NCBI RefSeq assembly: GCF_014635185.1
Contig: NZ_BMCM01000001.1
Coordinates: 496,001 to 560,000, forward strand
Length of the DNA stretch: 64,000 nucleotides
Direction: 5' to 3'
DNA from: Microbacterium murale
GTDB lineage: Bacteria; Actinomycetota; Actinomycetes; Actinomycetales; Microbacteriaceae
Shown here piece after piece: positions 1-64,000 of this stretch (position 1 is its first letter; each line of letters begins with the position of its first letter). The notes beneath the pieces were generated by a model. It was not told the DNA's origin. It did not search any database and saw only the letters and a program-made list of their open reading frames with translations. Made by a program: the position numbers and the translations under genes.

Positions 1-75
1 TCCAGCTGCATGAAGCTCCCCCACAAGGTCGCGGAGACCGGAGATGATGTCGTCGCGATCGAGGGCATCGGTCAT
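1..75 (-). CDS. Nucleotidyltransferase-like protein (DUF6036/AbiEii type?), N-terminal fragment
   Basis: Only the first 25 codons are inside the window; they read MTDALDRDDIISGLRDLVG and onward, then leave at base 1. The ATG overlaps the stop of the upstream HTH gene by an ATGA, so the two are translationally coupled. A start of this type (acidic, 'D-R-D-D-I-x-x-x-L-R-D-L') paired with an upstream XRE-type protein is common for DUF6036/AbiEii-like nucleotidyltransferases, where the pair resembles a toxin-antitoxin module. The catalytic part is not visible, so the family call is inference from context and a short sequence. Confidence 0.5.
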   Translation of the reverse strand, partial: MTDALDRDDIISGLRDLVGELHAAG

Positions 76-650
76 CAGACGCTCGCCAGAGTATCCCGCC
101 AGACAAGCACGCCACGCTTGAGGAACTCAGCAGGCACATCGTCGGGTGCTGGGATCGGGTCGGCAGGGTCGACGTCCAGAGAACGAGGCACCCTGAGCCG
201 TCGGTTTGTGCCGTCAACCCACGCCGGAGCGGGGAGCCCCTCTTCGCTGAGGCGCAGTTCGACAAGAGCGGCAAGGGCAGCATCCCAGGCACGGTCACCA
301 GTGGGTTCCGGCTCGGCGAGGCCGAGCACGCCGCGCACAAGGCCACGTTCGAAGGCGAGGTTGTCACCCAGCTGGATGAGTTCGCGAAGAGCACTGTATT
401 TGTCGCCCGTACGAAGGTGTCCACGGATCGCCGCCGCGATGGTCGCTGCATCGTCCCGCCGCGTCGGTGCCGAGTACAGGCGGTGGCCGGCGCTGCCGAG
501 GAAACGTTCGATGGTGCTGAACTCGGCCTCGCGGCCGCCTTCAAACCGCGAGACTCGCCCCTGGTCCACGTTGGCTCGTTGGGCAAGGTCGCCCTGAGTG
601 AGGCCACGGCTCTTCCGTGCAGCGCGCACGAGCGCTGATGCGTTACCCAT
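75..650 (-). CDS. XRE-family helix-turn-helix protein, possible antitoxin
   Basis: A 191-residue protein starting MGNASALVRAARKSRGLTQG; residues 5-60 are a Cro/C1-type HTH (ARKSRGLTQGDLAQRANVDQ, then GRVSRFEGG). The remainder is an uncharacterised helical domain. The start at 650 is chosen because GGAGGTGG lies 5 nt upstream; an in-frame ATG at 683 has no such site. Its stop overlaps the ATG of the nucleotidyltransferase-like gene at 75, suggesting an operon in which this protein represses its own promoter and may neutralise its partner. A short palindromic stretch at 668-683 (TCTCAGAGA flanked by ATGT/ACAT) is a candidate operator. Confidence 0.75.
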   Translation of the reverse strand: MGNASALVRAARKSRGLTQGDLAQRANVDQGRVSRFEGGREAEFSTIERFLGSAGHRLYSAPTRRDDAATIAAAIRGHLRTGDKYSALRELIQLGDNLAFERGLVRGVLGLAEPEPTGDRAWDAALAALVELRLSEEGLPAPAWVDGTNRRLRVPRSLDVDPADPIPAPDDVPAEFLKRGVLVWRDTLASV

Positions 651-667
651 GTCGCCACCTCCAATAA

Positions 668-683
668 ATGTTCTCAGAGACAT
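668..683 (-). promoter_or_regulatory. Candidate operator of the XRE-family gene
   Basis: ATGTTCTCAGAGACAT contains the perfect palindrome TCTC-A-GAGA with ATG/CAT flanks. It lies 18 bp upstream of the HTH gene start and next to a TAGAAT-like -10 on the minus strand (684-689). Autoregulation by the HTH protein is inference. Confidence 0.35.
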
Positions 684-734
684 ATTCTACTCCGAGTTTG
701 GTGGAAGAGCATCGCTTCGAGTGCCTGCGAAACG

Positions 735-1358
735 TCAATCCCCCATGGTGCCGGTGCGCACCGGGCCGGGCGCGGGCGCATAGCGCAGGTTCATAACCCC
801 GTTGTCTCCGACCTCGGCGCCGAGCAGCGTCAGGTTCGCGGCGGAGGCGCCGTCGGGGAACACCTTCTTGCCCTGGCCGAGCACGACCGGGTAGACCCAG
901 AGCTGCAACACATCGAACAGCTGCTCGGCGAGCAGCGTCTGCACGAGGTCGACGCTGCCGATCACGTGCACATCCTCGTGCTGCGAGCGCAACTGCGCGA
1001 TCTCGGCCGGGAGATCAGCGCCGACGCGCGAGCTGCCCTGCCATCCGAGCTCGATGTCGGCGTCACGCGAGGCGACGTACTTCGGCACCCGATCGAACAG
1101 CTGCCCGATCGGACCCTCCGGCCCGGTCGTGTGATGCGGCCAGTACGCGGCGAAGATGTCGTACGTGCGACGGCCCAGCAGCAGTGCGTCGAGAGTCAGC
1201 ATTCCCTCCATGACGCTGCGGCCCACGGCCTCACTCTCCAACGGCGCCTGCCAGCCCCCGAAGGGGAAGCCGTCGGAGGTGTCCTCCTCCGGACCCCCTG
1301 GTGCCTGCGCGACGCCGTCGAGAGTGGTGAACAGATCGATGATGATGCGGCCGGTCAT
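735..1358 (-). CDS. Dihydrofolate reductase / RibD C-terminal family protein
   Basis: A 207-residue protein of the RibD_C/DHFR-like superfamily: N-terminal strand GRIIIDLFTTLDGVAQAPGG, the central LLLGRRTYDIFAAYWP motif, and a C-terminal VHVIGSVDLVQTLL / PVVLGQGKKVFPDG segment that forms the NADPH-binding core. Members outside riboflavin or folate synthesis reduce unknown small substrates. It is the last gene of a VOC-HxlR-DHFR operon; its ATG overlaps the HxlR stop, with AAGGAG just upstream. It is probably controlled by the HxlR regulator next to it. No folate or riboflavin genes are nearby, so a detoxification role is only a guess. Confidence 0.8.
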   Translation of the reverse strand: MTGRIIIDLFTTLDGVAQAPGGPEEDTSDGFPFGGWQAPLESEAVGRSVMEGMLTLDALLLGRRTYDIFAAYWPHHTTGPEGPIGQLFDRVPKYVASRDADIELGWQGSSRVGADLPAEIAQLRSQHEDVHVIGSVDLVQTLLAEQLFDVLQLWVYPVVLGQGKKVFPDGASAANLTLLGAEVGDNGVMNLRYAPAPGPVRTGTMGD

Positions 1359-2050
1359 GATGCGGCTCCTTGCAATTCGAATGAAGCGATGTGGAAGGTG
1401 GAGGCGAAGGAGTCCAGGAAAGACTCCTCCCCTCGGACGACCGCGACGATGTCCTGCGCGATCGCCTCGACGGGCGTGATCTCGCCGCCGATGAGGCGGC
1501 GGATGCCGGGGCCGGCGACGAGCACAGCATCCGGTTCACCGTCCGGCATCCGCCCGCCGACGGGTGGCGCAGGAGGCGCGATCTGCGCGACCGTCAACTC
1601 CCCGCTACGCACCTGCGCGCGCAGCGCGACGTCGCCGACGTGCAGCTCGTAGTCGGCATCCGCCGCCCCTTCGGGCTGGAACGCCGTGCGCAGTGCCATC
1701 GTGAGCGAGTCGGGAGTGACGGCATCGCCGGGCGATGGGTCGCACATGGCCTGGAAGCCCCAGCGCCCGATCGCGAGCATGATCGGCTCCAGCGCACGCC
1801 CGTACGGAGTGAGCTCATAGACCAGCCCGCAGTTCTTCAGCGGCACTCTGCGCACGACTCCGCCCTCCTGCAGATCCTTCAGCCGAGTGGAGAGGATGTT
1901 CGTCGGAATGCGCGGCAGGCCCTGCTTGAGATCGGTGTATCGCCTCGGCCCCACGAGCAGGTCGCGGACGATGAGCATCGCCCATCGTTCCCCGATCAGT
2001 TCGACGGCCGTCGTGATCCCGCAGTACTGGCCGTAGCTGCGCGCGGCCAC
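1355..2050 (-). CDS. HxlR-family winged-helix transcriptional regulator
   Basis: A 231-residue protein with a GTG start. Residues 1-100 are an HxlR winged helix: CGITTAVELIGERWAMLIVR followed by the wing region with RYTDLKQGLPRIPTNILSTR. The N-terminal Cys (YGQYCG) matches the redox- or electrophile-sensing cysteine of several HxlR proteins (YodB, CatR, HypR). Residues 130-231 add an SCP2-like C-terminal domain. The start follows the VOC gene stop directly (TGAcGTG), indicating translational coupling. The palindrome at 2552-2574 is its likely binding site, so it probably controls its own operon. Confidence 0.85.
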   Translation of the reverse strand: MAARSYGQYCGITTAVELIGERWAMLIVRDLLVGPRRYTDLKQGLPRIPTNILSTRLKDLQEGGVVRRVPLKNCGLVYELTPYGRALEPIMLAIGRWGFQAMCDPSPGDAVTPDSLTMALRTAFQPEGAADADYELHVGDVALRAQVRSGELTVAQIAPPAPPVGGRMPDGEPDAVLVAGPGIRRLIGGEITPVEAIAQDIVAVVRGEESFLDSFASTFHIASFELQGAAS

Positions 2051-2051
2051 G

Positions 2052-2495
2052 TCAGGACGCGGAGCCCTGCTCGGCCATGTACGCCTCGGGCCCCTTCTCG
2101 ACGGCCTCTTCGCTCATGTAGAGGAATCCGAGGCTGTTGCCGTCCGGATCGTCCAGGTCACGGGAGTACATGAAGCCGTAGTCCTGTGCGGGCTTCGGCT
2201 CGGTGCCGCCGGCGGCGAGTCCCTTGGCGATGATCGCGTCGACGGCCTCGCGAGAATCCTGGCTGAACGAGACCGAGACCTGGACGGACTCGTTCGGATC
2301 GGCGATCGGCTTGTCCGTGAACGTGGCGAAGAATTCGCGCTTGAGCACCATGAAGTAGATGTCCTCGCTCCACACGACGCAGGCGGCGTTCTCATCGGTG
2401 AACTCGGGGCTGATGTCGCAGCCGAGCCCGGTGTAGAACGCCTTGCTGCGCTCGAGATCGGTGGTGGGGAGGTTGACGAAGACCTTGGTTGACAT
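2052..2495 (-). CDS. VOC-family (glyoxalase/bleomycin-resistance fold) protein
   Basis: A 147-residue protein beginning MSTKVFVNLPTTDLERSKAF and YTGLG, the usual first beta-alpha unit of a single VOC domain of PhnB/glyoxalase-like type. The second half has DPDGNSLGFLYMS, where a metal-binding Glu would normally sit near DPDGN. The start at 2495 is supported by AAAGGAG 6 nt upstream; longer in-frame extensions lack a site. It heads an operon with the HxlR regulator and the DHFR-like gene. The substrate is unknown; the context suggests a response to a reactive compound. Confidence 0.8.
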   Translation of the reverse strand: MSTKVFVNLPTTDLERSKAFYTGLGCDISPEFTDENAACVVWSEDIYFMVLKREFFATFTDKPIADPNESVQVSVSFSQDSREAVDAIIAKGLAAGGTEPKPAQDYGFMYSRDLDDPDGNSLGFLYMSEEAVEKGPEAYMAEQGSAS

Positions 2496-2551
2496 GCTGA
2501 CTCCTTTGTCGGATTGTCGGCGCCGGCGCGGTTGTCGGGCCCGTTGAACGT

Positions 2552-2574
2552 CATACTTGCAAAAAACAAGTATG
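2552..2574. promoter_or_regulatory. HxlR-type operator, perfect 8-bp inverted repeat
   Basis: CATACTTG and CAAGTATG are perfect inverted arms around a 7-bp AT-rich spacer (CAAAAAA). The layout matches the TAC-N7-GTA architecture of YodB/CatR-type HxlR operators. It lies about 57 bp upstream of the VOC gene and 76 bp from the divergent histidine kinase start, so it could affect both directions. Binding by the HxlR protein encoded two genes away is inferred. Confidence 0.65.
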
Positions 2575-2649
2575 GGTGTCAATAGCAGAGCGGCCCGAAT
2601 CCACCGCAGGGCGGATGCCGCGGCATCCGCTTCCCCGTACCGTTGAGGC

Positions 2650-3909
2650 ATGTCCGCACCATTCCGCGCGCTCACGGCGCGCCAACGCCGATCCGACGCG
2701 CTGCTGGCCGCCGTCGTCTTCGTCGCCGGCGTCATCAGCGCCGCGCTCTCCGCGGTGTCGGAGATCTACGGTGACGAGCAGGCGCCGCTGTGGCAGGCGC
2801 TGGTGTATCTGGTGTTCCTGGCAGCGCCTCTCGCCCTGCGCCGCGTCTGGCCCGCCCAGGTCGCGATCATCGTCTCGGTCGCGTACTTCATCGCCGTCAC
2901 CCTGCGGATCCCCGAGCTGTACGCCGGCAACATCGCGATGTTCATCGCGCTGTACACAGTCGGCGCCTGGATGGCGAACCGGCGCGCGGCGATGATCGTG
3001 CGCGCCGCGATCATCGCCGGCATGTTCATCTGGCTGATGGTCACCAGTTACCGAGACGCGATCGACACCGCACGCGAGGAGGACGTCATCGCCGGTGCGA
3101 TGTCGCCGTACCTCGCGTTCATGATGCTGCAGCTGCTGGTGAACGTGCTCTACTTCGCCGGCGCCTACTACTTCGGCGAGCACGCCTGGAAGTCGGCGAT
3201 GCAGCGTCAGGCGCTCGAACAGCGCACGGCGGATCTCGAAAGCGAGCGCGAGGTCACCGCGGCGCAGGCCGTGGCGCTCGACCGCGTGCACATCGCCCGC
3301 GAGCTGCACGACGTCGTCGCCCACCACGTCTCGGTGATGGGCGTGCAAGCGGGAGCGGCACGCATGGTGATCGATCAGGACCCCGCAACGGCGAAGAAAG
3401 TACTCGCTGACATCGAAGGCTCGGCACGCGAGGCGATCACTGAGCTGCGGCATCTGCTCGAGACGCTGCGTTCTCCTGGGCATGACCCCGAAGACGCGTC
3501 GACGGTCACTATCGACGACATCGCCCAGCTCGTGGAGGCATCGACCTCCGCCGGCGTGCCCACCGAGTTCACCGTGATCGGCGACCAGAGATCCGTGCCA
3601 TCGGTCACGCAGGTGAATCTGTACCGGATCGCGCAGGAGTCACTCACCAACGTGCGCCGCCATGCCGGCGCGGGAGCCACGGCAGACGTGCGCCTGCGCT
3701 ACCTGGACACCGGCGTCGAACTCGAGATCGTCAACACCGGTCGCGCCGTACTGACGCCGCGGTCGGGGATGGGACAACTGGGCATGCGCGAACGCGCGCT
3801 GGCGTCGGGCGGCACGATCGAGTCCGCACCGCGCGAGCGCGGAGGTTGGCGGGTTCGCGCGCACCTTCCCGTCTCGGCACCCGTCGCGCTGTCGGGAGCG
3901 ACGGCATGA
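2650..3909 (+). CDS. Two-component sensor histidine kinase (HisKA_3 / NarL-partner type)
   Basis: A 419-residue membrane sensor. Roughly five hydrophobic helices lie between residues 20 and 180, followed by a short coiled coil. The HisKA_3 dimerisation box is RVHIARELHDVVAHHVSVMG, with the phospho-accepting His in ELHD. The C-terminal HATPase domain has an N-box near LYRIAQESLTNVRRHA and a G-box at GMGQLGMRER. A TACCGT -10-like hexamer ends 6 bp before the ATG, so the transcript may be leaderless. Its stop overlaps the response-regulator ATG. The sensed signal is not evident: there is no recognisable extracytoplasmic domain. Confidence 0.92.
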   Translation: MSAPFRALTARQRRSDALLAAVVFVAGVISAALSAVSEIYGDEQAPLWQALVYLVFLAAPLALRRVWPAQVAIIVSVAYFIAVTLRIPELYAGNIAMFIALYTVGAWMANRRAAMIVRAAIIAGMFIWLMVTSYRDAIDTAREEDVIAGAMSPYLAFMMLQLLVNVLYFAGAYYFGEHAWKSAMQRQALEQRTADLESEREVTAAQAVALDRVHIARELHDVVAHHVSVMGVQAGAARMVIDQDPATAKKVLADIEGSAREAITELRHLLETLRSPGHDPEDASTVTIDDIAQLVEASTSAGVPTEFTVIGDQRSVPSVTQVNLYRIAQESLTNVRRHAGAGATADVRLRYLDTGVELEIVNTGRAVLTPRSGMGQLGMRERALASGGTIESAPRERGGWRVRAHLPVSAPVALSGATA

Positions 3910-4571
3910 GCGATCCGATCCGCGTCCTCATCGTCGATGATCACGCGACACTGCGCGCCGGTTTCCGCACCATCCTCGACATCCAGCCCGACATCACCGT
4001 CGTCGGTGAGGCTGCCACCGGCGCGGAAGCCGTGGCGGCGGCATCCGCTCTCCGACCCGATGTGGTCACGATGGACGTGCAGATGCCCGACATGGACGGC
4101 ATCGAGGCGACGAGGCGCATCGTCGCCGAGCGCGAGGTGACGGCCGCGATCGCGATCGTCACGACATTCGATCGCGACGATTACCTGTTCGCCGCGCTGG
4201 ATGCCGGAGCGAGCGGCTTCCTGCTCAAGAACGGCACGCCGGAGGATCTGGTCACCGCCGTTCGAGTGCTCGCGGCGGGCGACGGGATGCTGGCGCCCGA
4301 GGTGACGCGTCGCGTTGTGCGACGGTACGCCTCGACCGCGCCGGAAGCCCCGTCCCCTGCCCGGGGAGTCGCGCTCGTCGAGCCGCTCACCGACCGTGAG
4401 GCCGAGGTGCTCTCACTCGTGGCCGAGGCGATGAGCAATGCCGAGATCGCGACGCGACTGTTCATCGGCGAGGCGACCGTGAAGACGCACGTCTCACGCA
4501 TCCTTCAGAAACTCGGTGCCCGTGACCGCGTGCAGGCCGTCGTGTTGGCGCATCGCAACGACCTGGTGTGA
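3906..4571 (+). CDS. NarL/LuxR-family response regulator
   Basis: A 221-residue protein with an N-terminal receiver domain (acidic pocket DD at 11-12, phospho-acceptor Asp57 in TMDVQMPDMDG, Lys in GFLLKNGTPEDL) and a C-terminal LuxR-type HTH (LTDREAEVLSLVAEAMSNAE to VKTHVSRILQKLGARDR). The start overlaps the kinase stop as ATGA, so this is its cognate partner. Targets are unknown; the nearby divergent or downstream exporter genes are possible. Transcription probably ends at the long hairpin just downstream. Confidence 0.93.
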   Translation: MSDPIRVLIVDDHATLRAGFRTILDIQPDITVVGEAATGAEAVAAASALRPDVVTMDVQMPDMDGIEATRRIVAEREVTAAIAIVTTFDRDDYLFAALDAGASGFLLKNGTPEDLVTAVRVLAAGDGMLAPEVTRRVVRRYASTAPEAPSPARGVALVEPLTDREAEVLSLVAEAMSNAEIATRLFIGEATVKTHVSRILQKLGARDRVQAVVLAHRNDLV

Positions 4572-4590
4572 GACGAAGCCTCGGCTGTGC

Positions 4591-4646
4591 CGATGGGAGG
4601 AAAACGCATCAGAGCTCGCGGGCTGAGATACGATTTCCTCCCATCG
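4591..4646. terminator. Bidirectional hairpin between convergent genes
   Basis: CGATGGGAGGAAA (4591-4603) is perfectly complementary to TTTCCTCCCATCG (4634-4646), a 13-bp stem with a 30-nt loop that can itself partly pair. It lies between the response regulator stop and the convergent FMN-reductase stop. There is no long U tract, so efficiency is uncertain. Confidence 0.55.
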
Positions 4647-4655
4647 ATGCGCTGA

Positions 4656-5228
4656 TTACGCGTTCACGAGCTCCGCGGAGTGCTGCACGCGTGAGATGAG
4701 GCCGTTGAATGCCTCGAGGTAGCCGACCAGGAAACCTGCCGTGCTGTCGTCGGTGACCTGGCCGTCTTCGGTGAACAGGCCGGGGCGGTCCTGGATGAAG
4801 CCCTCAGGCTGGCCCATGGTGATCGCGCTGAAGTGGCCGAGGATCGCACGCAGGTGCTGCTGGGCGGCGGCGGTAGCGACGCCGGAGCCCGAAGCGCCGA
4901 TGACGGCGACGGGCTTGCCGAAGAAGGACATCTCGCCGTAGGGGCGGGTCGACCAGTCGAGGGCGTTCTTCAGCACGCCGGGGATCGAGCGGCTGTACTC
5001 GGGCGTGACGATGATGACGCCGTCGACAGCGGCGATGGCCTTCTTGAAGTCGGTCGCCACCTGAGGGAAGTCGCCGTCGAAGTCGGGCGAGTAGAACGGA
5101 AGGTCCTTGATCTCGATCTCGACGAGTTCGGTGCCTTCGGGGGCGAGGTTCGTCAGCACGCGCGCCAGACGGCGGTTGATGGACGTGCTGGAGATGCTGC
5201 CGACGATGTAGCCGATGGTACGAGTCAC
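4656..5228 (-). CDS. NADPH-dependent FMN reductase (flavodoxin fold)
   Basis: A 190-residue SsuE/ChrR-type flavoprotein. The P-loop for FMN phosphate is GYIVGSISSTSINRRLA near the N-terminus; the characteristic VDGVIIVTPEYSRSIPGVLK with NALDWSTRP follows at about 75-105, and GKPVAVIGASGSG binds the isoalloxazine side. It reduces quinones, FMN or metals using NAD(P)H. The start is the GTG at 5228 with AAGGA 8 nt upstream; a longer in-frame ATG at 5285 lacks a site and has unrelated sequence. It is monocistronic, convergent with the response regulator. Confidence 0.88.
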   Translation of the reverse strand: MTRTIGYIVGSISSTSINRRLARVLTNLAPEGTELVEIEIKDLPFYSPDFDGDFPQVATDFKKAIAAVDGVIIVTPEYSRSIPGVLKNALDWSTRPYGEMSFFGKPVAVIGASGSGVATAAAQQHLRAILGHFSAITMGQPEGFIQDRPGLFTEDGQVTDDSTAGFLVGYLEAFNGLISRVQHSAELVNA

Positions 5229-5410
5229 AGGTGTGTTCCTTCTGTTCGGGCTCGGACATGAGCCATGTGCAATCACAGGTGGCAACGCACCCTTCTGGAA
5301 TTATATTCCGTTGCATAGAACGGAATGTCCGTCGCAGGGGGGATGCCGGCGGGCCGAGGCGCCTCGTAGCGTGGAGGCATGCGATGCATTGAGCGAAGGA
5401 ACGAGTCGAG

Positions 5411-6307
5411 ATGACCTCAGGAACCCTCCAGCTGACCGGCATAACGAAGAGCTACGGCACGCGCCGGGTGCTCGACGACGTCACCTTCCCCGTCGCCGCC
5501 GGCCACCTCACCGGCTTCGTCGGCGGCAACGGCGCAGGCAAGACGACCACGATGCGCATCGTGCTCGGGCTGCTCGCCTCCGACGGCGGCTCCGTCACAC
5601 TCGGCGGCACGCCGCTGACGCCGGAGGCCCGTCGCCAGTTCGGCTACATGCCGGAAGAGCGCGGCCTGTATCCGAAGATGAAGGTGCTCGAGCAGGTCGT
5701 CTACCTTGCTCGCCTGCATGGCTTCAACAAGACGGATGCCACGACGCGGGCGACCGCGCTGCTGGAGGAGCTGGGCCTGGGCGAACGGTTGAACGACAAC
5801 CTCGAGGCGCTCTCGCTCGGAAATCAGCAGCGGGCGCAGATCGCAGCATCCCTCGTGCACGATCCCGAGGTGCTGATCCTGGACGAGCCGTTCTCGGGTC
5901 TCGACCCGCTCGCCGTCGAGACCGTCGCCGGCGTGCTGCAGGAACGCGCGGCGCGCGGTGTCTCGGTACTGTTCTCCTCGCACCAGCTCGACGTCGTGGA
6001 GCGCCTGTGCGACGACCTGGTGATCATCGCAGGCGGAACGATCCGCGCTGCAGGACCCCGCGATCAGTTGCGCGAGCAGCACTCCGCACCGCGCTGGGAG
6101 CTGGAGAGCAGCGGCGATGTCGGGTGGCTGCGCGAGGAGCCGGGCGTGAGCGTCGTGGACTTCGACGGCGGCAACGCCGTGTTCGACGTCGACGAACCGG
6201 CAACAGCGCAGCGTGTTCTCCGCCGCGCGCTCGACGGCGCCGAGGTCTCGCGCTTCGCCCCCCAGCATCCATCGCTCTCGCAGATCTTCAAGGAGGTCAT
6301 CCAGTGA
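5411..6307 (+). CDS. ABC-2 type exporter, ATP-binding subunit
   Basis: A 298-residue nucleotide-binding protein of the NatA/drug-exporter class: Walker A GGNGAGKTTT (Lys44), signature ALSLGNQQRAQIAASLVHDP, Walker B LILDEPFSGLDP, switch His in SSHQLDV. The family's C-terminal DUF4162-like extension (about 215-298) is present. The signature Gly-Gly-Gln is LGNQQ, a common variant in this class. Downstream permease begins inside its stop codon, so both form one export unit. A TAGCGT -10 box at 5367-5372 precedes a leader with AAGGA. The substrate is unknown. Confidence 0.92.
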   Translation: MTSGTLQLTGITKSYGTRRVLDDVTFPVAAGHLTGFVGGNGAGKTTTMRIVLGLLASDGGSVTLGGTPLTPEARRQFGYMPEERGLYPKMKVLEQVVYLARLHGFNKTDATTRATALLEELGLGERLNDNLEALSLGNQQRAQIAASLVHDPEVLILDEPFSGLDPLAVETVAGVLQERAARGVSVLFSSHQLDVVERLCDDLVIIAGGTIRAAGPRDQLREQHSAPRWELESSGDVGWLREEPGVSVVDFDGGNAVFDVDEPATAQRVLRRALDGAEVSRFAPQHPSLSQIFKEVIQ

Positions 6308-7401
6308 CCGTTTCGACCGGAACCTCGCTCTCGCCGGCGCAGGGCGTCTGGCTCGTCGCCGAGCGCGAGCTCAGCACGAAACTGCGCAGCAAGGCGTATC
6401 TCATCTCCACCGGCATCCTGCTGCTCATGGCCCTCGCCGGCGTGATCTGGGCCGGCATCGCGAGCGCCACTCCGAGTTCGACGCCGATCGCGGCGACGAG
6501 CACGGCGGCTTCCGCCCTTCAGGGCGCGGAGGGCTACGAGATCACCGACGTCGCCGACCGCGCCGAGGCAGAGAAACTCGTCGCCGACGGAACGGTCGAC
6601 GCCGCGGTCATCGATGACAGTTCATCGCCCACCGGCATGGTCATCATCGCCGACAAGGAGGCACCGCAGTCGCTGCTGATGATGCTCTCCGAGTCGCCGC
6701 CCGTCGAGCTTCTCAATCCGGATGCCGGCGCAGGCGGACTGCGCTATCTTCTGGGCATCGGGTTCGGCCTCGTGTTCATGATGTCGGCGATCACCTTCGG
6801 GTCACCGATCGCGACGAGCGTCGTCGAGGAGAAGCAGACCCGAGTGATCGAGATCCTGCTCTCGGCGATCCCCGCACGGATCCTGCTCGCCGGCAAGGTG
6901 ATCGGCAACACGCTGCTGGCGATATCGCAGATCCTGCTGCTGGTGGTGGTCGGCACGATCGGCCTCATGGTGTCGGGGCAGACCGCCGTACTGCAGGGCA
7001 TCGGCGGGCCGATCGCCTGGTTCGCGGTGTTCTTCTTCTTCGGCTTCATCCTGCTCGCGGCGATGTTCGCGGCGGCGGGTTCGATGGTCTCGCGCCAGGA
7101 GGATGTCGGCGCCACCATGACGCCGGTGATGTACCTGACGATGATCCCGTACTTCCTGGTGATCTTCTTCGGCGACAACCCGGTGGTCATGACCGTGCTC
7201 TCGTACGTGCCGTTCTCGGCTCCGGTGGGCATGCCGATCCGACTCTTCTTCAATGAGGCGGCCTGGTGGGAGCCGCTCGCCTCCCTCGCGATCATGCTCG
7301 TGGCGTGCGTCGTCGTGGTGCTGATCGGCGCGAAGATCTACGAGAACTCGCTGCTGAAGATGGGGGCACGAGTCAAGCTGCGCGAGGCCCTGCGCGGCTG
7401 A
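6304..7401 (+). CDS. ABC-2 type exporter, permease subunit (NatB-like)
   Basis: A 365-residue membrane protein with a GTG start overlapping the ATPase stop. One hydrophobic segment near residues 32-53 is followed by an extracytoplasmic domain of about 110 residues, then five to six helices from about residue 150 on (FGLVFMMSAITFGSPIATSV; VEEKQTRVIEILLSAIPA). The topology and the VVEEKQTRVIEILLSA motif are those of NatB/ABC-2 permeases exporting sodium, drugs or peptides. It pairs with the preceding ATPase and is followed by a strong terminator. Confidence 0.9.
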   Translation: MTVSTGTSLSPAQGVWLVAERELSTKLRSKAYLISTGILLLMALAGVIWAGIASATPSSTPIAATSTAASALQGAEGYEITDVADRAEAEKLVADGTVDAAVIDDSSSPTGMVIIADKEAPQSLLMMLSESPPVELLNPDAGAGGLRYLLGIGFGLVFMMSAITFGSPIATSVVEEKQTRVIEILLSAIPARILLAGKVIGNTLLAISQILLLVVVGTIGLMVSGQTAVLQGIGGPIAWFAVFFFFGFILLAAMFAAAGSMVSRQEDVGATMTPVMYLTMIPYFLVIFFGDNPVVMTVLSYVPFSAPVGMPIRLFFNEAAWWEPLASLAIMLVACVVVVLIGAKIYENSLLKMGARVKLREALRG

Positions 7402-7428
7402 GGCGCGGCCACGCTCATTGGCGGAAGG

Positions 7429-7470
7429 AAATCCCGGGTTCCCACGGTCGGGAACCCGGGATTTTCTTCT
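7429..7470 (+). terminator. Intrinsic terminator after the ABC exporter
   Basis: A perfect 15-bp stem (AAATCCCGGGTTCCC at 7429-7443 with GGGAACCCGGGATTT at 7450-7464) has a 6-nt loop and a T-rich tail TTTTCTTCT. It ends the exporter operon. Confidence 0.9.
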
Positions 7471-7512
7471 GGGTATTGCGCTCCCGAGTCACACGTGTTT
7501 CACTCCTATTAC

Positions 7513-7536
7513 AACTTTCAGTAATCACTGAAAGTT
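7513..7536. promoter_or_regulatory. 24-bp palindromic operator of the peptide-import operon
   Basis: AACTTTCAGT and ACTGAAAGTT are perfect 10-bp inverted arms around AATC. It sits about 105 bp upstream of the solute-binding protein gene in an AT-rich stretch unlike its surroundings, just after the exporter terminator. The GbsR/MarR-like regulator encoded within the same operon is the obvious candidate to bind it. A TTCTAGCGT-like -10 lies shortly downstream (about 7559-7567). Confidence 0.65.
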
Positions 7537-7641
7537 CATTGACGACTGAACCGGATCCGTTCTAGCGTGCGAGGAACAGGCTGCACCCGAGCAGCCCATC
7601 CCGCCGCAGACGTTCCGTACGTTGTGGCTCAAGGAGGAGTT

Positions 7642-9237
7642 ATGCACAGCAAGGCACGTCTGTTGGCAGCCGCATCAGCGGTGGTGGCGCTCACGCTCAC
7701 AGGATGTTCAGCAGGGGCGACGGATGATTCCGCCGACACGTCCGATCCGATCAGGTTCGCCGTCGAGCAGCCGGATTCGATGATCCCCGGCAATCAGTTC
7801 AGCTCGTACGTGATCCTGGAGTCGATCTTCGCTCCGCTCACACAGGTCGACGAGGACGGCGAAGTCTCGTTCGTCGCAGCGGAGTCCGTCGAATCAGACG
7901 ACGCACTGACCTGGACGATCACGCTCCGCGACGGCTGGACGTTCCACGACGGTGAACCCGTCACCGCGCAGGATTATGTCGACACCTGGAACTACGCCGC
8001 CTATGGCCCGAACGCCTGGGTGAACGGCCCCCAGCTGGCGAACGTCGCCGGCTACGCCGACCTGAACCCCGCCGAGGGCGAGCCGGTCGCGACCGAGCTG
8101 TCCGGGCTCTCCGTCGTCGACGATCGCACCTTCACCGTCGAGCTGTCGGCACCCGACCGCCAGTACCCACTGCAGCTCGGAATCGGCCAGACCGGCCTGT
8201 ACCCACTGCCCTCCGAGGCGCTGGACGATCTGGAGGCCTGGGAGCAGGCACCGATCGGGAACGGGCCGTTCGAGCTCGCGGACGGCTGGAGCGAGTCCGA
8301 CCCGATCGAGGCTGTCGCCTACGGCGACTACGCCGGAGATGCTCCGACGCTCGATGCCGTGACGTTCGTCCCGTACCTCGACACTGCGACTGCCTACACG
8401 GATGCCCTCGCCGGCGACATCGACATCGCGGCGATCGCCCCGGGTCAAGCCGTTCAGGCACGCAACGACTTCGGCGACAACGTCTACGAGCTCGACGCCC
8501 CCGGCGTCGACTTCCTCGGCTTCACGCTCTCGGATCCGCGCTTCTCGGATGTCCGCGTCCGCCAGGCGATCTCGATGGCGATCGACCGCGAGGCCATCAA
8601 CGACGCGGTGTTCGGCGGATCCCAGGTGCCCGCCAGCTCCCTCACCGCGCCGAGCATGCCCGGTGACCCAGAAGGCGTGTGCGGCGAGTACTGCGAATTC
8701 GACCCGGATGCCGCGAAGGCACTGCTCGAGGAGGCGGGTGGCTTCGACGGGGAGATGAAGGTGCACTTCGTCGCCAACTGGGGCCAGGAGGACTACTTCG
8801 AGGCGATCGCGAACCAGCTGCGACAGAACCTCGGCATCGAGGCGGTCGTCGCAAGCCCGTCCGCCGACTTCGCGGCCTTCACCGAACTGGTGCAGAACGC
8901 CACGACCGACGGGCCGTTCCGCGCCCGATGGGGCGCGCTCTACCCGAGCCAGCAGAACACGCTCACGGCCGTGTTCACCGCCACCGGCGAAGGCAACTTC
9001 GGCGCCGGCGGCTACAGCAGCCCCGAGGTCGACGAGCTGCTGCGCCAGGCGAACGCGGCGGACACGCTGGACGAGTCCCTGGCCGGATACGTGGCCGCGC
9101 AGGAGCGAATCCTGCAGGACTTCCCGACCGTGCCGATGTTCGGCAACCGCTACCTGTACGTGACCAGCGACCGCATCGCCGAGTTGCACACGAACGCGGG
9201 AGCGGTCGACACGGCCAACATCGCCGTCGCCGACTGA
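7642..9237 (+). CDS. ABC importer, oligopeptide-binding lipoprotein (SBP_bac_5)
   Basis: A 531-residue family-5 solute-binding protein. The signal peptide ends in the lipobox LTLTGC (Cys22), so it is a membrane-anchored surface protein. Family features include the RFAVEQPDSMIPGNQF start, TWTITLRDGWTFHDGEPVTA and IRQAISMAIDREAIN-like VRQAISMAIDREAIND. Start 7642 has AAGGAGG 4-5 nt upstream; an upstream in-frame ATG has none. It is the first gene of a six-gene import operon with an M14 peptidase, two permeases, a regulator and a fused ATPase, which points to peptides as ligand. Confidence 0.92.
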   Translation: MHSKARLLAAASAVVALTLTGCSAGATDDSADTSDPIRFAVEQPDSMIPGNQFSSYVILESIFAPLTQVDEDGEVSFVAAESVESDDALTWTITLRDGWTFHDGEPVTAQDYVDTWNYAAYGPNAWVNGPQLANVAGYADLNPAEGEPVATELSGLSVVDDRTFTVELSAPDRQYPLQLGIGQTGLYPLPSEALDDLEAWEQAPIGNGPFELADGWSESDPIEAVAYGDYAGDAPTLDAVTFVPYLDTATAYTDALAGDIDIAAIAPGQAVQARNDFGDNVYELDAPGVDFLGFTLSDPRFSDVRVRQAISMAIDREAINDAVFGGSQVPASSLTAPSMPGDPEGVCGEYCEFDPDAAKALLEEAGGFDGEMKVHFVANWGQEDYFEAIANQLRQNLGIEAVVASPSADFAAFTELVQNATTDGPFRARWGALYPSQQNTLTAVFTATGEGNFGAGGYSSPEVDELLRQANAADTLDESLAGYVAAQERILQDFPTVPMFGNRYLYVTSDRIAELHTNAGAVDTANIAVAD

Positions 9238-9274
9238 CCGGCGACTCACGTACCCAGGACGGAGCAGACAGACA

Positions 9275-10657
9275 GTGCACGACCCCGCGACGGCGCTCGG
9301 CACGACGGAGGACATCCTCCGTCGTGCCGGCGCGGTGCCCCCGCTGACCAGCATCCCGACGGTGGATGTCCTCAACGCCGACCTCGAACGCCTGCGCTCG
9401 GAGCACCCCGACCTCATCTCACGCGAACGCATCGGAACGAGCCGGCTCGGTGAGCCGATCTGGCTCTACCACGCGGGCACGGGACGCCGATCGGCGCTGA
9501 TCGTGGGCGGGGTGCATCCGAACGAGCCGATCGGTTCGCTGACGATCCTGCACCTGGTCGAGCAGCTCGTGACCGACAACGATCTGCGCATCGACTGCGA
9601 CACGGCGTGGCACATCGTTCCGTGCGCCGACCCGGACGGGATGCGCCTGAACGAGGGCTGGTTCGCCGATCCGTCCGACCGAAGTCTCTACACCCGCGAG
9701 TTCTTCCGCCCCGCACCCGACGAGCAGGTGGAGTGGACGTTCCCGTTCGCGTACAAGAACGCCTATTTCGACGCCATGATGCCCGAGACGGTGGCGCTCG
9801 CCAGGGCCATCGACCTCACCGCCCCCGACCTGTATGTGCCGCTGCACAACAGCGAGGGCGGCGGTGCGTACTTCTACTTGTCGCGCCCCGTGCCCGCGCT
9901 CTATCCGCTGCTGCACGAGATCACGGCATCCTGCGGTGTACCGCTGCACACCGGCGAACCAGAGGGTGCGCACTTCGCCGTCCTCGCCGACGCGATCTAC
10001 GAAATGGGCACGCTCCAGGACGCCTACGACTGGACCGAGGAGGCGGGCCTCGACCCGTACCCGCCGGGCAGCGCCGGCGACGCGTCGACCTCCTACGCCC
10101 GTCGCTACGGAACCCTCTCCCTCATCGCCGAACTCCCCCAGTTCGGTGACCCAACCGCCGATGACGCCTCACCGACCGATACGGTCCACCGCGATGCGCT
10201 GCGCCGCTGCGGCGAGCGCCTCATCGAGACCGGTCGCATCCTCACCGAACTCATCGCGACGGTCGACCCGTACGTGCGCATGGACACCCCGCTGCTGCGC
10301 GCCGCGCGCGTGTTCTCGCCGATGGCCACGGGTGCCGGCGAGGCGGATCTTCGCCGCGCCGATACCGAGGACGACCGGCTCGCCACCGTCGCGGAGCTCA
10401 CGAGTCTGGACGGAGTGGTGAATCTGCACCGCCTCCGGTGGGGCGGGATGCTGCGGCGCGCACTGTCCGCCGAGGTCGCCGCCGGCGTCGCCAGCCCCGA
10501 GGTGCGGCGGGCGGCAGCCGAGATCCAGGAGGTCTTCGACGGGTGGCTCGCCGAGGCGAGCGCGGGACGCGACGCGCCTCCGCTGCCGCTCGCGAAGGTC
10601 GTCGGCGTGCAGTACGGGGCGATCCTCGCCGCCCACGCACAGCTGGAGACCCGCTGA
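9275..10657 (+). CDS. M14-family zinc carboxypeptidase, cytoplasmic
   Basis: A 460-residue protein with a GTG start (GGAG about 10 nt upstream). The M14 zinc motif HxxE is VHPNEPIG (His81, Glu84); the third ligand is probably His191 in PLHNSEGGG, and IAELPQFG near residue 290 may hold the catalytic Glu. There is no signal peptide or membrane segment, so it acts inside the cell. Location between the binding protein and the permeases suggests it trims the imported peptides, for example a gamma-glutamyl, D-amino-acid or murein peptide. The C-terminal third is helical and not recognised. Confidence 0.82.
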   Translation: MHDPATALGTTEDILRRAGAVPPLTSIPTVDVLNADLERLRSEHPDLISRERIGTSRLGEPIWLYHAGTGRRSALIVGGVHPNEPIGSLTILHLVEQLVTDNDLRIDCDTAWHIVPCADPDGMRLNEGWFADPSDRSLYTREFFRPAPDEQVEWTFPFAYKNAYFDAMMPETVALARAIDLTAPDLYVPLHNSEGGGAYFYLSRPVPALYPLLHEITASCGVPLHTGEPEGAHFAVLADAIYEMGTLQDAYDWTEEAGLDPYPPGSAGDASTSYARRYGTLSLIAELPQFGDPTADDASPTDTVHRDALRRCGERLIETGRILTELIATVDPYVRMDTPLLRAARVFSPMATGAGEADLRRADTEDDRLATVAELTSLDGVVNLHRLRWGGMLRRALSAEVAAGVASPEVRRAAAEIQEVFDGWLAEASAGRDAPPLPLAKVVGVQYGAILAAHAQLETR

Positions 10658-11589
10658 TGCGGATGACACTGGGGATTCTGCAGCGACTGGCCGGTTTCGT
10701 CCTGGTCTTCCTCGGAGTGACCTTCATCATCTACGTCGCGGTCTTCAGCCTCCCGGGCGACCCGATCCGTGCGCTGGCCGGCGACCGGCAGCTCCCGCAG
10801 TCGGTGGTGGATGCCATCAACGCGAAGTACCTTCTCGATCAACCTCTGTGGGTGCAGTACACGAACTACCTCGGCAACCTGCTCCACGGCGACCTCGGAC
10901 TCGATCTCACCGGACGCACAGTCGCCGACAAGCTTGCGGCCCGGTGGCCCGTGACCATCACCCTCGCTCTCACCGCATGGACGCTTCAGGTGATCCTCGG
11001 CCTCGCGGTCGGCATCGTGTCGGCGCTCAAGAAGGGCACAGTGATCGACAAGGGGCTTCTCGTCATCACGATCGGTCTCAGCTGCATCCCCGTCTTCGTG
11101 CTCGGTATCACGGCGCAGATCATCTTCGGCGTCCGGCTGGACTGGCTGCCGGTTGCCGGCGTCAGCGAGGGATGGCCGCTGTCGTACCTGCTCCCCTCGC
11201 TCGTGATCGCCGCGATCGGCCTCGCCGCCGTGTCACGACTCGTGCGCGGCTCGATGATCGAGAACCTCGAGGCCGACTACGTGCGCACGGCCCGCGCGAA
11301 GGGCATCGGTGAAGGTCGCGTCGTCGGCCTGCACGTCATGCGGAACTCCCTCATCCCCACGGCGACCTTCCTGGCGACCGATCTCGGCTTCCTGCTCGGC
11401 GGCACGGTCGTGATCGAAGGCATCTTCAACCTTCCCGGTGTCGGGAATCTGCTGTTCACGGCGATCCGCGATCACGAAGCTGCGATGGTCGTCGGCGTCT
11501 CCACTGCGCTCATCATCATCTTCCTGATCACCTCGCTGCTCGTGGATGCGATTCACGCGCTGCTCGACCCGAGGATCCGACGTGCCTGA
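10657..11589 (+). CDS. ABC peptide importer permease, DppB/OppB type
   Basis: A 310-residue permease with six predicted helices. N-terminal TM1 (LAGFVLVFLGVTFIIYVAVF) precedes the DppB motif LPGDPIRALAG. The binding-protein-dependent EAA loop is about 205-235 (LVRGSMIENLEADYVRTARA with KGI). Its ATG overlaps the M14 stop (TGATG) and its stop overlaps the next permease start. It forms a heterodimeric pore with the following gene. Confidence 0.93.
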   Translation: MRMTLGILQRLAGFVLVFLGVTFIIYVAVFSLPGDPIRALAGDRQLPQSVVDAINAKYLLDQPLWVQYTNYLGNLLHGDLGLDLTGRTVADKLAARWPVTITLALTAWTLQVILGLAVGIVSALKKGTVIDKGLLVITIGLSCIPVFVLGITAQIIFGVRLDWLPVAGVSEGWPLSYLLPSLVIAAIGLAAVSRLVRGSMIENLEADYVRTARAKGIGEGRVVGLHVMRNSLIPTATFLATDLGFLLGGTVVIEGIFNLPGVGNLLFTAIRDHEAAMVVGVSTALIIIFLITSLLVDAIHALLDPRIRRA

Positions 11590-12502
11590 GATCCCTCCCA
11601 TCACCGCGAAGATCCCGGCGCCGAAGACGACGGCCGTCTCGCTCCCGCAGACGACGCGACCGTCGGCATGGCGGCTGCTGCTGCGCAGGCCGCTGTTCTG
11701 GGCGGCATCCGTCATCCTCTTGATCATGCTCGCCTTCGCCATCGCACCGGCAGCCTTCGCAGGGCTGTTCGGCAACGGCGACCCTCGCGCCTGTGACCTC
11801 GCGAACAGCAAGGTCGAATCGGCGCCCGGTCATCCGTTCGGCTTCGATCTGCAGGGGTGCGACATCTGGGCGGGCGCTGTCTACGGCGCGCAGGCGTCGA
11901 TCACGGTCGGTCTCCTCGCCACCGGGATCGCCCTCGCCATCGCCCTCGTGATGGGCCTGCTCGCCGGTATGGGCGGCCGCATCGCCGATTGGATCGTCTC
12001 GCGCCTGACCGAGGTCTTCCTCGGCTTCCCCTTCCTGCTGGCGGCGATCGTCGTGCTCAACATGTTCGGCACCCGCAACGTGCTCACGGTCGGCATCGTG
12101 CTGGGCGTCTTCGGATGGCCGATGATGGCGAGGCTGATGCGCGCGTCCGTGCGGTCGGTCACGAAGGCCGACCACGTGCTCGCCGCTCGCACCATGGGTC
12201 TCGGCATCGGGCGCATCATCGCCCGCTACGTCGTGCCGAACGCCGTGCAGCCCGTGATGCTGATGGCGACGCTCACGATCGGCGGCGTCATCGTGGCGGA
12301 GAGCACGCTCACCTATCTCGGCATCGGACTCTCGTCACCGGCGATCTCCTGGGGTCTGCAGATCGCCGCCGGCTCCCGGGTGTTCCAGACGGCGCCTCAT
12401 GTGCTCGTGCTGCCCAGCATCATGCTGGCCATCACCGTGCTCGCCGTCGTCGCGCTCGGTGAGGAGCTGCGCACGGTCTTCGATCCGCGTGAGCGTCGAT
12501 GA
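11582..12502 (+). CDS. ABC peptide importer permease, DppC/OppC type
   Basis: A 306-residue permease with a GTG start inside the 3' end of the DppB-type gene. The DppC signature runs from PFGFDLQGCDIWAGAVYGAQ (TM1-TM2 region) to the EAA loop MRASVRSVTKADHVLAARTM with GLG. The C-terminal VVALGEELRTVFDPRERR is typical. An extended basic, Pro-rich cytoplasmic N-terminus precedes TM1. It partners the upstream permease and the fused ATPase downstream. Confidence 0.92.
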   Translation: MPEIPPITAKIPAPKTTAVSLPQTTRPSAWRLLLRRPLFWAASVILLIMLAFAIAPAAFAGLFGNGDPRACDLANSKVESAPGHPFGFDLQGCDIWAGAVYGAQASITVGLLATGIALAIALVMGLLAGMGGRIADWIVSRLTEVFLGFPFLLAAIVVLNMFGTRNVLTVGIVLGVFGWPMMARLMRASVRSVTKADHVLAARTMGLGIGRIIARYVVPNAVQPVMLMATLTIGGVIVAESTLTYLGIGLSSPAISWGLQIAAGSRVFQTAPHVLVLPSIMLAITVLAVVALGEELRTVFDPRERR

Positions 12503-12539
12503 GAGTGGGATGCTGATGACGCAGAAGAAGGGATCGAAC

Positions 12540-13073
12540 ATGGCGGAAGAAGCCCCGGAGCAGATCGACAAGCGCGTGCAGATCGATGAGCGCGAGGAGT
12601 ACCGGCGACAGTTCGCCGAGGAGATCAGCCTGATCTGGGAGATGACCGGCACCTCGCGCATGGACGGCCGCGTGCTCGGCTATCTGATGATCATGGATCA
12701 GCCGTACATCTCATCGGCCGATCTCGCCGAGGCGCTCAGCGCCAGCACGGGGGCGGTGTCGATGGCGACCAGGCGCCTGATCGACACCAATTACATCCGC
12801 CGCCACTCCGTGCCAGGCGACCGCAGCCATTACTTCAAGGCGGAAGAAGACCCGTGGGGAAGCTTCCTCGCGAACGAGCGCCGCTACTTCGACCGGCATA
12901 TCGCCTCGATCGACTCGGCGCTGAGCTGGTTGGGTCCGGAGGAGGCGGAGGCTCGCATCCGCCTCACGAACGGACGCGACTACCTGGAGTGGATACAGGA
13001 GTACCACCACAAGATGCTCGGTGACTGGCGAGAGCACAAGCGCGCCCGTGATGCGGGCGAGAAGAAGGCATGA
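12540..13073 (+). CDS. GbsR/MarR-like transcriptional regulator
   Basis: A 177-residue protein with a winged helix at about 30-95: SRMDGRVLGYLMIMDQPYIS, ADLAEALSASTGAVSMATRR and LIDTNYIRRHSVPGDRSHYF. This is the GbsR-type arrangement, with a C-terminal four-helix region ending in a basic tail. Start 12540 follows GAAGGGA; an in-frame ATG at 12516 is the alternative. It sits inside the peptide operon between permease and ATPase, and its stop overlaps the ATPase start, so its level follows that of the transporter. It probably binds the palindrome at 7513-7536. Confidence 0.82.
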   Translation: MAEEAPEQIDKRVQIDEREEYRRQFAEEISLIWEMTGTSRMDGRVLGYLMIMDQPYISSADLAEALSASTGAVSMATRRLIDTNYIRRHSVPGDRSHYFKAEEDPWGSFLANERRYFDRHIASIDSALSWLGPEEAEARIRLTNGRDYLEWIQEYHHKMLGDWREHKRARDAGEKKA

Positions 13074-14722
13074 ACATGACCGCGCCGAGCAGCGAACCGA
13101 TCCTCAGCATCCGGGATCTGCGCGTGCATTTCGGCACCCGCGATCCGATCGAGGTCGTGCACGGCCTCGATCTCGACATCGCACCAGGCGAGGTCGTGGC
13201 GGTCGTCGGCGAGTCCGGTTCCGGCAAGTCCGTGACCGCTCTGTCTGTGATCGGCCTCCTACCGGAGAACGCCCACGCCACGGGATCGGTGAAACTGCAC
13301 GGCCGCGAGCTCATCGGCCTGAAACCGGCAGATCTGCGTCGCATCCGCGGAGCCGAGGTCGCGCTGATCTCGCAGGATCCCGTCGCCTCACTGAACCCGG
13401 TGTTCACGATCGGCTTCCAGGTCGTCGAGGCGGTGCGCGCGCACAGCCACGGGCTCAGCGCCGGCGCCGCACGCCGACGCGCGATCGAGTTGCTCGAGCT
13501 GGTCGACATCCCCGATCCCGCCCGGCGCATGAAGCAGTACCCGCATGAGCTCTCCGGCGGACAATGCCAGCGCGTCGGCATCGCCATGGCGCTGGCATCC
13601 GATCCTCAGCTTCTCATCGCCGATGAACCGACCACCGCGCTGGACGTCACGGTGCAGGCGGAAGTGCTCGATGTGCTCGCCCGTCTCGGTCGCCGCGACG
13701 GTCGTGCTGTGCTGCTCATCACGCACGACATGGGCGTCGTCGCCGAACTCGCCGATCGCGTCGTCGTCATGCGCGAGGGCGAACTCGTCGAACAGGGTTC
13801 AGTGCGCGGCGTGCTGCTGCAGCCGACCGCGGCGTACACGAAGCAGCTGCTCAGCGCCGTACCACGCATCGGCGAGCGCCCCACGGTGACCGAATCCGAG
13901 ACCGAAGCCCCGCTCGTGCTCGATGTCACCGATCTGGAAGTCACCTATGGCGGACGCCTCCGCGGCCTCTTCCGCGCTGTCGAGGGCGTCAGCCTGCAGG
14001 TGCGCAGGGGCGAGATCCTCGGGTTGGTCGGCGAGTCCGGCAGCGGCAAGTCGACCATCGGCCGTGCGATCATCGGCGCGGCTCCTGTGACCGGCGGCTC
14101 CATCGTCGTCGACGGCATCGACATGCGCGCGGCGAGCAGAGCGGTGCGCAGAGAAACACGGCGACGAATCGGTGTCGTGTTCCAGAACCCTGCGCTCTCG
14201 CTCAATCCCCGCTACACCGTGCGGCAGAGTGTTGAGGAGCCGCTTGCCGCGATCAAGGGGCTGCGCGGCAGCGAGCTCAGCGATCACGTGGATGCGCTCC
14301 TCGACTCGGTCGGCCTCTCCGATCGTGCCGGACGCTACTCGCATGAGCTCTCCGGCGGGCAGAAGCAGCGCGTGGCGATCGCGCGCGGAGTGGCGCTGGA
14401 TCCGGCCCTGCTCATCGCCGACGAGCCGACGAGCGCGCTGGACGTGTCGGTGCAGGCCCAGGTGCTCGACGTGTTCCGCGAACTGCAGGAGCGACTGAAA
14501 TTCGCATGCGTGTTCATCAGCCATGACCTGGCTGTCATCGATGAGCTGTGCGACAGCGTGACGGTGCTGCGCCGCGGTGCGGTCGTCGAGTCGGGTTCGC
14601 GCGCGCAGGTGCTGCAGCATCCGACCGACGACTACACGCGCAGGCTGTTGGCGGCGGCGCCGGTGCCCGATCCCGACGTGCAGCAGGAGCGCAGGGCCGC
14701 ACGGTTGGCTGCCACCGTCTGA
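13070..14722 (+). CDS. ABC peptide importer ATPase, fused DppD-DppF
   Basis: A 550-residue protein carrying two complete ATP-binding domains, replacing the usual separate DppD and DppF subunits. Domain 1 has Walker A VVGESGSGKS (Lys53) and signature LSGGQCQRVGIAMAL; domain 2 begins near residue 285 with Walker A LVGESGSGKST and signature LSGGQKQRVAIARG, each with Walker B and His switch. It overlaps the regulator stop (ATGA) and ends the importer operon. Such fusions are frequent in Actinobacteria. Confidence 0.94.
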   Translation: MNMTAPSSEPILSIRDLRVHFGTRDPIEVVHGLDLDIAPGEVVAVVGESGSGKSVTALSVIGLLPENAHATGSVKLHGRELIGLKPADLRRIRGAEVALISQDPVASLNPVFTIGFQVVEAVRAHSHGLSAGAARRRAIELLELVDIPDPARRMKQYPHELSGGQCQRVGIAMALASDPQLLIADEPTTALDVTVQAEVLDVLARLGRRDGRAVLLITHDMGVVAELADRVVVMREGELVEQGSVRGVLLQPTAAYTKQLLSAVPRIGERPTVTESETEAPLVLDVTDLEVTYGGRLRGLFRAVEGVSLQVRRGEILGLVGESGSGKSTIGRAIIGAAPVTGGSIVVDGIDMRAASRAVRRETRRRIGVVFQNPALSLNPRYTVRQSVEEPLAAIKGLRGSELSDHVDALLDSVGLSDRAGRYSHELSGGQKQRVAIARGVALDPALLIADEPTSALDVSVQAQVLDVFRELQERLKFACVFISHDLAVIDELCDSVTVLRRGAVVESGSRAQVLQHPTDDYTRRLLAAAPVPDPDVQQERRAARLAATV

Positions 14723-14847
14723 CGCCGCATCCCGCCGTAAGTGGTTCGTCATTCTGCGTCATCCGGAATATGCGCGCGCATGGAGAGGTTAGCGTAGGAG
14801 CAACGCGGACAACGGGGTCGGCCCAGATTCTGACTCCGAAAGGCACC

Positions 14848-15435
14848 ATGAGCACGTCCACCATCGAGCGCAACGCTGAGACATCCGTACCCGTCCTCGA
14901 CATCCTCTCGGCCCGCTGGAGCCCCCGTGCCTTCGAGGCCGAGACCCCGATCGACGAGGACAAGCTCGCCTCTGCGTTGGAGGCCGCTCGCTGGTCACCC
15001 TCCGCGAGCAACACCCAGCCGTGGCGTTTCATCGTCGCCCGACGTGGCACTGAACTGCACGCGAAGATCGACGCGGCGCTGATGGGCTTCAACCGCGAGT
15101 GGGCCGGCAGGGCCGCCGTGCTGATCGCCGCGTTCGCGGAGCAGACGGATGCTGACGGCAACCCCCGCCCCTGGGCGCAGTACGACCTCGGCCAGGCCGT
15201 GGCCCACCTCTCCGTGCAGGCTCATTCCGACGGGCTCTTCGTGCACCAGATGGGTGGCGTCGAGCGCGATCGGCTCGCCGAGCTCCCCGGCGTCGAAGAC
15301 CGCTTCGCGCCGATCTCGGTTATCGCCCTCGGCGAGCTCGGTGACCCATCGGCGCTGTCCGAGAAGCTGCAGCAGCGCGAGGTCGCGCCGCGCACACGGC
15401 GTTCGCTCGCGGAGACCGTGATCGCGTCGGCCTGA
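14848..15435 (+). CDS. Nitroreductase-family FMN oxidoreductase
   Basis: A 195-residue nitroreductase-fold protein: FMN phosphate contacts in SARWSPRAFEAE, the family motif EAARWSPSASNTQPWRFIVA, and GVERDRLAELPGVEDRFAPI toward the C-terminus with a GELGDPSALSEKL tail typical of the short subgroup. It reduces nitro or quinone compounds with NAD(P)H. The start at 14848 begins at the conserved part; a TAGCGT -10 box at 14790-14795 implies a leader of about 50 nt. Monocistronic. Confidence 0.88.
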   Translation: MSTSTIERNAETSVPVLDILSARWSPRAFEAETPIDEDKLASALEAARWSPSASNTQPWRFIVARRGTELHAKIDAALMGFNREWAGRAAVLIAAFAEQTDADGNPRPWAQYDLGQAVAHLSVQAHSDGLFVHQMGGVERDRLAELPGVEDRFAPISVIALGELGDPSALSEKLQQREVAPRTRRSLAETVIASA

Positions 15436-15476
15436 AGTCCCGGGCTGGGCGCTTCGGCATCGCCACGGGTCGTTGC

Positions 15477-15522
15477 GCGAGCGGAGCGAGTCGAAACGGG
15501 TGAGCGAGCGGAGCGAGTCGAA
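15477..15522. repeat. Two direct copies of a 19-bp repeat
   Basis: GCGAGCGGAGCGAGTCGAA occurs at 15477-15495 and 15504-15522 with a 27-bp period, between the nitroreductase stop and the convergent TetR stop. Purine-rich tandem units of this type are often seen at gene ends in this group; no function is evident. Confidence 0.7.
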
Positions 15523-15528
15523 GCCGCT

Positions 15529-16155
15529 TCAGTGCGTGCGCAACCCGTCCAGCGCGACGGCGAGCACGTCGTCCGCCAGTTCGGCTGCACCCTCCGGGCC
15601 TGTCGGCCGGTACCACTCGACGATCGAGTTGACCATGCCGAACAGCAGCCTCGTGGCGACGGATGCACCGATATCGGCGCGTACGGAACCCTCGGCCTGA
15701 GCGGCCCGCACCAGTACTGTCACCTGGTCATCGAAGGCACGCCGCCGCTCGAGCGCCGCGCGTTCGACGTCGCTGTTGCCGCGCACCCGCAGCAGCAGCG
15801 TCACGAATGCGAGCTTGTCGACGAGAACCCGCACGGCGCCGCGCAGCACGTGCTCGAGCCGATCCCCCGCCGGTCCAACGGTGGCGCCCGGCTCATGCAG
15901 CACGGCTTCCAACGACCCCATCGCCTCGTCGAGGGCGAGTTCGAGCAGGCGCTCCTTCGACGCGTAGTGGTGGTACAGCGCGGACTTCGAGAGGCCGAGG
16001 CGCTCGGCGAGCGACGACACCGAAGTCGCGTCGTACCCGTGCTCGATGAACACCTGCACGGCGATCTCGAGGATCTGCCGCTGGTCATAGCCGGGGCGCC
16101 CACGGCGCACAGCGGGCACCGACACCACGGCGTCTTCGGACGATGACACTGACAC
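15529..16155 (-). CDS. paaR: TetR-family repressor of phenylacetate catabolism (PaaR-type)
   Basis: A 208-residue TetR protein with a GTG start preceded by GGAG. The HTH lies at about 20-65 (RGRPGYDQRQILEIAVQVFI, SSLAERLGLSKSALYHHYAS, KERLLE). The ligand-binding domain contains the TetR_C-type segment with LLFGMVNSIVEWYRPTGPEG seen in FadR/PaaR-like members. It is divergent from paaF-paaH-paaZ; identical-pattern operators occur in its own intergenic region (16211-16230) and ahead of paaABCDE (25847-25870). A CoA thioester such as phenylacetyl-CoA is the probable inducer, by analogy. Confidence 0.82.
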   Translation of the reverse strand: MSVSSSEDAVVSVPAVRRGRPGYDQRQILEIAVQVFIEHGYDATSVSSLAERLGLSKSALYHHYASKERLLELALDEAMGSLEAVLHEPGATVGPAGDRLEHVLRGAVRVLVDKLAFVTLLLRVRGNSDVERAALERRRAFDDQVTVLVRAAQAEGSVRADIGASVATRLLFGMVNSIVEWYRPTGPEGAAELADDVLAVALDGLRTH

Positions 16156-16210
16156 GCGCTCCAGTCTGACACCAGCGATTGCCGACGCCGCGCAAGCTTG
16201 GCATAATAAT

Positions 16211-16230
16211 TACTGAACGATCGGTCAGCA
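16211..16230. promoter_or_regulatory. PaaR/TetR operator upstream of paaF
   Basis: TTACTGAACGATCGGTCAGC matches the second site at 25847-25870 in the core TTACTGAACGnnCGGTCAG and carries the TetR-type ACCGATCG/CGATCGGT palindrome centre. It lies between the divergent tetR and paaF genes and overlaps an AT-rich promoter segment (GCATAATAAT). Confidence 0.75.
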
Positions 16231-16268
16231 ACTGACGATACCGCCAGACGACGCAGTCGGGAGCGCGC

Positions 16269-17012
16269 ATGAACGAGGAGCCTCTCGTCATCGATCGCAG
16301 CCCCGACCGCGTCGTCGTCCGGCTGAACCGTCCCGACAAGCGCAACGCGATCGACCGCGAGATGATCGACGCCCTGCACACACTGTGTGCCGAGCTCGAG
16401 GTCGAACCGCGCATCCTGATCCTCACCGGTGTCGACGGCGTGTTCGCGGCCGGCGCCGACATCACCCAGTTGCGCGCCCGCCGCGCCGAAGACGCCCGCC
16501 GCGGTATCAACGCCCTGGCGTTCATCCGCATCCACGAACTGCCCATGCCCGTGATCGCCGCGATCGACGGTTACGCACTCGGTGGTGGCGCCGAGCTCGC
16601 GTATGCGGCGGACATCCGCCTGGCCACGCCGGCGCTGAAGATCGGCAACCCCGAGACCGGTCTCGGCATCATGGCCGCGGCCGGAGGCACCTGGCGACTG
16701 CGCGAGATCGTCGGCGACGCGCTGGCGAGCGAGATGCTGCTCACCGGACGACTGCTCACGGCAGACGAGGCGCTGGGCGCCGGCCTGGTCTCCGGCATCC
16801 ATCCGGCATCCGAACTGATGACGACCGCGCATGCGATCGCGGATCGCATCGCCGCGAACGATCCGCTCGCCACCCAGCACACCAAACGGGCCATGCGTGC
16901 ACCGCGTGCGGCGCATCCCGACATCGACGGCGAGCTGCAGGCCGAGCTGTTCGAGAGCCCGGAGAAGATGCGCCGGATGACCGAGTTCCTGGAGAGGCGA
17001 GGTCGTCGATGA
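16269..17012 (+). CDS. paaF: Enoyl-CoA hydratase/isomerase, PaaF-type
   Basis: A 247-residue crotonase: N-terminal VRLNRPDKRNAIDREMID, oxyanion-hole GVDGVFAAGADI (first loop) and YALGGGAELAYAADIRLA (second loop), with Glu in NPETGLGIMAAAGGTWRL. In the pathway PaaF hydrates 2,3-dehydroadipyl-CoA to 3-hydroxyadipyl-CoA. Its stop overlaps the start of paaH, and the pair is followed by paaZ. Assignment as PaaF rather than PaaG rests on being next to paaH. Confidence 0.85.
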   Translation: MNEEPLVIDRSPDRVVVRLNRPDKRNAIDREMIDALHTLCAELEVEPRILILTGVDGVFAAGADITQLRARRAEDARRGINALAFIRIHELPMPVIAAIDGYALGGGAELAYAADIRLATPALKIGNPETGLGIMAAAGGTWRLREIVGDALASEMLLTGRLLTADEALGAGLVSGIHPASELMTTAHAIADRIAANDPLATQHTKRAMRAPRAAHPDIDGELQAELFESPEKMRRMTEFLERRGRR

Positions 17013-17851
17013 AGGTAGGTGTTCTCGGCGGAGGCCGTATGGGCGCCGGGATCGCGCATACGTTCCTGCTGGCCGGCGACGAGGTCCTGGTCATCGAGCA
17101 GGATGTGGAGTCGGCGGATGCCGCAGCATCTCGGATCCGCGAAAGTCTGGTGCGCTCCGTGAAGCGCGGCACCACGACGCACGCGCTGGAAGATCTGACC
17201 GACCGCCTGCAGACAGGCACTGAACTCACCTCATTCGCAGACCGCGACCTCGTGATCGAGGCCGTTCCCGAAGACCGTGCGCTCAAGTCCGAGGCGCTCG
17301 CCCGCGTGGAGAGCGTGCTGGCCGTGGATGCGGTGCTCGCCTCGAACACCTCATCGATATCGATCGACGCGCTCGCCGCACCTCTCGCACGGCCGCAGAG
17401 CTTTCTCGGGCTGCACTTCTTCAACCCCGTGCCGTCGTCATCGCTCGTCGAGATCGTGAGCGGATCCGCAACCGATCCGGCCCTCGTCGTTCAGGCCCGC
17501 GGCTGGGTGGAGGCGTTGGGAAAGACGCCGATCGTCGTCCGCGACTCCCCCGGATTCGCGTCCAGCCGACTGGGTCTCGTCCTCGCACTCGAGGCGATCA
17601 GGATGCTGGATGCCGGCGTCGCCTCGGCGGAGGACATCGACCGGGCTATGGAGCTCGGGTACCGGCATCCGATGGGCCCGTTGCGCACCACCGACATCGT
17701 GGGACTCGATGTGCGACTCGGCATCGCCGAGGAGCTGTGCCTGACGCTCGGCGAGCGCTTCGCCCCGCCCTCGCTGCTCAGGCAGATGGTCGCGGACGGC
17801 CGACTCGGCCGCAAGAGCGGCGAAGGCTTCTACAGATGGGATGACGAATGA
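17009..17851 (+). CDS. paaH: 3-hydroxyacyl-CoA dehydrogenase, PaaH-type
   Basis: A 280-residue short HCDH: NAD-binding VGVLGGGRMGAGIAHTFLLA, the acidic end of strand 2 (VIEQD), VIEAVPEDRALKSEAL, and the catalytic His-Glu pair in LGLHFFNPVP and the FFNPV context; the C-terminal domain has YRHPMGPLRTTDIVGLDV and RKSGEGFYRW. It oxidises 3-hydroxyadipyl-CoA to 3-oxoadipyl-CoA. ATG overlaps the paaF stop; its own stop overlaps paaZ. Confidence 0.9.
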   Translation: MKVGVLGGGRMGAGIAHTFLLAGDEVLVIEQDVESADAAASRIRESLVRSVKRGTTTHALEDLTDRLQTGTELTSFADRDLVIEAVPEDRALKSEALARVESVLAVDAVLASNTSSISIDALAAPLARPQSFLGLHFFNPVPSSSLVEIVSGSATDPALVVQARGWVEALGKTPIVVRDSPGFASSRLGLVLALEAIRMLDAGVASAEDIDRAMELGYRHPMGPLRTTDIVGLDVRLGIAEELCLTLGERFAPPSLLRQMVADGRLGRKSGEGFYRWDDE

Positions 17852-19902
17852 GCGAGGTTCTGCCCGGTTACATCAAGGGCGCATGGTGGACGCCGGAATC
17901 GGACGCCGGCGCGCTGATCGTCCGCGACGCGTCGACCGGTGCGGAGATCACCCGCGTCAGCACGGACGGCATCGATCTGGCCAGCGCGCTCGAGTACGCC
18001 CGCACGGTCGGTCAGGCGTCGCTCGGCGCACTGACCTTCCACCAGCGCGCTGTGCTGCTCAAGCAGTTCGCGCTCGCCCTTACGGAGCGCAAAGACGAGC
18101 TCTATGCCCTCTCCGCGCGCACCGGGGCGACGAAGTCCGACTCCTGGGTCGACATCGACGGCGGCATCGGCGTGCTGTTCGCCTACTCCGGCAAGGGGCG
18201 ACGCGAACTGCCCAACAGCCAGGTGTTCGTCGACGGACCGATCGAGCCGCTCTCGAAGGACGGCACTTTCCTCGGCCGGCACGTCTTCACGCGGCTTCCG
18301 GGAGTCGCGGTGCAGGTCAACGCGTTCAACTTCCCGGTGTGGGGGTCGCTCGAGAAGTTCGCGCCCGCGTTCCTCGCCGGGATGCCGACACTCGTGAAGC
18401 CCGCGACCCCGACCGGCTATCTCGCCGAGGCCTTCGTGCGCATCCTTGTCGAGTCGGGACTGCTGCCGGACGGGTCGCTGCAGCTGGTCAGCGGCAGCGT
18501 GCCCACGCTTCTCGAAGAACTGCGCCTCGGCGACGTCGTCGGCTTCACCGGCAGTGCATCGACCGCGTCAGGATTGCGCGCTCGCACGCCGGGCGGCGTG
18601 CGGTTCACCGCCGAGACCGACTCGATCAACGCCTCCGTACTCGGCCCCGACGCGACCGACGGCACGCCCGAGTTCGACGCCTACGTGCGCCAGCTGGTCA
18701 CGGAGCTGACGACGAAGGCGGGGCAGAAGTGCACCGCGATCCGACGGGCGATCGTGCCGACGGCATCCGCCGACGCCGTGATCGACGCGGTGCGCGCCCG
18801 ACTCGAGGCCAAGGTCGTGATCGGCGATCCTCGTGCGGAGGACGTGACGATGGGTCCGCTCGTCTCTCTCGCACAGCGCGACGAGGTGCTACGCCAGGTG
18901 CAGGCGCTGCAGGATGCCGGTGGCCGGATCGTCATCGGAACCAGCGATGCACCGGAGGTGCGCGGCATCGATGGCTCGTCCACGGCCGACGGCGCCTTCG
19001 TCGCCCCGATGCTGTTGCGCTTCGACGACGCGAACGCGGATGCCGTGCACGAGGTCGAGGCGTTCGGGCCAGTGGCTTCCCTGCTGACGTATGGGACGCC
19101 TTCCGAAGCGGCGGCGCTGGTCGCCCGCGGCGGGGGCTCACTCGTCACGAGCGTCGCGACGCACGACGCTTCCTTCGCGACCGAGCTCATGACCGGCATC
19201 GCCGCCTCGAACGGCCGCGTACTCTTCCTCGATCGTGACGATGCCCGCTCGTCCACCGGACACGGCTCGCCGATGCCCGGCCTCGTGCACGGCGGACCGG
19301 GTCGCGCCGGCGGCGGCGAAGAGCTCGGCGGCATCCGCGCGGTGCTGCATCACATGCAGCGCACGGCCGTGCAGGGTTCGCCCGACATGCTCACGGCGCT
19401 CACCGGAGTGTGGCATGCCGGCGCGTCCGCGCGGGCGGACGGCACCCATCCGTTCCGCAAGTCATTGGCGGAGCTTCGGATCGGCGACCGCATCGCCTCG
19501 GCGTCCCGCGAGGTGACTCTGGACGACATCGAGACGTTCGCGCACTTCACCGGCGACACGTTCTACGCGCACATGGACGAGAAGGCCGCCTCCGCCAACC
19601 CGTTCTTCCCCGGACGCGTCGCGCACGGTTATCTGCTCGTCTCCTGGGCTGCAGGGCTGTTCGTCGACCCCGAGCCCGGTCCCGTGCTCGCGAACTACGG
19701 GCTGGAGAACCTGCGCTTCATCACTCCGGTCTCGCCCGGCGACAGCATCCGCGTCGACCTGACCGCGAAGCAGATCACGCCTCGTGAGACCGACGAGTAC
19801 GGCGAGGTGCGCTGGGATGCCGTCATCCGCAATCAGAACGACGACACGGTCGCGACGTACGACGTGCTGACGCTCGTGGAGAAGGAGCGCTCAGCCGCGT
19901 AG
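17848..19902 (+). CDS. paaZ: Bifunctional oxepin-CoA hydrolase / aldehyde dehydrogenase PaaZ
   Basis: A 684-residue two-domain enzyme. Residues 1-520 are an aldehyde dehydrogenase with general base Glu256 (FTAETDSINAS) and nucleophile Cys295 (AGQKCTAIRR). Residues 530-684 are a MaoC-type (R)-hydratase with HFTGDTFYAHMDEKAA and FFPGRVAHGYLLVSW. It opens the oxepin-CoA ring and oxidises the resulting semialdehyde to 3-oxo-5,6-dehydrosuberyl-CoA. Both active sites look intact. It overlaps paaH (ATGA) and its 3' end overlaps convergent recQ by 12 bp. A 72-bp segment of its hydratase part recurs at 22551-22622. Confidence 0.93.
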   Translation: MSEVLPGYIKGAWWTPESDAGALIVRDASTGAEITRVSTDGIDLASALEYARTVGQASLGALTFHQRAVLLKQFALALTERKDELYALSARTGATKSDSWVDIDGGIGVLFAYSGKGRRELPNSQVFVDGPIEPLSKDGTFLGRHVFTRLPGVAVQVNAFNFPVWGSLEKFAPAFLAGMPTLVKPATPTGYLAEAFVRILVESGLLPDGSLQLVSGSVPTLLEELRLGDVVGFTGSASTASGLRARTPGGVRFTAETDSINASVLGPDATDGTPEFDAYVRQLVTELTTKAGQKCTAIRRAIVPTASADAVIDAVRARLEAKVVIGDPRAEDVTMGPLVSLAQRDEVLRQVQALQDAGGRIVIGTSDAPEVRGIDGSSTADGAFVAPMLLRFDDANADAVHEVEAFGPVASLLTYGTPSEAAALVARGGGSLVTSVATHDASFATELMTGIAASNGRVLFLDRDDARSSTGHGSPMPGLVHGGPGRAGGGEELGGIRAVLHHMQRTAVQGSPDMLTALTGVWHAGASARADGTHPFRKSLAELRIGDRIASASREVTLDDIETFAHFTGDTFYAHMDEKAASANPFFPGRVAHGYLLVSWAAGLFVDPEPGPVLANYGLENLRFITPVSPGDSIRVDLTAKQITPRETDEYGEVRWDAVIRNQNDDTVATYDVLTLVEKERSAA

Positions 19903-22014
19903 CGCGAGCACGAACGGCAGCACCTCGGTCGCCCCAGCCTGCCGAAGGGAACGGGCGGCGACGGTGAGGGTCCACCGACTGTCGGCTTGGTCGTCGACGA
20001 GCAGCACCGGCCCATCGGGGATCTCGAGGCCATCGGCGCTGAAGCGATCCCAGAGACCGGCGAGCCGGAACGCGCTGTTGCCGCCCGGCTGCCCGGTGGG
20101 CCCGCCGTCGACGGGCGTCAGCGTGCCGATGAAGGGCAGCTTGCCGATCTCGGCGATCCCGTGCGCGAGCGAATCGACGAGCAGGGGACGCGATCGCGAC
20201 GGCATCGCGACGACCGCGACGGGGCGCTCGGCCCAGCCCCAGCCTGCGAGCACCCGCACGCAGCCGGCGAGCACCTGCGGGGTCACCTGCTCATCGGGCG
20301 CACCCGCGGCGAACAGAGTGCGCAGCGTGCCGCCCCATCCGAGGTCGGTGAGTCGAGCCAGCGCCCGTCCGCTGCCGGCCTGCTCACCCGCAGGAATGCG
20401 CCCCTTCGCCGGAACCCCGAGCCGGTCGGCACCGGTCGGCCACATGCGGCGCGGGTCGATCGCGACGCCGACCCGATCGAGAGACTCGGATGCCGCGGAC
20501 GTCGCCGCCGCTCCGATCTCACGAGGGAACCATGTGCCGGCGCAGTTGTCGCACCGCCCACACGGCGCCGCCGTGTCGTCATCGAGCGAGCGCTGCAGGA
20601 ACTCCATGCGGCATCCGTCGGTCTGCTCGTAATCGATCATGTGCTGCTGCTCGGCGACGCGTTCGGCGGCGATGCGGGCATAACGATCCGCGTCGTAGAC
20701 CCATGGTTCGCCGGTGGCGACCCACCCGCCCTGCACGCGCCGCACCGCGCCGTCCACATCGAGCACTTTGAGCAGCAGCTCGAGCGGGGTGCGACGGATG
20801 TCGACCATCGCCTCGAGTGCGGGCGTCGAGATCGGTGTATCGCCGAGGGCGGCGATCACGCGCTCGGCGCGCTCCTGATCGGGCATGGATGCCGTGGCGA
20901 AATAATGCCAGATGTCGCGGTCCTCCGGCCCGGGCAGCAGCAGCACGTCGGCGCTGTCGCTCGCACGCCCCGCGCGCCCCACCTGCTGGTAGTACGCGAC
21001 CGGCGACGACGGCGCCCCGAGGTGCAGCACGAACCCGAGGTCGGGCTTGTCGAAGCCCATGCCGAGAGCGCTCGTCGCGACGAGCGCCTTCACCTCGTTG
21101 CGTTTGAGCATGCCCTCCGACTCCTCACGCTCATCGGTGTCGGTCTGCCCGGTGTACGCACGCACCTCGTGGCCGCGCTCGCGCAGCAGTCGGGCGGTGT
21201 CGACGGCCGCGGCGACGGTGAGCGTGTAGATGATGCCCGATCCGGGCAGGTCGTCGATATGTCTGAGCAGCCAGGCCAGCCGGCGGGCCGCATCGGGAAG
21301 GCGCAGTACGCCGAGTCGCAGGGATGCGCGGGCGAGCGGCCCGCGGATCGTGAGCACACCGTCGCCGGCCGGGTCTTCTCCCGCGCCCGTGACCCCGAGC
21401 TGCTCTTCGACGTCGGCGACGACCCGGCTGTTCGCCGTCGCGGTCGTGGCGAGCACGGGCACCTCGGCGGGCATCTCGGCGATGAGATCGCGCAGTCGCC
21501 GATAGTCGGGGCGGAAGTCGTGCCCCCAGTCGCTGATGCAGTGCGCCTCGTCGACGACGAGCATGCCGATGCGGCGCACGAGCGCTGGCAGCTGCTGCTC
21601 GCGGAAGGCAGGGTTGTTCAGCCTCTCCGGCGACACCAGCAGCACATCGACCTCATCGCGGTCGAGCTGGGCGAGCACGTCGCCCCATTCGTGCGCGTTC
21701 GTCGAGTTGATCGCCACCGCGCGCACGCCGGCGCGTTCGGCCGCCGCGATCTGGTCGCGCATCAGCGCCAGCAGCGGCGATACGAGCACTGTGGGGCCGG
21801 CGCCCTGCCGGCGCAGCAGCAGGGTGGCGACGAAGTAGACGGCGGACTTGCCCCAGCCGGTCCGCTGCACCACGAGCGCCCGTCGGCGCTGGGCGACCAG
21901 CGCCTCGATCGCTTCGTACTGCCCCTCGTGGAAATCGGCGTCGGGGCGGCCCACGAGTTCGCGGAGGGCCGCGAGGGCGGCAGCGCGAGTGTCGACGGCA
22001 GACATTGAGGCCAT
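19891..22014 (-). CDS. recQ: RecQ-family ATP-dependent DNA helicase with C-terminal PRTase-like domain
   Basis: A 707-residue protein. Motor domain: VVQRTGWGKSAVYFVATLLL (Walker A), VVDEAHCISDWGHDFRPDYR (DEAH box), ALVATSALGMGFDKPDLGFV and QQVGRAGR (motifs V/VI). Zinc-binding Cys occur in DGCRMEF and APCGRCDNC. The last 150 residues are not RQC/HRDC but resemble a phosphoribosyltransferase fold, with VLLVDDQADSRWTLTVAAR in place of the PRPP loop. Start 22014 or 22005 are both possible. It lies between direct repeats of paaZ sequence and separates the two paa blocks. Confidence 0.88.
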   Translation of the reverse strand: MASMSAVDTRAAALAALRELVGRPDADFHEGQYEAIEALVAQRRRALVVQRTGWGKSAVYFVATLLLRRQGAGPTVLVSPLLALMRDQIAAAERAGVRAVAINSTNAHEWGDVLAQLDRDEVDVLLVSPERLNNPAFREQQLPALVRRIGMLVVDEAHCISDWGHDFRPDYRRLRDLIAEMPAEVPVLATTATANSRVVADVEEQLGVTGAGEDPAGDGVLTIRGPLARASLRLGVLRLPDAARRLAWLLRHIDDLPGSGIIYTLTVAAAVDTARLLRERGHEVRAYTGQTDTDEREESEGMLKRNEVKALVATSALGMGFDKPDLGFVLHLGAPSSPVAYYQQVGRAGRASDSADVLLLPGPEDRDIWHYFATASMPDQERAERVIAALGDTPISTPALEAMVDIRRTPLELLLKVLDVDGAVRRVQGGWVATGEPWVYDADRYARIAAERVAEQQHMIDYEQTDGCRMEFLQRSLDDDTAAPCGRCDNCAGTWFPREIGAAATSAASESLDRVGVAIDPRRMWPTGADRLGVPAKGRIPAGEQAGSGRALARLTDLGWGGTLRTLFAAGAPDEQVTPQVLAGCVRVLAGWGWAERPVAVVAMPSRSRPLLVDSLAHGIAEIGKLPFIGTLTPVDGGPTGQPGGNSAFRLAGLWDRFSADGLEIPDGPVLLVDDQADSRWTLTVAARSLRQAGATEVLPFVLALRG

Positions 22015-22115
22015 GTCCCCACTCTGCCTTAGGCGACTGACACACTGGCTGGGCGTCGGGAACACGGGAGCCCCAGAGGACCGGCCGCACGCCCCGTCGC
22101 ATCGTCTAGCGTGGA

Positions 22116-22538
22116 ATGGTGATCACCCGCGAACTCGCAGTCGCACTGCGGCGGGCCGGCCTCGTGTGGCACCCTCAGAGCGGCGACCGATTCCTGCTCG
22201 ACCTCCCCGACGAGGTCGAGCTCGAGGTCGAGGCCGAGATCTTCACGGTCAGCGAGATGACCATCGAAGCGCGTCGCACGCCGCGCGGCACCGACCTCGC
22301 GTTCAACGGCACGACCGAGTGGGCGCTGGATGCGGTCGAGCTGGCGGACGCCGTGTGGCTGCCCCGCGAGGATCAGCTGCGCGAGCTTCTGCGCGGCACC
22401 TTCCGCAGGCTGGTCCGCCTGGAGGATTCTTTCGTGGTGGAGATCGAGATCAGCGGTGAGGCGCTGCGTTTCGAGCATCCCGATCCTTCCGAAGCGTACG
22501 GTCGGGCGCTCCTGGAGCTCGTCTCCCGCTCCCGCTGA
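22116..22538 (+). CDS. Conserved protein of unknown function, 140 residues
   Basis: An acidic protein without signal peptide or membrane segment: MVITRELAVALRRAGLVWHP, a strand-rich middle with a run of Glu/Val (VELEVEAEIFTVSEM) and TEWALDAVELADAVWLPRED. I do not recognise the family with certainty; similar small actinobacterial proteins are often mislabelled as pilus assembly CpaE. It is divergent from recQ, with a TAGCGT -10 box at 22107-22112 so close to the ATG that the GTG at 22119 could be the true leaderless start. Confidence 0.7.
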   Translation: MVITRELAVALRRAGLVWHPQSGDRFLLDLPDEVELEVEAEIFTVSEMTIEARRTPRGTDLAFNGTTEWALDAVELADAVWLPREDQLRELLRGTFRRLVRLEDSFVVEIEISGEALRFEHPDPSEAYGRALLELVSRSR

Positions 22539-22550
22539 CGCTCGAAGCCC

Positions 22551-22622
22551 CTCGCGAACTACGGCCTGGAGACCCTGCGCTTCATCACTCCGGTCTCACC
22601 CGGCGACAGCGTCCCTGTCGAC
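22551..22622 (+). pseudogene. 72-bp remnant of the MaoC part of paaZ
   Basis: These 72 bases match 19687-19758 of paaZ at 66 positions (about 92%) in the same orientation; both read LANYGLExLRFITPVSPGDS. Several of the six differences are synonymous, which suggests the copy came from a related paaZ allele and has since drifted. Similarity stops abruptly on both sides. It has no start and lies just after the 22116 gene, so it is non-coding debris. With paaZ itself it brackets recQ and the 22116 gene as direct repeats. Confidence 0.8.
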
Positions 22623-22662
22623 GGTATATATCTCGCGCTGCCAGTACGACCTGGTCGCCAGT

Positions 22663-23301
22663 TCACCCTCCTGGGCAGTCGCATTCGCTGCCGCTGTAAC
22701 ACTGGCAGTGCAATGGCTGGAAATCCGCTTCTGTCACGGTGGCGCGCACGTCCAGCTCCTCAAAGGGGATGGGGTCGCCGTGTCGCTCGAAGAAGTTTTC
22801 TACGTCGCTGAGCCGGTGCCCCTGGCCGTCCGAGCAGTCGGCCGGGCCGGTGTGGATGGCCGACTCGGTCGTGGGGAATCGAAGCGTGAAGCACACCGTC
22901 GCGTTACGGGATTCGTAGAACCATCCGCCGCCAGTGCTCGCACCGGCACTCGTCGCGAGTGTCAGTGTCGCCGCGTCGGGCGAAGAGGCGACTCCCAGGA
23001 GCGTGTAGGCGCCTTCACCCACCGCGAATGCAGGGTCTCCGTACGCTGGTCTCGCGTCGGACACGAACGAAATCCCCGGGAGGGTTCCTTCCGGGTCTGT
23101 AGCCAGCGCCCCCCTGAACTGCCACAGATCGTCTTGCGCGCTTTCGATCATGGAGGCGAGGCTGCCTTTCAATCTGTCGTCGAGCGATGGCATCATCAGG
23201 CTCGTCGAGCAGCCCGCTGTGGCCGTGATCACTCCCCCGAGCACGGCGAGAACGAGCATGCGCCGCGCCACAATCATTATTAGTCGCACGGTTCCATTCA
23301 T
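22663..23301 (-). CDS. Lipoprotein of unknown function
   Basis: A protein of about 212 residues starting MNGTVRLIMIVARRM; a hydrophobic signal ends in the lipobox ITATAGC. The mature part has Trp- and Gly-rich segments (GASTGGGWFYESRNATVC) and a Cys-rich C-terminus (PLHCQCYSGSECDCPGG) that may bind metal or form disulfides. GGGAGGAG is 11-12 nt upstream of this start, slightly far. It follows a second lipoprotein on the same strand, and the two probably form a small operon. Function unknown. Confidence 0.72.
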   Translation of the reverse strand: MNGTVRLIMIVARRMLVLAVLGGVITATAGCSTSLMMPSLDDRLKGSLASMIESAQDDLWQFRGALATDPEGTLPGISFVSDARPAYGDPAFAVGEGAYTLLGVASSPDAATLTLATSAGASTGGGWFYESRNATVCFTLRFPTTESAIHTGPADCSDGQGHRLSDVENFFERHGDPIPFEELDVRATVTEADFQPLHCQCYSGSECDCPGG

Positions 23302-23336
23302 GCTGATCGGGTCTCCTCCCGCTGAAGCGGCCGGCG

Positions 23337-23915
23337 TCAGCCTTGTCCAGGCGCGCCCCACGTGCCGCCACCGGGAGGTGTCGCACAGACGGCGGAATCG
23401 GTGAGAGCGGCGACTTCTGCGCGGACGGCAACGCCGTCATCCATTCTCGCCAGGGTGTAGACGACTCCTTGATACGTCCCGTCGGCAGGTGTGTAGCCGA
23501 CGGTCACTCCGTCGATGTCCTGATCGTCCGGCCAGGGTCCGACTGCCGTCGTAACAAGATCGCCGGTGGGATTGGACATCAGCCAATTGGCGGCCGCCGC
23601 GACAGTCATGTTCGGAATCGTCCAGAAGGCTTCCAGTTCTTCGACGGGCTCGCATACCCATCCCGTGTAGGAACTGAAAGCGAACGGGGAAGACTGCGAT
23701 CGAACAGCCCCGGACGGCAGGGCAGCGGCATCCAGCCATGCCTGAGCCTGCGCCTGTGCCGCGGGGTCGGAGGCAGACTGCGGCTCACCCGTGGAGGGCG
23801 CTGCCGTCGATTGGGGTGGAGGAGACGACACCGCCGAGGCGCAACCGACAACTCCTATTACGATCACCGCCATGGCTGATGCAATCGGCAGAACCTTTCT
23901 GCTTCGAATCATCAT
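23337..23915 (-). CDS. Lipoprotein of unknown function
   Basis: A protein of about 192 residues with signal VLPIASAMAVIVIGVVGC (lipobox Cys25 or 24) and a Ser/Pro/Gln-rich linker, so it is anchored outside the membrane. The folded part contains WVCEPVEELEAFWTIPNM, VAAAANWLMSNPTGDLVTTA and ADGTYQGVVYTLARMDDGVA, with two conserved-looking Cys. Ribosome site GGGGGAG abuts ATGATG, so either Met may start the protein. No known domain recognised. It pairs with the downstream lipoprotein. Confidence 0.7.
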   Translation of the reverse strand: MMIRSRKVLPIASAMAVIVIGVVGCASAVSSPPPQSTAAPSTGEPQSASDPAAQAQAQAWLDAAALPSGAVRSQSSPFAFSSYTGWVCEPVEELEAFWTIPNMTVAAAANWLMSNPTGDLVTTAVGPWPDDQDIDGVTVGYTPADGTYQGVVYTLARMDDGVAVRAEVAALTDSAVCATPPGGGTWGAPGQG

Positions 23916-24337
23916 CTCCCCCTGTTAGCAGTCACCCCACGAGAGCTCGGCAGCGCGTCGAGCGCCCGCGTCTCAATGTAGCGAGAGCATACGGCACGCA
24001 CGAGCGAGTCGTGGCCCCACCCATCACCATCCTCGCGGTACTTGCCAGCCGAAAGCGTTCGTCCGTTGACCAGTACGGCGAGCGTTTACGGCAGACTCCC
24101 GAGCTCCGCCCAGAGACCGCACCGAGACGATCGTTTCCGGCGGGCTACCCGTGACTCAAAGTGCAGTCGGATTCGTCGTGTCGGCGAATGCTTGATCCAT
24201 GGCTTCATTGTGGAGTAGGCGTCGAAAACTGCAACGGATGCCGCTTCCTGGAGCGCGGACAAAGTTCTTCAGAAAACTTTTCTGATCAGCCCGTTTTTCG
24301 GCTCGGAATGTCGGTGGCCCTCGGTTGAATAGGAGGT
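23916..24337. other. 422-bp gene-free stretch
   Basis: No convincing reading frame or RNA gene. It lies between divergent promoters for the lipoprotein pair and the DUF222-HNH gene. The one clear structure is the perfect palindrome TCAGAAAA-C-TTTTCTGA at 24269-24285 in a locally AT-rich patch, a possible operator about 55 bp before the HNH gene. G+C looks lower than in neighbouring coding DNA, consistent with an inserted region. Confidence 0.5.
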
Positions 24338-25798
24338 ATGAACAGCATTGTCACTCACCTCGAAGACCTCGACAGGTCTCTCGCTGAGGCGAGTCGTGAT
24401 GCGTTCGGTCGCGAAGAGATTCCCGATCTTGCGGATGCCGAGATCGCCGCGCTTCTTGAACTGAGCGGCAGCATCCACAAACGAATCGAGGGTCTGCAGG
24501 TTGAGGCGGCCGTCCAGGTGCTCGAACGGTCTGCGCCGATGCGCGACGACAAGCTCACGGCGAAGTACGGATGGTCACGGCCGGTCGACCTCGTGCGGGT
24601 GCTGACACGCAGTGAGACGCGCGATGCGAATCGCGTGATGAAGGTCGCCAGGTTGTTGAGCCGGGCTCGGGGGATATCGAACGGCGAGTTCCTTCCCGCG
24701 CGTTACCCCGCACTGCGCGAGGCGATGGTGACAGGATCGGTCGGCGTTGCCGGTCTGCTCGCGGCGATGGAACCGCTGGAGCAATCCCGCCGCCGAATCC
24801 TCGACGACGAACGACTGGAGGCCGACCGGCAGCTCGCCGACGTCGCTCGTGGGATCAGCCGCAGCGCAGACGGCGGTGTGAGCATCGGCCCGCTGCCCAC
24901 ACCGGAAGACCTGCGGATACTGTCGCAAGTGCTCGCCGCTTACCTCGATCCTGATGGTGCAGAGCCATCCGACGAGATCGGCGCGCGCGCCCGGAGTCTT
25001 ACGCTCGGACGGGAGCGCGACGGCAGTGTGCCTCTGCGCGGAAATCTTCTCCCCGAAGTGGCCGGTCAATTGAAGTTGCTGCTGGACAGCATCCTCAATC
25101 CTCGAGTCGATGGGCCAGATGATCCGACGACCGGAGTGCACTTCACCGAGAGCGCCGACGAAGAGACGACTCCGAACGGCGATCCGCATACCGACTCGAT
25201 GTACCTCGACCAGCGGACCAGAACGCAGAAGATGCACGATGCCTTCGCGATGATCATCAACGGCGCTGCGCGTGCGGGCGAGTTCCCGCAGATCGGTGGT
25301 GCGTCGCCGACCCTCGTGGTCACCGTCAGTGCTGAAGACTACGCAGCGGGCAGCGGGTGGGCAACGGTGCTGAACACCGGCGACCGAATCCCCTCGCGCG
25401 TGGCCGCGCAGACCGGGTGCTCCGGCGGCATCCAGCGCGTGCTGTTCGATGAGAACGGTCGGATCGCCGCCCTCGGCACTTCCGCGCGCATCTTCAACGC
25501 CCTGCAGCGCCGGGCGATCACCCTTCGTGACGGCGGCTGCATCATCCCCGGCTGCACGGTGCCGGCATCCTGGTGCGAGATCCATCACGTCACCGAGCAC
25601 GCCGACGGTGGCCCCACCCATACCGACAACGGCGCACTGCTGTGCTGGTGGCACCACCGCAATCTCCACCTCTCGGAGTGGCGGATCCGTATGAACCGCG
25701 GCGTCCCCGAGATCAGAGGACCGCTGTGGTGGGATCGCGAGCAGAGATGGCATCCGGCCGGACTCCCGCGACCGCGCGCTCGAGAACGCGCAGGATGA
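24338..25798 (+). CDS. DUF222 / HNH endonuclease signature protein (13E12 repeat family)
   Basis: A 486-residue protein with an N-terminal DUF222 domain (about 20-330) and a C-terminal HNH domain: CIIPGCTVPASWCEIHHVTE, then ADGGPTHTDNGALLCWWHHR. The zinc cysteines and the His-His pair needed for a beta-beta-alpha metal nuclease are all present. AGGAGGT lies 3 nt before the ATG. Such proteins occur in many copies per genome in Microbacteriaceae and mycobacteria; they are suspected mobile or self-propagating elements, but the activity is unproven. It sits in the block that separates the paa operons. Confidence 0.88.
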   Translation: MNSIVTHLEDLDRSLAEASRDAFGREEIPDLADAEIAALLELSGSIHKRIEGLQVEAAVQVLERSAPMRDDKLTAKYGWSRPVDLVRVLTRSETRDANRVMKVARLLSRARGISNGEFLPARYPALREAMVTGSVGVAGLLAAMEPLEQSRRRILDDERLEADRQLADVARGISRSADGGVSIGPLPTPEDLRILSQVLAAYLDPDGAEPSDEIGARARSLTLGRERDGSVPLRGNLLPEVAGQLKLLLDSILNPRVDGPDDPTTGVHFTESADEETTPNGDPHTDSMYLDQRTRTQKMHDAFAMIINGAARAGEFPQIGGASPTLVVTVSAEDYAAGSGWATVLNTGDRIPSRVAAQTGCSGGIQRVLFDENGRIAALGTSARIFNALQRRAITLRDGGCIIPGCTVPASWCEIHHVTEHADGGPTHTDNGALLCWWHHRNLHLSEWRIRMNRGVPEIRGPLWWDREQRWHPAGLPRPRARERAG

Positions 25799-25846
25799 CG
25801 GTCGCCCCGACTCGGAGTGATGCGCGAGCCGTGCGCATGTGAGACA

Positions 25847-25870
25847 ATTACTGAACGTACGGTCAGTAAT
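25847..25870. promoter_or_regulatory. PaaR/TetR operator upstream of paaABCDE
   Basis: ATTACTGAACGT-ACGGTCAGTAAT is a 24-bp palindrome with one mismatched pair, sharing its core with the site at 16211-16230. It ends 25 bp before the paaA start, well placed to block initiation. Shared control by the TetR protein at 15529-16155 is inferred. Confidence 0.78.
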
Positions 25871-25895
25871 AACGTACCGCGACGAAGGAGTCGGG

Positions 25896-26879
25896 ATGAC
25901 CACCGCACCGGAAGCCCCCAAACCGGACACGATCAGCGACGAGCAGCGCCGTTTCGACGAGATCATCGCCGCAGACTCGCGCATCGAGCCGCGCGATTGG
26001 ATGCCGGATGCCTACCGTCGCGCGCTGATCCGCCAGATCGGTCAGCATGCGCACTCCGAGATCATCGGCATGCAGCCCGAGGGCAACTGGATCACGCGCG
26101 CCCCGAGCCTGAAGCGCAAAGCCATCCTGATGGCGAAGGTGCAGGATGAAGCGGGTCACGGGTTGTACCTGTACTCGGCCGCGCAGACTCTCGGCGCCAC
26201 GCGCGATGAGATGACCTCGCAGCTCATCGAGGGCAAGGCGAAGTACTCCTCGATCTTCAACTACCCCACCCCGACATGGGCTGACATGGGCGCGATCGGC
26301 TGGCTCGTCGACGGCGCCGCGATCTGCAATCAGGTGCCACTGTGCCGCGCCTCATATGGGCCGTATGGGCGGGCGATGATCCGTATCTGCAAGGAGGAGT
26401 CGTTCCACCAGCGGCAGGGCTTCGAGATCCTGCTGGCACTGATGCAGGGAACGGATGCGCAGCGCAGGATGGCGCAGGATGCCGTGGACCGCTGGTACTG
26501 GCCGAGCCTGATGATGTTCGGTCCTCCGGACGGCGACTCCCCCAACTCGGCGCAGTCGATGGCGTGGAACATCAAGCGGTTCTCGAACGACGAACTGCGC
26601 CAGCGCTTCATCGGGATGCTGATGCCGCAGGCCGAGGCGCTCGGGATCACGCTTCCGGATCCGGAGCTGCACTTCGATGAGGAGACGCAGCAGTACGTCG
26701 GCGGCGAGATCGACTGGGCCGAGTTCTTCGAGGTGCTCGGCGGCAACGGACCGATGAACGCCGAACGACTGCGGGCCCGGCGCGAAGCGCACGAGGACGG
26801 CGCCTGGGTGCGCGAGGCGGCCGCGGAGTACGCGCGCAAGCAGGCCGCCCGGAACTCGAGCTCGAAGGAGGCCGCGTGA
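25896..26879 (+). CDS. paaA: Phenylacetyl-CoA 1,2-epoxidase, catalytic subunit A
   Basis: A 327-residue diiron oxygenase subunit. Carboxylate/His ligands lie in [29 protein letters not shown] and the later [14 protein letters not shown] (two ExxH motifs). With PaaC it forms the core that epoxidises the ring of phenylacetyl-CoA. GAAGGAG is 5 nt upstream. It leads the paaABCDE-paaG operon. Length and motifs are complete. Confidence 0.96.
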
Positions 26880-27181
26880 TGGTCAGCACCGAGACCGCCG
26901 CCGAGACCTGGCCGCTGTGGGAGGTCTTCGTCCGCGCGAACCGCGGCATGAGCCACGTGCACGCCGGATCCCTGCACGCGCCGGATGCCGAGCTCGCTGT
27001 GCGCAACGCCCGCGACCTGTACACGCGCCGCGGGGAGGGCACCTCGATCTGGGTCGTGCCGGCGGATGCCATCACGACGAGCGATCCGGACGCCAAGGGT
27101 TCGTTCTTCGAGAGCCCTGCGGGCAAGAACTACCGCCACGCGGTGTACTACACGGCGTCCGAGGGGGTGCCGCACCTATGA
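26879..27181 (+). CDS. paaB: Phenylacetyl-CoA epoxidase subunit B
   Basis: A 100-residue PaaB with the typical WPLWEVFVRANRGMSHVHAG and SLHAPDAELAVRNARDLYTR. This small subunit is structural and needed for complex activity. Start: ATG at 26879 (7-8 nt after GAAGGAGG) is preferred over the GTG at 26876; both overlap the paaA stop. Its stop overlaps paaC. Confidence 0.95.
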   Translation: MVSTETAAETWPLWEVFVRANRGMSHVHAGSLHAPDAELAVRNARDLYTRRGEGTSIWVVPADAITTSDPDAKGSFFESPAGKNYRHAVYYTASEGVPHL

Positions 27182-28017
27182 GTGATTCCCGTCCACTTCC
27201 GCACGTCACCGTCGACGAGCTCTACCTCGCCGCCGAACTCACGGGCGACTCCAACGCCACCGCGACTCCCGCCGTCGCCGAGTACGCGCTCTGGCTCGGC
27301 GACGACGCGCTGATCCTGTCGCAGCAGCTCGGCGGATGGATCGCCCACGCGCCCGAGCTCGAAGAAGACGTCGCGCTCGGCAACATCGCCCTCGATCTGC
27401 TCGGCCATGCGCGATCGCTGCTGCACTATGCCTCTACAGCTTGGGCGGGCACAGCCGATGGCCGTAGCGAGGACGACCTGGCGTACTTCCGTGACGAGCC
27501 CGAGTTCCGCAGCGCGTGGCTGTTCGAGCAGCCGAACGGAGACTTCGCGCAGACGATCGCACGGCAGCTCGCGGCATCCGCCTACATGTTCGAGCTCTAT
27601 TCGGCGCTGCGCACGTCCGAGGATGCGACGCTCTCCGCGGTCGCCGAGAAGGCGCTGAAAGAGGTCGACTACCACCGCGACCACGCCGTGCAGTGGACGC
27701 TGCGCCTCGCCGGCGGCACCGAGGAATCGCGACGCCGGATGATCCGCGCGGTCCGCGATGTCTGGCCGTACGTCGACGAACTCTTCCGCGACGAACCGTT
27801 GATCGACGAACTCGACAGCATCGCGGTTCGCCCGTCGACGCTGCGGGCAGGATTCGACACGGCGATCGCCGCGGTCTTCGCCGAGGCGGAACTCGAGACT
27901 CCCGATGTGAAGGCATCGTCCGGCGGCGGGCGGCGCGGCAGCCACTTCCCCGCCATGGGGCACCTCCTCGCCGAGATGCAGGTCTTGGCCAGACAGCATC
28001 CGGGGGCATCATGGTGA
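27178..28017 (+). CDS. paaC: Phenylacetyl-CoA epoxidase subunit C
   Basis: A 279-residue ferritin-like subunit that pairs with PaaA: ALWLGDDALILSQQLGGWIA, ALGNIALDLLGHARSLLHYA and VDYHRDHAVQWTLRLAGGTE, as in other PaaC proteins. It lacks a functional diiron set and acts structurally. ATGA overlap with paaB; its 3' end overlaps paaD. Confidence 0.95.
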   Translation: MSDSRPLPHVTVDELYLAAELTGDSNATATPAVAEYALWLGDDALILSQQLGGWIAHAPELEEDVALGNIALDLLGHARSLLHYASTAWAGTADGRSEDDLAYFRDEPEFRSAWLFEQPNGDFAQTIARQLAASAYMFELYSALRTSEDATLSAVAEKALKEVDYHRDHAVQWTLRLAGGTEESRRRMIRAVRDVWPYVDELFRDEPLIDELDSIAVRPSTLRAGFDTAIAAVFAEAELETPDVKASSGGGRRGSHFPAMGHLLAEMQVLARQHPGASW

Positions 28018-28511
28018 GCACTGCCACCACGCGCCGCGAGCACGTCTGGGCGGTCGCCGCCACGGTGACCGACCCGGAGATCCCCGTCCTCACGATCGAG
28101 GATCTCGGCGTCCTCCGCGATGTCACGCTCGACGGCAGCCGAGTGATCGTGACGCTGACCCCGACGTACAGCGGATGCCCCGCGCTCGACGCGATGCGCG
28201 ACGACGTGACCCTCGCGCTCGCCGCCGCCGGGTTCGACGACGTCGAGGTGCGCACCACCCTGTCGCCGGCGTGGACGACGGACTGGATGACGGATGCCGG
28301 CAAGCAGAAGCTCCGCGACTACGGCATCGCCCCGCCGCACGCGCGTGCCGCACTCGGGCAGGGGCCGATCCGGTTGCAACTGGCGGTGAAGTGCCCGCGC
28401 TGCGGCTCGCTCGACACCCGCGAGATCGCCCGCTTCGGTTCGACGTCGTGCAAGGCGCTCTTCGAGTGCCGCGCATGCCTCGAGCCCTTCGACCACTTCA
28501 AAGTGCTGTGA
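28011..28511 (+). CDS. paaD: Phenylacetyl-CoA epoxidase assembly protein D
   Basis: A 166-residue DUF59 (MIP18)-type protein: VTDPEIPVLTIEDLGVLRDV and PTYSGCPALDAM in the N-terminal half, and a C-terminal zinc ribbon CPRCGSLDTRE... CKALFECRAC. PaaD helps load iron-sulfur/iron cofactors into the epoxidase or its reductase. The start overlaps the end of paaC by 7 bp and its stop overlaps the paaE GTG. Confidence 0.94.
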   Translation: MVSTATTRREHVWAVAATVTDPEIPVLTIEDLGVLRDVTLDGSRVIVTLTPTYSGCPALDAMRDDVTLALAAAGFDDVEVRTTLSPAWTTDWMTDAGKQKLRDYGIAPPHARAALGQGPIRLQLAVKCPRCGSLDTREIARFGSTSCKALFECRACLEPFDHFKVL

Positions 28512-29608
28512 ACACGACCACGCGCCGCCGAGGGCGCTTCCACGAGCTCACCGTCTCCGACGTGCGACCGCTGACGGCGGAGAGCATCGAGGTCACGTTC
28601 GCGGTGCCGCCGGAATTGCAAGGCGAGTACGACTACCTCCCTGGCCAGTACGTGGCGCTCCGCGCGCACGTCGAGGGGCATGAGGTGCGCCGCAGCTATT
28701 CGATCTGCCGACCGCCGACCTCCGGCAGCATCAGTGTCGGCATCAAGCGCGACCGCGGCGGCCTGTTCTCGGTCTGGGCGCACGAGCACCTGAAGCCCGG
28801 CGACCGCATCGAGGTGATGAGTCCCGAGGGCACCTTCACCACGAACCTGCCCGACCTCGACCATGCGCACATCGCGGGCATCGCGGCGGGCTCGGGCGTG
28901 ACGCCGATGATGGCCCTCGCCTCCCACGTGCTGGCGTCGTCGCCGACCGCGCAGTTCAGCCTCGTCTACACGAACCGTGCCACGCAGGATGTCATGTTCC
29001 TCGACGACCTCGCGGATCTCAAGGACCGCTACCCCGCACGCCTCGCCCTGCACCACGTGCTCTCCCGCGAGCAGCGCACGGCCCCGCTGCTCTCCGGACG
29101 CATCGATGCAGACAAGCTCAACGCCATCTTCGACGATCTGCTGCCCCCGGCGACGGTCACGGAGTGGTTCCTGTGCGGGCCGTTCGATCTCGTCGGTCTC
29201 TGCCGCGAGACGCTCGAGGGTCGGGGGGTGCCGCACGACAGCATCCGCTTCGAGTTGTTCACGAGCGATGCCGACGGCCCGCGCATCGATCGCGGACGCC
29301 CCGTCGTCATCGGCGAGGGCGACGAGACGCGGCGCATCGAGTTCACCCTCGACGGGCTTTCCTCAACCGTGGAGTCGCCGGTCGCGGCGAACGAGGCGAT
29401 TCTGGATGCTGCGCTGCGGGTGCGCGGCGATGTGCCGTTCGCGTGCGCCGGTGGCGTCTGCGGCACGTGCCGCGCGCGGCTGCTCGAGGGTGAGGTGCGC
29501 ATGACGCAGAACTACGCGCTCGAGCCCGACGAGATAGAGAGCGGTTACGTGCTGACCTGCCAGTCCCACCCGACGACCTCGAGTGTCGTCGTCGACTACG
29601 ACGCGTGA
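28508..29608 (+). CDS. paaE: Phenylacetyl-CoA epoxidase reductase subunit E
   Basis: A 366-residue electron-transfer subunit with a GTG start. FAD domain: RRSYSICRPPTSGSISVGIK; NAD(P)-binding: IAGIAAGSGVTPMMALASHV and WFLCGPFDLV; C-terminal plant-type [2Fe-2S] ferredoxin with CAGGVCGTC and a fourth Cys in VLTCQSHP. It passes electrons from NADPH to PaaA. It is the last subunit gene of the epoxidase block. Confidence 0.95.
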   Translation: MNTTTRRRGRFHELTVSDVRPLTAESIEVTFAVPPELQGEYDYLPGQYVALRAHVEGHEVRRSYSICRPPTSGSISVGIKRDRGGLFSVWAHEHLKPGDRIEVMSPEGTFTTNLPDLDHAHIAGIAAGSGVTPMMALASHVLASSPTAQFSLVYTNRATQDVMFLDDLADLKDRYPARLALHHVLSREQRTAPLLSGRIDADKLNAIFDDLLPPATVTEWFLCGPFDLVGLCRETLEGRGVPHDSIRFELFTSDADGPRIDRGRPVVIGEGDETRRIEFTLDGLSSTVESPVAANEAILDAALRVRGDVPFACAGGVCGTCRARLLEGEVRMTQNYALEPDEIESGYVLTCQSHPTTSSVVVDYDA

Positions 29609-29647
29609 TCCGACCCCACGCGTGACCCACGAGAGACCGGAGCGAAC

Positions 29648-30418
29648 ATGATCGACCTGACCATCGCCGACGACGTCGCCCACGTGGTGTTGAACGCTCC
29701 GGACAAGCGCAACGCGCTCGACGTCGAGGCGCTGACAGAACTCGGCGAGGCGTACGACGCCGCCGAGGCCGCCGGCGTGCGCGCTCTCGTGCTGCGCGGC
29801 GAAGGCCCCGGATTCTGCGCCGGACGCGACATCGCCGGGGTCGATCCCGCCACAGACGACGTGACCGGATACCTCGACGGGCTCGTCGCTCCCCTGCTGA
29901 AGAGGATGTCGGCGTTCCCCGCACCCACGTTCGCCGCCGCGCACGGCGCATGCCTCGGCGTCGGACTCGGCCTGCTGATCGCCACAGACGTCGTGTACGT
30001 CGCCGATACCGCGAAGATCGGCTCCCCGTTCGCCGCGCTCGGCGCGACGCTGGACTCCGGCGGGCACGCCCTGTTCTTCGAGCGGCTCGGAGCGCACAAG
30101 ACCCTTGATCTCATCTACACCGGGCGCCTCATGAGCGGCACGGAGACGGTGCAGTCGGGGCTGTTCTCGCAGGTGCTGCCGGCAGCCGACGTCGTCGCAG
30201 CGACGGAGGCCGCGGCATCCCGCGCCGCCACCGGTGCGACACAGGCGTTCCTCGCCAGTAAGCGCCTCGTCACCCGACTGCGCGACGAGCGCCTCGCGCT
30301 GTGGGATGCCGTTGCCGAAGAGAACGCGAACCAGGCCTCGCTGCGCGACACCGTGGACTATCGCGAGGGCTTCGCCGCGTTCCAGCAGAAGCGGCCGCCG
30401 GAGTTCACGGGGAAGTAG
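29648..30418 (+). CDS. paaG: Enoyl-CoA hydratase/isomerase, probable PaaG
   Basis: A 256-residue crotonase: VVLNAPDKRNALDVEALTEL, oxyanion loops GEGPGFCAGRDIAG and ACLGVGLGLLIATDVVYVAD, and a C-terminal PPEFTGK often seen in PaaG-like proteins of Actinobacteria. Asp in ATLDSGGHALFFERL matches isomerase-type members better than the two-Glu hydratases. PaaG converts ring-1,2-epoxyphenylacetyl-CoA to oxepin-CoA. It starts 39 bp after paaE and closes the operon, just before a large hairpin repeat. The number given is a role prediction from context. Confidence 0.8.
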   Translation: MIDLTIADDVAHVVLNAPDKRNALDVEALTELGEAYDAAEAAGVRALVLRGEGPGFCAGRDIAGVDPATDDVTGYLDGLVAPLLKRMSAFPAPTFAAAHGACLGVGLGLLIATDVVYVADTAKIGSPFAALGATLDSGGHALFFERLGAHKTLDLIYTGRLMSGTETVQSGLFSQVLPAADVVAATEAAASRAATGATQAFLASKRLVTRLRDERLALWDAVAEENANQASLRDTVDYREGFAAFQQKRPPEFTGK

Positions 30419-30446
30419 CCCTCGGCCGCGAGGCATCGTCGCCCGC

Positions 30447-30514
30447 GTGAGACGTCATCGCCGGCGTGAGACACCACGCCGGGTGTGGTGTCTCACGCGG
30501 GAAGTGACGTCTCG
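30447..30514. repeat. 68-bp nested palindromic repeat, copy 1 (also terminator-like)
   Basis: Outer arms GAGACGTCA (30449-30457) and TGACGTCTC (30505-30513) enclose inner arms GCGTGAGACACCAC (30464-30477) and GTGGTGTCTCACGC (30485-30498). It lies 29 bp after the paaG stop and against the convergent gene at 30493, where it overlaps the 3' end of that coding sequence. Copies of the same 68-bp length occur at 39228-39295 and 49599-49666. Confidence 0.85.
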
Positions 30515-30975
30515 GCGGGTGAGCGGCCGGGGGTGCGCGACAGCACGACGCCGATGATCGCCGTCGTGACAGTGCCCAGCCAGCCGAGAAACGCGACGAG
30601 CACGGCGCCGGCGAAGATGTCCGACGACGCGTTGCTGCTCATCCATCCCCAGGTCGAGAGCACGGAGCCGAACGGAGGCGAATCCCCGCCGTCGACGATC
30701 GTGAACATCATCACGAGCAACGCGGCCCAGGTCACCCAGCTGGCGATGTTGTAGGACAGGCGGGTGCTGCGGGCGACCTTCGCATCGCGGTCGAAGACGA
30801 CGATGATCGGCGCGATGTACATCGCGATCGTGACGAACGGCACCGCGAGGATCCCGAATGCGGCCAACCACCCCAGCGGAGCTCCGAACAGGGCCCGCCC
30901 CCACAGCACGAGCAGCGGCAGCAGCACCGGGGCGATCCAATGGAAGACGCGAACGAACCGACCGGAGAGTCTCAT
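30493..30975 (-). CDS. Integral membrane protein of unknown function
   Basis: A 160-residue protein starting MRLSGRFVRVFHWIAPVLLP with four predicted helices (about 10-28, 33-55, 70-95, 118-142). No catalytic motif is visible. Start at 30975 is chosen because upstream in-frame residues are Arg/Gly-rich and lack a ribosome site. Its last codons overlap the 68-bp repeat, so its C-terminus (TPGRSPAETSLPA) is partly repeat-encoded. Function unknown. Confidence 0.68.
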   Translation of the reverse strand: MRLSGRFVRVFHWIAPVLLPLLVLWGRALFGAPLGWLAAFGILAVPFVTIAMYIAPIIVVFDRDAKVARSTRLSYNIASWVTWAALLVMMFTIVDGGDSPPFGSVLSTWGWMSSNASSDIFAGAVLVAFLGWLGTVTTAIIGVVLSRTPGRSPAETSLPA

Positions 30976-31119
30976 ACGGCCACCGTAGCGGAGCGCGCTT
31001 CGCCCTCCCGAGACACCCGCGCCGAAGCCCCTCTCTAGCGTCCGCGCCCCACCTGATTCACGCGTGTCAAGAGGGGCGTCGGCGACCACGAGGGGCCTCG
31101 ACGAATGGTGCCGTCGCGG

Positions 31120-33270
31120 TCACTCCGAGGTCAGCACCAGCCCTGAGCCATCCGCGGCCATGTCGACCCGCACAGAGTCGCCGTCGCGCACTCCGCCCGA
31201 GAGCAGCGCCGTCGCCAGCTTGTTCTGCACCTCGTTCGTGATGAGCCTGCGCAGCGGACGCGCCCCGTACACCGGGTCGTATCCGCGCTCCGCGAGCCAC
31301 GATCGGGCATCCGGCGTGACCGCGAGCGTGAGCCGGCGTTCGCGCAGCCGGGTGTGCAACTGGTCGATCGCGAGCTCGACGATCTGGGCCAGGTCGTCCT
31401 GTGTGAGCGCCTGGAAGATCACGATGTCGTCGAGACGGTTCACGAACTCCGGCTTGAAGGACTGACGCACCAGCGCCATGACGCTCTCGCGCTTGTCCTC
31501 GAGCGAAAGCATCGGATCGATGAGGATCGGCGAGCCCAGGTTCGACGTGAGGATCAGGATGACGTTCGAGAAGTCGACCGTGCGTCCCTGTCCATCCGTC
31601 AGACGGCCGTCGTCCATGACCTGCAGCAGCACGTCGAAGACCTCGGGGTGCGCCTTCTCGATCTCGTCGAGCAGCACGACGCTGTACGGGCGACGCCGGA
31701 CGGCCTCGGTGAGCTGACCGCCCTGCTCGTAGCCGACATATCCCGGAGGAGCACCGACGAGCCGTGAGACGGTGTGCTTCTCGCCGTACTCCGACATGTC
31801 GATGCGCACCATGGCGTGCTCGTCGTCGAACAGGAACTCGGCGAGCGCCTTGGCGAGTTCGGTCTTTCCCACGCCGGTCGGACCGAGGAACAGGAACGAT
31901 CCGGTCGGGCGACCTGGATCGCTGATGCCCGCACGAGAGCGGCGCACAGCATCCGACACCGCCTGCACGGCGTCCTTCTGGCCGATCAGTCGCTTGCCGA
32001 GCTCGGACTCCAGGTGCAGCAGCTTCTCGGTCTCGCCCTGCAGCAGTCGCCCGACGGGGATGCCGGTCCACGCTGCGATGACGCCGGCGATGTCTGCTTC
32101 GGTGACCTGGTCGCCCACCATGCGGCCTTCGCCGTCCTCGGACTCTTCGGACTGCTCGGCCGCGATCAGCTCGCGCTCCAGCGCCGGGATGTCAGCGTAC
32201 AGCAGCCGAGACGCCTTCTCGAGGTTGCCCTCGCGCTGCGCGCGTTCGGCGTCGCTGCGCGCGGCATCCAGTCGGGTCTTCAGATCGCCGACCTTGTTCA
32301 ATGAGGCGCGCTCGCGCTCCCACCGCTCCTGCAGCTCGCCGAGTCGCGACTGCTCTGCGGCGAGGTCTTCGCGCAGAGTGGCGAGCCGCTCCTTCGAGGC
32401 GGCGTCCTTCTCCTTCTTGAGCGCGAGCTCTTCGAGCTTCAGCCGGTCGACGTGCCGGCGCAGCTCATCGATCTCGACGGGAGCCGAGTCGATCTCCATG
32501 CGCAGGCGGGATGCCGCCTCGTCGATCAGATCGATGGCCTTGTCCGGCAGCTGGCGCGAGGGGATGTACCGGTTGGAGAGAGATGCCGCGGCGACCAGCG
32601 CGCTGTCGGAGATCGCGACCTTGTGGTGCGCCTCGTAGCGCTCCTTGAGCCCGCGCAGGATCGCGATGGTGTCCTCGACGGTGGGCTCGCCGACATAGAC
32701 CTGCTGGAAGCGGCGCTCGAGCGCGGCGTCCTTCTCGATGAACTCGCGGTACTCGTTGAGCGTCGTCGCGCCGATCAGGCGCAGCTCACCACGCGCGAGC
32801 ATGGGCTTGAGCATGTTGGATGCCGCGACCGAGCCCTCGCCGCCGCCAGCGCCCATCAACGTGTGCAGCTCGTCGATGAACGTGATGACCTGACCGTCGG
32901 ACTCGGTGATCTCCTTGAGAACCTGCTTCAGGCGCTCCTCGAACTGGCCGCGGTACATCGCGCCGGCCACGAGGGCGGAGATGTCGAGCGTGATGAGCTC
33001 TTTGTCCTTCAGCGACTCGGCGACGTCTCCCGCGACGATCCGCTGCGCGAGGCCCTCCACGACAGCCGTCTTGCCGACACCCGGCTCACCGATCAGCACG
33101 GGGTTGTTCTTCGTGCGGCGGGTGAGCACCTGGCTGACGCGCCGGATCTCGCTGTCGCGCCCGATCACCGGATCGAGCTTGCCCTGACGCGCGCGATCGG
33201 TCAGGTTGATGCCGAACTGCTCGAGGGCGGACTGCTGGTCGTTTTGCTGCGGCTGTGCGGGGTTGGTCAT
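31120..33270 (-). CDS. clpB: ClpB-type AAA+ disaggregase lacking the N-terminal domain
   Basis: A 716-residue chaperone; usual ClpB is about 860. The Clp_N repeat domain is missing: the AAA-1 domain starts almost at once (GEPGVGKT at 61-68). The coiled-coil middle domain (about 285-410) and AAA-2 ([25 protein letters not shown]) are present, so it is a ClpB and not ClpC. It has no ClpP-binding IGF-type loop that I can see. It rescues aggregated protein with DnaK. A HAIR element at 33331-33351 indicates HspR control of heat-shock expression. Confidence 0.92.
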
Positions 33271-33330
33271 CGTGTCCTCCTGGACTGCTCCTCTTCAAAT
33301 GCGAGTGGTTCAAATGCGGGGTGACTCAAA

Positions 33331-33351
33331 GTTGAGTGCTGATGACTCAAG
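33331..33351 (-). promoter_or_regulatory. HAIR element (HspR operator) upstream of clpB
   Basis: GTTGAGTGCTGATGACTCAAG reads TTGAGT-N7-ACTCAAG, differing from the HAIR consensus CTTGAGT-N7-ACTCAAG at one outer base. It lies 61 bp upstream of clpB. Extra half-sites (TGACTCAAAG at 33322) are adjacent. HspR is not encoded in the window. Confidence 0.88.
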
Positions 33352-33357
33352 TTTACC

Positions 33358-34560
33358 TCAACTGCGTGTCTTCTGCACAGCATCCCAGAGCGCACGAGCG
33401 ACGTGACGTTTCGACCCATCGGCCGTCGCGACGACCGCACCGCCGTCCCCGATGACCTCGATCGCGTTGTCGGCCTTCTCGAACCCGTGGTCGGCATCCG
33501 CGAGGTTGACCGCGAGCAGGTCGACGCCCTTCCGCTCGCGCTTGCGCCGGGCGCGTTCGCGCCGCTGCTCCGGGTCGGACAGCGTCTCCGCCGCGAAGGC
33601 CACGATCGTCTGCCCCTGCGGACGGGAAGCAGCGAGGCCGGTGACGATGTCCGGGTTCTCGACCAGGTCGATGCGGTCCAGGATGCCGGCCTCTTTGGTC
33701 AGTTTCTGATCCGATGCCTCGGCCGGCCGATAATCCGCGACGGCGGCCGCCATGATCACGACGTCGGCGGATGCCGCGGCATCCGTCATCGCCTCACCGA
33801 GCTGAGCGGCAGTGCCGACTGTGCGCACCCTGATACGTGGATGCCGCACCTCGGCGAGCACGTCGGCTGTGATGTTCGCGGCGACCAGGTCGACATCGCC
33901 GCCGCGAGCCGCGGCCTCGACGGCGAGCGCCACGCCCTGCCGTCCGCTCGATCGATTGCCGAGGAAGCGCACCGGGTCGATGGGCTCGCGCGTCCCGCCC
34001 GCCGAGATGACCACGCGCACTCCGGCGAGGTCCTGCGGCTCCAGGAGCGCGAGGGCGGCATTGACGATCTCGTCCGGTTCGAGCATCCGACCTGGGCCGG
34101 AGTCACCGCCGGTCAGCTCGCCGTCACCGGGGCCGAAGACATGCACCCCGCGCTCGCGCAGGGTCTGGATGTTCGCCTGGGTGGCCGGATGCCGCCACAT
34201 CTCGGTGTGCATCGCGGGGGCGATCGCGACCGGTGCCGTCGTCGCCAGCAGCGTCGTGCCGAGCAGATCGTCGGCGAGCCCCGCGGTCATCTTCGCGATG
34301 GTGTTCGCAGTGGCCGGCGCGACGATCACGAGTTCCGCCGCTTGACCGAGCGCGACGTGCCGCACCTTCGCCACGTCATCGTGCACGCTCGTCGTGACGG
34401 GGTTGCGGCTGATCGCCTCCCAGGTCGGCGCGCCGACGAATCGCAGTGCGTCCTCGGTGGGGATCACGGTGACATCGTGCCCTGCCTTGATCAGCAGTCG
34501 AACGAGATGAACGCTCTTGTACGCGGCGATGCCGCCAGTGACTCCGACGACGATGTTCAT
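33358..34560 (-). CDS. coaBC: Bifunctional phosphopantothenoylcysteine decarboxylase/synthetase
   Basis: A 400-residue CoA-biosynthesis enzyme. CoaC half: GVTGGIAAYKSVHLVRLLIK, active His in VRHVALGQAAELVIVAPATA and PAMHTEMW (usual PxMNxxMW). The flap lacks the Cys of the E. coli enzyme (here ELTGGDSGPGRM), which I recall as normal in Actinobacteria. CoaB half from about 185: VVISAGGTREPIDPVRFLGN with RSSG, and MAAAVADYRP. It makes 4'-phosphopantetheine from phosphopantothenate, Cys and CTP. It stops just before the HAIR element. Confidence 0.95.
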   Translation of the reverse strand: MNIVVGVTGGIAAYKSVHLVRLLIKAGHDVTVIPTEDALRFVGAPTWEAISRNPVTTSVHDDVAKVRHVALGQAAELVIVAPATANTIAKMTAGLADDLLGTTLLATTAPVAIAPAMHTEMWRHPATQANIQTLRERGVHVFGPGDGELTGGDSGPGRMLEPDEIVNAALALLEPQDLAGVRVVISAGGTREPIDPVRFLGNRSSGRQGVALAVEAAARGGDVDLVAANITADVLAEVRHPRIRVRTVGTAAQLGEAMTDAAASADVVIMAAAVADYRPAEASDQKLTKEAGILDRIDLVENPDIVTGLAASRPQGQTIVAFAAETLSDPEQRRERARRKRERKGVDLLAVNLADADHGFEKADNAIEVIGDGGAVVATADGSKRHVARALWDAVQKTRS

Positions 34561-34652
34561 GGTTCGATTCTGCCCTGTGTCGGCACGGTACGGGCGTGCG
34601 CGTCGAACGTTCAGGTGACGACCGCCGCCCCGGAGGCGTAACGTGACGGGAC

Positions 34653-36131
34653 ATGAGCACTTCTCCTCCGGTGTCCTCGACGCCAGCCATGGGATCCGCC
34701 GATAAGGGCTTCTTCGGCCACCCGCGCGCCCTCGCGCACATCTTCGGCGTCGAGATGTGGGAGCGGTTCAGTTTCTACGGCATGCAGGGCATCCTGCTCA
34801 TCTACCTCTACTACTCGGCCACCGAGGGCGGCTTGGGCATGCCGGAGGCGGTGGCCGCCGGCATCGTCGGCGCGTACGGCGGCGCCGTCTACCTGTCGAC
34901 GATCCTCGGCGCATGGATCGCCGACCGATTGCTCGGCGCAGAACGCGTGCTCTTCCTCAGCGCAATCGTCATCGTGGCTGGACACGTCGCGCTGGCACTG
35001 CTGCCAGGGTTCGTCGGGGTCGGCGTCGGCCTCATCCTCGTCGCCATCGGTTCCGGCGGGCTGAAGGCGACGGCCACCGCGGTCGTCGGCACGCTGTACT
35101 CCGCAGACGACACGCGGCGCGACGGCGGCTTCTCCCTCTTCTACCTCGGCATCAACCTCGGCGCATTCCTCGGCCCGCTGCTCACCGGACTGCTGCAGTC
35201 CACGATCGGTTTCCACTGGGGCTTCGGACTCGCCGCCGTCGGCATGACCGCCGGCCTCGTGCAGTACTCCTTCGGTCGTCGCGCGCTTCCCGACGAGGCG
35301 AGGAAGGTCTCGAACCCCCTGCCGCGGCGCGGATACCCGCTGGTCGGCGGCATCGCAGCCGCAGCGGTGGTCATCATCGTCGTGCTCGTCCTCACCGGGG
35401 TCATCCGCGCCGACAACCTGGCGCTGGTCGTCATCATCACGGTCATCGCCGCGACGATCGCGTACTTCGCCGTGATCCTCGGCAGCCGCAAGGTCACCTC
35501 CGAGGAACGCAGTCGCGTGTGGGCGTTCGTGCCGCTGTTCCTCACCTCGGTGGCGTTCTGGTCGCTGTACCAGCAGCAGTTCACGGTGCTCACCGTCTAC
35601 TCCGACAAGCGCCTGAACCGCGACCTGTTCGGCTGGGAGATGCCGGTGTCGTGGGTGCAGTCGATCAACCCGGTGTTCATCATCGTGCTGTCGGGCGTCT
35701 TCGCCTGGCTGTGGACGCGACTCGGCAGCCGCCAGCCGTCGACACCCGTGAAGTTCGGCCTCGGTGCGATCGTCATGGGCGGAGCCTTCCTGCTGTTCCT
35801 GCCCTTCGCCGGGGGTGGCGAGAACTCCACGCCGCTGCTCGCGATCATCGGCATCCTGTTCGCCTTCACGGTCGCCGAACTGCTGCTCTCCCCCGTCGGT
35901 CTGTCCGTGACGACCAAGCTCGCCCCGCAGGCGTTCCACACGCAGATGGTCGCGCTGTTCTTCCTGTCCGTTTCTCTCGGCACGGCCCTGGCCGGTCAGC
36001 TCGCGGTCTTCTACGATCCGACGAACGAGGTGCCGTACTTCCTCGTACTCGGACTCATCGCAGCGGCAGTCGGCATGGCGATGCTGCTCGGAGCCAAGCC
36101 GGTCCTGCGCCTGATGAAGGGCGTGCGGTAG
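34653..36131 (+). CDS. POT-family proton-dependent oligopeptide transporter
   Basis: A 492-residue MFS protein of about 13-14 helices. The POT signature ExxERFxYYG appears as EMWERFSFYGMQG at about 34-46; GAWIADRLLGAERV is the second conserved loop, and FYLGINLGAFLGPLLTGLL follows. It imports di- and tripeptides with protons. A TAACGT -10 box ends 8 bp before the ATG, so initiation is probably leaderless. Divergent from coaBC, monocistronic. Confidence 0.92.
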   Translation: MSTSPPVSSTPAMGSADKGFFGHPRALAHIFGVEMWERFSFYGMQGILLIYLYYSATEGGLGMPEAVAAGIVGAYGGAVYLSTILGAWIADRLLGAERVLFLSAIVIVAGHVALALLPGFVGVGVGLILVAIGSGGLKATATAVVGTLYSADDTRRDGGFSLFYLGINLGAFLGPLLTGLLQSTIGFHWGFGLAAVGMTAGLVQYSFGRRALPDEARKVSNPLPRRGYPLVGGIAAAAVVIIVVLVLTGVIRADNLALVVIITVIAATIAYFAVILGSRKVTSEERSRVWAFVPLFLTSVAFWSLYQQQFTVLTVYSDKRLNRDLFGWEMPVSWVQSINPVFIIVLSGVFAWLWTRLGSRQPSTPVKFGLGAIVMGGAFLLFLPFAGGGENSTPLLAIIGILFAFTVAELLLSPVGLSVTTKLAPQAFHTQMVALFFLSVSLGTALAGQLAVFYDPTNEVPYFLVLGLIAAAVGMAMLLGAKPVLRLMKGVR

Positions 36132-36170
36132 CGATCCGTCCGGCATCCGGCAGCGCCTAGACTCGTTCGC

Positions 36171-36875
36171 GTGTGCACCGTCGTGATCGATGTCGCTGAA
36201 CCAGGAGGGTCGCGACTGCTTGCGGTCCGCGATGAAGATCCGGAGCGCGAGTGGGATTCACTCGGCGAATGGTGGCCGGAGACGTATCAGGGCGTGGTCG
36301 GCATCCGCGATCGTCGCGCGGGCGGAGCGTGGCTCGCCGCGGATCCGAGAACAAGGCGACTCGCCGTGCTGCTCAACCGGGCCGACACCCTCGATCTTCC
36401 CGAGGATCAGGTGCTCACCCGCGGCAGCCTCGCGCTGGAGTCCGTCGCCGGCCGCTCGCCGTCGGCGCCGTTGCGGATGCATGGGTTCAACCTTCTCGAG
36501 GTCGGGCCGGATGCTGCGCGCGTGCTGTCGTGGGACGGTGAGAGCCTGACCGAGACCCCAGTGCCGACAGGCGTGCACATGATCGCGCACGACGGACTCG
36601 ATGACCCGGCGACCGCGCGCATCGCCAGATGGCTGCCCGAGTTCCGAGCTCACGCCGCCAAGTCGGACGATTGGGATGCTGAGTGGACCGCACTGCTCGC
36701 GACATCCGCTGCTCTCGACCCCACCGACGACGCGGCGATCATCCGCGACAACCGCCCGCACGGCTATCCGACGCAGTCGCTGCTGTACTGCATCGCCGCC
36801 GTCGACCACGCGGCGCTCGACGTGCGCCAGACGACGCTGCCGGCGCCGGGACACTGGTTGCACGCCGAAGGCTGA
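36171..36875 (+). CDS. NRDE-family (TANGO2-like) protein
   Basis: A 234-residue protein with GTG start reading VCTVVIDV: Cys2 would be the N-terminal nucleophile after Met removal, as in NRDE/Ntn-hydrolase-like proteins. The NRDE motif is present as AVRDEDPERE, followed by GGAWLAADPRTRRLAVLLNR. Function of the family is poorly known. A TAGACT -10 box with exactly 7 bp to the GTG supports a leaderless start here. Confidence 0.8.
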   Translation: MCTVVIDVAEPGGSRLLAVRDEDPEREWDSLGEWWPETYQGVVGIRDRRAGGAWLAADPRTRRLAVLLNRADTLDLPEDQVLTRGSLALESVAGRSPSAPLRMHGFNLLEVGPDAARVLSWDGESLTETPVPTGVHMIAHDGLDDPATARIARWLPEFRAHAAKSDDWDAEWTALLATSAALDPTDDAAIIRDNRPHGYPTQSLLYCIAAVDHAALDVRQTTLPAPGHWLHAEG

Positions 36876-36880
36876 GGCGT

Positions 36881-37846
36881 TCAGGCGGCGGGTTCATCCA
36901 CGCACGCGAACTTCGCGCGATACGCCGTCGGCGTGGTGGCCAGTACCCGCGCGAAGTTCTGCCGCAGCACGGCAGCCGAACCGAAGCCGCACTCGACGGC
37001 GATCGCGTCCAACCCCAGATCGGAGCGCTCGAGTAGACGCTGCGCCTGGATGATGCGCTGCCTGGCCAACCACGCCGCCGGGGTCGCACCGTGCTCCGCC
37101 TTGAACCGGCGGGCGAAGGTGCGCGGAGACATGTGCGCGCGTGAGGCGAGCTGATCGACGGTCAACTCCTCACGGAGGTTCCCGATCGCCCAGTCCGTCA
37201 CGACGGCGAGCGAGTCGCTCTGCGCGACAGGCAGCGGACGATCGATGTACTGCGCCTGGCCGCCATCGCGCTGCGGCGGCACGACCATACGGCGAGCGAC
37301 GCGGTTGGTGAGCTCGGCACCGATCTCCTGCCGCAACAGGTGCAGGCACGCGTCGAGACCCGCAGCCGTACCAGCGCTCGTGATGATCCGCCCGTCCTGC
37401 ACGAACAGGACATCGGGATCGACGTCGACCTCGGGGAACATCGCCGTCATCGTGTCGGCGTACATCCAATGCGTCGTCGCCCGGCGGCCGTCGAGTACAC
37501 CTGCCTGTCCGAGGATGAACGAACCGCTGCAGATGCTGAGCAGCCAGGCACCCCTTGCGTCTGCATCGCGCACCACATCGAGGATGCGAGGGTCGGTGGC
37601 GCCCCACCACGTGCGAGGGATCGGGCTGACGACGACGAGATCGGCCTCGTACGCGAACGAGAGGTCTTCCTCGACGTTGATGGAGAAGCCGAGCTTCGAG
37701 GCGACCTCGCCCGGTTCGGCGGCGACGACGCGGAAGTCGAAGTTCGGCACACCGTCATCGGTGCGATCGAGACCGAACGCCTCGCAGGCGACCCCGAACT
37801 CGAACGGCGAGAACCCGTCTTGAACGATGCAGGCGACGGTCTTCAT
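36881..37846 (-). CDS. GlxA/FtrA-family AraC transcriptional regulator
   Basis: A 321-residue protein: DJ-1/PfpI-like domain at 1-190 with the nucleophile-elbow region LLSICSGSFILGQAGVLDGR and ATTHWMYAD, then two AraC HTH motifs (LTVDQLASRAHMSPRTFARR; LDAIAVECGFGSAAVLRQNF) at about 225-315. Such regulators sense small nitrogenous metabolites through the DJ-1 domain. Its 3' end is 5 bp from the convergent NRDE gene. Targets unknown. Confidence 0.9.
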   Translation of the reverse strand: MKTVACIVQDGFSPFEFGVACEAFGLDRTDDGVPNFDFRVVAAEPGEVASKLGFSINVEEDLSFAYEADLVVVSPIPRTWWGATDPRILDVVRDADARGAWLLSICSGSFILGQAGVLDGRRATTHWMYADTMTAMFPEVDVDPDVLFVQDGRIITSAGTAAGLDACLHLLRQEIGAELTNRVARRMVVPPQRDGGQAQYIDRPLPVAQSDSLAVVTDWAIGNLREELTVDQLASRAHMSPRTFARRFKAEHGATPAAWLARQRIIQAQRLLERSDLGLDAIAVECGFGSAAVLRQNFARVLATTPTAYRAKFACVDEPAA

Positions 37847-37954
37847 GGCACTCCTTCACGTGTGAACCTGACGATCACAGTTTGGCAGTTTTTCATTGAT
37901 GCATGTCCATCCTGCCACTCGTGGCATGAAAACACCAGGCGTAGCATTTCTGCC

Positions 37955-38116
37955 ATGTTCATCATCATCCTTCTCGCAGCGCTCGCCCTCAGCGGCCTCG
38001 TCGCGACCTTCGTGGAATTGCGTCGGGACGGCTTTCGACCAGTCGCGACGGACTGGACGCGCGTCGCCGAGCGCGACAGCATCCAGAACGCGGAGTCCGC
38101 TCCGATCTACCGCTGA
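37955..38116 (+). CDS. Small single-pass membrane protein, 53 residues
   Basis: The product begins MFIIILLAALALSGLVATFV, one transmembrane helix, followed by ELRRDGFRPVATDWTRVAER and a polar tail. A TAGCAT -10 box with 7 bp to the ATG supports a leaderless start and a real gene. Small proteins of this length and tail are common in Microbacterium. Function unknown. Confidence 0.68.
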   Translation: MFIIILLAALALSGLVATFVELRRDGFRPVATDWTRVAERDSIQNAESAPIYR

Positions 38117-38144
38117 CGCGCGGGCGACGGATAGGCTCAACGCC

Positions 38145-38681
38145 ATGAGCGACCCGCAGCAGAGCCCGGTTCCGCCCTACGCTCAGAGCGCGGGTCAGCC
38201 GCCGCAGCCGGCCTATCCGCCGCAGCCGACCACGAGCGGGGCGCCGGCGCCGAGTGCGCAGCACTACTACCAGGGCGGTGCCCAGCCGCCCCAATACTCC
38301 CAGCCTCAGTACGCGCAGCCGCAGTACGGGCAGCCCGCGTACGCCTCGGCCGCATCCGGCAGGGCCGACACCAACACTCCAGGCCGGATCGGCTTCATCG
38401 TCGGGCTCGTCGGGCTGGCCTTCAGCCTGCTGACGAACGTCATCATCCAGATCATGATCCGCTCGGCCGGCTATCAACTGATCGGCCTCGTCAGCGGCGC
38501 GCTGTCGGTGATCACCTTCCTCGCAGCACTGACGGCACTCATCCTCGGCATCATCGGACTCCGTCGGGCCGGCGAACCTCATGGACTCGCGGGAATCGCG
38601 ACAGGACTCGGCGGCGCGGGCGTCGTCGGCGCGGGATTCAGCTTCATCCTCAACGCGGTCAGCTCGTTCCTCTACTTCTGA
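38145..38681 (+). CDS. DUF4190-like membrane protein with Pro/Gln-rich N-terminus
   Basis: A 178-residue protein. Residues 1-70 are a disordered Pro/Gln/Tyr-rich segment with repeated QPQYAQPQYGQPAY-type units; residues 80-178 contain three hydrophobic helices and the LILGIIGLRRAGEPHGLAGI motif of DUF4190 proteins. A TAGGCT -10 box with 7 bp to the ATG suggests a leaderless message. Role unknown; it may be a cell-envelope or division-associated membrane protein. Confidence 0.8.
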   Translation: MSDPQQSPVPPYAQSAGQPPQPAYPPQPTTSGAPAPSAQHYYQGGAQPPQYSQPQYAQPQYGQPAYASAASGRADTNTPGRIGFIVGLVGLAFSLLTNVIIQIMIRSAGYQLIGLVSGALSVITFLAALTALILGIIGLRRAGEPHGLAGIATGLGGAGVVGAGFSFILNAVSSFLYF

Positions 38682-38700
38682 GGAACGGCGCGCGGCGCTC

Positions 38701-39945
38701 TCAGCGCTCCGCGAGCACGCGTTCGTAGAGCTCGATCATCGCCGCCGTGCGAGACGACTGGCGGAAGGCCGCTGCGACGTCCGGATCGGGCGACGGCGCG
38801 TTCCCTGCTGCGATGTCGGATGCTGCGCGCTGAAGCGTCTCGGCGAGCGCGGTGACCGACGCATCCGGCACTGCCCACAGGCCGCCGCGCAGTTCGCCGG
38901 CGATGTCCGGATCGCTGACGACGGTCGGCGTGCCCAGCGTCGCCGCTTCGAACGGCGTCATGCCCTGCGTCTCGAATCCGATCGACGTCTGCACCACGGC
39001 ATCCGCTGCGGCGATCCTGGCGAGAGTCTCGGCGTACGGCAGGCGACCGGCGAATCGGATGCCATCATGACCGCGGGCGATCTTCTCGGCGGCGCGCAAC
39101 TGCCCGCCCCCGCCGATCACCTCGACATCGGCATCCACGCGCGATTCGACGACCGCCTCCAGGAACGGCAGCAGCCGCTTCTCCGGACTCATCCGCCCGA
39201 GCCACACGAAGCGCGGGCGCCGCGGGCGCGAGACATCATCCTCGTCATGAGACACCACGCCAGAAGCGGTGTCTCGTGCAGCTGCTGGCGTCTCGTCCAC
39301 GACACGCGCAGCGAGCGTCTGCGCGAGCAGTTCGTCGTCGATGCCGTTCCACACCACGTCGACCCGATCGAAGACTCCGTGCTGCTCGAGCCGGCGCGCG
39401 AAGTGACCCGAGGGCGCAGTCACAGCGCTCGACCCCTGCGCGATGCCCCGCAGGAACGCCCAACCATCACTGCCGGCGATCGACTCACCGATGCCCCGCA
39501 TCGCGGCCCGCCGCCAGAGGTTGAGCACGGCCAGCACCGGCCGGTGCAGCGGGGTGACGGCGGCCATGCCGACGTCGACGCGATTGTGCATGGTGTGCAC
39601 CACAGGGATGCCGTGGCGATGGGCGAAGCGATGCCCGATGAACGCCCCCCAGAAGTCGGCCTGCACATGCACGAGGTCGACGGGCGGTCGATGTGCGAAC
39701 GCCAGATCGAGGAAGCGATCGGTGCGCCGCCCCGGCCACGACATCGAGTACTCGCGGTCGACCGTGATCGGCATCGAGGGCAGGTCCAGGTAACCGGCAT
39801 CCGCAGCGCGCGGCAGATGCATCGCGGGGGCGACGACCGTCACCGTGTGCCCCGCGCGCTCAAGGTATCGTCGCTGCAGCCTCATCGACACCTGCGCGCC
39901 GCCGAGCGACTCCAGGTGCTGATCGCCGAAGAAGACGATGTGCAT
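38701..39945 (-). CDS. GT4-family glycosyltransferase carrying a repeat-derived linker
   Basis: A 414-residue GT-B glycosyltransferase. The N-lobe holds FFGDQHLESLGGAQVSMRLQ; the C-lobe has WLGRMSPEKRLLPFLEAV and the EX7E-type FETQGMTPFEAATLGTPTV. Residues 217-240, between the lobes (VVWNGID and FVWLG), are encoded by a 68-bp palindromic repeat that also occurs at 30447 and 49599. The frame is kept. It lies 3 bp after a second glycosyltransferase, so both probably build the same cell-envelope glycolipid or polysaccharide. Confidence 0.88.
   Translation of the reverse strand: MHIVFFGDQHLESLGGAQVSMRLQRRYLERAGHTVTVVAPAMHLPRAADAGYLDLPSMPITVDREYSMSWPGRRTDRFLDLAFAHRPPVDLVHVQADFWGAFIGHRFAHRHGIPVVHTMHNRVDVGMAAVTPLHRPVLAVLNLWRRAAMRGIGESIAGSDGWAFLRGIAQGSSAVTAPSGHFARRLEQHGVFDRVDVVWNGIDDELLAQTLAARVVDETPAAARDTASGVVSHDEDDVSRPRRPRFVWLGRMSPEKRLLPFLEAVVESRVDADVEVIGGGGQLRAAEKIARGHDGIRFAGRLPYAETLARIAAADAVVQTSIGFETQGMTPFEAATLGTPTVVSDPDIAGELRGGLWAVPDASVTALAETLQRAASDIAAGNAPSPDPDVAAAFRQSSRTAAMIELYERVLAER
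39228..39295. repeat. 68-bp nested palindromic repeat, copy 2 (inside a coding gene)
   Basis: Matches copy 1 in length and layout: the left half has GAGACATCATC then GAGACACCACGCC (28 of 34 bases identical), a 6-nt loop, and the right half with GGTGTCTC and GCGTCTCG (20 of 28 identical). The arms GAGACACC (39249-39256) and GGTGTCTC (39268-39275) remain perfect. It codes in frame for residues 217-240 of the glycosyltransferase. Confidence 0.8.
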
Positions 39946-39948
39946 GGA

Positions 39949-41190
39949 TCAGGCCGGCAGCGGTTCGTCGCGGTAGAGCGCTTCGAAGGTGTCGAGCGTG
40001 CGGTTGATGTCGTGCACGATGACGCCGTCGAGCGAGGCCTGCTGCATCCGCTCGTACTCGGCGGGCTCTGCCGTGAGCACGTCGGTGAGGCGTGCGGCGA
40101 GGTCTTCGGCGTTGCCCGGTTCGAACAGGTAGCCGTTCTCCCCGTCGTGCACGAGGTGCGGCAGCGCGACAGCATCCGCGGCGACGATCGGCAGCGCCGA
40201 AGCCATCGCCTCCATGGTCGCGATCGACTGCAGCTCGGCGATCGATGCGATCACGAACAGGCTCGCCCGCGAGAGCAGAGCGCGGAGTTCTTCGTCCGTG
40301 GTGCGGCCGTGGAACGTGACGCGGTCGGCGAGACCAAGTTCGGCCGTGAGTCGCTCGAGGTTCTTGCGCTGATCGCCGCCGCCGACGATGTCGAACGTCA
40401 CGTCGAGCGCAGGATCGAGCTTCGTCATCGCCTGCAGGATGACCTCGACCTGCTTCTCGGCCGTGAGGCGGCCGACGAAGATGATGCGATTCTTCTCACG
40501 CGGGGCGACCACAGGTGTGTACTGGGTGCGATCGATGCCGCAGCTGATGGGGATGACGCCCTGCACCTCGACGGTGCGCTCGAGGAAGTCAGCGGCGCGA
40601 CGGGTCGGCGTGGTGATCGCCCGCGTGAGGTCGAACGTGCGCTTGGCGTCAGCCCAGGCGAACTTCAGCACCAGATTGTCGACCCACTTCGGCAGGGTCG
40701 TGTGATCGAGGATGTTCTCGGCCATCACGTGGTTGGTGGCGATGATGGGGATGCCGCGCTCGTGGGCGATGCGGGAGAGACCACGACCGATCACGATGTG
40801 CGACTGGATGTGCACGACGTCCGGCTTGACCTCATCGAAGATGCTGCGCGTGTGGTGCTTCACGCGCCATGGCCACACGAACCTCAGCCAGTCGTGCGGC
40901 GCCCAGCGCACCGACGGCAGCCGGTGCAGCGTCATGGGCTCGCCCTCGATCACCTCGGTCTGGGGCTTCGCCCTGCGGTACTTCCGGTTCGGCGCCACGA
41001 CGTGCACGTCGTGGCCGCGCTGCACGAGGCCTGCTGCCAGCCGCTCGGCGAAGCGTGCGGCACCGTTGATATCGGGGGCGAATGTGTCGCAGCCGATCAC
41101 GATGCGCAGCGGTCGATCACTGCGGGGCGGGGCGGGCTCGGGGGCGCTCGACGGGGCGACCTTGTCGATCGGAGCGTCAGAGGAGGTCAC
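39949..41190 (-). CDS. GT4-family glycosyltransferase (mannosyl/glycolipid type)
   Basis: A 413-residue GT-B enzyme with a Pro/Asp-rich N-terminal leader. N-lobe: IVIGCDTFAPDINGAARFAE (donor-side glycine loop), VDVVH-like DVVHIQSHIVIGRGLSRIAH; C-lobe: RIIFVGRLTAEKQVEVILQA and the catalytic EX7E region IAELQSIATMEAMASALPIV. Closest in pattern to diacylglycerol- or phosphatidylinositol-glycosyltransferases. Followed after 3 bp by the second glycosyltransferase. The precise acceptor is not evident. Confidence 0.9.
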   Translation of the reverse strand: MTSSDAPIDKVAPSSAPEPAPPRSDRPLRIVIGCDTFAPDINGAARFAERLAAGLVQRGHDVHVVAPNRKYRRAKPQTEVIEGEPMTLHRLPSVRWAPHDWLRFVWPWRVKHHTRSIFDEVKPDVVHIQSHIVIGRGLSRIAHERGIPIIATNHVMAENILDHTTLPKWVDNLVLKFAWADAKRTFDLTRAITTPTRRAADFLERTVEVQGVIPISCGIDRTQYTPVVAPREKNRIIFVGRLTAEKQVEVILQAMTKLDPALDVTFDIVGGGDQRKNLERLTAELGLADRVTFHGRTTDEELRALLSRASLFVIASIAELQSIATMEAMASALPIVAADAVALPHLVHDGENGYLFEPGNAEDLAARLTDVLTAEPAEYERMQQASLDGVIVHDINRTLDTFEALYRDEPLPA

Positions 41191-41327
41191 GGATGGCAGC
41201 CTTACGGTACGCGTCGGGGAAGAGCCCGGTTCAGGGCGCTGGCAACTCTACCCGAGCGGTCTGCGGGCCTTAGGGAGGCCAGCCGCAGTCAGGGCGCCCG
41301 CGCAGGGTCATCCTCTACCGTGGTGAC

Positions 41328-41915
41328 ATGCGCATCGCCAGCTCCGCAGACCCGCAGCTCTGGATCCCCGTGACGGATTCCTTCGGATGGAAGGGCCGCC
41401 GTCACCGCAAGGCCGCATTGCGGATGCTGATGGGCAACGCCGTTCAGGCCGGCGGCGGCACGCCCGCCCGAGGAACGCGCATCGGCGCGTGGGCGATCAG
41501 CCAGCTGGCACCGGCCATGATGAAGCGCGCGGACGGCCGCGTTCTGGTGTGGACGTGGAAGGCCGAGCCCGAACTCGTCGTCGCGATGGCGACGACGCAG
41601 GAGCTGACGAACGACGTGCGCACGGCCCGGGCGATGATGCCGATGGAGTACGACGACACCGAGTCATTCCCCACCAGGCTCGGCGTCGGCGAGAAGCTCG
41701 TGATGTCCTTCCCCGAGCAGCCGTCCGCACCGCCGTTCGCCACCTACACGTGGGACACCGGAACGCACCTGGTGACGCTGACAGCGGTCGGCGGTTCCCG
41801 CGAGACGTTCGGCACGCTGATCCCTGCGCTGGACGACCTGGCCCGCAGCATCCGCATCGCTGACGACCTGGAAGGCGGCGAGGCACGCGACGTCCTGCGG
41901 ATCGATCCCGCCTGA
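41328..41915 (+). CDS. Conserved protein of unknown function, 195 residues
   Basis: A soluble protein (MRIASSADPQLWIPVTDSFG; RVLVWTWKAEPELVVAMATT; PFATYTWDTGTHLVTLTAVG) with mixed alpha/beta composition, no signal peptide and no membrane helix. I do not recognise the family. A TACCGT -10 box with 6 bp to the ATG makes the start credible. It is divergent from the glycosyltransferase pair and precedes a MarR gene. Confidence 0.72.
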   Translation: MRIASSADPQLWIPVTDSFGWKGRRHRKAALRMLMGNAVQAGGGTPARGTRIGAWAISQLAPAMMKRADGRVLVWTWKAEPELVVAMATTQELTNDVRTARAMMPMEYDDTESFPTRLGVGEKLVMSFPEQPSAPPFATYTWDTGTHLVTLTAVGGSRETFGTLIPALDDLARSIRIADDLEGGEARDVLRIDPA

Positions 41916-41950
41916 TCGGATTCAGTCGCGAACGAATTTAGTGAAGTAGG

Positions 41951-41974
41951 GTAATGATGTAGTAGCATCACTAC
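41951..41974. promoter_or_regulatory. MarR operator overlapping its own promoter
   Basis: GTAATGATG-TAGTAG-CATCACTAC is an inverted repeat (8 of 9 pairs). It covers the TAGCAT -10 box (41963-41968), which is 7 bp from the marR ATG, so bound repressor would block the polymerase. Upstream TAGTGAAGTA looks like a further half-site. Confidence 0.65.
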
Positions 41975-41975
41975 C

Positions 41976-42419
41976 ATGAACCCGCTGCTTCTCGACCGCC
42001 TGCTGCAGATCGCCGACCTCTTCCAGAAGGACATGGCGCGCGCATTCGAGGGCACCGGATTGACGACCTCGCGAGTGCATCTGCTGTGGGTGCTGCAGCA
42101 TGCCGGACCGTCGACGCAGCAGGCGCTGGCGGCGCTCTGCGCCGTGAGCCCCCGCAACATCACCGGCCTGGTGGACGGGCTGGAGCGCTCCGGCCACGTG
42201 CGCCGCACGCCCCACCCGACGGATCGTCGGGCTGTACTGGTCGAGCTGACCCCCAGCGCCGTCACGACCATGACGCGGATGCAGCAGGAGCACGTCGAGC
42301 TCAACGAGGCCCTGATCTCGGCGATCGCGCCGGAAGACCGTGACGCCGTCCAGCGCGGGATCGCGGCCCTCGCAGATCACCTCGGGACGCTCGTGGCCGA
42401 AGCCGAGAGCGCCACATGA
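41976..42419 (+). CDS. MarR-family transcriptional regulator
   Basis: A 147-residue winged-helix protein: RVHLLWVLQHAGPSTQQALA, recognition region AVSPRNITGLVDGLERSGHV and wing RRTPHPTDRRAVLVELTPSA. The family DxRxxxV pattern is TDRRAVLV. Its stop overlaps the next gene (ATGA), which it probably controls along with itself through the palindrome at 41951-41974. Confidence 0.9.
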   Translation: MNPLLLDRLLQIADLFQKDMARAFEGTGLTTSRVHLLWVLQHAGPSTQQALAALCAVSPRNITGLVDGLERSGHVRRTPHPTDRRAVLVELTPSAVTTMTRMQQEHVELNEALISAIAPEDRDAVQRGIAALADHLGTLVAEAESAT

Positions 42420-43072
42420 GCACCACGACGATCGACACGACGTCCCCATCCGTGTGGCGGCGCTTCCTCTCACTCGCGCACCGCGCGCTCCTCGCGGAGT
42501 TGCGCATCTACGCGAGCATCGGCCGAGCGATCGCCCGCCGCCCGGCAGTGCCCCGGGGTGGCACCGGGATCGGATACCACCGCCCCGTGCTCACCATCCT
42601 CATCGTCTTCATCGTGCTGTCCGCGATCGAGCTGCCGATCATCGACCTGATCGTGCACCGCTGGCCTGCCGTACGTATCACCCTCCTGATCATCGGCATC
42701 TGGGGGCTCACCTGGATGATCGGACTGCTCTGCGCGATGCTGCTGCGCCCGCACTCCGTGGGCCCCGACGGCATCCGGGTGCGCAACGGGCTGGAGGTCG
42801 ATGTCGCACTGCCCTGGGACGAGATCGCATCCGTCGCGATCTCACGGCGCATCGACGAGCCCAAGCAGCCGAGGATCGACGGTGCTGAATACGCCGAGCG
42901 GATTCAGGACGAGACCAACATCGAGATCGAGCTGGAGCGGCCGCACGCCGTGCGACTGCCCGGTCTCCCGCCACGAGGCGGCGAGCATCTGGTCACCTCC
43001 GTGCGCATCTGGGCCGACGATCCTCGAGCGTTCCTCGATGCTGCCCGACCATTCCTCCTCGCTGCGGACTGA
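42416..43072 (+). CDS. Membrane protein of unknown function, MarR operon
   Basis: A 218-residue protein with two transmembrane helices (about 58-80 and 88-112; LTILIVFIVLSAIELPIIDL and VRITLLIIGIWGLTWMIGLL) and a C-terminal cytoplasmic domain of about 100 residues resembling a PH-like bacterial domain (GPDGIRVRNGLEVDVALPWD). ATGA overlap with marR means co-translation. Function unknown. Confidence 0.78.
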   Translation: MSTTTIDTTSPSVWRRFLSLAHRALLAELRIYASIGRAIARRPAVPRGGTGIGYHRPVLTILIVFIVLSAIELPIIDLIVHRWPAVRITLLIIGIWGLTWMIGLLCAMLLRPHSVGPDGIRVRNGLEVDVALPWDEIASVAISRRIDEPKQPRIDGAEYAERIQDETNIEIELERPHAVRLPGLPPRGGEHLVTSVRIWADDPRAFLDAARPFLLAAD

Positions 43073-43128
43073 CCGCCCGACGAGCCGCGTCGTCACATCA
43101 GCGAGCCATCGCCTGCCATCATTGGCCG

Positions 43129-44487
43129 ATGAGCACCACGTCGGCACGCCCGCCCTCTCGCACCGAGCTCCTCGAGCAGGGCCGCAGCGCCCGACGAGCG
43201 GCGCCGCGCGCGGATCTGGCGCTGCTCTCGAATGCTCCCCGCGATCCGTTGGGCATCCTCGCCGAGCAGGATGCCACTCGCCTGCCCGATCTCGTCCCGC
43301 TGCGAGCCGAGCGCATGGCGGCGAGCCCCTTCGCCTTCTACCGCGGTACTGCCGCCCTGATGGCAGCAGATCTCGCGAGCGCGCCGCACTCCGGCATCCT
43401 GGTCGCCGCATGCGGCGACGCGCACGTGTCGAACTTCGGCTTCTACGCCTCAGCGCAGCGCGCCCTCATGTTCGATCTGAACGACTTCGATGAGGCCGCG
43501 TGGGCGCCGTGGGAGTGGGACGTGAAGCGACTCACCGCGAGCATCGTCGTCGGCGGGCAGGCGTCCGGTCGCGCGGATGCCGTGATCGAGCACGCCGTGC
43601 GCGCCGCGGTGAAGGCATACGCTCGCGGCATCCGCGCGAACACCGCGCTCAGCCCGACCGAGCGCTACTTCACGCACTTCGACGTCGAATCCACCAAGAA
43701 GATGCTCGATCACGACGCGCAGCGCGCCATCCGCAAAGCCGTGAAACAGGCGCGGCGCCGCACCGGCGAACGCGCAGTGCACCGCCTGACCGAGACGGAC
43801 GCCGACGGTCGGCGACACTTCGTGCACCAGCATCCGACCGTCAGCGCCGTGGAGCCGGAGCTGCATGACCTCGTCGACGACCTGGTAGAGCAGTACCGCC
43901 GCACCGCCAGCAGCGACATCGCCCTGCTGTTCCAGCACTTTGCGGTGTCGGACGTCGCGCGGCGGGTGGTCGGCGTCGGAAGCGTCGGCACCCGCTGCTA
44001 TCTGGTGCTGTTCCAGGACGGCGAGGGCCACACGCTGCTCATGCAGCCGAAGCAGGCGTCGCAGAGCGTGCTGGTGCAGTACGGCCGCGTGGCACAGCCG
44101 ACGGTGCTCACCGAGCTCATCGACTCGTCCGGCGAGGGCGCCAGAGTCGTCGCAATGCAGCGGATACTGCAGGCGCTCTCCGATCCGTTCCTCGGACACC
44201 TGCGCAGTCGCAACGGCGATTTCTACGTCCGCCAGTTCCACGACATGAAGGGCGGCGTCGAGGTCGAGGAGCTCGACGACGGGCCCTTTGTCACCTATGC
44301 CAGGGCCTGCGCGGCGACGCTCGCGCGTGCGCACAGCCAATCGGTGACGGCGACGGCGGTGGCCGGGTACATCGGCGGCGGCAGGTCGATCGCCGACGCG
44401 GTGCTGTCGTGGAGTCGCGAGTACGCGGCTGTCTCACTCGCCGATCACCGGGCGTTCATCGCAGCACGCAGACATCCCGCAGTCTGA
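43129..44487 (+). CDS. DUF2252 family protein
   Basis: A 452-residue protein of DUF2252, which has a kinase-like fold: SPFAFYRGTAALMAADLASA, CGDAHVSNFGFYASAQRALM with FDLNDFDEA (equivalent of the catalytic and DFG-type loops), and KRLTASIVVGGQASGR. Members are widespread in Actinobacteria, role unknown. The stop is 15 bp before a hairpin at 44503-44531. Monocistronic. Confidence 0.9.
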   Translation: MSTTSARPPSRTELLEQGRSARRAAPRADLALLSNAPRDPLGILAEQDATRLPDLVPLRAERMAASPFAFYRGTAALMAADLASAPHSGILVAACGDAHVSNFGFYASAQRALMFDLNDFDEAAWAPWEWDVKRLTASIVVGGQASGRADAVIEHAVRAAVKAYARGIRANTALSPTERYFTHFDVESTKKMLDHDAQRAIRKAVKQARRRTGERAVHRLTETDADGRRHFVHQHPTVSAVEPELHDLVDDLVEQYRRTASSDIALLFQHFAVSDVARRVVGVGSVGTRCYLVLFQDGEGHTLLMQPKQASQSVLVQYGRVAQPTVLTELIDSSGEGARVVAMQRILQALSDPFLGHLRSRNGDFYVRQFHDMKGGVEVEELDDGPFVTYARACAATLARAHSQSVTATAVAGYIGGGRSIADAVLSWSREYAAVSLADHRAFIAARRHPAV

Positions 44488-44746
44488 TGGACTACATTGG
44501 CGGAGGCAGCGGGCGATCGCTCGGCTGCCTCACGACCGCATCTGAGGCGGTCTGCGAAGACGGAAGCGAGGTGGTACTCCCATGAGTGGTGATAGTTGCC
44601 ATCAGCATCCGGACTCCGCTGTCGCTCTCGCGGCATCACACCTCTGACGTCTCGCGCGGGTGTCCGGCTTCGACCGATCCGTCCAGCCGACGATCATCAG
44701 CGCCTCCTGCTGCGCTTCGTGTCGGCCTGCCCGAAAGAAGCTCTCC
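44488..44746 (+). promoter_or_regulatory. Structured 259-bp leader between DUF2252 gene and mgtE
   Basis: Two clear hairpins: GAGGCAGC (44503-44510) with GCTGCCTC (44524-44531), and GACCGC (44534-44539) with GCGGTC (44547-44552). A further GGAAGCGAGGTGGTACTCCC and TGATAGTTGCCATCA follow. The first hairpin may end DUF2252 transcription; the rest could be an mgtE leader that senses Mg2+. I could not match it to the M-box consensus, so no riboswitch class is claimed. Confidence 0.4.
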
Positions 44747-46117
44747 ATGACCACGGAGCAGATCCCCACCCAGAACCTCGACACCGCAGACCTTCTCGAC
44801 TTGATCGAGCAGAGCCTGTCGCGTCGAGACCTCGCCGCAGCATCCGCCACTCTGTCACCGGTGCCGACCTGGCAGATCGTGCAGGTTCTCGAACGACTGA
44901 ACCCGAAGGATTGCGCTGTCATGTACCGGCTGCTGCCGAAGCAGCAGGCGGTGGAGGCTTTCGAGGCGCTGTCGCCTGAGCTTCAGGGTGAACTCGTGCG
45001 CAGCCTGCAGGACGCCGAGATCGCCGCCCTGTTCGCCGAGATGGACCCGGACGATCGGGTCTGGCTGCTCGACGAGCTGCCCGCATCGGTCGCTCCGAGG
45101 CTGCTCCGCGGACTCGCGCCGAGGGAGCGGGACCTCACGGCGTCGGTGCTCGGGTATTCGCAGGACTCGATCGGCCGGCGCATGAGCCCGGAATACGTCA
45201 CCACGCACCCCGATCTCACCTCCGCCGAGACGCTGCGCCGGATGCGTGCACGTCTCGCCGATGCGGAGACGATCTACACGCTTCCTGTGACCGATCACGC
45301 GCGCCGCGTCGTCGGCGTGGTCAGCCTCCGCGACCTGCTGACCGCGGATGACGACGCTCTCGTCGAGTCCCTGATGCAGGACGCCCACACGGTGCCGGCC
45401 GACTCCGGCGCCGAGGCCGCCGCGCGCGATTGCACAGACCTCGGGCTGCTCGCCGTCCCGGTCGTCGACAGCGAGCATCGCCTCGTCGGCATCTTCACGA
45501 TCGACGACGCCGCGCGCATCCTCAAGCGCGAGGAGAGCGAGGATGCTGCACGCCAGGGCGGTGCGGAACCTCTCACCCGGCCCTACCTGTCGACGCCGAT
45601 CCGTCGGATCGTGCGTTCGCGCGTCGTGTGGCTCCTGGTGCTCGCCGTCGGCGCGACACTGACCGTGAAGGTGCTGTCGGTCTTCGAGGCGACGCTCGAA
45701 CAGCTCACCGTGCTGGCATTGTTCGTGCCTCTGCTGATCGGCACAGGAGGCAACACCGGGAACCAGGCCGCGACGACGGTGACCCGCGCGCTCGCGCTCG
45801 GCGAGGTGCGTCCGCGGGATATGGTGCGGGTCCTCACCCGCGAACTGCGGGTGGGGCTTTCGCTCGGCGTACTCCTCGGGCTGCTGGGATTCGGGATCAC
45901 CGCGCTGATCTACGACTGGCAGATCGGACTCGTGATCGGCTGCACGCTCATCGCGGTGTGCTCGGTGGCCGCGACGATCGGCGGGATCATGCCGCTGGTC
46001 GCACGGACGATCCGGGTGGACCCTGCCGTGTTCTCGAACCCGTTCATCACCACGTTCGTGGACGCCACCGGCCTCGTGATCTACTTCGTCATCGCCAAGG
46101 CGATCCTCGGGATCTGA
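44747..46117 (+). CDS. mgtE: MgtE-type magnesium transporter
   Basis: A 456-residue Mg2+ channel/transporter: N-domain superhelix (1-130), two CBS domains (about 135-255; TLPVTDHARRVVGVVSLRDL; LLAVPVVDSEHRLVGIFTID) acting as Mg2+ gate sensors, and five C-terminal helices with GTGGNTGNQAATTVTRALAL (pore) and NPFITTFVDATGLVIYF. Start 44747 follows AAAGAAG; an upstream in-frame start at 44660 would lie in leader sequence. Gating is by cytosolic Mg2+. Confidence 0.93.
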   Translation: MTTEQIPTQNLDTADLLDLIEQSLSRRDLAAASATLSPVPTWQIVQVLERLNPKDCAVMYRLLPKQQAVEAFEALSPELQGELVRSLQDAEIAALFAEMDPDDRVWLLDELPASVAPRLLRGLAPRERDLTASVLGYSQDSIGRRMSPEYVTTHPDLTSAETLRRMRARLADAETIYTLPVTDHARRVVGVVSLRDLLTADDDALVESLMQDAHTVPADSGAEAAARDCTDLGLLAVPVVDSEHRLVGIFTIDDAARILKREESEDAARQGGAEPLTRPYLSTPIRRIVRSRVVWLLVLAVGATLTVKVLSVFEATLEQLTVLALFVPLLIGTGGNTGNQAATTVTRALALGEVRPRDMVRVLTRELRVGLSLGVLLGLLGFGITALIYDWQIGLVIGCTLIAVCSVAATIGGIMPLVARTIRVDPAVFSNPFITTFVDATGLVIYFVIAKAILGI

Positions 46118-46222
46118 GCCGGTCGGTCCCCGTCGATCGGCGACCGCGGGTTCGACACCGTGGCAGTCCTCCGTAGAATCGCCGGATGACGTGAACCGCG
46201 TCGAAAGGGGAGGCTGACGGCA

Positions 46223-46876
46223 GTGAGGGCACGAACGACGTTCGGCGCACTTCGCCTTGCCACGGCGGCCTTGTGCCTCACTGCGCTCGTTCACCGGTTG
46301 TTCTGGGGCCTGAGCTCGCAGACGATCGCCGGGCGCAACTTCTTCGCGTACCTCACCGTCGAATCGAACTGCGCACTCGTCGTCCTGCTCGTGATCGGCG
46401 GCGTCCTCGCTTTCCGACGCGACGACGATCCGCGGTGGTTCAGCGTCGCCCTCTCGCTCGTGCTCACGTGGACGATCACCGCGGGGCTCGCATTCGCGCT
46501 CATCGTCTGGCAGGCGGGGCTCCGCGGCATCCGCGTCGACGTGCCGTGGTCGGATCAGGTGCTGCACTTCTGGCTGCCGGCGTTCACCGCGATCGCATGG
46601 ACGCTCACACCGGGGCACCGCTCCGTGCCGTGGTGGATCATCCCCGGATCCCTGGTGTTCCCGCTCGTGTGGGGCGGCGTGACGATGTGGCGCGGGCCGA
46701 TGATCGGCTGGTACCCGTACTACTTCCTCGACCTGCGCCAGGTGAGCGGGATCGGCGAGTTCCTGCTGACGAGCGCGCTCGCCCTGGCGATCTTCGCGCT
46801 CATCGCCACCGTGCTCGCGGTGATCAGCCGGGTCAGCCCGTCGCGGCGGAAGGCAGGAAGAGCTCAAGCGATGTGA
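46223..46876 (+). CDS. Pr6Pr-family integral membrane protein
   Basis: A 217-residue protein with six predicted helices and the family's F-x-x-L-T-V-x-S-N motif (NFFAYLTVESNCALVVLL), HFWLPAFTAIAW and YPYYFLDLRQVSGIGEFLLT. GTG start with AAAGGGGAGG about 9 nt upstream. The biochemical role of Pr6Pr proteins is unknown. Its last 44 bp overlap the 3' end of the convergent amine oxidase gene. Confidence 0.85.
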   Translation: MRARTTFGALRLATAALCLTALVHRLFWGLSSQTIAGRNFFAYLTVESNCALVVLLVIGGVLAFRRDDDPRWFSVALSLVLTWTITAGLAFALIVWQAGLRGIRVDVPWSDQVLHFWLPAFTAIAWTLTPGHRSVPWWIIPGSLVFPLVWGGVTMWRGPMIGWYPYYFLDLRQVSGIGEFLLTSALALAIFALIATVLAVISRVSPSRRKAGRAQAM

Positions 46877-48221
46877 GCGCCGACAGTAGTGCGCCCTCCT
46901 CCTTGAGCTCTGCGAACGTCTCCGCGTCGTCTCCGCCGACGATGCCCACCAGCAGATTCTCTCCGGTGACCGGAAGCAGGTTGATCCAGGTCCGCACGGC
47001 CACCGTGTTCTCCAGCACCAACCCGCCGTCGACGCTCTGCTGATCGCCCACGACGTGCCAGATCGTCGCCTCGGTGTCCCAGAACGGCTCGTCATAGCGC
47101 AGCCAGATCGTCTCGATATGGCCCATGCCGAGGGCGTTCAACGCGCCACGATGGGCGAAAGGCAGCGGTGGGGCGAACTCGATGCCTTCGCGTTGCAGCA
47201 CGCCGAGCGGAACGGTGACCACGACCCGGTCGAACGACGTCGACTCCCCTGTTCCGAGCCGCAGACTGACGCCTGAGTCGTCGTAGGCGATGCGGGTCAC
47301 GGGCGAGGACAGCGTCAGCTGGGCATCCCCCAGCCGCTCCTGCACGAACGCCGTGAGATCTCCGATGAACCCTTGCGCGGCGGCGAGCGGCATCGCAGGG
47401 GGGAACCAGGCTGAGAGCTTCTCCGCTTCGGCCCCCGTGGTGGTCGCGAGGTACGCGAGCAGCGCGGCGAGAGTCGGCTCTTCCGGGTCCGCGCCTGTCG
47501 CGGTGAGAGCCTCGGTCAGCGAGACATCGGCCGGGAGCGCCTGCGCCGCCGCGATCGCGCTCTCGAGCGGCGCGTTCACCGGGGGCTCGATAGCACCCTC
47601 GGCTGAACGCCACATCGCGGTCGCCAGTTCCACCGTCTCGGCGAGGGCGGCGGTGTCATCGTCCGCCCCGACCAGCCATCCGCCGAGCTGCACGGGCAGC
47701 GGCCAGTCGTCGTCGATCTCGGAGTGGATGCGTCCGCCGACACGATCGCGCGCTTCGAAGACGGTCACCTCGACGTCGAGGTCGGCGAGATCAGCCGCGA
47801 CGGTCGCGCCGGCGAGACCCGCGCCGATCACGGCGATGCGCTCGCCTGCTTCCACGGTGGCACGCAGTCGCATCGCCGCGCTCTCACCCGAGTGGATGGC
47901 GCCTCGCATCGTGCCGGGGTTGTCGACGTCGGTCGCCTCGCCGGCGAAGTAGACCCGCCCCTGGACGGGCTCAGCAAGCGTCTGGCGCGTGGCGGACTGC
48001 ACGCCGATGCGCGTGTAGCTCACAGCACCGCGCGAGAACGGGTCGGTCGCCCATTCGCTGCGCATGCTCGCGGCGGGCGTGGGCACCTTCGTCGTCGGCA
48101 GCGGAGTCGGGGTGCGCGTCGGGGTGCGCGTCGGCGCCGGCTCAGGGGTGCAGGAAACAAGCAGCACGCCGAGAGCGCCTGCTCCGGCGCCGATCAGCAG
48201 CTCGCGACGCGTCATCCTCAT
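46833..48221 (-). CDS. Flavin-dependent amine oxidase, circularly permuted
   Basis: A 462-residue secreted lipoprotein: twin-arginine-type signal TRRELLIGAGAGALGVLLVS with lipobox Cys24, then a Thr/Pro linker. The elements usually at the C-terminus of monoamine oxidases, WATDPFSRGAVSY (57-69) and FAGEATDVDNPGTMRGAIHS (92-111), come first; the FAD Rossmann motif VIGAGLAG (131-138) and FEARDRVGGR (155-164) follow. The protein ends at the point where the missing C-terminal segment would begin. All core motifs are present, so it may be active. Substrate unknown. Confidence 0.85.
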   Translation of the reverse strand: MRMTRRELLIGAGAGALGVLLVSCTPEPAPTRTPTRTPTPLPTTKVPTPAASMRSEWATDPFSRGAVSYTRIGVQSATRQTLAEPVQGRVYFAGEATDVDNPGTMRGAIHSGESAAMRLRATVEAGERIAVIGAGLAGATVAADLADLDVEVTVFEARDRVGGRIHSEIDDDWPLPVQLGGWLVGADDDTAALAETVELATAMWRSAEGAIEPPVNAPLESAIAAAQALPADVSLTEALTATGADPEEPTLAALLAYLATTTGAEAEKLSAWFPPAMPLAAAQGFIGDLTAFVQERLGDAQLTLSSPVTRIAYDDSGVSLRLGTGESTSFDRVVVTVPLGVLQREGIEFAPPLPFAHRGALNALGMGHIETIWLRYDEPFWDTEATIWHVVGDQQSVDGGLVLENTVAVRTWINLLPVTGENLLVGIVGGDDAETFAELKEEGALLSALTSLELFLPSAATG

Positions 48222-48278
48222 CGTGTGGCCACACTACCCGCTGCGCCAATGCCTCGGGACCGACCCGAACCTCTAAAC

Positions 48279-48333
48279 CGCAGCACCACGCCGAGACAAC
48301 GGCGATTCGCCGCTGTCTCGGCGTGGTGCTGCG
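48279..48333. terminator. 26-bp stem hairpin downstream of the DHFR-like gene
   Basis: CGCAGCACCACGCCGAGACA-ACGGCG (48279-48304) pairs with CGCCGC-TGTCTCGGCGTGGTGCTGCG (48308-48333) over 26 bp with one mismatch and a 3-nt loop. It lies between the amine-oxidase start and the stop of the gene at 48357, both on the minus strand. It shares CACCACGCC and GAGACA with the 68-bp repeats but in a different order. Confidence 0.75.
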
Positions 48334-48356
48334 CTCTCGTAGGAGTGGAGGAGGAC

Positions 48357-48929
48357 TCAACCGCGAACGTACTCCTCGAGCACGACGCCCGACTCGTACG
48401 ATGTGATCCCTGTCGGGCGGAAGTCGGCCGGCGCGTAGTCGCGTCCTTCGAACAGCGGGATGCCGTCGCCGAACAGCACGGGGTTGCGCTTGAGCGCCAA
48501 GCGGTCGATCTCGTCTCGCAGCACCGCTGCGAGCGCTCCGCCGCCGCAGAGCCAGATGCCCTTGCCGTCCTCGGCTTTGAGTTCGCGGACCACCTCGACG
48601 GGGTCGCGGTCGGTGAACTCGACGTCGTCGGATCCGGTGGGGGCCTCGTGTCCGCGTGTGAAGACGACCTGACGGAAGTGGCGGTACGGACTCGGCAGCT
48701 CAGGAAGTCCGACGGCATAGGTGTTCCACCCCATGAGCACGGTGTCGAACGGACCGCCCTCGATCGGCAACCCTGCCCTCTCGGCGAGTTCGGTCGGCGC
48801 GGTGCCCCGGTACTTCTCGCCGATGCCGGCGGCGTGGTCGCCCTCGAACAGGAAGCGGTCGAACTCGCCGCCGGGACCGGCGATGAATCCGTCGATGCTG
48901 ACAGCGACGTAGTAGGTGAGTTTTCGCAT
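48357..48929 (-). CDS. Dihydrofolate reductase / RibD C-terminal family protein
   Basis: A 190-residue RibD_C-type reductase: RKLTYYVAVSIDGFIAGPGG, TVLMGWNTYAVGLPELPSPY, GKGIWLCGGGALAAVLRDEI and KRNPVLFGDGIPLF. It is the second such protein in the window but not closely similar to that at 735. Start 48929 has GGAG 6 nt upstream; an upstream extension lacks support. Divergent from a TetR gene across two tandem operator-like repeats, so TetR probably represses it. Substrate unknown. Confidence 0.85.
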   Translation of the reverse strand: MRKLTYYVAVSIDGFIAGPGGEFDRFLFEGDHAAGIGEKYRGTAPTELAERAGLPIEGGPFDTVLMGWNTYAVGLPELPSPYRHFRQVVFTRGHEAPTGSDDVEFTDRDPVEVVRELKAEDGKGIWLCGGGALAAVLRDEIDRLALKRNPVLFGDGIPLFEGRDYAPADFRPTGITSYESGVVLEEYVRG

Positions 48930-48941
48930 GATTCTCCAATA

Positions 48942-48985
48942 ACTACAGGTGCAGTGATTGGAGACTACAACAGGTGCAGTGGTTG
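48942..48985. promoter_or_regulatory. Tandem TetR operator-like repeats in divergent promoter
   Basis: ACAGGTGCAGTGATTG (48945-48960) and ACAGGTGCAGTGGTTG (48970-48985) are 25 bp apart with one difference. The first extends to ACTACAGGTGCAGT, an imperfect palindrome (ACTnCAnnTGnAGT). They lie between the DHFR-like gene and tetR, with a TAGGGT -10 box right after (48989-48994). Confidence 0.65.
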
Positions 48986-49000
48986 CGCTAGGGTCATGCC

Positions 49001-49570
49001 ATGGCGAAGAACGAAATGCGGCGCAACCTGCTCGCGGATGCCGGCATCGCAGTGCTGGCACGCGAAGGCTCTCGCGGGCTCACACATCGTGCGATCGATG
49101 CGGAGGTCGGCGTGCCCGTCGGAACGACCTCCAACTACTTCCGCAGCAGACAAGCCCTCGTCGCCGGGATCTTCGAGCGGATTGGTGCCCGCCTCGCTCC
49201 GGCGCCTGAGGACCTGGAGGCTCGCGCAGAGGCGCAGCCCAGCCAGGAACTGTTCGCGGACTACATCCGCGACATCGTGCGCAGGCTGCTGGCACAGCGT
49301 GACGTCACGGTCGCACTCTTCGAACTGAGGCTGGAGGCCGCTCGCAACCCCGAACTCGCTGCGTCACTCAGCGAATGGCAGCGCGCGGGATTCGACGGCG
49401 ACGTCGCCTTCAACGAGGCAGCGGGCCTCCCTGGTGGACGCCGAGAGGTCGCACTGTTCCACTACGCGATCGACGGGCTGGTCTTCGATCAGCTCACGTC
49501 ACCCATCGACCCAGGCACCTCCACAGATGCCGTCGTCGACGCCCTCGTCGCGGGCTTGCTGCCCGCCTGA
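49001..49570 (+). CDS. TetR-family transcriptional regulator
   Basis: A 189-residue TetR protein: HTH at about 10-55 (RNLLADAGIAVLAREGSRGL; RAIDAEVGVPVGTTSNYFRS) and a helical ligand domain. TAGGGT -10 is 6 bp from the ATG, so the message is probably leaderless. It faces a DHFR-like gene, the likely target. Confidence 0.9.
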   Translation: MAKNEMRRNLLADAGIAVLAREGSRGLTHRAIDAEVGVPVGTTSNYFRSRQALVAGIFERIGARLAPAPEDLEARAEAQPSQELFADYIRDIVRRLLAQRDVTVALFELRLEAARNPELAASLSEWQRAGFDGDVAFNEAAGLPGGRREVALFHYAIDGLVFDQLTSPIDPGTSTDAVVDALVAGLLPA

Positions 49571-49598
49571 TCTCGCTCCCAGCATCCCGCCGCCCTCG

Positions 49599-49666
49599 GC
49601 GAGAAACTACTTCCGGCGTGAGACACCACGGGTTGCTTGGTGTCTCACGCCGGAAGCGATGTTTCA
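49599..49666. repeat. 68-bp nested palindromic repeat, copy 3
   Basis: Inner arms of 19 bp are perfect: CTTCCGGCGTGAGACACCA (49610-49628) and TGGTGTCTCACGCCGGAAG (49638-49656); outer arms GGCGAGAAAC / GTTTCACACC pair with mismatches. Same length as copies 1 and 2. It lies between the convergent tetR and isomerase genes, where it can also act as a bidirectional terminator. Confidence 0.85.
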
Positions 49667-49684
49667 CACCTGGCCGCGCGGCGG

Positions 49685-51319
49685 TCAGACCGCGACGTCG
49701 CCGATCAGGTTCACCTTGATGCCCATGCCGTCGAACATCGCCGCCTTCGCGATGAGCGCCTTGTCGGCGGTCTCGGCATCCGGAGCATAGACGAGCTGCG
49801 CGTGGTTCGCCTTGTGGCGTGCCATGAACTGGTCGCGCGAGACGCCGTGCAGCACGACGTGCGCGAGCGGCCATTCCTCGTTCGTCGCCGCCTTGCGGCG
49901 CTCGGTCTCCGCAGCCGGCAACTCGACGACTGATGCGCGGAAGATGTCGGCCTGAAGGATGCCGTCGGCGATGAACACGCGCGAGAGCACGATCTCACCG
50001 GGCTTGGAGACACCGTTGAGGGTGGCGCCGCCGGCCGGGAAGAAGACGTGACCCTGACGCCATCCCTCCGCCTTGTCCCAGCCGCCGAGGTGCGAGGCCG
50101 GCACCGAGCCGGAGATCTCGTACGCCCAGACGAACTGGCCGTCGTACTCCTCGCCCCAACGCACGTCGTGCAGCGTGTTGTCCGGCACGAGACCCATGGC
50201 CCGCCACACGCGATCGGTCACCAGCGCGTCGACCGCGACGCCCTCGTCGGCCTCGTTGAAGTGCGGGAAGGCGCGGCCTTCGTGCAGCACCCGCGACCCG
50301 TCGCGCGAGGTCACCGGAGGGCGCTCGGTGGAGTTCAGGATGCCTTCAGCGAGGTCGGATGCGGGGACGAGGTCCTTGAGACCCTGCTGGTACTGGATGC
50401 CGACAGCATCCAGACCGAAGTCGTCGGCGATGCGCAGGGCGGCGATGTACATCTTCATCTGCCACTGCACCTGCTCGCGGGTGAGCTCAGTGGTGCCGTC
50501 CTCGCCGTAGCGGAAGGTCATGCCGTGGTCGATGAGCCAGTCGTAGGCGGCATCCGCCTCGTCCTCCCGCACCTGAAGCATCTCGGCGTACAACGCCGAC
50601 TGCGACAGCCGCTCCTTGTAGATGCCGGTCTGGTTGAGCAGTTCGTCGTCGAAGATGGCGTTGTACATGCCCATGCAGCCCTCGTCGAAGACGCCGATGA
50701 TGGCCTTCTCGTCGCGCAGTTGCGCTGCGAGCGCCTCACCGAGCTGCTTCTCTGGGCTGTCAGGCAGGGCCGGCAGTTCGCGCACGTGCGAGTAGTCGTG
50801 GGTGATCGTGCCGGTCTCGATCCACTCCTGGATGGTCGCCTTGAACCAGTCGTCGGAGAAGTCGACCGACCAGGTCGACGAGTAGGGCTTGCCCATCTTC
50901 GTGAGTCCGGCGTTCAGGCCCAGCAGGCCGACCAGCCCCGGCCAGTCCGGTGCGAAGTTCGCGGTCGTGAGGATCGGGCCCTCGTGCGTGCGGAGCCCCG
51001 CGAGCACGTGGTGCGAGTACTGCCAGTTGGCGATCGCGACGATCAGCGGGGCGTCGGTCGGGATGTTCTTGAAGACCTCCATGCCCATGCGCTGGCTCGA
51101 GATGTAGCCGTGGCCGGTCTCCGGATCGACGTCGAATGCGCGGATGACGTTCCAGCCGAGCTCGTTGAAGACGCCGGTGACGCTGACCTCGAGCGCGGCC
51201 TGCGTCGCCCATCCGCCAGTGTTGGCGGCCTCACGCAGGTCACCGGAGGTGATCAGGTATGCGGTCTTCGGGGCGGATGCCGGGCGGGATGCCGCGGCGG
51301 GAAGGGTGTAGGTGCTCAT
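49685..51319 (-). CDS. L-fucose/D-arabinose isomerase-family protein
   Basis: A 544-residue FucI-like enzyme: VFDEGCMGMYNAIFDDELLN, DDFGLDAVGIQYQQGLKDLV and the C-terminal HKANHAQLVYAPDAETADKA with His where FucI binds metal. Fucose isomerases also turn D-arabinose into D-ribulose, which fits the adjacent arabinan-type hydrolases. It is last in a minus-strand operon and overlaps the GH116 stop (4 bp). D-arabinose as substrate is inference. Confidence 0.8.
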   Translation of the reverse strand: MSTYTLPAAASRPASAPKTAYLITSGDLREAANTGGWATQAALEVSVTGVFNELGWNVIRAFDVDPETGHGYISSQRMGMEVFKNIPTDAPLIVAIANWQYSHHVLAGLRTHEGPILTTANFAPDWPGLVGLLGLNAGLTKMGKPYSSTWSVDFSDDWFKATIQEWIETGTITHDYSHVRELPALPDSPEKQLGEALAAQLRDEKAIIGVFDEGCMGMYNAIFDDELLNQTGIYKERLSQSALYAEMLQVREDEADAAYDWLIDHGMTFRYGEDGTTELTREQVQWQMKMYIAALRIADDFGLDAVGIQYQQGLKDLVPASDLAEGILNSTERPPVTSRDGSRVLHEGRAFPHFNEADEGVAVDALVTDRVWRAMGLVPDNTLHDVRWGEEYDGQFVWAYEISGSVPASHLGGWDKAEGWRQGHVFFPAGGATLNGVSKPGEIVLSRVFIADGILQADIFRASVVELPAAETERRKAATNEEWPLAHVVLHGVSRDQFMARHKANHAQLVYAPDAETADKALIAKAAMFDGMGIKVNLIGDVAV

Positions 51320-53904
51320 GATTCCTCCGGGGTTGGGGTCTGTGGAAGTCGCGCGGTGTGAGATTCACCGGCGACGAGTCGGATGCTGCGGGCGATGCTC
51401 TCGCCGCGAAGCAGCAGTTCGTCGATGTCGAGGGTTCCGCCGTCGAGGCGCAGGGTGAGTCCGGATGAATCGATCTCGACTCTCCCCCAGCCCGAGCCCG
51501 TCGTGAACAGGCTGCGCAACGGTTCGTTCACGTCGCCGGCCGGGGCGAAGGCGAGAGTGCGCGCCGGCGCATCCCACTGCGCTCCGCTCGCGCCGAGCAG
51601 CAGCGCCCACGATGCGAGGGAGCGCGCGTAGTGGTTGCCGCACTCGATCTCGTTCCAGGGGTTTCGATGTGCGCCGTCATAGCGTGCCCGCAGCGCACGT
51701 TCGACGAGCAAGGCGTCGTCGAGACGATCGGCGAACAGCAGCGAGGCTGCGACCTGATGCTCGATCCCGGTCCAGACCTCGTCCGAGTAGACGAACGGAA
51801 TGGCCGGCCGGCCGCCGTTCGGCCACGACGCGAGCAGCAGGCCACCCTCGTCGTTCAGTGCGTAGACGCGCTGGGTGCTCTCGTGCGCGGAGAGATCGGA
51901 ACGATGGTTGTGGCCGACGATGGCTGCGAGCGCGGAGTCGACATGCTCCTTGGGCAGGATGTACCCGAGCCCGCCGACGAAGGCGTGGAACTGTCCGAGC
52001 AGCTGATCCGAGAGCACGCCGTCGCCGTACTGATAGCGGTGGCTGTCTGGATCATCTATGACCTGCCGGTAGTACTCGCCGTTCCACAGCACGGCGTCCA
52101 TGGCCGCCGCGACACGGTCGGCCTCGGCCGCCCACGACTGTGCTTTCTCGCTCTCGCCGAGGTGAGACGCCATGCGCGCTCCAGCTCGTAGAGCGGCAAG
52201 GTAGACGCCGTTCGCCAGCGGCTCGATGCCGTGGAACTCGATGTCGTAGGTGTTGTGCAGCTCGCCGTCGAGCAGGCCGTCGCCGTCGCGATCCCACTCG
52301 CTAGCGGCATAGTCGAGCGAGCGGGATGCCGCGGGCCAAAGTTCGGTGAGGAAGTCGTCGTCGCCGCTGAAGCGCCATTCGCGATGCAGGCGCAGGAGCG
52401 TGCCCAGCTGGCCGTCCACCGCCGGCCCCATGAACCATGACGGTCCGCCGAAGATGCGATTGCCGCGGAACTTCTGTGCACCGGAGTCATCGGTCTCGAG
52501 CAGATACTCGGCCCGGCGTGCGCTGCGCTCGAGCGCAGGGAACAGCCATGCGAGCGTCTGCGCGTACGACCACACGTGCGTGCAGGTCCCCTCGCACGAC
52601 CCAGAGTGATCGAACGACCCCTCCCAGGCGGCGAAGACCGGGCCGTCGCCGAGATCGGGGTTGGGCGATTCCAGCACGAAGGCGGTCGTCGAGCGGATCG
52701 CGGCGATGTTCGCGCCGATGGCATCGGTGAGCGCGGGGTCGAGGCTGCCGCCGTACAGCGCGTCGACGAACGCTTCGGTGCTCTCTTCGAGTGCAGGAAG
52801 ATTCGCGTGCAGGTGCGCAGCGGCCGACCAGGCGTCCGGCCAGAGCGTCGCGTAGCGGTTCTTGACGACGCCGGAGGCCTCCGCATCAGCGGCGACGATG
52901 TGGCCATGCCAGCCACGCGATCGGTTCGGGAAACTCCACGACAGCACGAACTCGAAGTCGACGCTCTCGCCCGGCGCGATGGTGTGCACGATGCCGAGGG
53001 ATCCGGTGCGGATGCGTGGGAGCCGCGCCATCATCTGCTCTTCGGTGAAGGTGCCATCGGCCGCATCATCGAGCTCGGCGAACAGGCCGCGCGGACGATC
53101 TTCGAGCGTCAGTCGGGGCTCAGGTGCGAGCATCCCGTCGTCGGTGAGATCGTTCCAGAACAGGCGTGCCCCATCGGGCCAGTAGCTCGTGACCCATTGC
53201 GGTTTCACGGTGGTCGCGGCATCCGTCGTCGTGAGACTCAGCGTTCCATAACCGGGGTCGACGTTCGGCAGGTCGATGCTGAAATCGAGTCCCCGGACGG
53301 CTCCGTCGTCTCGCCACTGCACGGATTGAGTACCGCGCATGCCCCACGGCGCATTTGTGCCCGGCTTCGCGCGGCCGGCGGTGTGCGACATGCTGCCGAC
53401 GACCGTGACGGCGGCCGGGGTCGTACCGGGATTCGTGACGCGGTAGCGCAGCACCGCGGCGGGGATTCCGGATGCGTCGGAATCCAGCGGAACGAACGGC
53501 GTGAAGGCGTGCAGCGTCACATCGACCGGCAGCACCTCATCGGTGAAGTCGACATCGACGACGGGATATTCGCCGTGCAGCGTCGCGGAATCCAGCCGCG
53601 GGAGCCCGGCGAGCTGGTCGAAGGCGTATCCGGCATCCGCGTCGTGGCGACCCTCGAGCCGCGCCTCGAGCACTCGTGTCACCGCCGGCCCATCTTGCGG
53701 AGCGGCATGGATCGCGAAGAACGAGTGCGGGTTGCGCCTGCCCTTGTCCGGCAGGTTCTCGAACTCCCAATCGCGCAGCTCGCCTCGCGCACCGATCGAC
53801 ACGTTCCCGGTGCCGATGCCGCCGAGCGGAAAGGCGGTCGCCTGGGAGGTGTGCGGGATGCCGCGCGCGCGACGTGGGTCGTCGCCATGTCGCCGCTCAC
53901 GCAT
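51316..53904 (-). CDS. GH116-family glycoside hydrolase, possible exo-beta-D-arabinofuranosidase
   Basis: An 862-residue GH116 protein: an N-terminal beta-sandwich (about 30-380; TAFPLGGIGTGNVSIGARGE is the family start) and a C-terminal (alpha/alpha)6 barrel with FAAWEGSF, ELHNTYDIEFHG, RIFGGPSWFMGPAVDGQLGT and GNHYARSLASWALLLG. No signal peptide, so cytoplasmic. GH116 holds beta-glucosidases and beta-xylosidases, and a Microbacterium member acts as exo-beta-D-arabinofuranosidase, matching this locus. GAGGAG supports the start at 53904, overlapping the kinase stop by 8 bp. Confidence 0.85.
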   Translation of the reverse strand: MRERRHGDDPRRARGIPHTSQATAFPLGGIGTGNVSIGARGELRDWEFENLPDKGRRNPHSFFAIHAAPQDGPAVTRVLEARLEGRHDADAGYAFDQLAGLPRLDSATLHGEYPVVDVDFTDEVLPVDVTLHAFTPFVPLDSDASGIPAAVLRYRVTNPGTTPAAVTVVGSMSHTAGRAKPGTNAPWGMRGTQSVQWRDDGAVRGLDFSIDLPNVDPGYGTLSLTTTDAATTVKPQWVTSYWPDGARLFWNDLTDDGMLAPEPRLTLEDRPRGLFAELDDAADGTFTEEQMMARLPRIRTGSLGIVHTIAPGESVDFEFVLSWSFPNRSRGWHGHIVAADAEASGVVKNRYATLWPDAWSAAAHLHANLPALEESTEAFVDALYGGSLDPALTDAIGANIAAIRSTTAFVLESPNPDLGDGPVFAAWEGSFDHSGSCEGTCTHVWSYAQTLAWLFPALERSARRAEYLLETDDSGAQKFRGNRIFGGPSWFMGPAVDGQLGTLLRLHREWRFSGDDDFLTELWPAASRSLDYAASEWDRDGDGLLDGELHNTYDIEFHGIEPLANGVYLAALRAGARMASHLGESEKAQSWAAEADRVAAAMDAVLWNGEYYRQVIDDPDSHRYQYGDGVLSDQLLGQFHAFVGGLGYILPKEHVDSALAAIVGHNHRSDLSAHESTQRVYALNDEGGLLLASWPNGGRPAIPFVYSDEVWTGIEHQVAASLLFADRLDDALLVERALRARYDGAHRNPWNEIECGNHYARSLASWALLLGASGAQWDAPARTLAFAPAGDVNEPLRSLFTTGSGWGRVEIDSSGLTLRLDGGTLDIDELLLRGESIARSIRLVAGESHTARLPQTPTPEES

Positions 53905-55408
53905 GGGACGCTCCTCGTTGTTCTGCCGCAAGTTCGTGGGCGACGTCTTTCGTGCCTTCATACAGCCGCACGTAGCGATCGAAGAGCGTGTCGTAGAAAC
54001 TGCGGAGGTCGGGGTTCGGCGTGATGGTCTGCGTGATCGGGTTCCAATCGGCGATCGCGGGTGCCGCACCGTCGGCGGCGATGGCGGATGCAGCGAGGAA
54101 TGCGGCACCGTAGCTGGCGCCGATCGTGGTCGCCGGCACCTCCTGCACGAGGCCGGTCACATCCGAGATGACCTGAAGCCAGAGCTGCCCCTGCGTTCCG
54201 CCGCCGACCGCGACGATGCGGCGGATGTCGGCACCCGCAGCCCGCATGGTCTCGACGTTGTGGCGCACCCCCAGCGCGGTCGCCTCGAGTGCGGCGCGGT
54301 ACAGATCGCCTCTGCCGTGCTCGAGCGTGAGCCCCGCGACGATGCCGCGGGCGTCGGGGTCCTGAATGGGCGTACGCTCCCCTGCGAAGTACGGCAGGAT
54401 CAGCAGGCCTCTGGCGCCCGCGCCCGAGGCTTCGGCCTCAGCGAGGAGTTCCGGATAGTCGGATCCGGTGAGGTCTTTGAGCCACGCGGTGAGTGCGCCG
54501 GAGGTGGAGAGTCCGCCTGCGAGGTTGCGCGTGCCGGGGAACGCCCCGGCCGTGGTCCACATCGACGGCGTGCGCAGCGTCTCCGCGCCGGTCGCGACGA
54601 GAAACATCGTCGTGCCGTACATGAGCATGAGATCGCCGACCTCGTGGGCGCCGACGCTGACCGCCTCAGTCCACGCATCGATCGTCCCGGTGATGACCGG
54701 TGTGCCCGCCGGGATGCCGGTGAGAGCTGATGCCGCGGCTGTCACCTCACCCGCGATGTCGCCCGCCCAGGTGAGTCGCGGCTGCGCGATCGTGCCGGCG
54801 TACCGCTGCCACCACGGGTCGTACCAGGTCTCGTTCTCGATGTCGTAGAGCGGAGACGTCTGACTCGCGGACTGGTGGTCGAGCACATAGGCGCTGGTGA
54901 GCTTGCGGGCGAGCCAGGATGCCGGCATGAAGAAGCGCCGGGCGTCGGTCCACGCATCCGGTTCCTCGTCGGAGATCCAGGCGATCTTCGCGCCGCCCGC
55001 CTGAGAGGTCAGGGTCGATCCGCCGACGCGGGTGATCTCGTCGATGCCGAGTTCGTCCGTCATGCGCGCGATCTGGGCACCGGAGCGCGTGTCGACGCCG
55101 TAGAGGATCGCGGGTCGCACGGGCTCGTCATCGGCGTCGGCGAGCAGCACGCACGGGCCCATCCCGCTCACGCCGACGGCGGTGATCTCCGCATTTGGAT
55201 GCGCCGTGGTCAGCTCATTCGCAATACTCACGAACTCGTCCCACCAGATGTGCGCATCCATCTCGACCCATCCGGTGTGGGGACGGTCGACCTCGTGGGC
55301 ACGTGTTGCGGATGCCAGGATCCTGCCATCCTTTGCTACCAGTACGCCCTTCGTGCTCGACGTTCCTACGTCGACTCCGAGTGTGTACTTTGCGGCGTCA
55401 TTCGTCAT
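53897..55408 (-). CDS. FGGY-family sugar kinase
   Basis: A 503-residue carbohydrate kinase: N-terminal phosphate loop LGVDVGTSSTKGVLVAKDG, GVSGMGPCVLLADADD, the catalytic-Asp region TGTIDAWTEAVSVGA and C-terminal ILPYFAGERTPIQDPDARGI, IVAVGGGTQGQLWLQVISDV. It resembles xylulose/gluconate-type kinases. In context a D-ribulokinase acting on the isomerase product is likely. ATG overlaps the stop of the DUF4185 gene (ATGA). Confidence 0.88.
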   Translation of the reverse strand: MTNDAAKYTLGVDVGTSSTKGVLVAKDGRILASATRAHEVDRPHTGWVEMDAHIWWDEFVSIANELTTAHPNAEITAVGVSGMGPCVLLADADDEPVRPAILYGVDTRSGAQIARMTDELGIDEITRVGGSTLTSQAGGAKIAWISDEEPDAWTDARRFFMPASWLARKLTSAYVLDHQSASQTSPLYDIENETWYDPWWQRYAGTIAQPRLTWAGDIAGEVTAAASALTGIPAGTPVITGTIDAWTEAVSVGAHEVGDLMLMYGTTMFLVATGAETLRTPSMWTTAGAFPGTRNLAGGLSTSGALTAWLKDLTGSDYPELLAEAEASGAGARGLLILPYFAGERTPIQDPDARGIVAGLTLEHGRGDLYRAALEATALGVRHNVETMRAAGADIRRIVAVGGGTQGQLWLQVISDVTGLVQEVPATTIGASYGAAFLAASAIAADGAAPAIADWNPITQTITPNPDLRSFYDTLFDRYVRLYEGTKDVAHELAAEQRGASHA

Positions 55409-57060
55409 CGATCTGCTCCTGCCCCGGCTGGCCGGTCGGCTCGTCCTGTGAAGTGCACGGCGAGCTCCGAGATCGACGTGCAGTGCCGCCCGCCGCCGGC
55501 CGGGCCGGCGATGCGGATGCCGTCGGCGTCGACGGCCGGGAACTCGAAGCGGAACTCGCAGAAGCCGGTGGCGCTCGGGTCGCACGGGTACGCCGGAACG
55601 ATACTGCAGCCGGGCGCATCGAACCATTGGCCGTCGATGCGAACCTCCACCCTCGGCCCCTCGGTAAACCAGCCGCCGGTGTAATCACGCGGACCGGAGG
55701 TGAGAACGACAGTGTCCATCCGCATGGCCCGCGGCCAGGTGTATCCCCAGACGTCGGCCGCTCGCACCAGCCCGTTCCAGCTCTCCTCGCTGCGACTGGT
55801 GTCGCCGTCGTTGAGAATCTCCACCCGGCCGCGTCGCGCAGCCGAGACGACCGGTACGACGCCGGTGGAGGGGTCGGCGAGATTCCTGCTCGCGTCCGCG
55901 ACATTGATGGGCCGGCCGGACCGGTAGGGTGTGAGCGTCATCCGGCGCAGCGAGAACCGGTAGGTCGTCCCCGTGTACGAGTCCGAGCCGACGAACCAGT
56001 TGCTCTGGATCCACATCTCGAGACCGTCGTCGCTGATGAACTTCGACGGCATGGTCGTAGCGTAGCCGCCGTGCTTGGCATGCGGGCTCAGGGGGCCGTC
56101 CCATGGGTAGGGTCCGAAGTCCTGCTCATGGAACAGCTCCCACGGCCCCCACGGCTGAGGCGACGAGTAGAACTGGAACGTGAACTCCGTCCACGACGTG
56201 TAGAAGTAGCGCTTCAGCGGTGCGTTATAGACGACACCGCCCTGCCCCAGAACGGAATGGCCGCCCGCGCCCATCTCGGTGTTCTCGTCGTACAACCGCC
56301 TCGTGTCGGTGAGGACGGGCACCCTCGAGTCCTGGCCGGCATCCCACACGGGTACGCCGTCGGCGTCGAGGCCAGCGAAGTACTGCCACCGGCCGATGTC
56401 CTGGATGGCGTCGATCGGCACCCGTGCGAGGAACAACTCCGTCGGGTCGGGCACGACCCGGCTGTACGACGTGCGCCAGTTGCCGTCGAGACCGTAGGCG
56501 TAGGCGTACCGGGCGCCGTCGGATCCGAGGACCGCTGACCCGCTGTTGCTCTGGCCGAAGTCGAGGAACATGATCGTGGTGAACGCGTAGTCCGTGAACA
56601 TGGGCTGCGCGGTCGCGATCCAGGTGCACCCGTGATCGTCGGAGCGGACGATGCTCGCGGATGGGACGTGGTCGAAGGCGCCGCGGGCGTCTCCGTACGC
56701 GAGATCCTGCACGGCGAGGTAGAGCTCGTCGCGGCCGTCGCCGTTGCCGTCGACCGCCAGCATGCCGGTCGGTTTGCTGTTGTAGACAGCCGGATCTCCC
56801 CACACCGGGCTTACCGCACGCTCGGCCGCCAGTCGCTCTCCGGTGATCCCTTCCGCAGGCGTGCCCTCCACCCTGTTCACGACGACGTCACCGAACGCGC
56901 CGTCCGAGAACCCGGCACCGTCACCATTGGCCGTGTACAGGTGGCCGTCGTCCGCCCACGCCGAGGGCCAGAGATCGCCGTCGCTGTCGCTGCCGACGGA
57001 TTCGCCGTACTCGACCTCGACAGTGGCGAAGCCCGCACGAGCGGCCGGATCGGGGATCAT
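55405..57060 (-). CDS. DUF4185 (GH183-type) protein with C-terminal beta-sandwich, non-secreted
   Basis: A 551-residue protein. Residues 15-390 are a DUF4185 five-bladed-propeller-like domain sharing DGDLWPSxW, LYTANGDGAGF, DPTELFLARVP, SWTEFTFxFY and PWGPWE with the paralogue at 62631. Residues 400-551 look like a discoidin/carbohydrate-binding sandwich (GWFTEGPRVEVRIDGQWFDA). Unlike the paralogue it has no signal peptide, suggesting action in the cytoplasm. DUF4185 enzymes are endo-D-arabinofuranases (GH183). AAGGA favours start 57060 over 57078. Confidence 0.78.
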   Translation of the reverse strand: MIPDPAARAGFATVEVEYGESVGSDSDGDLWPSAWADDGHLYTANGDGAGFSDGAFGDVVVNRVEGTPAEGITGERLAAERAVSPVWGDPAVYNSKPTGMLAVDGNGDGRDELYLAVQDLAYGDARGAFDHVPSASIVRSDDHGCTWIATAQPMFTDYAFTTIMFLDFGQSNSGSAVLGSDGARYAYAYGLDGNWRTSYSRVVPDPTELFLARVPIDAIQDIGRWQYFAGLDADGVPVWDAGQDSRVPVLTDTRRLYDENTEMGAGGHSVLGQGGVVYNAPLKRYFYTSWTEFTFQFYSSPQPWGPWELFHEQDFGPYPWDGPLSPHAKHGGYATTMPSKFISDDGLEMWIQSNWFVGSDSYTGTTYRFSLRRMTLTPYRSGRPINVADASRNLADPSTGVVPVVSAARRGRVEILNDGDTSRSEESWNGLVRAADVWGYTWPRAMRMDTVVLTSGPRDYTGGWFTEGPRVEVRIDGQWFDAPGCSIVPAYPCDPSATGFCEFRFEFPAVDADGIRIAGPAGGGRHCTSISELAVHFTGRADRPAGAGADR

Positions 57061-57082
57061 CTTGTTTCCTTCTGTCATGAGA

Positions 57083-57907
57083 TCAGCCCTTGAGCGCGCC
57101 CGCCAGTGTGCCGGTGATGAACTGACGCTGGAAGATCAAGTAGACGATCAGTGGCGGAGCCATCACGATGAAGGTCGCCGCCGCGAGACTGGGCACGTCG
57201 ATCGAGTGCTCACCGACGAAGTAGCCGAGTCCGGCCGGCGCAGTGCGCATCTCGGAGTTCTGTATAAGCACCAGGATGAGCAGGAACTGGTTCCAACTCC
57301 AGATGAACGTCAGGACTCCGAGGGTCGTCAGTGCCGGTCTGGCACCCGGAACCAGCACTCGCCAGAGGATCTTCCAATCTGTGGCGCCGTCGATCTGCGC
57401 GGCTTCGATCAGTGCTCGCGGAACGCTCCGGAAGTACGCCGTCATCCAGAACACACCGAACGGGATGAACAGCCCGATCTCGCTGAGGATGATCGGCCAA
57501 TACGATCCGATGAGACCCAGCGACTGAAAGTCGAAGTAGAGCGGGATGATGATCATCTCGACGGGCACGGTGAGTCCGAGGATGAGATACAGGTAGAGTG
57601 CGCTGCGTCCTCGGAAGGTCATCGTCCCGAATGCGAAGCCGGCGAGGATCGAGATGAGCAGTGTAGCCGGAACAACGCATAGCAGGATCAGGAAGCTGTT
57701 GCGGATGAGGAGCGCGAAGTTCGCGTCCGTCCACGCCCGCGCGAAGTTCTCCCAATGCGGGACTTCGGGCCACTGCACACCGCTGACGAGCGACCCGGCC
57801 GGCTGAAGCGACGCGAGGGCGAAAGCGCCCAGCGGGGCGAGGGTAACGAAGGCGATCAGCACGAGGAAGAGCGTGCTGATCGGCTGCGCGCGCCTGAGCC
57901 GTCTCAC
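57083..57907 (-). CDS. Carbohydrate ABC importer permease, MalG type
   Basis: A 274-residue permease with six helices and the EAA loop ALIEAAQIDGATDWKILWRV with LVPGARPAL. TM1 is LFLVLIAFVTLAPLGAFALA. With the next permease and the binding protein it makes a CUT1-type sugar importer; no ATPase gene is in the window, so a shared MsiK-like subunit is presumably used. Start overlaps the previous permease stop (ATGA). Confidence 0.92.
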   Translation of the reverse strand: MRRLRRAQPISTLFLVLIAFVTLAPLGAFALASLQPAGSLVSGVQWPEVPHWENFARAWTDANFALLIRNSFLILLCVVPATLLISILAGFAFGTMTFRGRSALYLYLILGLTVPVEMIIIPLYFDFQSLGLIGSYWPIILSEIGLFIPFGVFWMTAYFRSVPRALIEAAQIDGATDWKILWRVLVPGARPALTTLGVLTFIWSWNQFLLILVLIQNSEMRTAPAGLGYFVGEHSIDVPSLAAATFIVMAPPLIVYLIFQRQFITGTLAGALKG

Positions 57908-58809
57908 GATTCCGCTCCACTTCGATCGATCTTGTTCACGAGAACCACGTACAGTCCGGTGATGACCATGAGGCAGATCGCCAGCGCCGAAGCGGCGCCG
58001 ATCTCACCGGTCGTGAATGCCAGTCGATAGACCAGCAAACCCGGGACGGTCGTCGAATTCCCCGGCCCGCCCCTGGTCGCGATGAAGATGAGGTCGAACG
58101 TGGCCAATGCGGCGATGCCGGTGATGGATGCCGCGAGCGCGATCTCGCGCCGCAGACTCGGAAGCGTGACGGCGAAGAACTGCCAGATCCGCCCTCCCCC
58201 ATCGACGGTGACCGCGTCGTACAGTCCGGAATCGATCTTCTGCACTCCTGTGAGAAAAAGCGTTAGACACACTCCGTAGAGCGCCCACGTGCCGACCAGC
58301 CCGATCGCAGGCAGTGCAGTGGTGAAGTTGCCGAGCCAGCCTTCGACCGGCCCGGCGATCCCGAAGAACCCCAGCGTGGAGTCGACGACTCCGTCGGCGT
58401 TGTACATCCAGCGCCAGATGATTCCGACGGCGACCAGCGGCACGACCTGAGGAAGGAAGTAGACGGTTCTCAGCACGGTCAGCCCAGGGCGCGGTCCCGG
58501 TCCGATGAGCGCGGTGACGAGCAACGCGAGCAGAATCGGCAGCAGAGTGAAGAAGAACAGCAGCACCAGTGCGTTTTTCAGCGCGCCGAGCAGCAGTGGA
58601 TCCTGGACCAGCGCTAGGTAGTTGTCCACGCCCGCCGATGTCGCCGCAGTCAAGCCATCCCAATTGACAAAGGAGAGGTACAGCGTGTGCAGCCCGGGCA
58701 AGACGATAAGCAGCGTGAAGATGATGACGGCCGGCAGCACGTAGAAGTACGCCGACCGCTGCGTGCGCCGAAAGCGACTGTTTCGCCTCCTGTTACTCGT
58801 GATACTCAC
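57904..58809 (-). CDS. Carbohydrate ABC importer permease, MalF type
   Basis: A 301-residue permease with a basic N-terminus (RRRNSRFRRTQRSAYF) and six helices; EAA loop at GLYDAVTVDGGGRIWQFFAV. The GTG at 58809, with AGAAGG 7 nt upstream, overlaps the binding-protein stop by 17 bp; an in-frame upstream extension has no site and an atypical sequence. It is the second pore subunit of the CUT1 importer. Confidence 0.9.
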   Translation of the reverse strand: MSITSNRRRNSRFRRTQRSAYFYVLPAVIIFTLLIVLPGLHTLYLSFVNWDGLTAATSAGVDNYLALVQDPLLLGALKNALVLLFFFTLLPILLALLVTALIGPGPRPGLTVLRTVYFLPQVVPLVAVGIIWRWMYNADGVVDSTLGFFGIAGPVEGWLGNFTTALPAIGLVGTWALYGVCLTLFLTGVQKIDSGLYDAVTVDGGGRIWQFFAVTLPSLRREIALAASITGIAALATFDLIFIATRGGPGNSTTVPGLLVYRLAFTTGEIGAASALAICLMVITGLYVVLVNKIDRSGAES

Positions 58810-60130
58810 TCCACGCCTTCTGTACGTCGGCGGAGAAGTCCTCCGGGGTGCTGTTTCCGGCGAGAACCAGCTGCAGACCGCCGGTGAGCACATCGAGCAG
58901 CGCAGGGGCAGACTGATCCGGGAAAATCACGGCGCCGTCCGCTTCGGCGAGCCGCGCGTATGCATCCGCGATGTCGGCGTTCACGCCTTCCAGCCCATCG
59001 TTGCCTTCGGGATTGAGGGACAGATTGCCGGTCACCGTCACTCCGGGCGCAGCCTCCTTCGAGTAGAGGAAGTCGAGGAACGCCACGGCCGCCGTGGGGT
59101 GCTCGGTCTTGGCCGACACCGAGAAGGCGGCCACCGAGGCGGTCGCGACCTGCGGCCATGAGGCTTCGTCCATGGGCAGGAGGAAGAAGCCGACGTCGTC
59201 ACCCAGGCTCTCCTCGAACGCATTGGCATTCCAGGAGCCCGTGATGAGGTAGGCGCTGGAGCCCGCGGCGAACTTCGCAGCGGCATCCGCATCGCCGGTG
59301 CCGTTGGCTGACGGAAGGTAGTAGCCCTCCGAAGCCCACTCCTGCATGGTCGCGGCGGCATCGGAGATGGTCGACGAGATGTCTGCACCCTTCTGGCCGA
59401 AGAGCCAGGAACGCAGGTCGTCCGAATCCGAATGCGCGTTGAGGACCGCGGCGAAGTTGTGGATGCCGCCGAAGTCGAGGGCCCCGAGCTGGAGGGGCAA
59501 CGAACCGCTCGCCTTGACCTTCGCGAGCGCGTCTTCAAAGTCCGCGAAATCAGCGGGCACCTCGGTCACCCCCGCAGGCTCGGTGAGACCCTTGTTGTAG
59601 AACACTCCGACGAGGGGCACGGTGCTCGGGGCCGCCAGCAGTGACCCTTCGCCCATGGTCTTGCCGTCGGCGCTGAAGCGTGTCTGGTCAAGCAGCGAGC
59701 CGGGGATGACATCCGCCCAGCCATAGGCCTCTTCGTAGGGTGTGAGGTCGAGGATCAGGCCCGCCGCACCGAGCTCACGCACCGGCGTGTTGTACTGCAC
59801 GATGTCCGGCGGGTTCTCGGACTGCATGACGAGCTTGATGGTCTTCTGATAGTCGGATGCCTCGGTGTATTCGTGCTCGACGTTCACCTGCGGATATTGC
59901 TTCTCGAAGGCCTCGATGACCATTTCCATCGACTCGCTGTTGTCCCAGTCGGCAACCCTGAGCGTCACTTCTTCGTCCGGAACCTCGGTCGAGACCTTCT
60001 CCGATCCGCCGCCAGAATTCGACGCGGTCGGGGTGAGGAAATTGCAACCTGCGAGCGTTCCGGCGGTGATGAGAGCAAGGGCTCCCGTAAGAAGCACGCG
60101 TCGAACCTGTCGTGAGCGCTGTGCGAACAT
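58793..60130 (-). CDS. Sugar-binding lipoprotein of the ABC importer (family 1)
   Basis: A 445-residue solute-binding protein: signal VRRVLLTGALALITAGTLAG with lipobox Cys32, then TLRVADWDNSESMEMVIEAF and YPQVNVEHEYTEASDYQKTI, the usual CUT1 pattern. Start 60130 has AAAGGA 6 nt upstream. It is the first gene of the seven-gene minus-strand operon downstream of lacI, and is anchored on the outer face of the membrane. Arabino-oligosaccharides are its likely ligand by context. Confidence 0.9.
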   Translation of the reverse strand: MFAQRSRQVRRVLLTGALALITAGTLAGCNFLTPTASNSGGGSEKVSTEVPDEEVTLRVADWDNSESMEMVIEAFEKQYPQVNVEHEYTEASDYQKTIKLVMQSENPPDIVQYNTPVRELGAAGLILDLTPYEEAYGWADVIPGSLLDQTRFSADGKTMGEGSLLAAPSTVPLVGVFYNKGLTEPAGVTEVPADFADFEDALAKVKASGSLPLQLGALDFGGIHNFAAVLNAHSDSDDLRSWLFGQKGADISSTISDAAATMQEWASEGYYLPSANGTGDADAAAKFAAGSSAYLITGSWNANAFEESLGDDVGFFLLPMDEASWPQVATASVAAFSVSAKTEHPTAAVAFLDFLYSKEAAPGVTVTGNLSLNPEGNDGLEGVNADIADAYARLAEADGAVIFPDQSAPALLDVLTGGLQLVLAGNSTPEDFSADVQKAWSEYHE

Positions 60131-60241
60131 GTGGATCCTTTGACGATGTGCCGTCATCTCTGAGGGCATGGACTCGGGCTGGACGAAACGAACGGCGTTC
60201 AGAGAACGGCATCGGTCGACCTGCGTCACAAGTATTGAGCA

Positions 60242-60332
60242 TGAAATCGATTTCGTCAACTGGCGAGCGACGGTCACGAGGAAGCAGCCGCCGAAGGTCA
60301 GAGGACTGTCGCGCTGGATGGAAACCGATTAC
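60242..60332. promoter_or_regulatory. Two LacI operator boxes upstream of the sugar importer
   Basis: GAAATCGATTTC (60243-60254) is a perfect palindrome and GAAACCGATTAC (60321-60332) a weaker relative. Both fit the AATCGATT LacI centre and the third box at 61406-61421. They lie in the 211-bp gap between lacI and the binding-protein gene. Confidence 0.7.
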
Positions 60333-60341
60333 GGACGTTCG

Positions 60342-61325
60342 TCAGCGCGGGACGCTGGCCGCCCGCAGTTCGTTGCGCAGTACGACCGTGCGCGAGGGCT
60401 GCTCGTCGCCGCCAATCCGCTCCAGCAGCATCTTCGCCGCCGTGACCCCCATGTGACGTGCGGGCAACCGAACGACCGTGACGGCCGTGGGCGAGAGAGT
60501 CGTGAACGGCAATGAACCGATGACGGCGACACCGACCCTAGGAGGCGTGAGCCCGTGCTCGGTGAGCACCTGGATCGCACCGACACCGATGAGGTTGTTG
60601 CCGGCGACGACGGCGTCAGGCGGCTCCGGCATCGAGAGGAGCTCCTCCATCGCGGCGCGACCGCCGTCGACGCGGAAGGTCGCGAAGCGCAACAGCGCTT
60701 CGAGGTCGGCATCGGGCTGCGCGTGAGCGAGCGACGCTCGCCAGCCGGACGCACGCTCGGCAGCCGTGTCGATGTGCTCCGGCCCGCCGATGTACGCGAT
60801 TCGCTGATATCCGGCGTCGATCAGTGCCCTCGTCGCCGACGCTCCCGCAGCACGATTGGCCATCACCACGCCGTCGACGTCGTAGGTCGTGCTGCGGTCG
60901 ACGGCCACCACGGGCCGACCGGTCGCCAGAATCAGATCGAGATCAGACTGCTCGGAGGCGGTCGCGATGATCACGCCCGACATGTTCTCGGAGATCGCGA
61001 TCTGCAGATACGTCGATTCCTTGTCGACCTGCGCGTCAGTGTTGCACAGCACCACCGAGTAGCCGGCCTCCGACGCGACATCTTCGACTCCACGCGCCAT
61101 TTCGGTGAAGTACGGGTTCTCGATGTCGGGGATGATCAGCCCGATCACCTCGGAGCTCTGCCGGCGCAGCGTGCGCGCTGTGCGGCTCGGAACGAACTTC
61201 AACTCCTTCGCAGCATCGCGCACGGCCTTCGACTTCTCGACGGAGACGCTCGTACCGTTGAAAACGCGTGAGACAGTCGCCGGAGACACGCCGGCCAGCT
61301 CTGCGACGTCATAGATCGTGGTCAT
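60342..61325 (-). CDS. LacI-family transcriptional regulator of the arabinan locus
   Basis: A 327-residue repressor. HTH and hinge at 1-60: TIYDVAELAGVSPATVSRVF, NGTSVSVEKSKAV, FVPSRTARTLRR. The periplasmic-binding-like domain has VIGLIIPDIENPYFTEMARG and GVGAIQVLTEHGLTPPRVGV. Start 61325 (ATG, AGGGTGG upstream) is preferred over the GTG at 61337. It sits between the two arms of the locus with palindromes on both sides, so it likely represses both, sensing an arabinose-related sugar. Confidence 0.92.
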   Translation of the reverse strand: MTTIYDVAELAGVSPATVSRVFNGTSVSVEKSKAVRDAAKELKFVPSRTARTLRRQSSEVIGLIIPDIENPYFTEMARGVEDVASEAGYSVVLCNTDAQVDKESTYLQIAISENMSGVIIATASEQSDLDLILATGRPVVAVDRSTTYDVDGVVMANRAAGASATRALIDAGYQRIAYIGGPEHIDTAAERASGWRASLAHAQPDADLEALLRFATFRVDGGRAAMEELLSMPEPPDAVVAGNNLIGVGAIQVLTEHGLTPPRVGVAVIGSLPFTTLSPTAVTVVRLPARHMGVTAAKMLLERIGGDEQPSRTVVLRNELRAASVPR

Positions 61326-61405
61326 GCCCACCCTCACTGCATACTCCGGCCGAACCGGGCGTGATGCAACAGTATCGCGCGTAGGGCGTTTTGTGGCGCG
61401 TAGGC

Positions 61406-61421
61406 CTGAAATCGATTACAG
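61406..61421. promoter_or_regulatory. LacI operator box upstream of the GH172 gene
   Basis: CTGAAATCGATTACAG is a 16-bp near-palindrome (14 of 16) centred on AATCGATT, 69 bp before the GH172 start. It is close in sequence to the perfect box at 60243-60254. Confidence 0.7.
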
Positions 61422-61490
61422 TGGTGACGATCTCGCTGCACCGGCATCGCCGCTGCACATCCCACATAGACACAAGGACGTGAAGAAGAG

Positions 61491-62624
61491 ATGACTCTCG
61501 CACCCTCCGATCTGGCAACGATCGCGGCCCTGCGCCCGGTTCAGACCCGATCGATCTCGCCGGAGAACTTCGATGGTTCCGTCGGCGGAGGCGGGCGGGC
61601 GACTGAGGGCACGGGCGCGGAATGCGCTCGCGATCTCGGCGCCGGCTGGAAGATCTCGCCGAGCGTCGACATCAAGGCGGGCGAGACGTTCGACCTCGCG
61701 AACATCCAGGGCGCGGGCAAGATCACCCATATCTGGATCACGACCCATACCGACAACTGGCGCACACTGCTGCTGCGCGCCTACTGGGACGGCGCGGAAG
61801 AGCCCGCCGTCGAGGTGCCGTACGGCGACTTCTTCTGCAACGGCTGGGGCGTGTTCGCACAGGTGAACTCGCAGACCATCGCCGCCAACCCGCACGGTGG
61901 TTTCAACTCCTACTGGCCGATGCCGTTCCGCGAGAGCGCCCGCCTCACGGTCGAGAACACCTCTGACCTTGACGTTCGCGTCTACTACCAGGTCACGTAC
62001 GAGATCGGCGGCGATTACTCCAACGACGCCTATTTTCACGCGCAGTGGCGCCGGTCGAACCCGCTCGAGGACAAGACCCCCCACGTCATCCTCGAGGGCA
62101 TCGAGGGTCAGGGACAGTACGTCGGCACCTACATCGCCTGGGGCGTGAACTCCAACGGCTGGTGGGGCGAGGGTGAGATCAAGTTCTACCTCGACGACGA
62201 CACCGACTATCCGACGATCGCCGGCACGGGCACCGAGGACTACTTCGGCGGTGCGTGGAACTTCGATATACCAGGCAAGGGCTACACCGAGTTCTCCACC
62301 CCCTACCTCGGCATGCCTCAGGTGATCAAACCCGACGGCCTGTACGTGAGCCAGCAGCGCTTCGGCATGTACCGCTGGCACCTGCTCGATCCGATCCACT
62401 TCACCACCGGCATCCCCAAGGTCGACATCCAGGCTCTCGGATGGCGCAGCGGATGGCGTTACCTGCCACTGCGTGACGACATCGCCTCCACTGCCGTGTT
62501 CTACCTCGACCGGCCTACCGCTCGCCGCCCGAGGACGCCCAGCGCCGACGACCTGGAGGTTCACTTGGCGACGGGTCCGGTCCCTGACATCGGCGCGACG
62601 CCTCCCCGCGCACCGCGGGACTGA
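61491..62624 (+). CDS. DUF2961 (GH172) glycoside hydrolase, possible exo-alpha-D-arabinofuranosidase
   Basis: A 377-residue GH172 protein, normal length. Diagnostic GTGTEDYFGGAWNF (holds a catalytic Glu), ITHIWITTHTDNWRTLLLRA, YGDFFCNGWGVFAQVNSQTI and NSYWPMPFRESARLTVEN are present. There is no signal peptide, so it acts in the cytoplasm. Family members are alpha-D-fructofuranosidases/difructose-anhydride enzymes and exo-alpha-D-arabinofuranosidases that act on mycobacterial arabinan. It starts the plus-strand arm of the locus; the next gene follows after 6 bp. Confidence 0.88.
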   Translation: MTLAPSDLATIAALRPVQTRSISPENFDGSVGGGGRATEGTGAECARDLGAGWKISPSVDIKAGETFDLANIQGAGKITHIWITTHTDNWRTLLLRAYWDGAEEPAVEVPYGDFFCNGWGVFAQVNSQTIAANPHGGFNSYWPMPFRESARLTVENTSDLDVRVYYQVTYEIGGDYSNDAYFHAQWRRSNPLEDKTPHVILEGIEGQGQYVGTYIAWGVNSNGWWGEGEIKFYLDDDTDYPTIAGTGTEDYFGGAWNFDIPGKGYTEFSTPYLGMPQVIKPDGLYVSQQRFGMYRWHLLDPIHFTTGIPKVDIQALGWRSGWRYLPLRDDIASTAVFYLDRPTARRPRTPSADDLEVHLATGPVPDIGATPPRAPRD

Positions 62625-62630
62625 CGGCCG

Positions 62631-63752
62631 ATGCGCCGGACCGTCGCGATGGTCGCGCTCACTGCGTCGATTATGTTCACCGCCGGTTGCTCGACAGCGG
62701 GCGGTTCTGGAACAGGCGGAGACACGGGGCCGTTCTCGGCCGTCATCGAGGATGCACCCACCGCGATCGGGGTCTCCGATGGCGACCTCTGGCCCAGCTG
62801 TTGGTCGGACGACGACGCCCTCTACACGGCGAACGGCGACGGCGCGGGGTTCGGAAACGAGTTCAGCGACATCGTAATGAACCGGGTCACCGGCACCCCG
62901 GCATCCGACGATCTAGAAGGCGAAGGACTCGCACTCGGCGATGAGCTCGGCCAGGTGTGGTCGGGCGAGGGGTTCACGCGCAAGCCGACCGGCATGCTGT
63001 GCACGGACGGCACGATCTTCCTGGCTGTGCAGGATCTGGCTCGGGATTTCAATGCCGCTCCCGCCGCAACGATCGCGCACAGCGACGATCACGGCCAGAC
63101 CTGGAAGTGGGACACGGCCGCGCCGATGTTCGACGACGGCGTGTTCACGACGATCTGGTTCGCTGATTACGGTCAGGACGCGGCATCCGCCCCCGACCCC
63201 GAGTACGCGTACGCCTACGGACTCGACGGCAACTGGCGCGACTCGTTCTCGGACGTCGTGCCAGACCCCACCGAGCTGTTCCTTGCTCGAGTGCCGGTCG
63301 ACTCGGTGCAGGATGCCGCGGCGTGGCAGTTCTACGCCGGCGAACCGGGCGATGCCGAGGCGACCTGGACCGGCGACATCGCCTCGAAGCGTCCGGTGCT
63401 GATCGACGAGCGACGCCAGCATGATCTGAGCGTCATCTCGCAGGGCGGCGTGACGTATCTGCCGAAGCACGACCGTTATGTCTATACGTCCTGGACGGAG
63501 TTCACATTCGAGTTCTACGAGTCGCCGACTCCATGGGGACCGTGGGAGCCGTTCCTGACGGAAGACTTCGGGGAGTACCCATGGGATGCAGAGCAGATCG
63601 GCGGGTACGGCACGACGATCCCCTCGAAGTTCGTCTCAGAGGACGAGAAGACGATGTGGGTGCAGTCGAACGTGTGCCCATGCGCGCCGGCGGGTACCAC
63701 CTCGTACTGGTTCGGGCTGCGCGAGATGACGCTGGAAGATTCCGCCAAGTGA
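62631..63752 (+). CDS. DUF4185 (GH183-type) lipoprotein, probable extracellular endo-D-arabinofuranase
   Basis: A 373-residue protein with signal MRRTVAMVALTASIMFTAGC (lipobox Cys20), thus a surface lipoprotein. The rest is a DUF4185 domain with GDLWPSCWSDDDALYTANGD, HSDDHGQTWKWDTAAPMFDD, DPTELFLARVPVDSVQDAAA and SWTEFTFEFYESPTPWGPWE. DUF4185 proteins are endo-acting D-arabinan hydrolases. It is smaller than the paralogue at 55405 because it lacks the C-terminal sandwich. 6 bp after GH172, 15 bp before an SDR gene. Confidence 0.85.
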   Translation: MRRTVAMVALTASIMFTAGCSTAGGSGTGGDTGPFSAVIEDAPTAIGVSDGDLWPSCWSDDDALYTANGDGAGFGNEFSDIVMNRVTGTPASDDLEGEGLALGDELGQVWSGEGFTRKPTGMLCTDGTIFLAVQDLARDFNAAPAATIAHSDDHGQTWKWDTAAPMFDDGVFTTIWFADYGQDAASAPDPEYAYAYGLDGNWRDSFSDVVPDPTELFLARVPVDSVQDAAAWQFYAGEPGDAEATWTGDIASKRPVLIDERRQHDLSVISQGGVTYLPKHDRYVYTSWTEFTFEFYESPTPWGPWEPFLTEDFGEYPWDAEQIGGYGTTIPSKFVSEDEKTMWVQSNVCPCAPAGTTSYWFGLREMTLEDSAK

Positions 63753-63767
63753 GACGAGGATGACGAC

Positions 63768-64000
63768 ATGACCGACGCAACCTATCCAGATCTTGACTGC
63801 AAGCTCGCCGTCGTCACCGGCGGCGGCCGCGGCATCGGGCTCGCGACCGTCCGGCGGCTGCTCGATCAGGGCGCGCGGGTCATCGTCGTCGACCTGAACA
63901 TGACGGTCGGCGATGTCGGTCAGGCGGATGCGGATGGCTGGCAATCGGTGAGCGGTGAGGTCGAGCTCGACTTCGTGCGCGTCGACGTGACGGATCCGGA
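63768..64000 (+). CDS. SDR-family oxidoreductase, N-terminal fragment
   Basis: Starts MTDATYPDLDCKLAVVTGGG with the TGxxxGIG nucleotide loop (TGGGRGIGLATVRRLLDQGA) and an NAD-preferring Asp after strand 2 (VIVVDLN). The catalytic Ser-Tyr-Lys lies beyond the window edge. ATG is 15 bp after the DUF4185 stop, so it is part of the plus-strand arm; oxidation or reduction of an arabinose derivative is possible but unproven. Confidence 0.85.
   Translation, partial: MTDATYPDLDCKLAVVTGGGRGIGLATVRRLLDQGARVIVVDLNMTVGDVGQADADGWQSVSGEVELDFVRVDVTDP

Follow-up and report, generated by a model that had tools for sequence, protein, structure and literature searches.

A probable D-arabinan degradation locus in Microbacterium murale with an inserted second importer and a signal-less GH183 protein

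The closest described system is the PUL of Microbacterium arabinogalactanolyticum. According to the main text of PMC10509167 (2023), it comprises four DUF4185 (GH183) genes, a GH172 (ExoMA1), a GH116 (ExoMA2), an ABC importer, and a putative isomerase and kinase. The same text reports qRT-PCR induction of the hydrolase and solute-binding protein (SBP) genes by D-arabinose and by mycobacterial wall extract, and proposes a pathway to D-ribulose 5-phosphate. A link of the hydrolases to an importer, an isomerase, and a kinase, offered as possibly new by a sequence-only reading of the DNA analysed here, is therefore already in that paper. PUL42 of Dysgonomonas gadei also has GH172 and GH183 enzymes for D-arabinan (PMC10115798), but it is a Bacteroidota PUL in which, as stated in PMC10509167, no exo-beta enzyme has been characterised.

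We analysed a window of 64,000 nucleotides, positions 496001-560000 of contig NZ_BMCM01000001.1, from the 3.9 Mb genome of M. murale. At 49685-64000, all genes of the earlier inventory are found as named, and the locus extends about 14 kb beyond the window end. The minus strand carries, in this order, lacI, an SBP gene, two permease genes, GH183a, an FGGY kinase, GH116, and a FucI-like isomerase. Divergent from lacI, the plus strand carries GH172, GH183b, and an SDR gene. Beyond the window, the first genes are a pair with ABC-transporter membrane domains, followed by a lactonase-like gene; then come, on the minus strand, GH127, two permeases, the SBP of the canonical importer, an EndoMA1-like GH183, and a second GH183. 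A DUF4185 search of the whole genome gives four matches, two in the window and two beyond it. GH183, GH172, and GH116 genes thus co-occur with two sugar ABC importers, an isomerase, and a kinase, as in the Microbacterium-type D-arabinan PUL. Compared with the main text of PMC10509167, in which GH127, LacI, and a regulator go unmentioned, the M. murale locus has further genes at two places: those of a second importer and of a signal-less GH183, which separate lacI from the kinase, and a GH127 gene that follows the canonical importer. The nearest named locus, that of Microbacterium aerolatum, occupies the same genomic site: a flanking gene shares its N-terminus with the gene at 46833-48221, and the TetR gene is 84% identical. 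We read the M. murale locus, with a probability of about 0.88, as one for growth on mycobacterial-type D-arabinan under its own LacI regulator, in which the insert contributes a second importer and a cytoplasmic GH183 to a seven-gene operon. As a D-arabinan locus it is well supported, and its kind is already known.

The strongest grounds for D-arabinan are the kinship of GH116 and GH172 with ExoMA2 and ExoMA1 and the specificity residues that they keep. GH116 (51316..53904, minus strand) is a predicted exo-beta-D-arabinofuranosidase of the ExoMA2 type and matches PDB 8ic6/8ic7 with 1523.8 bits. In the alignment, its residues E428, D554, R480, and H443 correspond to E431, D557, R483, and H446 of ExoMA2, a member of GH116 subfamily 4 in which Glu431 is the nucleophile, Asp557 is the acid/base, and Arg483 and His446 govern Araf recognition (PMC10509167). 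GH172 (61491..62624, plus strand), a predicted exo-alpha-D-arabinofuranosidase of the ExoMA1 type, matches PDB 8ic8 with 808.8 bits. It has the two Glu residues (E227 and E249) that form the catalytic pair in GH172, and it has Asn (N257 in the alignment), not Gly, at the position of ExoMA1 Asn253. Asn253 excludes fructofuranose in ExoMA1 (PMC10509167). The GH172 family also contains alphaFFase1, to which the window GH172 is distantly similar (122.6 bits), so the locus might instead serve a different furanoside (difructose dianhydride or fructans, for instance) with a GH172 of the alphaFFase1 kind. We regard this as highly improbable, given the much higher score to ExoMA1, the Asn where alphaFFase1 has Gly299, and the co-location of GH172 with GH183 and an ExoMA2-type GH116. 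The same Asn is present by motif count in most GH172 frames of 80 named loci and is therefore, by itself, a weak test of specificity; the Asn/Gly position and the bit scores are the grounds on which we reject a fructan or DFA enzyme. Elsewhere in the genome, on contig C7, a second GH172 gene (L010:9299-14733), 49% identical to the window copy, lies near LacI and SBP genes and close to an ISL3-type transposase gene.

The FucI-like aldose-ketose isomerase (49685..51319, minus strand), the last gene of the putative operon, is proposed to convert D-arabinose to D-ribulose. It shares with E. coli FucI the C-terminal domain PF02952 (E 3.5e-8, above the cut-off) and an equivalent of His528 (H506, aligned by hhalign), but the two proteins are only 28% identical in a MAFFT pair alignment, and no N-terminal FucI Pfam domain is among its matches. 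E356 and D385 are proposed by eye, with no backing from hhalign, as the counterparts of FucI Glu337 and Asp361, which are presumably metal ligands. A single-sequence search finds no PDB relative of the isomerase. The FGGY carbohydrate kinase (53897..55411, minus strand; PF00370, PF02782) is proposed to be a D-ribulokinase. It is XylB-like yet below that equivalog's cut-off (300.5 vs 380.25 bits), and no listed NCBIfam equivalog reaches its own cut-off. The SDR (63768..64000, plus strand, running on to about 64559; PF13561) has polyol and galactitol dehydrogenases as its two best PDB matches. We also considered an oxidative D-arabinose route through the SDR, the lactonase, and a DHDPS-family aldolase. 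No sugar-acid dehydratase is found among the Pfam-scanned neighbours, and the SDR is polyol-dehydrogenase-like; therefore, this route is not adopted. Just past the locus (L008:15110-19879) lie a gene without Pfam match, a DHDPS-family aldolase gene, and Tct tripartite transporter genes. Genes with N-termini like that of the Pfam-less gene also flank the locus in L011, L013, L031, and L022.

Of 367 genomes of the genus searched for GH116, 64 have a match, the host included. We mapped 60 other loci, 55 longer than 31 kb and five shorter; G368 and G613, whose GH116 matches are split, and G466, with a 34% match, are not in the set, nor is M. arabinogalactanolyticum's own genome. The isomerase and GH116 are present in 60/60 loci, GH172 in 58, the LacI regulator in 58, and the kinase in 49, while the SDR and the lactonase are found in seven and three. 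Relatives of GH183a and GH183b occur in nine and 16 of the 60 loci, respectively. The canonical importer is present in 55/55 long loci and 56/60 overall. Counterparts of the window SBP (at least 30% identity), of either window permease (at least 35%), and of GH127 are each found in 0/60, indicating that the window importer and GH127 are additions to the locus. Judged by the 60 congener loci, two features are new: the extra importer together with the signal-less GH183a, both behind the same operator, and the GH127 that follows the canonical importer. Taken together, the close PDB relatives, the kept active-site residues, and the conserved gene set support the earlier proposals of D-arabinan degradation, of cytoplasmic exo-cleavage, and of an isomerase and a kinase for D-arabinose.

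The extra importer consists of a solute-binding lipoprotein with a LAGC lipobox (58793..60277, start probably near 60130; PF01547, PF13416) and two ABC permeases (57904..58893, start probably near 58800, and 57083..57907; both PF00528), all on the minus strand. It had been taken for the dedicated arabinan importer. That it is the standard arabinan importer is ruled out by its absence from the 60 congener loci, as against a canonical importer in every long one. An importer adjacent to hydrolases is thus insufficient to name the arabinan importer, since the conserved one stood outside the window. The insert, made up of the extra importer and GH183a, sits between lacI and the kinase. If the second permease starts near 58800, the gaps and overlaps from the SBP to the isomerase are of a few bases. 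Because of these short gaps and an operator-bearing promoter-like site ahead of the SBP, the seven genes (SBP, two permeases, GH183a, kinase, GH116, and isomerase) probably form a single operon. No importer ATPase gene is recognised among the Pfam-scanned locus genes; one MalK C-terminal-domain gene elsewhere in the genome (C4:307423) may serve both importers.

Relatives of the extra SBP are found in other families of the class (39-44% identity; 16 of 344 other genomes drawn) and elsewhere in genomes of the genus (34-41% identity; 15 of 361 other genomes drawn, E 1e-60). Neither the class search nor the genus search reveals a donor, and plasmid searches reveal no close one. We read the surroundings of 10 SBP relatives (38-44% identity), 17 kb each and 14 kb in one case, with families assigned by Pfam on 10 proteins chosen from the 10 loci. 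The SBP is accompanied by at least one permease of the same kind in 10/10 loci, and arabinan genes are found in 0/10. An alpha-N-acetylglucosaminidase (NAGLU) gene is present in four (L289, L293, L296, and L297), two of which also have a GKRP/SIS-domain gene, and Gfo/Idh oxidoreductases are present in two others (L291 and L292). The NAGLU-bearing locus L297 contains a ROK regulator as well. The relatives are perhaps a family of amino-sugar glycan importers, and this background points to sugars other than D-arabinan. Since they lack arabinan genes, the link of the extra importer to D-arabinan comes from its operator and its position in the operon. It is therefore conceivable, though somewhat unlikely, that the core serves D-arabinan and that the inserted importer and GH183a act on some other sugar (an amino-sugar glycan, for instance) and share no more than its regulation. 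The neighbourhoods of the relatives, the canonical importer still present in the host locus, and a Gln at the third active-site position of GH183a fit such a division of labour, but the close packing of the insert against kinase, GH116, and isomerase behind an arabinan operator and the GH183a relatives in nine other Microbacterium D-arabinan loci argue for an insert that serves D-arabinan, which is the reading we prefer.

The LacI-family regulator (60342..61337, minus strand; PF00356, PF00532) putatively controls the locus genes through a palindromic operator. The palindrome TGNAATCGATTNCA occurs as one box in 58/58 congener gaps between lacI and GH172. In M. murale, the box in this gap (61407..61420) reads TGAAATCGATTACA, with 0 mismatches. 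With at most one mismatch, the operator is found in seven places genome-wide, and a control pattern in none. Five of the seven are in the locus: the box at 61407; a box before the extra SBP (60242..60255; TGAAATCGATTTCG, 1 mismatch); and, in window-extended coordinates, boxes at 74759 before the canonical SBP and at 76864 and 78086 before the two GH183 genes. The box at 60242 falls in the spacer of the promoter-like site TTGACG-17-AATACT (60231..60259, minus strand) ahead of the extra importer, which as a promoter match is no better than chance (1 found vs 0.8 expected in that 7 kb). The congener gap between kinase and lacI contains exactly one box (47/47). In the host, the stretch from GH183a to the kinase lacks a box even when 2 mismatches are allowed, and the flanks of the 60242 box are unlike the conserved kinase promoter region, with the off-consensus base at the opposite end. 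The differing flanks indicate that the old kinase promoter was not just kept as the promoter-like site of the SBP. Together with the insert position, the box at 60242, and the lack of a box before the kinase, they suggest that the kinase promoter was replaced by, or rebuilt into, the operator-bearing promoter of the insert.

The most EndoMA1-like GH183 genes lie beyond the window. One of these encodes a protein that matches PDB 8hhv over residues 85-566, including the binding domain, with 451.8 bits; the second GH183 has a match of 152.7 bits. In 28/60 congener loci there is a further GH183, with about 30% identity to the EndoMA1-like protein; in one of them (L012:12065-13189) it directly follows the canonical permeases, where the host has GH127. 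Of the two window DUF4185 proteins, GH183b (62631..63752, plus strand; PF13810, 48.8 bits, above the cut-off) is a probable lipoprotein, having a hydrophobic signal stretch with a lipobox-like AGC at its end. The other is GH183a (55405..57078, minus strand), which on a hydrophobicity reading, not a trained predictor, has no secretion signal, unlike EndoMA1 and EndoMA2, and is probably cytoplasmic. Five of eight other full-length Microbacterium copies of GH183a are without a hydrophobic stretch; in the remaining three, the stretch lies solely in an extension overlapping the preceding gene.

Single-sequence searches find no PDB relative of GH183a or GH183b. The predicted model of GH183a has a five-bladed propeller like EndoMA1, with 21-22% identity in structural alignment to PDB 8hhv and 8ic1, whereas its beta-rich C-terminal domain has no match in a sequence search. 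Residues D35, D53, and Q279 (GH183a numbering) are common to 15/15 aligned GH183a/b sequences. D35 and D53 pair with the EndoMA1 nucleophile Asp33 and acid/base Asp51 by motif and by the same 18-residue spacing, outside the hhalign match. Hhalign unites GH183a/b with the Endo-type GH183 group at 99.4% probability but leaves a gap at the spot of Q279 and Glu243; the equivalence of these two residues is therefore drawn from an ungapped motif reading, by which GH183a and GH183b seem to have Gln at the position of the essential Glu243 of EndoMA1. In a motif count that includes duplicate rows and drops rows below 150 bits, the Q motif is found in 42/42 GH183a/b rows and the E motif in 44/45 ENDO1-class and 55/55 ENDO2-class rows; in addition, the Q motif turns up somewhere in 15 ENDO-class rows and the E motif in 1 GH183b row. 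GH183a and GH183b may thus be weak or act on something else. The Gln, if the equivalence is right, weakens the claim that they are endo-D-arabinanases, not the claim that they have the GH183 fold. Loss of hydrolysis in both, in favour of arabinan binding or handling, seems quite unlikely to us. The replacement of the Glu motif throughout the group would fit such a change, as would the E243Q substitution that nearly abolished EndoMA1 activity (PMC10509167), but both catalytic Asp residues are invariant, and a Glu substitution in DgGH4185b of D. gadei, though possibly at another Glu, broadly retained activity (PMC10115798). On plasmid NZ_CP083667.1 of the haloarchaeon Haloprofundus halobius, a gene similar to GH183a (11025-12878 of locus L283; 46.7% identity over 95%) lies together with a GH172 gene (18939-20027 of L283), a mandelate-racemase-family gene, and genes for an ABC importer including its ATPase, for an SDR, and for an amidohydrolase. 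This may be an archaeal D-arabinofuranoside locus whose sugar route is oxidative.

GH127 (PF07944, PF20736) ends the gene row of the canonical importer on the minus strand beyond the window. It matches a solved GH127 beta-L-arabinofuranosidase with 57.8 bits, and its E-T-C and C-C motifs, aligned to those of that enzyme, presumably form the zinc-Cys site. A zinc-bound catalytic Cys is mentioned in PMC10728902. A GH127 gene adjoins GH172 in 2/80 named loci, those of Paenibacillus dokdonensis (L047) and an Acidobacteria MAG (L064), and the host genome has a paralogue with 41% identity elsewhere. None of the papers searched names a D-arabinofuranosidase together with GH127. One could conjecture that a cytoplasmic GH183 branch, with Gln for the third carboxylate and its own acquired importer, finishes larger or decorated D-arabinan pieces inside the cell, and that GH127, as part of the regulon, attacks a linkage or substituent of D-arabinan that is new to its family; as a whole, this is speculative and on balance unlikely.

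In the proposed pathway, the secreted GH183 enzymes (the two beyond the window and the window lipoprotein) would cleave D-arabinan outside the cell, and the ABC importers, probably energised by a MalK/MsiK-type ATPase encoded elsewhere, would take up the oligosaccharides. Inside the cell, GH172 would release alpha-D-Araf and GH116 beta-D-Araf, and D-arabinose would be converted to D-ribulose by the isomerase and to D-ribulose 5-phosphate by the kinase. The placement of the second importer and GH183a in one putative seven-gene operon suggests that the cell could take up larger arabinan pieces and cut them internally.

The study of mycobacterial walls benefits from enzymes that break down their arabinan. 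As this type of locus is known, what M. murale adds is narrow: a candidate intracellular group of GH183, a possible new role for GH127, a LacI operator by which the putative regulon can be delimited and looked for in other genomes, and a catabolic operon that has apparently received a transport module behind the operator it already used.
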